Program-made: the position numbers and the translations under genes
In this document: positions 1 through 29,952 of the stretch, piece by piece
Numbering within the stretch: the stretch's first letter is position 1
Layout of the letters: each line of letters begins with the position of its first letter
The notes under the pieces: model-generated
Told to the model about the DNA's origin: nothing
The model's database searches: none
The model's input: only the letters and a program-made list of their open reading frames with translations
IMG/VR virus record: IMGVR_UViG_3300014819_000002
Span: 73,175-103,126 of that record
Direction: 5' to 3' (one strand)
DNA from: a virus
Length of the DNA: 29,952 bases

Positions 1-403
1 TACCAATATAAGGATATGATTGTTCTATGCCACTATCAGTAAATTTACTTCCAAGAACCGGTCCAGGATCCGGATTAAATACAATTGTTGGATATGTAGG
101 ATTACTTTTAGTAATAGTTGTTTCACCGCTGAAGGTAGTTTGTAATACGTTATTAGAACCAGTGGATCCATATCTTTGCATGGTCCAGTAACCAACCATA
201 TTATCTTGCCAGGAGGTACCATAAGAGCCGGTACCAAAAATAATTGTTTGTATGTCATTATAGCTGGTTTTATAATTGCCGGTACGTCCATCTAAGGAGA
301 AACGTACATTGGTCGGATAAGAGCTTGTAAGAGCATCTTGACCACGTAATTGTAGCTTTGGAGGAACTACCTTTATTCTGGTTCTTTTCTCTTGTCTACT
401 CAT
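1..403 (-). CDS. Phage structural protein, N-terminal part (runs off left edge)
   Basis: This is an open frame of 134 codons from ATG at 403 that leaves the window at position 1 with no stop. It begins MSRQEKRTRIKVV and is rich in Gly, Ser, Thr and Tyr, as in phage tail and fibre proteins. The ATG overlaps the TGA of the preceding structural gene (ATGA, 400-403), and an AGAGGA Shine-Dalgarno lies just upstream, so the start is well supported. I recognise no domain. Its place at the end of a coupled run of virion genes suggests a tail or baseplate-associated structural protein, which is inference from context. Confidence 0.75.
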   Translation of the reverse strand, partial: MSRQEKRTRIKVVPPKLQLRGQDALTSSYPTNVRFSLDGRTGNYKTSYNDIQTIIFGTGSYGTSWQDNMVGYWTMQRYGSTGSNNVLQTTFSGETTITKSNPTYPTIVFNPDPGPVLGSKFTDSGIEQSYPYIG

Positions 404-1347
404 GATCCTCTGCTCCATCCAGAATATGCGATGCTATCAGTTCCATATCTTCCCTGATCAGGTCCATATACAGTATAGCCTGCTGTTGCTGATTTTTGAG
501 TATATGTGTCTCTAATATCCTCGTCTAAATCAAGCTGTAATTTCAACAAAGCATTTTTATATGTTTGTCCAGATATGGAACCTGCGTTGAACTGTAGTTC
601 TTTTACAATTGTTTCTGTTTCCGTATCATCAAAAGGATCACCTAATCTTAGAATAAAATCAACATAACCTTCTCTTATTATGGCATTTTGTATTGAACCA
701 GAACCAATATATTCTTGTCCAGCATCTAAAAATGGATTTGGTGTTAATGGTGAGTTATATTCTATAAATTGTAGAATTCTGTTATTTGACTGTGGAATAT
801 TTTGTGTTGGATTTCCATCTTCTAAATTTCCTTTTGGTCTACGGACAGGGAATGCACCTTCTCCAATCGAAGTTATTAATCTAAATGGTATGGTAAGTGG
901 CTCTATAGACGTTTCTTCACCTTCTTGCGGCCCATTATTGAAATATATTGGAAATGGATATGTAATAATCCCATTATTTTGAGATTTAATATAATAAATG
1001 GGGTCAAAAGGGATGGTGTTATCGTAATATTCAGTTGTATTTTCAAATTCGGTCCAACTTCTCATTTGACCGTATGGATTATATGCATATGGACGATGAT
1101 GTAGATTGCCAGCCCATAATTTTGGTTGCGTAGTACCATATATATGAACTGGCCGACTTATTTCAATGCCTTGTCTAAATTTATCAAAAGCGGCTGTATC
1201 CATGCCAGAACCACTTTGACTGAAAATAGCAATTACATTTTCATTTAAGGTACCTAAGCGAGTAGTAGCCGGATATCCATTAGTGCTATCATCAAAAGCA
1301 CTAAATTCTCCACCAGCTAATCCGGTTGTTTCAATATCTCCACTCAT
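400..1347 (-). CDS. Phage virion structural protein, function unknown
   Basis: The 315-residue protein has no signal peptide or membrane segment. Its composition is that of a beta-rich structural protein: many Gly, Ser, Thr, Asn, Tyr and Pro, and few Cys. Repeated aromatic segments such as PYAYNPYGQMRSW and FDPIYYIKSQ lie in the first half, and an acidic stretch near FDDTETETIVKEL lies near residue 245. I do not recognise the family. It sits between the 708-residue LamG-bearing gene and the left-edge structural gene, which it overlaps by 4 nt, so a baseplate or tail role is likely by context. No clear Shine-Dalgarno precedes the ATG at 1347. Confidence 0.7.
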   Translation of the reverse strand: MSGDIETTGLAGGEFSAFDDSTNGYPATTRLGTLNENVIAIFSQSGSGMDTAAFDKFRQGIEISRPVHIYGTTQPKLWAGNLHHRPYAYNPYGQMRSWTEFENTTEYYDNTIPFDPIYYIKSQNNGIITYPFPIYFNNGPQEGEETSIEPLTIPFRLITSIGEGAFPVRRPKGNLEDGNPTQNIPQSNNRILQFIEYNSPLTPNPFLDAGQEYIGSGSIQNAIIREGYVDFILRLGDPFDDTETETIVKELQFNAGSISGQTYKNALLKLQLDLDEDIRDTYTQKSATAGYTVYGPDQGRYGTDSIAYSGWSRGS

Positions 1348-1381
1348 AATCTATAGTATAGATATATATCGAAACAAATTT

Positions 1382-3508
1382 TCAATATCTTGCGAATGTA
1401 CCCACCAATAATTGCAATAAAATGCGATCTCTTAAGCCGGTTCTATTGCTATCTCCAAGATATAGTTCGCTAAATAAATATTCAAATTTTGAACGTTCTA
1501 ACATATGACTTTCAATTATGAAGTTTGTGCCAAAATATTTAGTTTTCTTTGGTATAAGTTGAGAAACGAAAGTACCAATGTTTGTGTCAAACCATTTATA
1601 AAATTCAAAAAATTGTTTCAAATTGATTTTGTCTGTAAGACGATTGAAATATACTTCTCTTAAAGCAGCTAATCCTGGATAATCTGGTGAAAATACCAAT
1701 TCTGGAGCTCCAATAACATTATCAAGATCATCAAGAGTAGCAAATATATTGATTATATCTTGATTAAGTGCTTCGACAACGCTATAATCTATACTAAACT
1801 TTGTGCTATCTGTTGGTTGCTCACTACGAGGCACTTCATATACAGGAGTTACAGCGGCCCAGGGAGTTGCAACTACATCTTCATATTGCTCAAAAGAACG
1901 AATTCTTACTTTTTCTATTGTATTTGCTTCGTCAATTTTGGGAGATATGAAACTATAATAATATTTCTCCGGATTAATTACTTGATCACTTTGTGGAAAG
2001 TTTGTACCAGAAAGATGAAAGTTATTTTGAGAAAAATCAAATATATCTATTTCTCCTAAACCATTTGATTGAGTAATCAATTGATCTGTACTCGCATCTA
2101 TTCTTAATCTTTGCCAAGAACCAGATTTATAACTTACGAAATTAAAATTTGTTCTTGGTTCATTAACGCCTATTGATTTGAAATTGCGAACATGCTCTGG
2201 GTATTCTTCTTCTGTTATATATTTTGACCAAAATCTAATTTGGGAAACATTACCGGTAAACGTTGTTTCTCTTGCAATGTTTGGAACAGATATGCTATTC
2301 AAAAAGTAATTTGGCGTAGTATCGATACTACTTGAACCTATCATAAAATATGAGCCACTAGCATTTCCCGTTGTTGTAATATTGTTCCATACGTTAGTTG
2401 AAGCACCGCCCGTATTTGTTTCGTCAAACCATTCTTCAACTATATAATTGTCAAATATTTCTCCATAAACATTTTTTGATGCTCTTAAGAAATAAGAGCT
2501 AGAAACTATGGAATTGATTCCATCATCATTTCTTCTGCGACCAAAACAAATATTCCATTTATCTCCATCAAATATATCAACACCCGATAACGTTAATATT
2601 GTATAGGGTGAAGTTGTACTTTCATTAACACGAACATATAACTGTAAAGAACCTGTTTTAATTGTAGTATATGTTCTACTTCCTGAAGTGGCAATCAGAT
2701 TTGCAAATAATGCTTCTGTTGTAAAGGCGCTACCGGTTCCAACAAATCTTACCAAACTCTGATTTTCGTTATATATGTTATTAATTGGGAATTTATATAT
2801 ACCTTCATAAGTCCAAGAGCCACTGGTTAAAAGACCATCATTTGCTGTATTGGCAATTTCTGGATATCCTGGTTCTATTCGACTACTTGACAAAAATGGA
2901 CTTTGTATCAATCCTCCAAGATTAAAATTTAATAATGTTGATATTTCGTTTCGGCTATCTCTTATATATCCCAAATTTAATCTTGTAGGGCCACCATATT
3001 CTCTAATTCTGAAATTATTGTCCGGATCGATTCCAGTAGCCCTAATAAATGTTTTTATACCATGTATAGTTCCTTTAGATGTAACAATTTCACGAAGATT
3101 AACTAATATTCTTCTCCATATTTGATTTTGAATTTGCTGCAACGAAAGTTCATTAAGGCTTGGATTATTCTGAATGTCTAGAGCATTAATGAATTGAGCT
3201 ACAGAAGCACCAGTAAATAATGGTGGTAGTTCTATTCCTTGACTTCTTGCTAGTTGTTGCAAAAATTGATCTGGTACAGTGTCAACATCATTATAATCCA
3301 CAAAATGATTATCTACAAATTGTTGAGTATATAATTTTATTTCGTCAAAGAATTGAGCCCAGGTATAAAGAAAAAGTAGTAATATTTGTGTATCTCCAAG
3401 TTTTGTTGTTCGTGGATCATCACCAGAAATAAGATTGTTGACAATATCTCCTTCTTCTGTTTCTAATGCATCTAAAACCTGACCTTCCAAGAAATAATGA
3501 CGAGGCAT
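1382..3508 (-). CDS. Large tail/baseplate structural protein with internal LamG-like domain
   Basis: The 708-residue protein appears to have three parts. The N-terminal 170 or so residues carry a segment (IWRRILVNLREIVTSKGT, then a Gly-rich FIRATGIDP) of the kind seen in phage tail protein I and other baseplate periphery proteins. Residues of about 225-450 look like a concanavalin A/LamG fold, ending in VSQIRFWSKYITEEEY, the usual last strand. The C-terminal 100 residues (FFEFYKWFDTNIGTF, LIPKKTKYFGTNF) form a conserved-looking block with basic residues. The frame extends one codon further upstream to a TTG, but ATG at 3508 is the better start. Known: LamG modules bind glycans. Inferred: a virion part near the baseplate involved in host contact. 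Confidence 0.7.
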   Translation of the reverse strand: MPRHYFLEGQVLDALETEEGDIVNNLISGDDPRTTKLGDTQILLLFLYTWAQFFDEIKLYTQQFVDNHFVDYNDVDTVPDQFLQQLARSQGIELPPLFTGASVAQFINALDIQNNPSLNELSLQQIQNQIWRRILVNLREIVTSKGTIHGIKTFIRATGIDPDNNFRIREYGGPTRLNLGYIRDSRNEISTLLNFNLGGLIQSPFLSSSRIEPGYPEIANTANDGLLTSGSWTYEGIYKFPINNIYNENQSLVRFVGTGSAFTTEALFANLIATSGSRTYTTIKTGSLQLYVRVNESTTSPYTILTLSGVDIFDGDKWNICFGRRRNDDGINSIVSSSYFLRASKNVYGEIFDNYIVEEWFDETNTGGASTNVWNNITTTGNASGSYFMIGSSSIDTTPNYFLNSISVPNIARETTFTGNVSQIRFWSKYITEEEYPEHVRNFKSIGVNEPRTNFNFVSYKSGSWQRLRIDASTDQLITQSNGLGEIDIFDFSQNNFHLSGTNFPQSDQVINPEKYYYSFISPKIDEANTIEKVRIRSFEQYEDVVATPWAAVTPVYEVPRSEQPTDSTKFSIDYSVVEALNQDIINIFATLDDLDNVIGAPELVFSPDYPGLAALREVYFNRLTDKINLKQFFEFYKWFDTNIGTFVSQLIPKKTKYFGTNFIIESHMLERSKFEYLFSELYLGDSNRTGLRDRILLQLLVGTFARY

Positions 3509-3539
3509 CAATTTGGTGATAATATTTGGATTAACGTTA

Positions 3540-4817
3540 TCATATACGCTGGCAGCTAGTGTAAAAATTAGTTCTGTAACTTACAACTTCAATTTGATTT
3601 CCGAATAAAATTGGATTGTACTGAATGTTTTCATATATTACCGGCGAAGATCCAGCAATTGATGCGGTTGAAAAATTACGAACTTTTAGCAATAACGCAT
3701 CACCACTTAAGTTGCCGTGTAATCCATTGGAAGATGCATCGATTACAATCCCAGAGTTGCTTCCCGATGCTTCATTAAATTTATAATAAAGTTTCAGTTT
3801 GGAATCGGCATATATTGATTTTTGATAATAATCGTATATTTCATCGGCTGTTCTTATTGTGTGCCAAATTCTTAATTCATCAAGAGCACCAGATAAAGTA
3901 TTTGTTGGCGTAAAACCAATTAAAGGCACGGCACTGCCAGAACCGATATATAAATCTGTAGTTACATTTAAAGAATCGAACTCAACGCTAGCACTAGTTG
4001 TATTATAATATTCGCCATTAATATATGATGATACATTGTAATATCCTGGTGTTCTATTCCAAACCCATGCTATATGAGTCCATTCTCCTTTAGTTAATGG
4101 AACACTAAGTTGTTCATATACAGAACCGGAAAAAACATAAAAAGTATTTGTGGTTGTTGTTGTTGAAACATTTGCATCTATGGCAGATAAGAATCCATAT
4201 GACCCGCTATGTTTATCTAATACCGTTTGGTCTGTATTTGCGATTGTTGGTAAATAAATCCAATATTCTATAGTCATTGGATTTAATAACGGATTAATAA
4301 TGTTTTTCCCATCAGTTCTTTTTGAAATATCTGTATAAGCTGCACCAGCTTGGTCTACAACAGTAACATATGTTCCATAGCCAGGCACTGAACTAACATT
4401 AGTCCCAGAAAAAAACAAATATCCAACATTTTTTGGATATTCATCATATACGTATTTTTCGAATCCTGTAAGTTTATCAAGAAATATTTCTACAGATTTT
4501 TGCGTACCATCAAATGGAAATCCATTTTGAATTTTATCAAAAGCAACATTAACTTTAACTTGTGCTGAATTAAAAAAAGTGTGATTTGCAAAGTCTGACC
4601 AATCTACAGTCAACTGTTGTGTGGAACGCAAACCAGTACCAGGTGGATTATATTTGAAAGATGATGTATTATCGATTGCTGTATCTACAATAATATTTGC
4701 ATCATATAGATTGAGAGTTATTGTTTCATCACCAGGATCTTCTAATGTTCTTACAACAAGTGGCTTAAAAAGTGATGGTGCATTTCGTTGTAAATTTTTT
4801 GTGTTATTAACTGACAT
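3540..4817 (-). CDS. LamG/concanavalin A-like domain virion protein
   Basis: The 425-residue protein has a clear LamG-type lectin domain at about residues 180-335. MTIEYWIYLP opens it, EWTHIAWVWN (245-254) is the hallmark central strand, a YINGEYYN turn follows, and GALDELRIWH (310-319) closes it. The first 175 residues are beta-rich and unassigned, and the C-terminal 80 lack a known motif. The ATG shares one base with the stop of the preceding gene (TAATG at 4815-4819) and AAGGTGA lies upstream, so translation is coupled. Known: LamG domains in phage structural proteins bind carbohydrate or decorate tails. Inferred: a baseplate-attached adhesin, given the neighbouring baseplate genes. It could instead be a capsid decoration protein. 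Confidence 0.8.
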   Translation of the reverse strand: MSVNNTKNLQRNAPSLFKPLVVRTLEDPGDETITLNLYDANIIVDTAIDNTSSFKYNPPGTGLRSTQQLTVDWSDFANHTFFNSAQVKVNVAFDKIQNGFPFDGTQKSVEIFLDKLTGFEKYVYDEYPKNVGYLFFSGTNVSSVPGYGTYVTVVDQAGAAYTDISKRTDGKNIINPLLNPMTIEYWIYLPTIANTDQTVLDKHSGSYGFLSAIDANVSTTTTTNTFYVFSGSVYEQLSVPLTKGEWTHIAWVWNRTPGYYNVSSYINGEYYNTTSASVEFDSLNVTTDLYIGSGSAVPLIGFTPTNTLSGALDELRIWHTIRTADEIYDYYQKSIYADSKLKLYYKFNEASGSNSGIVIDASSNGLHGNLSGDALLLKVRNFSTASIAGSSPVIYENIQYNPILFGNQIEVVSYRTNFYTSCQRI

Positions 4818-6406
4818 TATGGCATCACCTTAAATCTAAATCCGGAGTTGCTAATTAAATAATCTTTTCCACCATAAGTAATCATTAATTCAATTTCATA
4901 TACTTCGCCACGTTTAAAATCTTCCATCCAAAGATCAAAATACATTCCTTCTGCATCATATGAACAAAGTGTGAATATATCATCAAACGGAATAATAACC
5001 TTACGAGAATAAGCATTAATTAATCTCCATTTAAGATTGTTTAATATCACACTCTTTGGCTGTAATGGAACTCTGCTAGCAGTTTGTTCTGTATTGTAGT
5101 CTAATGCAAAGATACGCAATCTTGCCTGCTCCGTGCCCTTATACTCTTGTTTCAGGTTTGTTATGTTGACTACCCAGTTCTTCTCTTCTACATTGCTTAT
5201 AGAGCCTTGTGGGAGCTTATAGAGGGTCTTACCAGAAGCATACGTAAAAGTTCCATCTAAACTGGTCCATGTATATGTAAACTCCTGAGACGTAGAGCCA
5301 GTAAGGAAGTCTTTAAGCACGGTATTTTCTACCGTATTGAAGTTAACATCGGCATAATAAATACCGTTTTGTGGAACGCTACCAATTAGATACTGGCTAC
5401 CAAGGAAACTCTGTGTTATAGAATAAAGACTACGAGTTAAGTGATTAATGCTGGCACTATGAGATATGGAGAAGCTGGATGTGTAATAGGTAAGATATTT
5501 TCCAGCAGATAGATTGAGCAATAGACTATTAGCTCCAGTTATCTCTGTGCTTCCGGAGAAATAGTTTTGATATCCTCCATTAACACGATTAAATGTAAAC
5601 AAACTTTGGGAAACATTGAATAGGGTATCACCCATATCATCTTTAAGTTGATCATTATACTTGATTATAAGTTGTGGATGGAGGTCTGCATTATTCGCTT
5701 GACGTGATCCAAATCTCTTGACAAAGCGGGTTATATTGTCTTGTTCTTGCTCGTCAATAAAAGATAATCTCCAACCATAGTTTGGTATTTGACCGGCTAC
5801 TGCTGCACTAACAAGAGTGGTAACGTCCATATAAAGATTTTCATCTCCACGAGCAAACTGCTGAGTTACCGTTAAATCTTGTAATCCAGAACCAAGATTT
5901 CCAGAAGTTATTATATCAATATTAGCGGCTCCTAAAGAACCGCTCGCACCCGCTCCGGATAGGAACCATGCATTTGGAGTTCCAGTTACCACAGAAGCGG
6001 TCAAGAAATTTGCTGTATCCAAATCACGAAATGCTACAACGTCAAAGCCTCTACCCTCATCCCAACTTTGAGAAAGCGGTATAAGCCTTATAGAAAAGTT
6101 TGAAGGAGTAGTTTGACCACCATATACGTCTTTAAGGGACAGATAAGCCTTGAAGCTTGAGTCACTGATATTAAGAAATGAAGCGGTTATTTGTTGAAGT
6201 GGTTCATAATCAAACTGGAGTAAAAGGCGAGTTAACTCAATAACTCCGGATACTGGTGTAGTGCCACTTAATATAGTAGTTTCATCATATAATTTGAATA
6301 GGTCAAGAGTAGCAGCTTGACCTACGTTAGATGTGATGCAACGTTGACCAGCAATATATTTGTTGGTTATATATGAGTCTTTACTAGCTGATATTAATCG
6401 ATACAT
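4817..6406 (-). CDS. Structural protein with DNRLRE-like N-terminal region
   Basis: The 529-residue protein starts MYRLISASKDSYITNKYI and continues with a Gly/Ala/Asn stretch, then LTRLLLQFDY. This resembles the DNRLRE-type beta-sandwich found in surface and phage structural proteins (SDSYI near the start, then an R-L-L-x-FD strand). DVTTLVSAAVAG and WRLSFIDEQEQ further on fit the later strands. The C-terminal half is a separate, unassigned, beta-rich region ending YEIELMITYGGKDY. A GAGG Shine-Dalgarno lies 7 nt before the ATG at 6406. It is followed without a gap by the LamG gene. The domain call is by eye and tentative. The structural role is inferred from position between gp6-like and LamG genes. 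Confidence 0.65.
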   Translation of the reverse strand: MYRLISASKDSYITNKYIAGQRCITSNVGQAATLDLFKLYDETTILSGTTPVSGVIELTRLLLQFDYEPLQQITASFLNISDSSFKAYLSLKDVYGGQTTPSNFSIRLIPLSQSWDEGRGFDVVAFRDLDTANFLTASVVTGTPNAWFLSGAGASGSLGAANIDIITSGNLGSGLQDLTVTQQFARGDENLYMDVTTLVSAAVAGQIPNYGWRLSFIDEQEQDNITRFVKRFGSRQANNADLHPQLIIKYNDQLKDDMGDTLFNVSQSLFTFNRVNGGYQNYFSGSTEITGANSLLLNLSAGKYLTYYTSSFSISHSASINHLTRSLYSITQSFLGSQYLIGSVPQNGIYYADVNFNTVENTVLKDFLTGSTSQEFTYTWTSLDGTFTYASGKTLYKLPQGSISNVEEKNWVVNITNLKQEYKGTEQARLRIFALDYNTEQTASRVPLQPKSVILNNLKWRLINAYSRKVIIPFDDIFTLCSYDAEGMYFDLWMEDFKRGEVYEIELMITYGGKDYLISNSGFRFKVMP

Positions 6407-6447
6407 GTTGGTCCTCGTTCATATAGATTGCATGGATATGTTTTGAC

Positions 6448-8289
6448 TTAAGTTGCTGTACCGATAATATCATAATCTGGATACTTCAACTCAAACATAG
6501 AACCTATAGGTCCAAATACAATTCCACGATTGGTATTTGCTTTAATATTTAGTTGTTCATCTGAGTACGTGCGACCATCGATAGTTCCATATACATTACC
6601 TATATCAATACTAACAATTGAAGCAACTCCTTCGACATTATATATGATATTCTGAATATCGCTCATTATAATAGGTTGATTAATCTCAAAATTTCTTATA
6701 TTCATATAGTTTCGAACTTTATTTAAAACATTTCGAAGAATTAATTCTTTATTTTGTGTTGGATCAATTACAACAGTAAATTTGAGTGTAATGTTAATAA
6801 CACGTGCATCTAATATATCGATAGCGTCAGAAATCAAACGATATTGATTAAGATATGTTGCTAAATTCTTCTTTAATGAATCTGGAGCGAATACCAACTC
6901 ATTTGATTCGTTTCTACAAATAACAAACAATTGAGAAACCAGTGGATTGTTTGGATTTGGTTCGATAGCTGCTCTATAAACTCTGCCAAAATTGGATGGT
7001 AAAGTATATACTCTAGCCAACAAATCTTCCTTGGAAACAATCCGATTTTGCATACCCATAAACGCTGATATTTTTGCTTTTAATTCATTTACTGTGGGTG
7101 GATCTTCGCCACCAGATGCTGGAGTCAAATTAATAACATCTATAGAATTTCTAACGAACGCTGCAACTTGCGGTAATGGATTTTTAGGAAAAAATATGTT
7201 CAAAGAAGTAACAGCATTAATTGTTTCCGCTTCAACATTATGATTTAAACCACCGCCAAATCTATACAATATATTCAAATTTGCATTTTCTGAAACTACT
7301 CCAAACGTTGTTGTTTGCAACAGATTTCCTGGATTAATTGCAAATCTAGAAAATGTTTTTTTGCCATATAATGGTAATGAATATTCGCTAGGATCTGGTA
7401 TAATATCATCATTAATGGTTGATGCTTTGCCACCACCTAATACGATACTTGTTGCTCTGGATTGTAATGCGGTATTTTTAGTAAATCGATATGGTGCTGG
7501 AATGGGCATAATATTTTCTGGCACCATTTTTTGATCATATTTTAAATTTGTTACTCTTTTATAAACAGTATCCTGTGTTAAGGATTCAACTTCATAATAT
7601 TCATTACCTAAACTGTCATTAACTTTAATGATTTCAGATACATTAGGATTTGATAAAGTTATTGTTCGAAAAGGTACAAAAGCACCAATACCGTAAGATT
7701 CTGTAGTTCTTTTCCCTGATATACATGTTCCTGTTCGGCTTAAGATATAATTTTGTGGTATACCATTAGCATTAGTATTTCCAACTACTATAGAAGCTTT
7801 TAAACTACCATCAGTTTTTGTCTCAGAAAAATCTAAATTTTCTGTTAATTCAAACTCAATACCATTTGTTGCTTTTACAGTCGTTCCTTCTTTTATAACA
7901 GGTAATGCTGTCGGGTCGGGTGTACCATCATTAGCTCCATTAGTAGGAACTTTAATATAAAAGGTCACAGAAACAACTGCCGGACTACTACCAACTATAG
8001 GAACTCCTGCTCGTCTTAAATGTCTTTCAATGTTATTTGTTTCAATTGATGTATCTGCAAATGATTCATGAAATTGATGATCTAAATAATAACTCTGCAT
8101 ATCTCCCACATATGCAGCCATATCTAATAACAATCCTCCAAGACTTGCTTCTGAAAAATCTCTTATGTTGTCTGGAAAATAAGAACGAGCATAATCAAGT
8201 AAATCATTACGTAAAGCGTCGAAATCTTTATTAAGATATCGTCTCTGTCGAATTTGTTTTAATAAATCTTTTTTTGAATCGTTTGCCAT
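6448..8289 (-). CDS. Baseplate wedge protein, T4 gp6-like (Baseplate_J family)
   Basis: The 613-residue protein matches the T4 gp6 / baseplate J family. Its N-terminus has the diagnostic YLNKDFDALRNDLLDYA, followed by FSEASLGGLLLDMAAYVGD and YYLDHQFHE. The middle carries the beta-rich J domain, and the C-terminal part (ILRNVLNKVRNYMN, then IIMSDIQNIIYNVEGV) fits the family's last domain. In T4, gp6 dimers join the six wedges into the ring around the hub. The ATG at 8289 follows a weak AAGTGA site. It lies 16 nt after the gp25-like gene, and in many T4-like phages the two genes are adjacent, which supports both calls. Length is close to T4 gp6 (660). Confidence 0.93.
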   Translation of the reverse strand: MANDSKKDLLKQIRQRRYLNKDFDALRNDLLDYARSYFPDNIRDFSEASLGGLLLDMAAYVGDMQSYYLDHQFHESFADTSIETNNIERHLRRAGVPIVGSSPAVVSVTFYIKVPTNGANDGTPDPTALPVIKEGTTVKATNGIEFELTENLDFSETKTDGSLKASIVVGNTNANGIPQNYILSRTGTCISGKRTTESYGIGAFVPFRTITLSNPNVSEIIKVNDSLGNEYYEVESLTQDTVYKRVTNLKYDQKMVPENIMPIPAPYRFTKNTALQSRATSIVLGGGKASTINDDIIPDPSEYSLPLYGKKTFSRFAINPGNLLQTTTFGVVSENANLNILYRFGGGLNHNVEAETINAVTSLNIFFPKNPLPQVAAFVRNSIDVINLTPASGGEDPPTVNELKAKISAFMGMQNRIVSKEDLLARVYTLPSNFGRVYRAAIEPNPNNPLVSQLFVICRNESNELVFAPDSLKKNLATYLNQYRLISDAIDILDARVINITLKFTVVIDPTQNKELILRNVLNKVRNYMNIRNFEINQPIIMSDIQNIIYNVEGVASIVSIDIGNVYGTIDGRTYSDEQLNIKANTNRGIVFGPIGSMFELKYPDYDIIGTAT

Positions 8290-8305
8290 TTTTCACTTTA
8301 CAATG

Positions 8306-8776
8306 TTACGTTATAAATAATGTGACTTCCAATAATTGTTCGGGATATGATGCCACTTGATATGCCAATAAAATATAGATTATTCCAGTATAAACGTTTT
8401 CTCTACGATCTGACCGGGATTCATAACCAAGCAAATTAACAAATGGCATATATTTTGCACATGCACTTTTAATTCGTCGCATCGCCTCACGATCGAAATT
8501 GTCTTTATTACTGTAATCTGTTAATAATGGACGAAGATTAGCACCAAAATCATACATCGCCAATCTCTCACCATGATTTGTTAAAACCAAATTCCTTAAA
8601 TTATCCGATATCTGATCGATATTGTTATAATTCATTTTGAATATGTTTATAGATTGAGATTCATCTAATTCAAGAGGCGTTTTGATTCCAATTGGTTTTA
8701 ATGGTGCACTTAAAATCGTATTGTTTTGCACACCAAATTGTTGTATACCAACATCTTTAAAAGAAAGCCTTGCCAT
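8306..8776 (-). CDS. Baseplate wedge protein, gp25-like
   Basis: The 156-residue protein belongs to the GPW/gp25 family. The diagnostic segment LVLTNHGERLAMYDFGANL lies at residues 63-81, followed by LRPLL and an amphipathic helix. The family normally has about 130-150 residues. In T4 the gp25 subunit sits at the inner end of each wedge and nucleates sheath assembly, and the conserved E-R and D-F-G residues seen here are part of that core. It is immediately followed by the gp6-like gene, its usual structural partner. No strong Shine-Dalgarno precedes the ATG, so translation may depend on the upstream gene. The family's lysozyme-like label is historical; I claim no enzymatic activity. Confidence 0.93.
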   Translation of the reverse strand: MARLSFKDVGIQQFGVQNNTILSAPLKPIGIKTPLELDESQSINIFKMNYNNIDQISDNLRNLVLTNHGERLAMYDFGANLRPLLTDYSNKDNFDREAMRRIKSACAKYMPFVNLLGYESRSDRRENVYTGIIYILLAYQVASYPEQLLEVTLFIT

Positions 8777-8795
8777 GATCTATAAGTATTCTCTT

Positions 8796-9062
8796 TCATG
8801 GAATACCAGGATTGTAGGCTGAAATTGCTGCTGGTGTAGTTGGAGAAGGAGTGCCAGGTGGTACAACAACTGTAAATGCCCCTGGAGTTAATAATAATGT
8901 TCTTAACACATTTAATTCGGCAGTTACATGTGTTGCTACTGCGGTAGCTATAGCATCAGCCAATCTAGATATTTGAGCATTTGCAGAACCAGTATCTCCA
9001 TCCGTAGCTAATTCAGCTCTTAATGCATTTTCAATCGCTGTTCGCATAGCATTTTGTGACAT
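8796..9062 (-). CDS. Small 88-residue protein in baseplate cluster
   Basis: The protein starts with an Ala-rich amphipathic helix region (residues 1-58, including IENALRAELATDG and LADAIATAVATHV) and ends in a Pro/Thr/Gly-rich tail. A GGGAG Shine-Dalgarno about 9 nt upstream supports the ATG at 9062. I do not recognise a family. Small helical proteins of this layout are common next to gp5-like hub genes in large phages, but I cannot assign a function. The helix suggests an oligomerising or coiled structure, and the tail looks like a flexible linker. It lies between the hub and wedge genes with short gaps, so it should be co-transcribed with them. Confidence 0.7.
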   Translation of the reverse strand: MSQNAMRTAIENALRAELATDGDTGSANAQISRLADAIATAVATHVTAELNVLRTLLLTPGAFTVVVPPGTPSPTTPAAISAYNPGIP

Positions 9063-9104
9063 TTATAAATCTCCCTATTTATTCTATTATGATAAACGTT
9101 TTAA

Positions 9105-10826
9105 TTATTCCCCAAATATTTTGGTAGATTTTACATTGAAATTGTATATGTTTTTTACGATATCATCAGAAGTAGTAATTGATTGATCAAGTTGTTGAAA
9201 CTGTACTTGAGTTCTAAGAACATTATTTGCAAGAGCAAATAATGAAGGAATATTTGAATATGGAACAGCTACTGCTTTTTGAAAAGCTTGTTCTAATGTT
9301 TCTTCAAGTTGGCCAATATGATCACGCAAAGCATTAATTTGATTTTGCAATTCTTCTATTGTTGCTTTATAAACTGTATAACGAATATATGGCTGTTCTA
9401 AGGTTGTAGCTCGACCTATATATATTTCATTCGCTTCTAATTGCATTTTTCCTTCTTGATTTAAAAGAATATATGCCAAGCTGCCATCTGGTGTTGTTGG
9501 ATTGGCATTTGGGTCTGATGAAATACTGTTAATATTTTGTTTTCCTTCACGGATTATAAGAATAGAACCATTTATACGTGCTTGTTGATCTTCAACTGGT
9601 TCTCTTCTAGCAATTATTCGAATATGATCTGCTTTGTTAACAACATAACTTCTTCCATGTTTTTCATTAACTGGTTGCGGTTGTGTATTCGGCAAACATT
9701 CTGGCGGATATATAATTCCTTCACCATTAATGTTTATTAATCGATAATTTTCATCAACTCTACTTTGTTGTACTATATAAACACGAGCCGCATCAAAAAT
9801 AGGATCCGGATTTCCTTCATCCGGATTTACTAAATTTTCTCTACCATTTCGAAATGGATTTTTATCCGTTTCTAAAAACCCACGAATATTATCAATTACC
9901 AATGGTGCAGTCGATTTTGAACCTGGCGGATTATCTGCGGGATCACCGCCTTTTGGATTTCTTCCAGCAGCCAAAAGATAACGACCTCGACCTGTCACCA
10001 AATCAATAGCTCCGGCTTGTCTCGGTGTTCCACCAGTTTTTGTTATATCAATAGGATTTGTTTGTATTGCTCCATCAATACTGCCATTCCTATCTTCTCC
10101 TAACATTATCAAAGAATTATTTGCACCTTGCAATATTAATTCTTGAGGTCTTTTTTTCCATCTTGGTACCGGTTCCGGAGTTATAAAAACTGTTGATGGT
10201 GCTTGATTAAACAAAAGATTATAAGGATTTTCTGTAGCATCATTTTCAACTGGTGGTAATGTTAGTGAATCAATTGTATTTCCGCCATTTGGAAAATCTT
10301 CTGGACCCGTTGAAACATCTCTTTCCGCTTCTTCTCTGGTGCTATATGATTGCAAATTATTAGCAGGATCAAATCTACGATCATTGTGTGTATAATTTGG
10401 ATCTTCTATTGTTCCATATGTAGGTACCCTAGTTAACCAATAACCCACCGATATTCCATTTCCAACTGGATCCTCATAAATAACATATACATGCTCACCA
10501 GGCGATATTGGCATCATCATATGTGATGAATAAAATGGAAACAATATCGTATTTGTTGATGCAGAATTACCACTTCCATTTGAAACTATTTTCGCAATAA
10601 TTGTATTAACAGTCATTAATTCAACTAAATCTGGATTATTGACGGTATCGATCAATACTTGTTTATATTCGTCTGTAAGACGTGTTGGATCAACAATAAT
10701 ATCAACAACAACAGCTCTTTGTAATATTGGAGTTTGCGTTGTAGAAAAGGAATCTGCAATAGCTGCACCAGTAATCCCCTGACCACCACTTAAACTTCTT
10801 AAAAATCCTTTTCCTGTTATAGCCAT
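9105..10826 (-). CDS. Baseplate hub / central spike protein, T4 gp5-like OB-fold
   Basis: The 573-residue protein shows the N-terminal OB-fold signature of T4-like gp5 at about residues 95-152: ILFPFYSSHMMMPISPGEH, then YWLTRVP and EDPNYTHNDRR. In T4, gp5 is the trimeric hub with an OB domain, a lysozyme domain and a beta-helical spike. Here I see no lysozyme motif; the middle is Pro/Asn/Gly-rich, and a segment of about 485-525 (TIEELQNQINALRDHI) is a likely coiled coil. The ATG shares one base with the previous stop (TAATG, 10824-10828), so translation is coupled. It fits between the hub-side and wedge genes. The gp5-like call is good for the N-terminus, less sure for the rest. Confidence 0.75.
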   Translation of the reverse strand: MAITGKGFLRSLSGGQGITGAAIADSFSTTQTPILQRAVVVDIIVDPTRLTDEYKQVLIDTVNNPDLVELMTVNTIIAKIVSNGSGNSASTNTILFPFYSSHMMMPISPGEHVYVIYEDPVGNGISVGYWLTRVPTYGTIEDPNYTHNDRRFDPANNLQSYSTREEAERDVSTGPEDFPNGGNTIDSLTLPPVENDATENPYNLLFNQAPSTVFITPEPVPRWKKRPQELILQGANNSLIMLGEDRNGSIDGAIQTNPIDITKTGGTPRQAGAIDLVTGRGRYLLAAGRNPKGGDPADNPPGSKSTAPLVIDNIRGFLETDKNPFRNGRENLVNPDEGNPDPIFDAARVYIVQQSRVDENYRLININGEGIIYPPECLPNTQPQPVNEKHGRSYVVNKADHIRIIARREPVEDQQARINGSILIIREGKQNINSISSDPNANPTTPDGSLAYILLNQEGKMQLEANEIYIGRATTLEQPYIRYTVYKATIEELQNQINALRDHIGQLEETLEQAFQKAVAVPYSNIPSLFALANNVLRTQVQFQQLDQSITTSDDIVKNIYNFNVKSTKIFGE

Positions 10827-12088
10827 TACATTCCGTACTTCTTAATGCCCAATATCTGATTGATAGGTGCAAAAGCACCAGTTAACTTATATAACTTACC
10901 ATTATATTTGAAAGCTATTCCTTCCATAGAACTGGTAATACGATCTAAAGATCGAAGACGACTAAGTTCGCTATCGAGAATCTGATTCTGGTGTTCTCCA
11001 CCAGAACTACGTATATGTTCTATAGCCGATTGAACTTCGTCTTTTAATCTTTTAACTTCTTCATTTGGGTTCAATATTAGATAACTTTGAACGCCCTGTA
11101 ATACAGATATAGCAAAGCTTGTAATGATATTTCTTATTGGCTCTACAGTATTAGAATATAGTTTTGGTGCATTTCTAATAAGATTCAATACAACCGGAAG
11201 ATCAGCTTGCTGCAACAAACCTTCACTAATTAAATCTTTCAAAATAGGCTTTTTAGAAGTTATCGTTGCATTAAAATCGCCTATTAACTCGGCTAAATAT
11301 TGTTTTGTATCTTCATCAGCAACGAGTTTTGCCATATCTTCAGACATGAGTTTTTCTACAAACATGTCATTAAGAGTGTTATCATTGCTCATGCTATATT
11401 TATTCATTAATTCGTTAAGACCGTTAAGTGCTTCTTCTAGTGGCTCATCATTAGAAAGCTTTTGTAGAGGAACCATAACTGGGCTCAATACTTTCCATCC
11501 AGAATTCTTTATTGCTAACTGCATTCGGTTAACAGAAGAAACTAATCTGGCAAAGTTTTTTGAAGTATCTATTGTTAAGGGTTGACCGTTTTCATCATAT
11601 ACGGTTCCACTTTCATGAAATATAACAGCATCTTGATCGTAGTTAATTACATTTGGATTTAATGTTCCAACAATCTCTGCCGAATACCAAATCTTCCCAT
11701 CATTAAATATTTTTTTTCTTTCGGTAGCAGATATAGCAGCTATAGCAGCAGACATTATTTTATATGCTTTAGTAAATGCAGCAGCAACATTTGGTTTATC
11801 TGCCCAACGACTTTCAACTTCATCAGCACCCATGCCGCCAGTCTTTATGTTTCCGATATTTCTAGCAAATCTTAAACCGGTAGAGGGTTCAAATGTAAAA
11901 AATATATTTTGACCATCTAACTTTTCTGTAACACTTTCTAATTTGCCTTTAGTAGCTTGATTAAAAACAGCTTTTATTTCTCCAAAAGTTAACTCTTGAT
12001 CTTCATACAAATGGGACATATGGCCACCAAGACCACCCTCATTCATATTTTCAAAAAGTTGTTTTATATAAATGTTGTTCTGTTTCAT
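10826..12088 (-). CDS. Nucleotidyltransferase/ligase-fold-like protein in tail cluster
   Basis: The 420-residue protein carries, in order, elements of the covalent nucleotidyltransferase superfamily (DNA/RNA ligases, capping enzymes). These are EKLDGQN (K56-x-D-G, motif I), an FARNIGN strand with Arg76, SAEIVG (136-141, motif III-like Glu), MEGIAFKY (388-395, motif IV E-G-I-x-x-K) and YKLTG (400-404, motif V-like). A helical insert (about 210-380) separates the early from the late motifs. I do not know its substrate. The position beside gp5-like and gp25-like genes is odd for a repair ligase and could mean a structural derivative of the fold. The gene starts inside the stop of the preceding gene (ATGA overlap). 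The function is inferred from motifs only. Confidence 0.65.
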   Translation of the reverse strand: MKQNNIYIKQLFENMNEGGLGGHMSHLYEDQELTFGEIKAVFNQATKGKLESVTEKLDGQNIFFTFEPSTGLRFARNIGNIKTGGMGADEVESRWADKPNVAAAFTKAYKIMSAAIAAISATERKKIFNDGKIWYSAEIVGTLNPNVINYDQDAVIFHESGTVYDENGQPLTIDTSKNFARLVSSVNRMQLAIKNSGWKVLSPVMVPLQKLSNDEPLEEALNGLNELMNKYSMSNDNTLNDMFVEKLMSEDMAKLVADEDTKQYLAELIGDFNATITSKKPILKDLISEGLLQQADLPVVLNLIRNAPKLYSNTVEPIRNIITSFAISVLQGVQSYLILNPNEEVKRLKDEVQSAIEHIRSSGGEHQNQILDSELSRLRSLDRITSSMEGIAFKYNGKLYKLTGAFAPINQILGIKKYGM

Positions 12089-12546
12089 TGTTTAAGACCA
12101 GTTGTAGTTTTTTGAATTCGTTCATAAATATCATCTTCTGACATCATCTCATCCAAATCTTCTTCACTGGCTTTTGAAACTAACTCAGTTAACTTTAATA
12201 TTTGATCATTTGCTTTACTCATTCTTTCCATATAACGAGCCAAGTTTTGACCATGAATAGCGTGCTCATTAGGATTAGAATGAACATAACCGTAAAGGTC
12301 TATCCACATAATATAAGCATTCTTACGATCTTGCACCGCATTTTCATATATTTGACGCCACAAATGTTTTGTCTTTTCTTCTACTGAACTTATTCCATCC
12401 AATAATTCAGTAAAGTTTGCAACTTGTTTTATAATCTTTTGATCAATATGTGTAGTGTCTTCTGGAGTAAACTTAGTTTCTCCATTCCCGTAATCTTCTT
12501 GCGGTGTATTAATAATTGGTATTTGCTGTTTTTTATTTCTAGCCAT
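12085..12546 (-). CDS. Possible small terminase subunit (T4 gp16-like), else unknown
   Basis: The 153-residue protein is charged and mostly helical, with a flexible N-terminus. The core WRQIYENAVQDRKNAYIMW, then NPNEHAIHGQNLARYMER and SKANDQILKLTELV, resembles by eye the central region of T4 gp16, which has a comparable M-x(n)-T-N-R-E-I-L-K-L-H-K segment. Gp16 forms the oligomer that regulates the large terminase during DNA packaging. This likeness is a recollection, not an alignment result. The large terminase is not in the window. The ATG at 12546 has no clear Shine-Dalgarno, but a TATAAT-like box lies just upstream. If it is not gp16, it is an unknown helical protein. Confidence 0.55.
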   Translation of the reverse strand: MARNKKQQIPIINTPQEDYGNGETKFTPEDTTHIDQKIIKQVANFTELLDGISSVEEKTKHLWRQIYENAVQDRKNAYIMWIDLYGYVHSNPNEHAIHGQNLARYMERMSKANDQILKLTELVSKASEEDLDEMMSEDDIYERIQKTTTGLKQ

Positions 12547-12569
12547 ATACGTAATTATAAAAGCAAAGT
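12547..12569. promoter_or_regulatory. Candidate promoter in 23-bp divergent gap
   Basis: The 23 bases between two divergent start codons contain TATAAT on the minus strand (as TTTTATAATTACG), with no convincing -35 box. T4-type late promoters have only a -10-like box, so it could serve the minus-strand virion operon. On the plus strand the same stretch reads ATTATAAAA. A promoter here would leave almost no leader for either gene. The plus-strand gene lacks a Shine-Dalgarno. This is a weak call from sequence likeness only. Confidence 0.25.
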
Positions 12570-13022
12570 ATGAAACAAGCTAAACAAGTATACATACATT
12601 TTACAGACTCAAAGGGCGCATTAGGCATTTACAAAAGTAAAGAGCTGTGGAGTAGTTCTTTCATTGAAGGCGTATATGCGGTTGCAGTTGGTGCACCATC
12701 CGTACCAGAAGTTCAACAAACAAGGCTAGGCAGAGCTAAGTCAAGGGATGTTGCCGTTCTCTTCACTACTACCGAATTACCAAACTACTGCTATCCAGAA
12801 GAATGTGTCTGGATAGCTGAAAAGATTCCGATCAAAGTCGTAAATATAATACCGACCAAAACCGCTCTAAAATATTTGAATGGAGAAACACCTTCAATCG
12901 GTAGCAATTTTGCTCAAAGATTAGCTATTCCAACAAAAGAAATACCAGAACCAGAAAATCCACCTGATTGGCTGTTTAAAGAAAATGTTAAAAATCTGTT
13001 AAATTATTTGCTTATTTGCTAA
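12570..13022 (+). CDS. Lone plus-strand gene; possible ADP-ribosyltransferase-fold protein
   Basis: This 150-residue protein is the only plausible plus-strand gene of the window. It starts MKQAKQVYIHFTDSKGALGI and shows YIHFT (H10), a GIYKSKELWSSS segment, GVYAVAVGA (Y36) and CYPEECVW (E77/E78). An H-x-T near the start, a central Tyr/Ser stretch and a later Glu recall the H-Y-[EDQ] arrangement of ADP-ribosyltransferase-like folds such as HYD1 or TRPT1/KptA types. That is a hypothesis only. The gene is divergent from the 153-residue gene (23-bp gap) and its 3' end overlaps the late sigma gene by 11 nt in convergent orientation. There is no Shine-Dalgarno. Codon content and the compact globular sequence argue that it is real. 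Confidence 0.65.
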   Translation: MKQAKQVYIHFTDSKGALGIYKSKELWSSSFIEGVYAVAVGAPSVPEVQQTRLGRAKSRDVAVLFTTTELPNYCYPEECVWIAEKIPIKVVNIIPTKTALKYLNGETPSIGSNFAQRLAIPTKEIPEPENPPDWLFKENVKNLLNYLLIC

Positions 13023-13851
13023 ATTCTTCATTTTTCGCATCACGATAGTAACGCTTAAGAGAAGACAAGACAATAGATAATTGCTTTGAATTAAGTGTTG
13101 TAAGTTCTCTCACATATAGTAATATAGCTCGCTTACTTAAAAGATCAACATCTTCGAGGTTATTAACTAAAACTTTAATAGCGTTAATGACAGTTTTTTC
13201 ATTTTCGGTTTTGACTTTATATTCTATAGCAGTTACCATTTTTGTTAATTGATCACGAGGATTTATTGCAAATAATGATTCTTCGAAACCGGCATCAAAA
13301 TGATAGTTCTCAATCTGCTCTTGTTCTTCTTTTGTAAGATTTTCTTGATCATCTATAGAAACATAATTTTGAACACGTTTCATGTTCTGTTTACTTTTAA
13401 TAGTTAACCAATTTTTAGCTACAACGTTGAAATATGAAAAAGCTTTGCTTCCTTTTTCGGCATTAAACTTATCTACGGCAGTATATAAAAATTGAAGACA
13501 TTCGTGTTTAAGATCCTGCTTACTCTCATACATAACAGTAAATCCATAAACGTTAATTAAATTTTCAACAAGATTATCAAAAGCAGGAAGGATTTCTTTT
13601 ACATATATCTTTTTCTTTTTATTAGCATCAACTTCTTGTTGGTATATTATAATCTGCTCTTGAGTTTTATCACTAAAATAATTAACAAGAGTCGGTCCAG
13701 ACTTACGTTTTATTTTTCTTCTATTTTTTTTCTTTTCTATGTATGCAATAGGTGGAATAGAATCAGATACAGCAACTTCAACCGTTACTAGATTACCCAT
13801 TTCTTCCAACTCATTTGATATATCAACGATTGATTTCTTGCGGTATTTCAT
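13012..13851 (-). CDS. Late-transcription sigma factor, T4 gp55-like
   Basis: The 279-residue protein has a sigma region 2 signature at about 113-160: LKHECLQFLYTAVDKF, then NAEKGSKAFSYFNVVAKNW. This form (KGTKAFSYF-N-x-x-AKNW) is typical of T4 gp55-like sigma factors. A Lys-rich N-terminus (residues 40-51) and an acidic linker flank it. Gp55 directs host RNA polymerase to late promoters with only a TATAAATA-type -10 box and works with the sliding clamp. The ATG at 13851 has GGAG 9 nt upstream, and the gene overlaps the preceding one by 29 nt, suggesting coupling. It is 50% longer than T4 gp55 (185), mainly through N- and C-terminal extensions. Confidence 0.85.
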   Translation of the reverse strand: MKYRKKSIVDISNELEEMGNLVTVEVAVSDSIPPIAYIEKKKNRRKIKRKSGPTLVNYFSDKTQEQIIIYQQEVDANKKKKIYVKEILPAFDNLVENLINVYGFTVMYESKQDLKHECLQFLYTAVDKFNAEKGSKAFSYFNVVAKNWLTIKSKQNMKRVQNYVSIDDQENLTKEEQEQIENYHFDAGFEESLFAINPRDQLTKMVTAIEYKVKTENEKTVINAIKVLVNNLEDVDLLSKRAILLYVRELTTLNSKQLSIVLSSLKRYYRDAKNEEFSK

Positions 13852-14233
13852 CCATCATTTCTCCACGTCGGAAACGTTCTCTCATTAAACGCTCTTGTAT
13901 TTCACGAATATCCGGTTCTTCCTCAACGATAACCGTATATTTTTGTTTGCTACGTTCTACAAATTTTAATGCAACACGATTAATAGACATCTTATTGTTT
14001 TTTACTTCTGCCATCGCTTCTTTTACAACTAGTTGAACTTCTTTGCTGTCAAAGAATAATCGCATTCCTAATATCTTTTCTAATGTCTTTTCTGTATCTT
14101 CTAAAGCCTCAATAGCATCAGAAAAATCATCTTCAATAATCATAATAATACGTGCAAAACGAATTAGATAAAATATTGATGTTGCCAACAATAAAAAGAG
14201 TATTAAAGATAATACGCTAATAAATATAATCAT
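13823..14233 (-). CDS. Single-span membrane protein with coiled-coil-like region
   Basis: The 136-residue protein has one strong N-terminal hydrophobic helix (FISVLSLILFLLLATSIFY, residues 4-22), followed by positively charged residues, consistent with a membrane anchor with its C-terminus in the cytoplasm. Residues of about 35-60 (DDFSDAIEALEDTEKTLEKI) form a likely coiled coil, and the rest is charged and basic, ending in a run of Arg and Glu. I recognise no family. The ATG at 14233 overlaps the stop of the upstream glycosyltransferase (ATGA), and the 3' end overlaps the sigma gene. No function is assigned. Confidence 0.7.
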   Translation of the reverse strand: MIIFISVLSLILFLLLATSIFYLIRFARIIMIIEDDFSDAIEALEDTEKTLEKILGMRLFFDSKEVQLVVKEAMAEVKNNKMSINRVALKFVERSKQKYTVIVEEEPDIREIQERLMRERFRRGEMMDEIPQEINR

Positions 14234-15408
14234 GCCAAAATATCCTTAAGAGCTTCAGTATATTTAACAGATACAGCTTCGTATGAATATTCATTCTTTA
14301 AAGTTTCAGCAAGTTCTTTTGCCCATTGCTGTGGAACACTAGTGCTACTAACAAACTTCTTAACTCTTTGTTTAAAATCATCTTCTTTGACATTTGCCCA
14401 GCGAGCATTAGGCATCCATATTTGATTATCTACACGACTCTGATGTATTGTTTCTAAACGATAATCAAATTTTACATATTTGCCTTTATTAAGAAATTCT
14501 GTATGAGCACTCCAACCGGTTGCCATAACTGGAAGTCCAGAAGCAGCAGCTTCTAATAAAGGAAGCCCAAATCCTTCCCCTCGTGTTGCGCTAACAATAG
14601 CTTTAATCTTTGGATGACGATACAATCCAGCAACTTCCTCATCTGTCATATCTCCATGAAGAAGATGAAACTTTGGAAATGCAGAACCTTTTTTTGTTTC
14701 CATTGTAAGTTGAGCCAACAAGTTTGTTGTTCTAATGCGATCAACCACTGTATTACGTCCTGTATTTGTTTTAACAATAACACCAATATCGGGATTATCT
14801 TTGAACTGTTCACTCAACCACTTAATAGTATAAAATAAGTTCTTACGATCATTTTCAGGATTATTACCAGTTAATTGGCCAAATACCAAGAAGTTAAAAT
14901 CGGTTGAGACATCTAAATCAAGTTGTGGTAGGTCTGATTTAGCAATAGCATCAATAAAAGCTTCCGGAATAACAACGATCTTTGTTTTTACTTCTCCAGT
15001 ATTTGTAAATACAGACTTAACAAATTCTGATGGAACAATAACAAGATCCATACGATTAATCGCTGAAATCCATGCCGGATTACAAACATCACTTTCAACG
15101 CCGGCTGTCAGACCAACATTATAATCTGCCAGAAAAGGATTCCATTCATTTGGAAGTTGCAACTGTAGAGAAACATCATATTTGTCTCTTTTACCAGCAG
15201 CTTGAAGTAGGCGACCAACAAGCCCATCTTGTGCATAAACATCTACAAGCCATGGTGTAGCACCCCAAGGAAGTGGCTCGGTGACCACATCAATATTACC
15301 GGTCTTATCAGCCAAATCAAATAACCAGCGAGCAATCTGACGGGCGTGCACTCCATAACCACTTTCTGAAAGAACAGGACCACGAAGTATAACTGTTTTT
15401 TTTGTCAT
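14230..15408 (-). CDS. GT-B glycosyltransferase (GT4-like)
   Basis: The 392-residue enzyme has the GT4 C-terminal signature TRGEGFGLPLLEAAASG, the E-x7-E motif that binds the nucleotide-sugar ribose and phosphate (Glu278 and Glu286). The N-terminal domain opens with VILRGPVLSESGYGVHA, an acceptor-side Gly-rich loop. An in-frame GTG at 15426 would overlap the upstream stop, but ATG at 15408 is preferred because AAGGGA lies 7 nt before it. The donor and acceptor are unknown. It is the last glycosyltransferase of the cassette, so it may act on the same glycan as the genes upstream. Catalysis in this family is usually retaining. Confidence 0.85.
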   Translation of the reverse strand: MTKKTVILRGPVLSESGYGVHARQIARWLFDLADKTGNIDVVTEPLPWGATPWLVDVYAQDGLVGRLLQAAGKRDKYDVSLQLQLPNEWNPFLADYNVGLTAGVESDVCNPAWISAINRMDLVIVPSEFVKSVFTNTGEVKTKIVVIPEAFIDAIAKSDLPQLDLDVSTDFNFLVFGQLTGNNPENDRKNLFYTIKWLSEQFKDNPDIGVIVKTNTGRNTVVDRIRTTNLLAQLTMETKKGSAFPKFHLLHGDMTDEEVAGLYRHPKIKAIVSATRGEGFGLPLLEAAASGLPVMATGWSAHTEFLNKGKYVKFDYRLETIHQSRVDNQIWMPNARWANVKEDDFKQRVKKFVSSTSVPQQWAKELAETLKNEYSYEAVSVKYTEALKDILA

Positions 15409-15422
15409 CTCTTTATCCCTTA

Positions 15423-16754
15423 TCACTTAATGTTGATTAACTTGTTAGCAAGAGCAGGATTAATAGTTGTCAATGTCCAACGTTTATTTTTTCCAGCTTC
15501 TTTATTTGCCTTAAAATCTTCTACACACTTTAACATAGTTTCGTGCCATTGTTGAACCATATTTTCATATTTAAATTCATGTTCAAGATATTCTGCCGCT
15601 TTCTCACGAAATTCTGTTTTCTTTTCTGGGGTCCATGAATATATTTCCATAAAAGCATCTGCCAGTTGTTTCTCTGTACAAAAGTCTTCAAAAATATATG
15701 GAACCATTTGTGAACCAACCAATGAACGTTTGGCTGGTTCTATAGCAACGCCATATTGATATCCATTACGATAATCTTCCACTTGACGTGTTTCTCCACC
15801 GGTCTTTAAAGCAATTATTGGCTTACCAACTTGTAAAGAAATAAGAGTAGAAAGACCGAAACCTTCATTCTTAGAGATATTAACAGTGACATCTGCAATG
15901 TTGTGCATAACGTTCATTTGTTCAAATTGAAGGCGATCATTTGAGAACCAAACGTTATCATTTAATCCAAGCATATCGGACACTGCAAGAATATTTGGTC
16001 CTTCTACATCAGCAGGATCTGTATGCATGATTAGAACAGCCTTACGATGACCCTCTTTTTTTTCTAATGCATCAAGAAATTGTTTCCAAGCATATAAAAC
16101 GTCATTTGGCATTTTACGAGTGGCATTACGATTAACCCAAAGAGCTTTGAACCAATCTGCTTTAGAACCAAAATTCTGTTGTTTTAATTGAGTAATTTTT
16201 TCCTCTGGTAACGTATTGTATACAGCTTTTGGAAAAGTGTGAGGAATGTAATTTGTTTTATTTGGGAAATGCGGTTTTACTAGCTCGAATGTCTTATAAG
16301 AGAGACAGTTAATAAGATCGGTGCTTTCATACCATGGATAGTTAAATGCTGGATATGGATCATTATCCCAAACGTGCCAATAAACGATTGGACAAACCTG
16401 ATGAATTTCATCTTCCATTTCCCAAAGCCAAATGAACTGACGAGGATCGGTAAATAGGAAGATAGCATCTGGTTGTTCCGTAACAAGAAGCTGGCGTATC
16501 AATTCTTTGCTTCCAAAGCCGTCTACAGGCTTTACAATGAAGTCAGGGTTGACAGCTATCGTGTCATACTTTGCGTGCTTCATAGCGCCACCTAAGCAGC
16601 GGAATGACCATTGACCGGTCTTTACTAGTCCATCAATAAGAAATCGAGCTTGAACACCAACACCTGAAGGGGCGAGTGGGTGATCCGAAAGGGTTATAAC
16701 CTTGTATTTCTTTTTGAAATTAAAAGCGGTGAGAAATGTGTTCTCTTCTGACAT
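15423..16754 (-). CDS. GT-B glycosyltransferase (GT4-like, atypical second motif)
   Basis: The 443-residue protein shows HPLAPSGVGVQARFL near the N-terminus, a sugar-binding acceptor loop, and KNEGFGLSTLISLQVGKP near 296-312. The first Glu (E297) of the GT4 E-x7-E motif is present, but the second is replaced by hydrophobic Ile in LISLQ, which is unusual and may mean a shifted residue or reduced activity. RNATRKMPNDVL is likely part of the donor site. The Shine-Dalgarno is a full AAGGAG 7 nt before the ATG at 16754, suggesting strong initiation. The substrate is unknown. The gene is followed closely by the second GT-B gene. Confidence 0.8.
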   Translation of the reverse strand: MSEENTFLTAFNFKKKYKVITLSDHPLAPSGVGVQARFLIDGLVKTGQWSFRCLGGAMKHAKYDTIAVNPDFIVKPVDGFGSKELIRQLLVTEQPDAIFLFTDPRQFIWLWEMEDEIHQVCPIVYWHVWDNDPYPAFNYPWYESTDLINCLSYKTFELVKPHFPNKTNYIPHTFPKAVYNTLPEEKITQLKQQNFGSKADWFKALWVNRNATRKMPNDVLYAWKQFLDALEKKEGHRKAVLIMHTDPADVEGPNILAVSDMLGLNDNVWFSNDRLQFEQMNVMHNIADVTVNISKNEGFGLSTLISLQVGKPIIALKTGGETRQVEDYRNGYQYGVAIEPAKRSLVGSQMVPYIFEDFCTEKQLADAFMEIYSWTPEKKTEFREKAAEYLEHEFKYENMVQQWHETMLKCVEDFKANKEAGKNKRWTLTTINPALANKLINIK

Positions 16755-16817
16755 TACTATCTCCTTATGATGTTGATATTTTCAGCAATAAATGCGGATA
16801 TGTTTAAAATTAGAATA

Positions 16818-17801
16818 TCAAAGATTTAATGCACGATGGTAATCTGCTTCATACATCATATGAGCTAAATCATGAAATGTTGTCTTTGGTTTCCATCCTA
16901 ATACTCTTTGTGCCTTAGAACTATCCCCAAGTAATATTGGAACCTCATGTGGGCGATATAATCTTGGATCAATCTTTACATGTTTGCTAACATCTAAACC
17001 AGCATGTTCAAAGACAACTTGTAGAAACTCACTTACTGTATGTGTTTCTCCGGTAGAAATAACATAATCATCGCCTTTTGGCTGCTGCAACATTAACCAC
17101 ATAGCCTCTACGTAATCTCCAGCAAATCCCCAATCTCTTTTTGCATCAAGATTTCCAAGATACAATGTTTCTTGTTTGCCCAACTTTATATTAGCCGCAG
17201 CAAGAGTAATCTTGCGGGTAACAAACGTCTCTCCTCTTACTGGACTTTCATGGTTAAACAATATGCCAGATGATATATGAAGCCCGTAGCCCTCACGGTA
17301 GTTACGGCAAAGATTGTGAGCATATAGTTTGGCACAGGCATAAGGAGAAGCTGGTGTCATGCGTGTCTCTTCATTTTGAGGAACGTTAACATTGTCTCCA
17401 TACATTTCTGAGGATGATGCCTGATAGAAACGTGCTTGTGGACAGATTAGCCTATAAGCCTCTAGAAGTTTCAGAGTGCCTCCACCTACTACGTCTAGGG
17501 TTTCCTCTGGAACTTCAAATGAAACCCTTACATGGCTTTGTGCGGCGAGGTTATATATCTCGTCGGGCTTATACTTGGTAAGAAGAGAATATATAGAACT
17601 TGAATCGGTCATATTGCCATATTCAAGCTTGAAGTTTGGATGACTGAAAATTGCAACATCATCTAATCTGTCTGTTGTTATAAGAGAAGTTCTTCTCTTC
17701 ATTCCTGTAACACGATAACCTTTATCAAGTAATAACTTTGCTAAATAAGAACCATCCTGACCTGTTACGCCAGTTATAAACGCAGTCTTTTGTGTTGACA
17801 T
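16818..17801 (-). CDS. gmd: GDP-mannose 4,6-dehydratase
   Basis: The 327-residue short-chain dehydrogenase/reductase converts GDP-mannose to GDP-4-keto-6-deoxymannose. Evidence: the NADP-binding [11 protein letters not shown] (residues 11-20), SSSEMYG (129-135, with the catalytic-type Ser and Glu132), YACAK (Y154-x3-K158) and [16 protein letters not shown] in the GDP-mannose pocket, all typical of Gmd. It is near the usual length (about 345). The ATG overlaps the stop of the fucose synthase gene by one base (TAATG) with GAGG 7 nt before it. The two together make GDP-L-fucose. Known in several T4-like cyanophages; inferred role here is sugar for host or virion glycan. Confidence 0.95.
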
Positions 17802-18772
17802 TATAATCCTCTTACATTCGGATATGCTATTTTAAACCAATCACAGGTCTTCTTTAAAGCAATATCAAATGGAGTATAATCTTCTAGACGCCAACTTGTT
17901 TTTTCTAATAATCTTTTATTGGAAGATGGTTTTCTAAACTGACCAGATGGTTTTTCAGTATTAAAAACTAATTTGCCATCGTATTCAAGATATTCAACTA
18001 GTTTCTTTGCTACAGAAGCTATTGAATGTTCTTCTGTATTTCCGATATTGAGAGGCTGATCATCATCGTATTCTTCCGACACTTTGAGCAATATTCGAGC
18101 TATATCGCCGGTATATGTGAACTCTCTTAGTGGGCTACCATCTCCCCATATTTCTACAGCAGGAATGTGGTTTAGTTTGGCTTCCCATATTTTTCTCATA
18201 AGAGCTGGGATAACGTGCCCATCTTCTAAATGGAAGTTATCATGTTCGCCAAATAGATTATTTGGAATAACGTTAATGTAATTGACCCCATGCTGCTTAC
18301 GATATGCTCTCGTCTGCACGTCCAGCATCCTTTTAGCATAAGCATAACCAAAGTTACTATCATGTGGTGGTCCGAGGTGTAACTGGTCTTCTGTGAGCGG
18401 ATAGGAGACGTATGGAGCATCTGGATAGACACAGGTAGATAATACAGAAACCACTTTCGGTATGTTGTAACTTACACAGGATTCCAGCAAATTTGTGTTA
18501 ATAACTGTATTGTCATGAAAGAAGGTTGCCAATTTATCGCTATTTGCTTTGATTCCGCCTACTTTAGCTGCAAGATGAAAAACGCAAGATATCTTACTAT
18601 ATAAGCCTTGCCCATCTATAGCTTCAAAATCTCTTAAGAAATTATTAACATCATCTTTGTGCAATAAATTCAATATTGAACTAGTTGGAGCTATGTAATC
18701 GATATTACGCTTTTCAATATCGAATACGAGCGCCTTGCCCAACATTCCATGTGCTCCGGTAATCAATATCAT
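17801..18772 (-). CDS. fcl: GDP-L-fucose synthase (epimerase/reductase)
   Basis: The 323-residue SDR enzyme performs the 3,5-epimerisation and NADPH reduction that follow the dehydratase. Visible motifs: TGAHGMLG (5-12), [10 protein letters not shown] (68-77), STCVYP (S112-P117, with the catalytic Cys114), GYAYAKR (Y143-x3-K147) and [18 protein letters not shown], diagnostic of Fcl. [12 protein letters not shown] is also present. The sequence has the family length. The N-terminal ATG at 18772 has no strong Shine-Dalgarno. The adjacency with gmd is the usual operon order in reverse: here fcl is upstream of gmd. Confidence 0.95.
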
Positions 18773-18799
18773 GTTAGATTCAATATTGAATATTCTTTA

Positions 18800-19417
18800 T
18801 CATTTTGCCCAAATCATTCCCCATTTTTCTTTTCGTTGTGGCTTCATATTCATCTGATTCAAGCATTCTTGTCTTGTCATCCACATAGTCGGTTCAACAA
18901 GATGATCATCTCCATTGATAAAACCAAATTCTGCATAACCAAGATTTTCCAGATACTCTACAACAGAACGAACATTATGCTCTTGCTCCTCAGCCCATTC
19001 AAAACATATTTTGTTTTGTTTTTTTGTTAGACCTTGTATGGCTTCAAATTCATATCCTTCCACATCAATTTTTATAATTTGTGGCGATGGAAATTTCTCT
19101 AATATTTTATCAATTGTTATTGTTTTTTTGATAGTGCGATTCCAGTTATACTTTCCAGTAAATCTAGAATTTGTTATCCACTCTGTTGATGCAGTTGATA
19201 TGGTATCAGCATTTGACAAATAAAAATCAACTTCAATGTCTGAAGTTTTCGAAACAACACGCTCAATTATTGTGACTGCTTTATTTTGAAATTTTGTTAT
19301 TAATAACTTTACAAGATGTTCATTCGGTTCAACCATAACCACGTGAGCATCTGGATATTTTTGCAAAGCCGCTTCAGCAAATTTTCCGGCATTAGCCCCT
19401 ATATCATATATGTACAT
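18800..19417 (-). CDS. FkbM-family SAM-dependent methyltransferase
   Basis: The 205-residue protein has the SAM-binding YDIGANAGKFAEAAL at residues 4-18, VMVEPNEHLVK at about 27-37, and the FkbM hallmark IKIDVEGYEFEAIQGL near residues 115-130. A short C-terminal cap follows. The family O-methylates sugars, including glycan residues. The short length (usually 220-270) reflects a minimal N-terminus: the ATG at 19417 starts almost directly at the SAM motif. AGGAA lies about 10 nt upstream. It lies directly upstream of fcl and probably modifies the glycan built by the same cassette. Substrate inferred only. Confidence 0.85.
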   Translation of the reverse strand: MYIYDIGANAGKFAEAALQKYPDAHVVMVEPNEHLVKLLITKFQNKAVTIIERVVSKTSDIEVDFYLSNADTISTASTEWITNSRFTGKYNWNRTIKKTITIDKILEKFPSPQIIKIDVEGYEFEAIQGLTKKQNKICFEWAEEQEHNVRSVVEYLENLGYAEFGFINGDDHLVEPTMWMTRQECLNQMNMKPQRKEKWGMIWAK

Positions 19418-19443
19418 ATATTTAAATTCCTATTTTAAATTAA

Positions 19444-20430
19444 TCATGTAACTAAAAATTTTGTTATATAACGTATACTATTAATGTATGTATTAACAAA
19501 ATTCATTGCATTTGTTTTTCTTTCTTGCAAAGATATCTCTGGAAGTTTGTCTATAGAAGTTATTATCTCATCAGCAGATTTAAACTTCAAAACTGTTTGA
19601 GGTATGAGTTTAGTTTTAGATACAGTTTCATACAAAGGCAATTTTTCAATCATTATTATATTGCAACCACAGGCAGCGGCCTCACCCATTCTCACTGGAT
19701 ATTCTAGAATCACTGGCTGTACTTGTTCATGCAATACATATTGAGCTTGTTTATAATACAGAATGCATTGTTCCGGATCAATCTTTCCATTTTCAACAAA
19801 ATTAAACTTAATCTTATTTTTTAAATCTGAATGGTTTGATAGATAATTTGCAATTTTTAATATACCCGGTCTATTATTACCAGTACCAAAATAAACAAAT
19901 TTATATTTGCTTTCTTGAATTGAGGACATGTCTTGCTTTTCAGCTAAAGCACACGGCATATAAACTACATGGAGATTATCTAATATCTTATATGTAACAT
20001 CGTTCTTTTTTTCACTCTTGTCAAGAATAGAATTAATTCTAAGTAAATTTTGTCCTTCAAATCCTATGCATTGATAATCATAAGTTTTAAACGTTTCTGA
20101 ATACAAATGATTTATATTAATATCATACATGTACGACTTTGGAGCTAGAATAATATTAAGAGCTGGATGCTTCAAAGCCAGATTGATTATATTATTAATT
20201 TTAAAGTTGGTCCAAAATATTATGTTTCTAACATTAGTATAATCTTGGTACAAAATATCAGATTCGGTAAAAAATAAATCTATTACGCCATGTGATTTTA
20301 ATTGTTCTGGCGTAAGGCTTTTCGAATAATGAAACGTTTCATACCCTAACGCAGATAAAGCGTTAACGAACCCTTCAATCTTTTTATAATTATAATTTGA
20401 TTTATCTGCTCCATATACAATTGCTTTCAT
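19444..20430 (-). CDS. Probable GT-B glycosyltransferase
   Basis: The 328-residue protein starts MKAIVYGADKSNYNY and carries the C-terminal segment LEYPVRMGEAAACGCNIIMIE, which matches the donor-side helix of GT1/GT4 enzymes (E-A-A-A-C-G-x-x-I/V). FVYFGTGNNRPG opens the second Rossmann domain. AAGGAAATAAAATA upstream of the ATG at 20430 gives a good ribosome binding site. There is no diagnostic acceptor motif, so donor and acceptor are unknown. The N-terminal half is poorly conserved to my eye. Context: between two FkbM methyltransferase genes. Confidence 0.7.
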   Translation of the reverse strand: MKAIVYGADKSNYNYKKIEGFVNALSALGYETFHYSKSLTPEQLKSHGVIDLFFTESDILYQDYTNVRNIIFWTNFKINNIINLALKHPALNIILAPKSYMYDININHLYSETFKTYDYQCIGFEGQNLLRINSILDKSEKKNDVTYKILDNLHVVYMPCALAEKQDMSSIQESKYKFVYFGTGNNRPGILKIANYLSNHSDLKNKIKFNFVENGKIDPEQCILYYKQAQYVLHEQVQPVILEYPVRMGEAAACGCNIIMIEKLPLYETVSKTKLIPQTVLKFKSADEIITSIDKLPEISLQERKTNAMNFVNTYINSIRYITKFLVT

Positions 20431-20434
20431 TATT

Positions 20435-21070
20435 TTATTTCCTTAAGTAAAGAGCATCACCCCAATTGTATGGAGTGTTAACTGTTATAACACGTGTAAA
20501 GTCGTAGAGAGACAAATATTGATCGATTTCTTGAATAAGGGCGGCACCGACATATAATTGTTCAAAGTTAACTTCTGAATATATAGCTTTGATGTTGCTT
20601 GTTTTTAAAATGTCTCCAAAGCCTTTAAGGGCTTTTAATTCTGCACCTTGTATATCTAAATTGATGAAATCAACAGACATTATGTCAATATTTTTTTGAG
20701 CAACAAGAGTATCAAATCTCTTTGTTTTAAGTTTTCTAGTTTCAGTAACAGTAATGTGAGGATAATGAGATTGATGTGTTCCAAGCTCCAATATTGAACT
20801 AGATTGACCATTATTGGTTATTTTAAATTCAACTTCTTCATCATTAGCGTCAGACAAAACTTCACAGAAATAATGTTGTTCTATAGGATAACGATTGGTA
20901 TTGTCAAACAAATGTTTCATCATGAGTTTATTGGCTTCAAACCAATATATTTTTTTCACTCCAAATTTTATATAATCTTCTATCTCTTCTCCATGATGAG
21001 CACCAATGTGAACAATATTATTAAAAGATTGTTTATTAATTGCAATGCATTCACTATAAGGTATTAACAT
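20435..21070 (-). CDS. FkbM-family methyltransferase
   Basis: The 211-residue protein has VHIGAHHGEEIEDYI (SAM-binding Gly loop), IYWFEANKLMMK (acidic residue after beta-2) and FINLDIQGAELKALKGFG (the FkbM signature). It ends NWGDALYLRK, an ending almost shared by the 171-residue methyltransferase at 23606-24121 (GWGDVLYTR). This indicates that the two are paralogous. It overlaps the upstream gene by 7 nt. Known family activity is O-methylation of sugars; the acceptor here is unknown. Confidence 0.85.
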   Translation of the reverse strand: MLIPYSECIAINKQSFNNIVHIGAHHGEEIEDYIKFGVKKIYWFEANKLMMKHLFDNTNRYPIEQHYFCEVLSDANDEEVEFKITNNGQSSSILELGTHQSHYPHITVTETRKLKTKRFDTLVAQKNIDIMSVDFINLDIQGAELKALKGFGDILKTSNIKAIYSEVNFEQLYVGAALIQEIDQYLSLYDFTRVITVNTPYNWGDALYLRK

Positions 21071-21867
21071 ATATTACACCACTTGTATTCGAGTTCTACA
21101 TGTACAGAATTGTTTTCATAACCAGCAAACCAAGAAAAATCTATACGATTTCCGGATAGAAAATTTTTATTTAAATGTTCGATCGATACTATATTGCCAT
21201 GCCTATTATTAAATGTTTTTTGAACTATATTTGCAGGTATATTTAGTAATTTACTACCTAATGGATAACAGGTCATATATGTTTTGTTCCTATTAACAGA
21301 ATGTGATAACGACGCTTCCAATTGATTTGGGTTTGCAAAATTAATTTTTGCAATGCATTCATATATGAAATCAGTTTTATATATATTTCCATCGACAGAC
21401 ATCGGGTACCCCCAATCTCCTTCTGCGACCGTCCAGTTCCAAACATTTCCTTTTACAAAACTTGGAACTCTTGATGGTTGATTGGTTGCATAACAATGAT
21501 TAATTCCTTTCCAAAGTCTTAAGCTGTGAGCAATAACTAAATCATTGTCTTTCATGAAGCCAAGCTCTTTGTCATTCATTGAAAATGGTAATTTAAAAAC
21601 AATGTCATCAACCAAGAACATGGTAAACGGATTTGTTTTATCAACAGTAGCCAATAATGTCTCTTTAAATGTTTTGTCAATTAAAAATGTAATCGATTCA
21701 TTTTCTTGCATAAGAAGTTCATAAGCTTTTTTTGCATCATCATTACTGTATGTATATAATACAGATATCTTAGCCTGCTCATATTCTGCAAAATAATGCT
21801 TGAGGCTTCGTAAACATAAGTCTAATTGACAAGCTCTATCTTTTGAGAAAAGAATTACGTTGATCAT
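21064..21867 (-). CDS. Probable GT-A-type glycosyltransferase
   Basis: The 267-residue protein starts MINVILFSKDRACQLDLCL, a typical N-terminal beta-strand of a GT-A domain, and has MFLVDDIVF, a DxD-like acidic pair at the place where GT-A enzymes bind a metal. An in-frame ATG lies at 21882, but ATG at 21867 is preferred because its ATGA overlaps the previous stop and AGAGG is 5 nt upstream. I cannot name the sugar. The C-terminal half has WNWTVAEGDWGYPMS, an aromatic-rich stretch fitting acceptor binding. Family assignment is by fold pattern only. Confidence 0.65.
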   Translation of the reverse strand: MINVILFSKDRACQLDLCLRSLKHYFAEYEQAKISVLYTYSNDDAKKAYELLMQENESITFLIDKTFKETLLATVDKTNPFTMFLVDDIVFKLPFSMNDKELGFMKDNDLVIAHSLRLWKGINHCYATNQPSRVPSFVKGNVWNWTVAEGDWGYPMSVDGNIYKTDFIYECIAKINFANPNQLEASLSHSVNRNKTYMTCYPLGSKLLNIPANIVQKTFNNRHGNIVSIEHLNKNFLSGNRIDFSWFAGYENNSVHVELEYKWCNIC

Positions 21868-22601
21868 AGGCCCTCTAACCATGCATTATTTGTTGAAGTG
21901 TTTCTTCGATAAAGATATAACGGCTGTTTAATGACGCTGGTTTTTTGCATCAATAAAGTTACTTTTGTATTAAAATCACTATCTTCAGCCTTTTGACAAC
22001 GTAGCCCCATATTTCCTGGTAAAAATTTCATTCCAAAATCCCAAAGCTTTTTATAAAACAAACAACTAGCACCATGAACTTCATATTTGGGATCAACAAA
22101 GTAATGATTAATGCCTGGGGTATTAAGTCCAATATAAACATTCTTTGTAACGCTAGCGTGATCAATTGTTTCTATAGACTGAGGCAGACTATAGTTCAAA
22201 TGCTTTTGAATATCTTCTTCTGAGTAACAATGAACAAAGCCGCATAAATTATGAAGGCTATTGCTTTCTTTAAGCACCTGATGTTGTAACTCAATTCTTT
22301 TTGGAACACAAGCATCATCGGCATCTTGAAGAGTTATAAGTTCTCCAGTGGCTTGAGATATGGCAATATTTAGCGCATTCCATTTTCCTTTGTTTTCATC
22401 TAGGAAAATTGTTTTAATTGGATTTCTTTTGTATTTGTTCCTTAAATCTACGATTATTTCTCTACTATTATCAGTAGAACCGTCATCAATAATGATGACT
22501 TCTATATTTGAATAAGTTTGTTCATTAATGGATTTTATTGCGCCCTCAATGTATTTAGAATGATTATAGTTTGTTACTATAACAGTTATCTTTTCTTTCA
22601 T
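21864..22601 (-). CDS. GT2-family glycosyltransferase
   Basis: The 245-residue enzyme is a typical GT2: ITVIVTNYNHSKYIEGAI, VIIIDDGSTDNS (D39-D40 pair) and LQDADDACVP (DxD at 93-95) in the expected order and spacing. The C-terminal helix carries YLYRRNTS, found in many GT2 enzymes. These are inverting transferases that use NDP-sugars and Mg/Mn. AGAGGA just before the ATG and the ATGA overlap with the previous gene show coupled translation. The acceptor is unknown; the gene is part of the glycan cassette. Confidence 0.9.
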   Translation of the reverse strand: MKEKITVIVTNYNHSKYIEGAIKSINEQTYSNIEVIIIDDGSTDNSREIIVDLRNKYKRNPIKTIFLDENKGKWNALNIAISQATGELITLQDADDACVPKRIELQHQVLKESNSLHNLCGFVHCYSEEDIQKHLNYSLPQSIETIDHASVTKNVYIGLNTPGINHYFVDPKYEVHGASCLFYKKLWDFGMKFLPGNMGLRCQKAEDSDFNTKVTLLMQKTSVIKQPLYLYRRNTSTNNAWLEGL

Positions 22602-23602
22602 TTATTCCTCTCAATCCACTCTTTTACAATATTTGGATGACCCATATGAACTACGTAAGAGTTGTTTTTGCTTCCATCCCAAGGGCGATGAAACACGTGA
22701 CCTCCAGTACCCTGCTCTAACTCTAATGCCTTCTGTTTAATCATCTCATCAGTAATCTCTGCCCATCTAAGACCTGGAAAGAATGGATTGCCTCTTTCGT
22801 CCCTGTCTTCATTATACAAACTCTTCCAAGAAGCGTTCCAGAACGTTCTGAAGTTTCTTATCTTTCGCTCTATATTAAACCAAGAATAATGATGAACGCC
22901 AGGCAACTGAGAATATGTTTCGTTTAAAAATTTTTCTACTTTTGGCACTAGTTTTTCGTCTCTAATCGACGCCTGTTTCATTTGTTCAAATCCAGGCGGA
23001 AGATATCCAACACATGGTATCACATTTCCTGTTGCTTGAGATATATAATCGCAACCATCTGTACCATTTTGTGCATATAATAAACCATTTTCATACTTTC
23101 TAAGTTGTAATGGTATACCATGAATAATGTCAGGCTTATTTTTGGATAGCCGCCATTTCCAAACAGTTACATCTAATCTTGCCTTTCCTTCTCGTCCCCA
23201 ATAGTCAATAACAGGCAAAGCCATTAAATCATATGCGTTTTGTTTTATGAACGTTTCAGCTAATGGTCTGACTAGTGGTGCATGATTTTCATGCACTACT
23301 TCATCTATATCAAACTGCCAAAGAATGTCTCCTGTGCATTGTTTTCTTGAGAGGGTTTTACAATAACCATCAAAAATACCATGATTAGGTGCCGTCCAAT
23401 CAATCTTATTACTATGAACAACTTTTAATTTTGGCTCTTTTTCTGCCAAAACAAGTAAAGTTTTTAATGTATTATCTTTTTCATCGCTCGTATCAAATAC
23501 CACAACTTCGTCTGCAAAAGATAAATGACTACGGATGGATTCTAAATAAGGATACTCCATCTCTTCTGCATTTCTACAAGTTGTATAGGCACTTATTTTC
23601 AT
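22598..23602 (-). CDS. GT2-like glycosyltransferase
   Basis: The 334-residue protein begins MKISAYTTCRNAEEMEYP and has FADEVVVFDTSDEKDNT and FDIDEVVHENH, where D98-x-D100 is the expected GT-A metal-binding DxD. These are the marks of a GT2-like enzyme. A long C-terminal part with WNASWKSLYNED and GGHVFHRPWDG is unusual for simple GT2 proteins and may bind the acceptor. GAGGTGA upstream supports the ATG at 23602. Donor sugar and linkage are unknown. Confidence 0.8.
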   Translation of the reverse strand: MKISAYTTCRNAEEMEYPYLESIRSHLSFADEVVVFDTSDEKDNTLKTLLVLAEKEPKLKVVHSNKIDWTAPNHGIFDGYCKTLSRKQCTGDILWQFDIDEVVHENHAPLVRPLAETFIKQNAYDLMALPVIDYWGREGKARLDVTVWKWRLSKNKPDIIHGIPLQLRKYENGLLYAQNGTDGCDYISQATGNVIPCVGYLPPGFEQMKQASIRDEKLVPKVEKFLNETYSQLPGVHHYSWFNIERKIRNFRTFWNASWKSLYNEDRDERGNPFFPGLRWAEITDEMIKQKALELEQGTGGHVFHRPWDGSKNNSYVVHMGHPNIVKEWIERNK

Positions 23603-23605
23603 ATA

Positions 23606-24121
23606 TCACCTCGTATAAAGAACATCGCCCCACCCATTCTCACCGAGACTCTTACATATTTGTTTAAAACCAAATCCGGAAAGATACCGGTCCATATCAC
23701 CAAGACCTCGAACCTTGGTATGAATGTTTTTAATAAATGATGGAGAACGACTCAGATTATTTTCAAATCCTTGTAGGACTCTAATTTCGCTACCATCTTC
23801 AACATCAATAATTAAAGTATCATAATTTTCTATAGGTAAACGAGCGATATTTTCTTTCTGAAAACTATCAAAGGTCTTTGAAACATTATGAATATCCCTA
23901 TCTAAAAAGACTTCAGTAATGTATTGCTGTATTAGAGGATACTGCTTTGTTTTATTATAAAGTTCCGAGAGATTTCCACGATTTCTATCTAGCCATAGCA
24001 CATGATGCACATAGCTATCTGAATATATTCTTGCTTGATCACCAAGATTAGTTCCAACATGAATAACACCAGTGACAGGGCGTCCTAATTCTTTTAATAA
24101 TGTTCTAAATGTAATGTTCAT
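23606..24121 (-). CDS. FkbM-like methyltransferase, short and divergent
   Basis: The 171-residue protein has VIHVGTNLGDQARIY (SAM loop) and TLIIDVEDGSEIRVLQGFE, in which the usual D-V-E-G-x-E reads D-V-E-D-G-S-E. WLDRN replaces the W-F-E-A-N of the related protein at 20435-21070. It ends GWGDVLYTR, close to that paralogue. It is shorter than most FkbM enzymes, so activity is uncertain. An AGGA site precedes the ATG, which overlaps the stop of a tiny membrane ORF. By context it belongs to the glycan cassette. Confidence 0.7.
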   Translation of the reverse strand: MNITFRTLLKELGRPVTGVIHVGTNLGDQARIYSDSYVHHVLWLDRNRGNLSELYNKTKQYPLIQQYITEVFLDRDIHNVSKTFDSFQKENIARLPIENYDTLIIDVEDGSEIRVLQGFENNLSRSPSFIKNIHTKVRGLGDMDRYLSGFGFKQICKSLGENGWGDVLYTR

Positions 24122-24201
24122 TTCTTTCCTAACCTTATTGTTGCTACAAATATTAAAACTGCCACAAGAACCACGGCGGCGTTTAAAAATAACATAAACA
24201 T
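24118..24201 (-). CDS. 27-residue predicted membrane peptide
   Basis: ATG at 24201 opens a 27-codon frame whose product (MFMLFLNAAVVLVAVLIFV, then a basic tail RLGKK) is almost all one hydrophobic helix. The TGA overlaps the ATG of the methyltransferase gene (ATGA, 24118-24121), which fits coupled translation. An AGGA Shine-Dalgarno 6 nt upstream lies inside the right arm of a terminator-like hairpin. A second in-frame ATG exists at 24195. It is too short to recognise; it could be a small membrane protein or only a coupling leader. Confidence 0.4.
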   Translation of the reverse strand: MFMLFLNAAVVLVAVLIFVATIRLGKK

Positions 24202-24232
24202 AAAAAATCCTGTGGCTTGCAGCTCACAGGAT
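24202..24232 (-). terminator. Rho-independent-like terminator hairpin, overlaps an RBS
   Basis: On the minus strand, ATCCTGTG and CACAGGAT form an 8-bp stem around a 10-nt loop, followed by a run of T. This is the pattern of an intrinsic terminator for the nuclease gene that ends at 24264. The right arm includes AGGA, the likely ribosome binding site of the 27-codon ORF that starts just after the T-run, so the hairpin could also mask that site. Confidence 0.7.
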
Positions 24233-24263
24233 AGTTTATCTCACAACAGTTTCTTTGGTTATA

Positions 24264-25217
24264 TCAGGTGCAATGTTCGGTACCATTATATTCACAATAT
24301 CTACAACTATTACGATTTTTGATTGCTCTACCACTAGCTACTTGATTAATCATATTGTTCAAAACTTCAAGTGCCCTGGCTTCTGTCTTTGGTCCAACAC
24401 TAACCGGTACCAGTTCACAGCGGCTCTTATCACTCTTTCGAGGAGTTCGCTTAAGCAAGACAAATCCACATTTAACTTGATCTAAACGAAGATTTGATAT
24501 GCGGCAAAAGTAATGTTTATATAGAGCTAACTGTAATTGTTTATGAAAATCACGCTTCTTTGCTGCGTCCCAACCCCACGAACAGCTTTTCCAATCTATA
24601 ATGTAATATTCATAACCATCACCAAACTCTATATCTGTTTCAGATTTAGTTTGTTTTACTAGTTCAGAAAGTCGCATGATCGAATTATTATCATTTGTTT
24701 CTGATGAACGTTTCTTACGAGCATTCTTCGGCATTCGAATAACTGTATCAATAAAACCTTTAAAATATTTATTTGTTTGTCCAGCAACACTTTCATATAG
24801 GGCATGTTCGGCAGCAAAGCCGGTCCAACCAGGAAATGTCTCATTCATAAACTCAGGAACAGATTTAAGAATCTCTGGAATTGATGCTGCAAAATCTTCA
24901 AAATCTTTATCTGTAATATCGATACCATGGTCAGACTTAAGTTTATCACAATGATCACGAAACTGAACCTTTGCAGCGGCTGCTGTTTCAGCATTAAGTT
25001 CATGCTTACCAAGAATGTAATTCTCTAAAACATCGTGAATCACTTGTCCATATTCGGTATGGATACTTGGTTTACCAAGATTAATTTTTTCAATATGTTT
25101 TAGACGATGTTTGTAGCTGCATGTTTCAAAATCTGCAATTTCTGAATACGAAACATGAGATTTTCCAGTTGGAAGAAGACTCTTGTCTTCAAAGATTGGT
25201 AATTGATATTTGGTCAT
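24264..25217 (-). CDS. PD-(D/E)XK nuclease, RecB/Cas4-like with 4-Cys cluster
   Basis: The 317-residue protein belongs to the PDDEXK_1 nuclease superfamily. In order: HDVLENY (H61), GFIDTVI (D157), IIDWKSC (D208-W-K210) and QLQLALYKHY (Q/Y helix motif from 227). C33 near the N-terminus and a C-terminal C305-x2-C308-x7-C316 match the layout of the four cysteines that hold an iron-sulphur cluster in Cas4 and AddB-type exonucleases. Likely role: metal-dependent DNA exonuclease in recombination or processing. There is no Cas context. The ATG at 25217 has no good Shine-Dalgarno; the 77-bp AT-rich gap upstream may hold a promoter, but I cannot define it. Confidence 0.85.
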   Translation of the reverse strand: MTKYQLPIFEDKSLLPTGKSHVSYSEIADFETCSYKHRLKHIEKINLGKPSIHTEYGQVIHDVLENYILGKHELNAETAAAAKVQFRDHCDKLKSDHGIDITDKDFEDFAASIPEILKSVPEFMNETFPGWTGFAAEHALYESVAGQTNKYFKGFIDTVIRMPKNARKKRSSETNDNNSIMRLSELVKQTKSETDIEFGDGYEYYIIDWKSCSWGWDAAKKRDFHKQLQLALYKHYFCRISNLRLDQVKCGFVLLKRTPRKSDKSRCELVPVSVGPKTEARALEVLNNMINQVASGRAIKNRNSCRYCEYNGTEHCT

Positions 25218-25294
25218 AAATTGATGATAACATAATATTTTTCATAATTCAACAAGAAATATTTAAATATTAAAGATATTTTATAGCAAATTAA

Positions 25295-25897
25295 TTATTT
25301 CATTTGAGTATGACGGACGCCAAACTTTGCATTCATTTGAAATTCACAGAGATTACGAGCATTAGAATAAGAGAAGGAACTCTGCAATCCTCCCTTGATT
25401 TGATTTATAATATCAATTGCGCTATGTTCACTTGCGTCAATCAATGTTGAAACTCCTTCTGCTGTTGGTAGCGAAGAAGCATTACGAATGGTTAGCATTG
25501 CATCCTTGCTTGCCATACCACGATAAACCTTCTTACCGCCAACACGCTCACCAGGAGCTTCTCGTGCACCGGCAAACAATCGTCCACACATGACAAGATC
25601 AGCACCAGCAGCAAGAGCCTTGGCAATATCACCAATCTCAGTAATACCACCATCAGCTACAATAAGAGGTTTATTGCCATACATACCATGTAAAACACTA
25701 GCACATTCCATTACGGCACTGAACTGAGGAACAGTAACTCCAGTAACATTCTTTGTACTGCAAGCTGAATTATGAACGACAATACCACTCACATTGTAAG
25801 AGTGGTCATCTTCAACTTCTAAATCATAGGCAATCCCGCCTGGGTTGTTTGTGTTTTCAATTGTTTGAATTTCAACTAACTTGAACTTTGATAGCAT
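25295..25897 (-). CDS. C-terminal half of fractured IMP dehydrogenase/GMP reductase, with split intein C-part
   Basis: The 200-residue protein has two parts. Residues 1-43 are the C-part of a split intein (AYDLEVEDDHSYNVSG, then IVVHN), ending in the His-Asn of the splice junction. Residues 44-200 begin SACSTKNVTGV, the substrate loop with the catalytic Cys (C46, codon 25760-25762), then VMECASVLHG, ADGGITEIGDIAKAL, AGADLVMCG and YRGMASKDAM. These are typical of the IMPDH/GMP reductase family. The ATG has AGAGG 6-7 nt upstream, inside the end of the endonuclease gene (26-nt overlap). Trans-splicing with the N-half is needed for the full barrel. Note K in place of the usual Arg in C-[ST]-T-R. 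Confidence 0.93.
   Translation of the reverse strand: MLSKFKLVEIQTIENTNNPGGIAYDLEVEDDHSYNVSGIVVHNSACSTKNVTGVTVPQFSAVMECASVLHGMYGNKPLIVADGGITEIGDIAKALAAGADLVMCGRLFAGAREAPGERVGGKKVYRGMASKDAMLTIRNASSLPTAEGVSTLIDASEHSAIDIINQIKGGLQSSFSYSNARNLCEFQMNAKFGVRHTQMK
25769..25897 (-). other. Split intein, C-terminal fragment (43 residues)
   Basis: The fragment encodes residues 1-43 of the C-half. Block F/G features are seen: DLEVEDDHSYN, then GIVVHN with the penultimate His and terminal Asn, and Ser as the first C-extein residue (TCA at 25766-25768). The Asn-to-Ser junction and the fragment's length (roughly 40 residues) fit naturally split inteins of the IMPDH-1 type. Confidence 0.93.
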
Positions 25898-26825
25898 TTA
25901 AAACCTCTTTAATGACTTTTTCTTTACTATTTTTTATATCAGATTCCCAAAAAAATATATACTTAAAACCGTTTTTTTCTGCCCATTGTTTTTTAACTAA
26001 ATCTCGAGATATCTTTTTAATTTGAGTTTTATTCAATGATTGAGGACTGTAATAAGCTGGATTTCCATGCCAATAATCTCCATGAACTTCAAAAAGAATT
26101 TTACCCTGCTTGTATCCAAAATCAAATTGCATAAAATTTAAAATAACTGAATAAGTCACCTCGATATCATTTGCTTTCAATAAATCATAAAATTCTTTTT
26201 CAATCCGGTTCATTTTATATTTTGATTGTGATAAGACAGATATTTTTCCGGCTTTTGATTTATTTTGTCTATAATATTTCGGATTTTCATTCAATAATTT
26301 TTTTTGAGCTTTGGAAAGCTTTTCTGAAATAATATTCTTTTCTAAATCACTTAGCTGCTGATTGTATCTTTTTATGCCAAAAGACATTTTTTCTTTACTT
26401 TCCTTTGAATGTGATTTGTTCAAGAAAGGATTGTCATTGTTTAAACTCCAATTTTTTATTTTTTTAGATATTAATTGTTTTGTTTCTTCAGAATGTCGTT
26501 TGCCATAAAAAGGATTATTTTTACCTATATATTTAAGTTTCATTTTTTTTGAATGAATGCGTTTTGTTTCTTCAGAATGTCGTTTGCCATAAAAAGGATT
26601 ATTTTTGTCTTTTTTATTACACGACTGACATATATATAGTTTTTTATTTAAAGAACTGCGCCAGGATATCTTTTTTAAAGCTTTGCACGTACAACATTCA
26701 ATGCTAATCTCACCTAATTTAGTAACTTGAATCAAGATACCGTTTTCTAATATCGCAAAAGTATTTTTTCCTTGCTTATTAAACTGTATTACCTTTTGAT
26801 CTTCTTTCCATATATTATTTATCAT
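25872..26825 (-). CDS. Free-standing homing endonuclease, Vsr-like (EDxHD-type) with NUMOD3 repeats
   Basis: The 317-residue protein lies between the two halves of the split enzyme gene. A possible zinc knuckle (C44/C47 and C66/C69) is followed by NUMOD3 motifs, NNPFYGKRHSEETK at 75-88 and again at 103-116, and a looser DNPFLNKSHSKESK at 132-145. A nuclease domain lies at the C-terminus: E209/E211, FDF (D235), EVHGDYWHGNP (246-256) and ISRDLVKKQW (D275). The last resembles the Vsr-type very-short-patch fold, the EDxHD group known from fractured genes. The first frame codon is TTG at 26849, but ATG at 26825 has GGAG 5 nt before it. Likely role: site-specific cleavage for spread of the split element. 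Confidence 0.85.
   Translation of the reverse strand: MINNIWKEDQKVIQFNKQGKNTFAILENGILIQVTKLGEISIECCTCKALKKISWRSSLNKKLYICQSCNKKDKNNPFYGKRHSEETKRIHSKKMKLKYIGKNNPFYGKRHSEETKQLISKKIKNWSLNNDNPFLNKSHSKESKEKMSFGIKRYNQQLSDLEKNIISEKLSKAQKKLLNENPKYYRQNKSKAGKISVLSQSKYKMNRIEKEFYDLLKANDIEVTYSVILNFMQFDFGYKQGKILFEVHGDYWHGNPAYYSPQSLNKTQIKKISRDLVKKQWAEKNGFKYIFFWESDIKNSKEKVIKEVLNAIKVQVS
26477..26606. repeat. 46-bp exact direct repeat, 84-bp period, in the NUMOD3 region
   Basis: Copies at 26477-26522 and 26561-26606 are identical over 46 bp and 84 bp (28 codons) apart, so the frame is kept. They encode the two identical NUMOD3 motifs. The identity at silent positions suggests a recent in-frame duplication or gene conversion, not selection on protein alone. 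Confidence 0.9.
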
Positions 26826-26874
26826 GTTGACTCCGATGTCATTATGCAAATAAATATGATATAGGACTTGTATT

Positions 26875-27729
26875 TTAAATTTCCAAAAGAAGATAATCTT
26901 TTGTTAGTTTTTCTGCTTCAATCCATTCTGCAAGAAGGTGAATGTTATCATCATTAGCTATATCTACTTTTGATTTATGTAACACATAATATTCATGATT
27001 AGGTGTAGATTTAATGCCATTTATTTCAGTAAACTGCTCTTTATTCCTGTGAACAAATGTATTTGTCACTTTTCTCAGACGACCTTTGTGAGTCCATACT
27101 TCTTCTCCAATATTAATTTGATCAATCGGCTTTAAACCTTCAGATGTTTTCACAAGAGTATCTTTAGAAAAACATCCGGGACCAATGCCAACCTTAATAG
27201 CATGAGCACCCCATGAAGCAAGATCCTTGACAGCTTGAGCAGTAGCTACATTTCCTGCCATAACATAAACATCAGAATATGTGTCACGAAGCCATGTAGT
27301 CATATCACGCATCATTCGTGAGTGACCATGTGCGATATCAATAACGAAGTTCCGAGCGCCAGCATTATATAGTCTACGAGCCCGTTCTTTACTTTCTTCA
27401 TTTACTCCAATAGAAACAAAACAAGGATATGACTTTTGATAATGAATATCACCAGTTCCAATCTGAAACTCACGGATATTCTGTTCAACCGTCATGAAAC
27501 GATGAATAGCTCCGATAGCACCACCTTCTGCCATAGCATAAGCCATTTCACCAGCGGTGACGGTATCCATATTAGCGGAAATGACAGGAACATCAATCTT
27601 GAAATCTCCGATATGAACACTTGTATCTACTTGAGAACGGGAAGTTACTTCACTATATTGAGGAACTAGATATACGTCCTTATAATCAAGGGCTCCAATA
27701 TCTACTGTTGGTCGATAAAAATTATTCAT
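26875..27729 (-). CDS. N-terminal half of fractured IMP dehydrogenase/GMP reductase, with split intein N-part
   Basis: The 284-residue protein has an extein of residues 1-185 and an intein fragment of 186-284. The extein shows the TIM-barrel start (DYKDVYLVPQYSEVTSRSQ), PVISANMDTVT, FVIDIAHGHS and MAGNVAT, and stops at KVGIGPG, exactly where the family has its catalytic loop. The start is taken at ATG 27729 because AGAGG lies 6 nt upstream; the frame is open for another 23 codons to 27798. There are no CBS domains. After splicing, the enzyme would be 342 residues, near GMP reductase length. Known family activities: IMP to XMP, or GMP to IMP. Which applies here is uncertain. Confidence 0.93.
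   Translation of the reverse strand: MNNFYRPTVDIGALDYKDVYLVPQYSEVTSRSQVDTSVHIGDFKIDVPVISANMDTVTAGEMAYAMAEGGAIGAIHRFMTVEQNIREFQIGTGDIHYQKSYPCFVSIGVNEESKERARRLYNAGARNFVIDIAHGHSRMMRDMTTWLRDTYSDVYVMAGNVATAQAVKDLASWGAHAIKVGIGPGCFSKDTLVKTSEGLKPIDQINIGEEVWTHKGRLRKVTNTFVHRNKEQFTEINGIKSTPNHEYYVLHKSKVDIANDDNIHLLAEWIEAEKLTKDYLLLEI
26878..27174 (-). other. Split intein, N-terminal fragment (99 residues)
   Basis: The fragment starts with Cys (TGT at 27172-27174) in CFSKDTLVKT (block A), then GLKPIDQINIGEEVWTHKG and block B STPNHEYYVL (T-x2-H). It ends with the stop at 26875 after LTKDYLLLEI. Block order, fragment length and the N-x-x-H arrangement match the N-parts of natural split inteins in IMP dehydrogenase genes. 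It contains no endonuclease domain. Confidence 0.93.
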
Positions 27730-27868
27730 AATATTCCTCTTCATTGTCCCATGTTGGTTCATTTTCATAATGAGGAACTTCCTCATTATCATTTCCATCC
27801 GGCTCCCTATTTTTATTTGGGTCTAATTTCCTTAATTCACGATAGAAAAACAAACTTACCATTGTCAT
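27722..27868 (-). CDS. Small acidic 48-residue protein upstream of the split enzyme gene
   Basis: ATG at 27868 opens a 48-codon frame (MTMVSLFFYRELRKLDPNK onward) with a highly acidic second half (NEEVPHYENEPTW, then DNEEEYYE). The TAA falls 5 nt after the ATG of the split enzyme N-half (27729), so the two genes overlap by 8 nt. GGTGGAG lies about 11 nt upstream. I do not recognise a family. The close overlap suggests translational coupling to the enzyme. There is no obvious function; a short regulatory or accessory peptide is possible. Confidence 0.55.
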   Translation of the reverse strand: MTMVSLFFYRELRKLDPNKNREPDGNDNEEVPHYENEPTWDNEEEYYE

Positions 27869-27912
27869 AACTTTTTTGCTCCACCTTTAAAAATATCACG
27901 TGTCATAATCAT
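27865..27912 (-). CDS. 15-codon mini-ORF coupling two genes
   Basis: ATG at 27912 (MIMTRDIFKGGAKKL) ends in a TGA that overlaps the next ATG (ATGA), and its own ATG overlaps the TGA of the glycosyltransferase gene. No good Shine-Dalgarno is seen. The peptide is basic. It could be a translated coupling leader or a chance frame. Confidence 0.25.
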   Translation of the reverse strand: MIMTRDIFKGGAKKL

Positions 27913-28814
27913 TTTAAACTATCATCCGACTGCAAAACACGCCAAAACCTATCCGGTCCATCCAGCAAATATTCTTCTATTTCCGTAATACTACTATTGA
28001 ACCATGATTCGTCTTTATGTTGAACATTATCATTTAAGCTTAATTCTAATCCCATTAGTTTTGCTTCGACAACCAATCTAGGACACGTGTCAAATCCAGC
28101 AGGATGAAATATCAATCCTTTAAAACTGCCTAATTTCATCAGGAATTCTTCATATGGCAAACCACCAATTAATTCATATTCCAAGTTGTTAGATTTTGCA
28201 AATTCTTCTGTGACTTGTTGATTTTTAATCCATGAACCACCTTTAAGAATGGCCCATTTATTGTTTGTTTTTCTGTTGGCACGAATATTCCTAAAGACTT
28301 TAAAATCACTGTCATTCCAAATCGAAGAAAGTATAGTGCCCTTTATTTTAATTTCTGGAAATAGAAAGTCATACTGTTCTTTTTGTTTTTCCGACATAAA
28401 AAACACGTGTTTAGCATATCGATAGAAGTTTGCTACAAACTTACCATAATCAGTTGTATGACAATTGCAATTTTCTTTTGTTTGTAAACGATGCAGATGG
28501 CTTGAACGATATTGACAATATTTAAAATCATATTCGATCACAATAACATTGCAATTATTTGTTACTAAATTGGCAATAATATTAAAATTAAGGCCGCTCC
28601 AATTGAATAATATCCAAAGCTTATCTTTGTTTTTGATAATCATTGATGAATTCAAACTATGACTATGAACTTTGAACCACTTTTTTTGGCATGTCTTGAT
28701 AAGAGCCTCACTTGTCAGTTCTGCTCCACCTGTTATATCAGATGCAAAAAAATCAGCCACAAATATTACTTCCGTTGATGGTGGTATAAAATATTCTTTT
28801 GGTAAATTAATCAT
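27909..28814 (-). CDS. GT-B-like glycosyltransferase
   Basis: The 301-residue protein has FVADFFASDITGGAELTSE near the N-terminus, which resembles the GG-A-E acceptor loop of GT-B enzymes, and LIFHPAGFDTCPRLVVEAK near residue 240, the donor-binding region with P-R-x-x-x-E. The Cys/Trp-rich middle (NCNCH, KGGSW) is unusual. AAGGA 7 nt before the ATG at 28814 gives a good start. It may act on the same glycan as the main cassette, although it is separated from it by the nuclease and the split enzyme. Substrate unknown. Confidence 0.7.
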   Translation of the reverse strand: MINLPKEYFIPPSTEVIFVADFFASDITGGAELTSEALIKTCQKKWFKVHSHSLNSSMIIKNKDKLWILFNWSGLNFNIIANLVTNNCNVIVIEYDFKYCQYRSSHLHRLQTKENCNCHTTDYGKFVANFYRYAKHVFFMSEKQKEQYDFLFPEIKIKGTILSSIWNDSDFKVFRNIRANRKTNNKWAILKGGSWIKNQQVTEEFAKSNNLEYELIGGLPYEEFLMKLGSFKGLIFHPAGFDTCPRLVVEAKLMGLELSLNDNVQHKDESWFNSSITEIEEYLLDGPDRFWRVLQSDDSLK

Positions 28815-28828
28815 ATATAATCCTTCAA

Positions 28829-28857
28829 ATAAAAAAACCGGTGATCACTCACCGGTT
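28829..28857 (-). terminator. Intrinsic terminator
   Basis: On the minus strand, AACCGGTGA and TCACCGGTT form a 9-bp stem with a 4-nt loop, followed by seven T. It lies after the stop of the 211-residue gene and before the glycosyltransferase gene, so it likely ends the upstream transcript. Confidence 0.9.
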
Positions 28858-28889
28858 CAGTATATCATCGTTCTGCTGTACGTTTCTAA

Positions 28890-29525
28890 TTAAGGTGCGC
28901 TTTTATTATCCTCTGCTGCGGCATCCAGAAGCGCCTGGAGAACCTCTGGGTCGGTAGTTACATTGGTAACTGCTTCAACATTTTCCGGAAGCCCTAGGGG
29001 CGCTACAGCGCCAGCAATAGACTCTTCTGTTGTTGTAGTGGTAGCTACGGGATCCGGTTCAACTACCATCACCTTAACCTTGATATCGGTATCAACACCA
29101 TATGGTTCGTCTTTACCTTCTGCATTTGGACGATAAAGAATTTCAAAATAACCCATAGCACGAGCAACAGAAATTTCTTCGAATGTCACTTCAAAAGTAT
29201 CTTCGGTAAAAAGATCCTTTCCATAAAGGATATCATATTCAACTCGATCAACTTTAAGTTGAGTTGAAACATAACCGTCATCTGAAAACTCTAGAGCAAT
29301 ACCGACTGTATCACCAGGCAGAACAGCATCAAAATCATTAGCAGATCCCGCTTCATCAAGAATCAGAGAACGTTCAGCGAATTGCTCACGTTCGTTAACG
29401 TCCAATAGTGATAGAAGCTTTGTTACAGCGGAACCAAGTTCTTGATTTGCACGACCGGGATAACGGGGGGCAGAAGGATGCTTCTTACGCTTAATGGTAA
29501 TCTCTCGGTCCATCTTCATCGTCAT
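28890..29525 (-). CDS. 211-residue acidic protein, function unknown
   Basis: The protein has a basic N-terminus (KMDREITIKRKKHPSAPRY), a middle part with beta-rich segments (VLPGDTVGIALEF, YVSTQLKVDRVEYDI) and an acidic, Ala/Thr/Glu-rich tail (TTTTTEESIAGA near residue 165). No catalytic or membrane motif is seen. The low-complexity end suggests flexibility, as in scaffold or head-associated phage proteins, but that is speculative. AAGGA 8 nt before ATG 29525 supports the start; ATG at 29519 is an alternative. It is followed by a strong terminator. Confidence 0.7.
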   Translation of the reverse strand: MTMKMDREITIKRKKHPSAPRYPGRANQELGSAVTKLLSLLDVNEREQFAERSLILDEAGSANDFDAVLPGDTVGIALEFSDDGYVSTQLKVDRVEYDILYGKDLFTEDTFEVTFEEISVARAMGYFEILYRPNAEGKDEPYGVDTDIKVKVMVVEPDPVATTTTTEESIAGAVAPLGLPENVEAVTNVTTDPEVLQALLDAAAEDNKSAP

Positions 29526-29607
29526 AGTTTTTTCCTTTTCATTAACTATAAAACAATAAGATGATAATTTAAACCAATATATTTGGATTATAATAAGAAT
29601 TAATTTA

Positions 29608-29952
29608 TTAAATTCCTAATGTATTTGGATTAAATAGACACAATTGAGTAAGATCAGAAGTTAAAGTTAAAGATGGACTGGAAACAGAAAGACCTATACT
29701 ACCTGGTCCTGGACCATTTCCTACTTGAATGCGAAAAGCATAAATTTGACCCGCATTTAATGCTACTGTATTTGTAGAAAGTGATACGTTCGCCGTAATG
29801 AAATAATTGGCATTATTAAAATTACCATCTAATGCATTTGCACCAAGCCAAAAAAAGCTTCTATCATCGCTTGATAAATTAAAAGTAAACGTTTCAGTAT
29901 AAGGCGCTTTAAAATATCCAAGAAATTGATAACTTGTTGTTGCTGGTATAGC
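29608..29952 (-). CDS. C-terminal part of a PA14/GLEYA-like carbohydrate-binding protein (runs off right edge)
   Basis: The frame is open from the right edge for 114 codons to TAA at 29608. The segment YQFLGYFKAPYTETFTFNL, then SSDDRSFFWLGANA, is the hallmark of PA14/GLEYA beta-barrels (Y-F-x-A-P, Asp-Asp-x-S and W-x-G), which bind carbohydrate in yeast adhesins and occur in phage tail fibres. It ends in a short GPGPGSIGLSVSS strand and LFNPNTLGI. The N-terminal part is outside the window. The 82-bp gap to the next gene holds nothing I can identify. Confidence 0.75.
   Translation of the reverse strand, partial: AIPATTSYQFLGYFKAPYTETFTFNLSSDDRSFFWLGANALDGNFNNANYFITANVSLSTNTVALNAGQIYAFRIQVGNGPGPGSIGLSVSSPSLTLTSDLTQLCLFNPNTLGI

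Follow-up and report, generated by a model that had tools for sequence, protein, structure and literature searches.

A divergent ligase-type nucleotidyltransferase encoded among late phage genes, a candidate head-carried RNA end-repair enzyme

The window examined here, i.e. the right-hand 30 kb (29,952 nucleotides) of a 103,126-base virus record (IMGVR_UViG_3300014819_000002, whose genome, that of a large T4-like phage, we label G000), contains an intact, ATG-started open reading frame of 420 aa (10826..12088, (-)). In fold class its product is almost certainly a divergent nucleotidyltransferase of the polynucleotide ligase superfamily, and it is very probably active as an enzyme. Judging from the genes around it and from the N-termini of its relatives, the protein is also fairly likely to be packaged in the phage head. 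For the statement as a whole, namely that this is a late-made, head-carried RNA end-repair ligase that would be trimmed and then ejected, we consider the chances to be about even.

Relatives of the 420-aa protein are encoded in 212 stretches of IMG/VR. In an alignment of 44 distinct members (A2), the most distant rows of which have 28-35% identity to the window protein, F35, K56, D58, G59, R76, F128, E138, N146 and Y150 are invariant (44/44), as are E389, G390, F393, K401, N410, Q411 and G414. A reading of this DNA from the sequence only had picked out four motifs of the ligase/capping superfamily in their proper order, split by a helical insert, and the translation of 10826-12088(-) confirms that order: motif I, K56-L-D-G, with the predicted AMP-bearing lysine (11912..11923, (-); K, D and G 44/44), motif III, SAEIVG, with E138 (11666..11683, (-); E 44/44), motif IV, EGIAFKY, with E389 (10904..10924, (-); E and G 44/44) and motif V, YKLTG, with K401 (10877..10891, (-); K 44/44). 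Conservation extends to R76-N77 (11858..11863, (-); R 44/44, N 42/44), to the motif IIIa region NVINYDQDAVIFH, which contains N146, Y150 and F157 (11615..11653, (-); N146 and Y150 44/44), and to a C-terminal family signature, FAPINQ (10856..10873, (-); N410 and Q411 44/44). Since the motif residues are kept in 44/44 members despite such distant rows, the set is under constraint and is no chance pattern. A cellular origin of the family does not seem likely: only 12 matches came from a scan that covered 84,980 species, nearly all of them in MAG records, and several have phage genes for terminase, portal or capsid next to them.

The AlphaFold model of the window protein, made with the A2 alignment, has a pLDDT of 90.9 and a pTM of 0.86, with disorder (pLDDT below 50) only at residues 1-21. 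Its helices from about 176 to 378 fall between the strand at 153-164 (motif IIIa) and the strand at 390-395 (motif IV), which bears out the helical insert (residues 176-378 by DSSP of the model; 10955..11563, (-)). When this model was compared with the PDB by Foldseek, places 1-22 were all taken by RNA, tRNA or DNA ligases (best E 0.033), and for a second, independent model, that of L046, which belongs to a distant clade (31% identity), the top 25 places were all polynucleotide ligases, with T4 Rnl1 ranked first (E 0.013). No individual match of either model was below E 0.001, and structure prediction, which had been proposed as a check, thus supports a ligase-type nucleotidyltransferase fold by ranking and not by an individually significant match. 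A search of a viral structure library retrieved fused members of the family itself first, and then phage RNA ligases.

At the level of profiles, the only recurrent Pfam match across the 44 members is RNA_ligase (PF09414), which is weak throughout and is found in 22/44 (best 4.6e-5), the next family matching 3/44; the window protein itself falls below the PF09414 cut-off (12.2 vs 27 bits). Using hhalign with T4-type Rnl2 and Rnl1 alignments that were built for this analysis, P was 0.002-0.008 for Rnl2 and 0.003-0.005 for Rnl1, as compared with 0.088 or worse for control families (n=11). The Rnl1 match (P 0.005 in the Rnl1-type motif III region, FEFVAPxNRIVLxY) spans motif I and the stretch from III to IIIa, pairing NFEFVAPTNRIVLAY with YSAEIVGTLNPNVINYD. 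Searches of the window protein against PHROGs and against PDB sequences gave nothing useful, and the PDB profile matches were rejected as chance matches of the helical insert. Taken together, the motifs, the fold ranking, Pfam and the profile tests indicate that the core is a ligase-type nucleotidyltransferase, in agreement with the superfamily first suggested. That the protein is catalytically dead, or has an unrelated fold and carries the motif set by chance, is extremely unlikely: the individual fold matches are weak, as such an explanation would have it, but the catalytic positions are retained in 44/44 and ligases top both fold searches.

The proteins closest in kind are T4 RNA ligases 1 and 2, and the earlier suggestion of a late-made RNA or DNA ligase agrees with the data, RNA ligase relatives being ranked first. 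The likeness to RNA ligase 1 (RnlA, gp63), which is detectable only through profile or fold comparison, lies in the K-x-D-G of motif I (hhalign places K56-L-D-G against KEDG, K99), apparently in a motif III followed by N-x-I-x-x-Y (NVINYDQDAVIFH is aligned with NRIVLAYQEMKIIL of RnlA), in the EG of motif IV and in the lysine of motif V. A late-gene and virion link is known for RnlA/gp63, and the 420-aa gene likewise lies among late genes. In contrast to Rnl1, the window protein has no C-terminal helical specificity domain (the chain stops 19 residues past K401), has its motif IV glutamate and its motif V lysine 12 residues apart, and carries an extra helical insert of ~200 aa between IIIa and IV. 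With RNA ligase 2 (RnlB, gp24.1) it shares an EK-x-x-G-x-N motif I (K56-L-D-G aligned by hhalign with EKIHG, K35), weak similarity to PF09414, and the spacing from lysine to arginine, R76 being 20 residues past K56 just as R55 is past K35 in RnlB. Relative to Rnl2, too, the ~200-aa insert is additional, the C-terminal domain is absent and the Pfam score is below cut-off.

The start of the ligase-like gene overlaps (ATGA) an upstream 153-aa ORF (12085..12546, (-)), perhaps the small terminase, which keeps the same position in 26 loci but could not be named, a search for an annotated relative having found none. Its stop overlaps (TAATG) a downstream 573-aa ORF (9105..10826, (-)), a conserved neighbour that is hub- or spike-like by position. 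Gene order in the window clade is 153-aa ORF, ligase-like gene, 573-aa hub-like ORF, 88-aa ORF, gp25 and gp6, the last two being, in the window, a gp25-like baseplate wedge protein (8306..8776, (-); phrog_43, E 8e-5) and a gp6/J-like baseplate wedge protein (6448..8289, (-); PF04865 above cut-off; phrog_219, E 1.5e-13). The sequence-only reading had placed the gene in a baseplate block, coupled to a gp5-like gene. The overlap with the 573-aa ORF and the baseplate genes downstream are indeed there, but the name gp5-like finds no family match, and in most other phages the gene lies beside terminase, portal and prohead protease genes, with tags on relatives (see below) that also indicate the head and not the baseplate. 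Of the distant relatives with readable flanks, most have it immediately upstream of the genes for large terminase, portal and gp21 protease. The constant theme of the neighbourhood is late head and packaging genes, not baseplate genes, and packaging in the head would explain the location better than would a role in the baseplate. A prohead protease that reads as gp21 is encoded in the genome of the window (G000:12587-13189); its homolog in Mel-JY01, a cultured Microcystis phage, is annotated as a putative prohead protease (51% identity).

One may also consider that the ligase fold aids tail or baseplate assembly as a morphogenesis factor, in the manner of T4 gp63 in tail-fibre attachment. The T4 record does annotate RnlA with two roles, tail-fibre attachment and RNA ligation, and members of the window clade show an overlap of the gene with the hub-like gene near gp25 and gp6. 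Nonetheless we regard this explanation as quite unlikely, since terminase, portal and protease are the neighbours in most of the distant relatives, the partners described below are nucleotide enzymes, and every catalytic residue is retained.

In T4, an N-terminal propeptide some 10-19 residues long directs internal proteins to the head, and the cut made by the protease gp21 falls behind L/I-x-E (PMC9026906); in the T4 record, Alt begins MELITELFDE and gp24 begins MAKINELLRE. From its disorder and conservation, the N-terminal segment of the window protein (MKQNNIYIKQLFENMNE, residues 1-17; 12038..12088, (-)) is predicted to be a removable tag ending MNE/GG. Across the family, position 15 is L, M, I or V (40/40), position 17 is E (31/41) or M (10/41), and GG stands at positions 18-19 in 43/43; being kept even where the E is M, the GG may have a structural role. 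Untagged members begin MGG at exactly the [LIMV]xE/GG site, so that Met removal in these and cleavage after E in the others would leave an identical N-terminus. The strict T4 pattern (hydrophobic P7 and P4, L/I/M/V at P3, E at P1) is found in 17/39 distinct N-termini of the family vs 6.9% of shuffled sequences, figures that give no strict probability since the sequences are related. A plain [LIM]xE pattern was dropped, as it matches 23% of shuffled N-termini and 24% of undetected proteins of phage S-CREM2. Tags sit on relatives with differing N-terminal domains, fusions included, while some groups of the family begin directly with a HIGH domain and have no tag. The N-terminus of the window protein itself departs from the strict T4 pattern; of a T4-type propeptide (7-20 residues, ending L/I-x-E) it offers only an L-x-E (QLFE) and an M-x-E (MNE/GG) site, and it is the weak point of the packaging argument.

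A homolog (L187) on a 410-kb contig (G001:C82) begins MKSLIQYISE and sits in a run of tagged genes directly upstream of the prohead protease and major capsid genes, in which the pattern stands at the T4 position in 8/18 genes, against an expectation of 0.85%. The contig was binned as a Firmicutes MAG, and about 25 of its genes with MKxLxxYIxE-type tags (L195-L196, G001:C82:51603-82075), located upstream of those for prohead protease and capsid, form a probable catalogue of the ejected proteins of a jumbo phage. In the phage of the window, tag-like N-termini make the products of G000:12014-12583 (MKMTKTDFKGLIKECIRELIKE), 30737-31273 (MNMKLLKEYIRLIVENVILE) and 2007-2558 (MSKEVLKEYIKLFIHE) candidate head-internal proteins. 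The resemblance to T4 Alt and IPI-III lies in a short tag ending L/I-x-E in many relatives, an encoded prohead protease and a late head-gene setting; the window protein differs from them in that no sequence relation is seen, its tag is non-canonical, and packaging is a prediction for its family.

The virion proteome of S-CREM2 has been determined by mass spectrometry (PMC10665884). An aromatic-P4 rule picks out 5/28 of the detected proteins that are not among the assigned structural ones, vs 4/167 undetected proteins (Fisher P 0.004). The tag that we noted, F-[LM]-x-E, is on S-CREM2 (OR473000) gp6, gp12, gp13, gp14 and gp154, all of them detected in virions; they comprise a SAM hydrolase, a Cas9-like protein, a small protein, an APH-like kinase and a HIGH nucleotidyltransferase (MKNFSSFLTE). 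For enzymes of this sort, the authors of the proteome proposed entry into the host. Two genes from the HIGH nucleotidyltransferase gene, gp154, lies gp156 (L109:7013-7726), a Pol-beta-type nucleotidyltransferase (PF01909) that was also virion-detected.

It is possible, although we doubt it, that the window protein is an ordinary late-expressed RNA or DNA repair ligase, intracellular and unpackaged, whose location among virion genes reflects late transcription only. T4 RNA ligase 2 would be a precedent, since the T4 record has rnlB adjoining capsid gene 24 and no virion role is known for it. The absence of the strict tag from the window protein is in line with this, as is S-CREM2 gp87, a DUF6267 protein and possible cousin of the family, which has no tag and was undetected in virions. 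Against it stand the many tagged relatives, including fusions with a different N-terminal domain, the tagged battery adjoining protease and capsid genes on the 410-kb contig, and the occurrence of [LIMV]xE/GG within a disordered segment.

Certain partners recur with the ligase-like protein. A HIGH-superfamily (cytidylyltransferase-like) domain is fused at either end of relatives (Mel-JY01, L035, L048, L052, L059 and others), and some of the fused relatives also have a P-loop kinase of the Zeta/AAA_33 kind. Polyvalent proteins are injected and combine more than one effector domain on a single chain; the window protein has one domain only, and a fused relative such as L063 (1408 aa) would be nearer to this class. 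In one relative (L031:7155-9233) the ligase-like domain comes after a kinase-like N-terminal region of ~280 aa (phrog_4301, E 1.5e-15), not after a tag. The genome of the window has a separate HIGH gene (G000:19730-20302, PF01467 match), whose product has no N-terminal tag, and the tag-like N-terminus at G000:2007-2558 belongs to a HAD protein. On the 410-kb contig, a homolog of this HAD protein (28%, E 3e-7) begins MKSLIQYITE, and PHROG 415 (polynucleotide kinase) is matched by both (4e-10 for G000, 1e-11 for the contig). Thus, two very distant phages each encode the ligase-like protein together with a HIGH nucleotidyltransferase and an end-healing phosphatase that bears a tag. Phage RNA ligases and PNK-type phosphatases are already known, and the RNA repair sets of jumbo phages likewise join a ligase to a PNK-type HAD phosphatase, with a P-loop kinase in fusions (PMC7824862). 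Unlike in those sets, here two parts have capsid-targeting-like tags and lie among late genes, and the constant partner is a HIGH nucleotidyltransferase.

What looks like the same pair is present in T4-like cyanophages, as DUF6267 (PF19782) and a cytidyltransferase, which are fused in S-PM2 (S-PM2d138, T4-GC 71). DUF6267 resembles the ligase-like family in its KWDG, EGFV and K-x-V-x-R, in the same order of motifs, and in the fused or adjacent HIGH nucleotidyltransferase, and differs from it in having D instead of E in motif III. The S-PM2 DUF6267 protein was retrieved by fold (BFVD E 1.7e-3); the window protein had no Pfam match to DUF6267, and since hhalign with that family is non-significant (P 0.11), we do not claim membership.

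The enzyme might instead have another target, either nick sealing in the incoming genome as a DNA ligase, or adenylylation of proteins or metabolites in an NAD/nucleotide network together with the HIGH (NMNAT-like) domain. We find this unlikely. It is true that HIGH nucleotidyltransferase fusions occur in many members, that DNA_ligase_A_M has a weak match in 2/44, and that no other ligase was found in G000, which may be a fragment and where RlaP and DNA_ligase_A_M were searched for and not found; yet RNA ligases rank above DNA ligases in the fold, Pfam and profile tests, and the companion is a tagged PNK-type phosphatase.

In the scheme that we favour, the ligase-like protein would be made late, co-assembled with the prohead core, trimmed after E17 by the prohead protease and ejected together with the phage DNA. 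After ejection, K56 would be loaded with AMP from ATP and hand it to a 5'-phosphate, and the RNA end would then be sealed, the likeliest substrate being cleaved tRNA or other host-cut RNA. The ends would first be cleaned by the PNK-type HAD phosphatase, which, with the HIGH-superfamily nucleotidyltransferase, would be a partner from the same genome. More tentatively, we suggest that T4-like and jumbo phages may carry an in-capsid RNA end-repair kit, consisting of a tagged PNK-type HAD phosphatase, a HIGH nucleotidyltransferase and an insert-bearing Rnl1-like class of ligase, which would be released with the genome and undo host cleavage of tRNA or other RNA before phage expression.

Phage RNA ligases are counter-measures made after infection. 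If our scheme is true, a ligase that enters along with the DNA could be at work before translation is halted by host anticodon nucleases, so that repair would be available from the first moment of infection, and the few enzymes known to be ejected (T4 Alt, internal proteins) would be joined by another. Head-packaged phage enzymes are already known (PMC9503650); in the open-licence literature we found no earlier account of an RNA ligase packaged in virions, of a virion ligase-cytidylyltransferase pair or of a DUF6267 function, and no description of a ligase of such build or of a predicted head-carried RNA repair set. The scheme supplies a function that can be tested for a large phage family that has no name and, with less confidence, for DUF6267 (several hundred cyanophage records), and the tag search offers a sequence-only route to candidate ejected proteins of T4-like phages.

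Several other genes of this phage deserve mention. A lone plus-strand gene of the window (12570-13022, (+); 150 aa, N-terminus YIHFTDSKGALGIYKSKELW) looks by eye ADP-ribosyltransferase- or DarT-like and has no Pfam match; a 400-aa relative of its product has the same position in L031. Genes resembling, by eye, sugar-nucleotide dehydratases/epimerases, glycosyltransferases and FkbM methyltransferases are found amid the late genes at 14230-24121 (-). At 25295-27798 (-), intein halves (matches to Hint and Intein_splicing) break an IMP dehydrogenase gene into two ORFs, and between these lies an ORF that resembles a NUMOD3/DUF559 homing endonuclease; the arrangement suggests a fractured gene that carries a split intein. 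Elsewhere in the genome, G000:23522-25252 (+) encodes a Cpn60-family chaperonin of 576 aa (PF00118, E 3.5e-62).

What the first reader, a model, noticed from the sequence alone, without database searches (positions are those of the whole stretch)
25295..27729. Fractured IMP dehydrogenase/GMP reductase gene: trans-spliced by a split intein with the homing endonuclease gene in between
The N-half ends GIGPG then Cys of a split intein; the C-half starts with the matching intein C-part ending His-Asn then Ser. Both halves have their own start and Shine-Dalgarno, and a separate endonuclease gene fills the gap. This is the fractured-gene arrangement first described for marine metagenomic IMPDH (Dassa et al. 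2009). Here it is embedded in a phage genome with a glycan cassette. The two-gene, one-enzyme logic needs all three parts.
Basis: partly seen in the sequence, partly recalled or inferred. Interest (0 to 1): 0.95.

Follow-up and report, generated by a model that had tools for sequence, protein, structure and literature searches.

The report
Phage enzyme gene fractured by intein
A bacterial virus carries a purine-metabolism enzyme cut into two separate genes that are probably stitched back together as protein by a self-removing 'split intein', with a DNA-cutting gene sitting in the break; it is a good new example of an arrangement already known from environmental DNA.

Summary
On the minus strand lie an IMPDH/GMP-reductase-family N-half fused to a class-1 split-intein N-part (26875-27729), a 317-aa Vsr/EDxHD-type homing endonuclease with NUMOD3 repeats (25872-26825), and the intein C-part fused to the enzyme C-half (25295-25897). 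Two scans of viral contigs gave 48 representative intein-bearing alleles in this active-site loop (39 split, 9 contiguous), so this is a new member of the known 'fractured gene' kind. Refinements: (1) the endonuclease frame overlaps the C-half start codon in 26 of 26 split representatives with a near-full endonuclease ORF, and in 8 of 13 without one its tail still does; (2) the window's nearest kin have Asn at +1, where splicing needs Ser/Thr/Cys, and the window's Ser sits in a short, apparently co-converted flank; (3) the IMPDH flap segment is missing, so 'IMPDH' is unproven and GMP reductase as likely. Splicing and cleavage are inferred, not shown.

The parts
27175..27729 (-). N-extein: residues 1-185 of the IMPDH/GMP-reductase-family enzyme, ending GIGPG
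26875..27174 (-). split-intein N-part, 99 residues, Cys1 first, TxxH (T57, H60) of block B, then stop
   Evidence: Cys1, T57 and H60 invariant in 12 of 12 rows; profile matches gp41-1 intein 6qaz, E 3.1e-6
25872..26825 (-). free-standing homing endonuclease, 317 aa from ATG 26825 (an upstream TTG at 26849 would give 325 aa): three NUMOD3 repeats and a C-terminal Vsr/EDxHD-type nuclease domain
25872..25897 (-). 26-nt out-of-frame overlap: the endonuclease tail holds the Shine-Dalgarno-like stretch and start codon of the C-half
25769..25897 (-). split-intein C-part, 43 residues from its own ATG, ending His-Asn
25295..25768 (-). C-extein: residues 186-342, starting Ser(+1)-Ala-Cys (catalytic Cys at +3)
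25757..25768 (-). codons +1 to +4 of the C-extein (TCA GCT TGC AGT), which differ from five intein-free kin at +1, +2 and +4: probable co-conversion tract

Best explanation
A homing split-intein element has recently entered this phage's IMPDH/GMP-reductase gene at the active-site loop. The gene is now two genes. Each half is translated from its own start; the intein N- and C-parts associate, splice in trans by the class-1 route (Cys1, Asn at the intein end, Ser +1) and leave a 342-residue enzyme. The Vsr/EDxHD-type endonuclease in the break cuts intein-free alleles and the break is repaired from the fractured copy, which spreads intein, endonuclease and a few flanking codons, including the Ser that splicing needs. 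Shown here from sequence: the parts, catalytic residues, exact empty site, nesting among empty alleles, conserved overlap of nuclease tail and C-half start. Inferred: splicing, cleavage, homing, enzyme activity.
For: Parts and frames. Empty site: 58 of 58 viral rows read in one frame across the junction (59 loci L002-L060, L058 starts past the junction; L002 and L004 are one contig). The window nests inside the intein-free clade, sister L004 (99/98 protein, 97/99 DNA). Neighbouring genes are the same in the kin. The same element family in 39 split and 9 contiguous representatives at this loop. Intein N-part profile matches gp41-1 intein in the PDB. The endonuclease model's best PDB match is I-Bth0305I catalytic domain 3r3p (E 4.0e-4, probability 1.00), then Vsr 1cw0. 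GC: exteins 0.41 and 0.42, intein N-part 0.30, endonuclease 0.26, intein C-part 0.36. Flank co-conversion: of 242 columns uniform in five kin only 5 differ in the window, two of them +1 and +2 (about 3e-4 by hand if placed at random).
Against: No activity data. No other member of the window's own clade carries the intein in the scans made, and the donor is unsampled: nearest intein N-part is 56-58% identical. A search of PDB with the joined intein alone found nothing; Hint_2 is under its cut-off. Model confidence of the endonuclease is moderate (mean pLDDT 77.6, pTM 0.40, 9 sequences). Promoter-like sites are not more than in shuffles (17 against 13.4, sd 4.3), so transcription of the C-half is not explained.
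Confidence: 0.92

Rival explanations
1. The gene is fractured but the halves work as a non-covalent complex or not at all; the intein parts no longer splice (a decaying element).
For: Splicing was not tested; some alleles in the survey are damaged (L084 has a stop at codon 5 of its intein; L168 has a broken endonuclease).
Against: In the window Cys1, TxxH, His-Asn and Ser +1 are intact; both frames are open and both exteins stay 84% and 92% identical to L004; the fragments end in intein sequence that would obstruct an active-site loop if left in place (inference).
Confidence: 0.05
2. Assembly artefact: two phage alleles or a chimeric contig.
For: Single metagenomic record without end repeats; the insert differs in GC from its flanks.
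Against: The same three-part order recurs in many contigs from different metagenomes with different sequences; neighbouring genes on both sides match the same kin; only one IMPDH-family gene in the record.
Confidence: 0.02
3. The endonuclease is an unrelated free-standing nuclease that landed in an already split intein and does not drive its spread.
For: 13 of 39 split representatives lack a near-full endonuclease ORF. L088 has an intein 88-91% identical to L065, L089 and L102 but an endonuclease only 39% identical to theirs, so nucleases can be exchanged in the gap.
Against: All 26 near-full endonucleases match one profile and overlap the C-half start; distances of exteins, inteins and endonucleases in nine alleles are correlated (Mantel r 0.70-0.89, 2 to 14 of 2000 permutations as high).
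Confidence: 0.12

Closest known systems
Fractured genes with split inteins (Dassa et al. 2009; paper not held, known here by recall and citations)
   Same: enzyme gene broken in two, intein halves on the broken ends, separate Vsr-type endonuclease gene between them; mainly phage
   Different: host phage, glycan-cassette setting, a documented empty-allele clade with Asn at +1, and enzyme type not settled
IMPDH-1 split intein (Carvajal-Vallejos et al. 2012; not held; review passages)
   Same: host family, Cys1 and Ser +1 (Table 3 of PMC11766414), similar split sizes
   Different: IntN 99 and IntC 43 here against 106 and 42 in that table; sequences not compared, because no copy of IMPDH-1 came from any call
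EDxHD homing endonuclease I-Bth0305I (3r3p)
   Same: catalytic-domain fold; E209, D235, H253, D275 invariant in 9 of 9 relatives, which fits the motif name (the assignment is my inference)
   Different: three NUMOD3 repeats and about 40% identity only to other fractured-gene nucleases; lies in an intein break; PMC3943268 passages list it among group I intron endonucleases
gp41-1 split intein (6qaz)
   Same: best PDB match of the intein N-part profile (E 3.1e-6)
   Different: other host gene; only the first 60 or so residues align
GuaB/GMP reductase of Microcystis phage Mel-JY01
   Same: PD-(D/E)XK nuclease gene on one side and glycosyltransferase genes on the other
   Different: single 1098-nt CDS, by its size without an intein

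Membership tests
fractured gene (Dassa type; definition recalled) | conserved enzyme coding region broken in two, both parts present | tested here: met
   Pfam IMPDH 1-180 and 178-332 in the two ORFs
fractured gene (Dassa type; definition recalled) | matching split-intein parts on the broken ends | tested here: met
fractured gene (Dassa type; definition recalled) | free-standing endonuclease gene between the halves | tested here: met
fractured gene (Dassa type; definition recalled) | trans-splicing of the halves | not testable with these tools
   needs co-expression
class 1 split intein | Cys/Ser at position 1, TxxH in block B, His-Asn at the end, Ser/Thr/Cys at +1 | tested here: met
   C1, T57, H60 in A2; HN|S
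EDxHD/Vsr-like homing endonuclease | Vsr-like catalytic fold related to I-Bth0305I | tested here: met
   Foldseek 3r3p E 4.0e-4, 1cw0 E 7.8e-4; NCBIfam vsr 19.9 bits, below its cut-off of 97.85
EDxHD/Vsr-like homing endonuclease | cuts intein-free alleles at the insertion site | not testable with these tools
   empty-site sequences given can be used as substrate
IMP dehydrogenase | NCBIfam IMP_dehydrog over its cut-off | tested here: not met
   244.8 against 481.5 bits for the joined extein, though it is the best of the models
IMP dehydrogenase | flap with the Arg-Tyr segment (recalled as the IMPDH hallmark) | tested here: not met
   the segment around DRY of 1vrd is a gap in the window's protein
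GMP reductase | NCBIfam GMP-reductase model over its cut-off | tested here: not met
   best GMP-reductase scores 212.7 of 675 and 211.2 of 344 bits; activity not testable

The most novel reading that the evidence does not exclude
Phages escape this intein by changing the +1 residue of the target. Intein-free alleles in the window's clade have Asn or Ala where splicing needs Ser/Thr/Cys, so an insert there would be lethal to the enzyme; the element that entered the window's phage beat this defence by converting the first codons of the C-extein and bringing its own Ser. Of 20 non-redundant intein-free alleles 14 lack Ser (9 Ala, 5 Asn), of 15 intein-bearing alleles none does. Against it: only 3 well-supported independent pairs exist and the sign test is not significant, the loci were not sampled at random, and the junction search itself asked for Ser or Cys in the larger survey.
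Probability: 0.15. Interest if true: 0.65.

Novelty: new member of a known kind. Interest (0 to 1): 0.42.

Why it matters
The arrangement is known, but this locus and its relatives give what is usually missing: exact empty alleles of 84-92% extein identity, an almost matched pair of fractured and contiguous alleles (L110 and L112, exteins 91% and 96% identical, intein N-part 93%), and alleles that lost the nuclease but kept its tail over the C-half start. That makes the birth, spread and decay of split inteins testable with real phage alleles, supplies new natural split inteins for protein engineering, and suggests that the nuclease protects itself from clean deletion by carrying the ribosome-binding site of the C-half.

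Tried and rejected
Close-relative scans of viral contigs with the endonuclease alone and the intein N-part alone found no relative; the pattern scan across the N-junction and the intein alignment scan found them. Isolate phages: 37 records matched the N-half and none covered 80% of it; the endonuclease matched 9 records, none over 80%; the L112 intein matched 12 records, all under 60% identity, none annotated as IMPDH. So no close isolate relative was found in that collection by these searches. Promoter and terminator scan: not above shuffles for promoters; 2 terminator-like sites on the plus strand only, against a mean of 1.0.

Rows dropped before the count: L151 and L171-L179 (ten loci; L173 is IMPDH-like with an intein two residues further on, the rest truncated or in other genes). 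Of 100 loci, 63 representatives remained: 39 split, 9 contiguous, 15 without a readable C-junction or not IMPDH (nine chance matches, one intein-free IMPDH L082, five cut off: L080, L084, L091, L093, L100). Representatives are cut at 95% identity of the intein N-part and are not independent events. In one search the C-junction of L162 was misread; one search corrects it (GTG start, overlap 20 nt, +1 Ser).

Full report
What is there. The window is the last 29,952 bases of a 103,126-base viral record. On its minus strand, in order of transcription, lie the N-half (27729-26875), the endonuclease gene (26825-25872) and the C-half (25897-25295), in three different frames. The N-half is 185 residues of an IMPDH/GMP-reductase-family barrel ending GIGPG, followed by 99 residues of intein starting with Cys. 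The C-half is 43 residues of intein ending His-Asn, followed by SACSTK and the rest of the barrel. Pfam covers the family profile at 1-180 and 178-332 across the two halves. The insertion is in the catalytic loop, two residues before the conserved Cys (alignments; the catalytic role is recalled).

The intein. Cys1, T57 and H60 are invariant in 12 of 12 aligned N-parts; intein_Cterm passes its cut-off in the C-half; the profile of N-parts matches the gp41-1 intein in the PDB (6qaz, E 3.1e-6). A single-sequence PDB search with the joined intein found nothing, and Hint_2 scores 26.9 against a cut-off of 28.4.

The endonuclease. Three NUMOD3 repeats and a weak vsr match below cut-off. An AlphaFold2 model from nine homologues (mean pLDDT 77.6, pTM 0.40) has as best PDB match the catalytic domain of I-Bth0305I (3r3p, E 4.0e-4), followed by Vsr (1cw0, E 7.8e-4). 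Passages of PMC3943268 name I-Bth0305I as the EDxHD family's example.

Empty alleles. Relatives found with the C-half, plus one found with the N-half, give 59 loci; 58 rows could be read across the junction and all 58 are in one frame without insert (L002 and L004 are one contig). The nearest, L004, is 84% (N) and 92% (C) identical and is the window's sister with support 99/98 in a protein tree and 97/99 in a DNA tree; the other close kin share the neighbouring genes. So the insert is younger than the split between the window and L004, unless it was lost cleanly several times.

The +1 residue. The window's five closest kin rows used for comparison all have Asn at +1 and Val at +2; the window has Ser and Ala, and Ser for Thr or Ile at +4, while codons +5 to +9 are again nearly identical. 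Over 332 columns only five of 242 kin-uniform positions differ in the window: 6, 186 (+1), 187 (+2), 306 and 336. This is what co-conversion of about 12 nt of flank would leave. Among 20 non-redundant intein-free alleles +1 is Ala 9, Ser 6, Asn 5; among 15 intein-bearing ones Ser 15; among all 58 intein-free rows Ser 36, Ala 15, Asn 7. The tree needs at least 7 changes of intein presence. The independent-pairs test has only 3 supported pairs and is not significant.

A wider survey. A DNA pattern for KVGIGxG|C and an alignment of intein N-parts were used on viral contigs. After dropping ten loci, 100 loci reduce to 63 representatives: 39 split, 9 contiguous, 15 others. Seven contiguous ones are mini-inteins (138-152 residues) and two are long (374 and 381; LAGLIDADG type by eye). 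With the corrected L162 +1 is Ser in 44 and Cys in 4 of the 48; the junction search asked for such residues, but no IMPDH-family locus with a readable C-junction was rejected. L156 and L169 carry the intein two residues further on, with the catalytic Cys as +1. The element is therefore not rare in viral contigs.

The overlap. In 26 of 26 split representatives with an endonuclease ORF of at least 250 codons, this ORF runs 4-50 nt past the C-half start codon in another frame (25, L162). Of the 13 without, 8 keep a short frame (34-111 codons) that matches the end of the endonuclease profile and overlaps the start (L156 only at E 0.01); L141 keeps a tail broken by a stop; L135 shows by eye a frameshifted remnant; L087 and L142 show none; L168 has a broken endonuclease without overlap. 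All could descend from one fracture, so this is a shared trait rather than 26 events; but the survival of the tail after loss of the rest, as in L081 against L065, fits selection for the start region it contains. I recall that Dassa et al. mention control elements brought in with the endonuclease, so the idea is not wholly new.

Parts can be exchanged. L088's intein is 88-91% identical to those of L065, L089 and L102, yet its endonuclease is only 39% identical to theirs. L110 (fractured) and L112 (contiguous) have exteins 91% and 96% identical and intein N-parts 93% identical, so break or repair happens between close relatives; direction is not shown.

The enzyme. The joined extein scores best with IMP_dehydrog, 244.8 bits, but no IMPDH or GMP-reductase model reaches its cut-off. 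It has no CBS domains and no flap segment corresponding to 1vrd's SADRYG. I call it IMPDH/GMP-reductase family. The cassette downstream holds a GDP-mannose 4,6-dehydratase, a related epimerase, two glycosyltransferases and FkbM-type methyltransferases, and Microcystis phage Mel-JY01 has GuaB beside glycosyltransferase genes: a role in guanine-nucleotide supply for GDP-sugars is a guess.

Literature. Dassa et al. 2009 and Carvajal-Vallejos et al. 2012 are not held; I rely on recall and on passages of PMC11766414 and PMC7090010. Full-text searches for IMP dehydrogenase + split intein + phage, and inteins + phage genomes + GMP reductase, returned no paper; split inteins + IMPDH + metagenom + endonuclease returned four, seen as a listing. 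The library holds only part of the literature, so this does not show that phage cases are unpublished.

Verdict. Real, well explained, a new member of a known kind. Interest 0.42, for the allele series and the +1 and overlap observations rather than for the arrangement itself.

Noticed in passing
window 16818-18772: GDP-mannose 4,6-dehydratase and a neighbouring epimerase in a phage glycan cassette with two glycosyltransferases and two FkbM methyltransferases.
   Followed up: partly
L061:446-1984 and L061:5906-7363 (same coordinates in G000): Two further large homing-endonuclease-like ORFs (PHROG 3339) in the same phage record, one with a NUMOD3 repeat.
   Followed up: no
L063:15674-16771 (G000 54674-55771): One 366-aa ORF matches an HNH endonuclease family at its start and a head-closure family at its end: a fusion, intein or misread start.
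   Followed up: no
L062:4022-5749: The phage record encodes a GroEL-type chaperonin (PHROG 5725, E 2e-138).
   Followed up: no
L156, L169, L173: Inteins inserted two residues further on, directly before the catalytic Cys: a second insertion site in the same loop (L173 seen only).
   Followed up: partly
L084 near its contig end: IMPDH-family gene whose intein has a stop at its fifth codon: decayed intein or sequence error.
   Followed up: no
L088 against L065, L089, L102: Nearly identical split inteins with a different endonuclease in the gap: nuclease exchange.
   Followed up: partly
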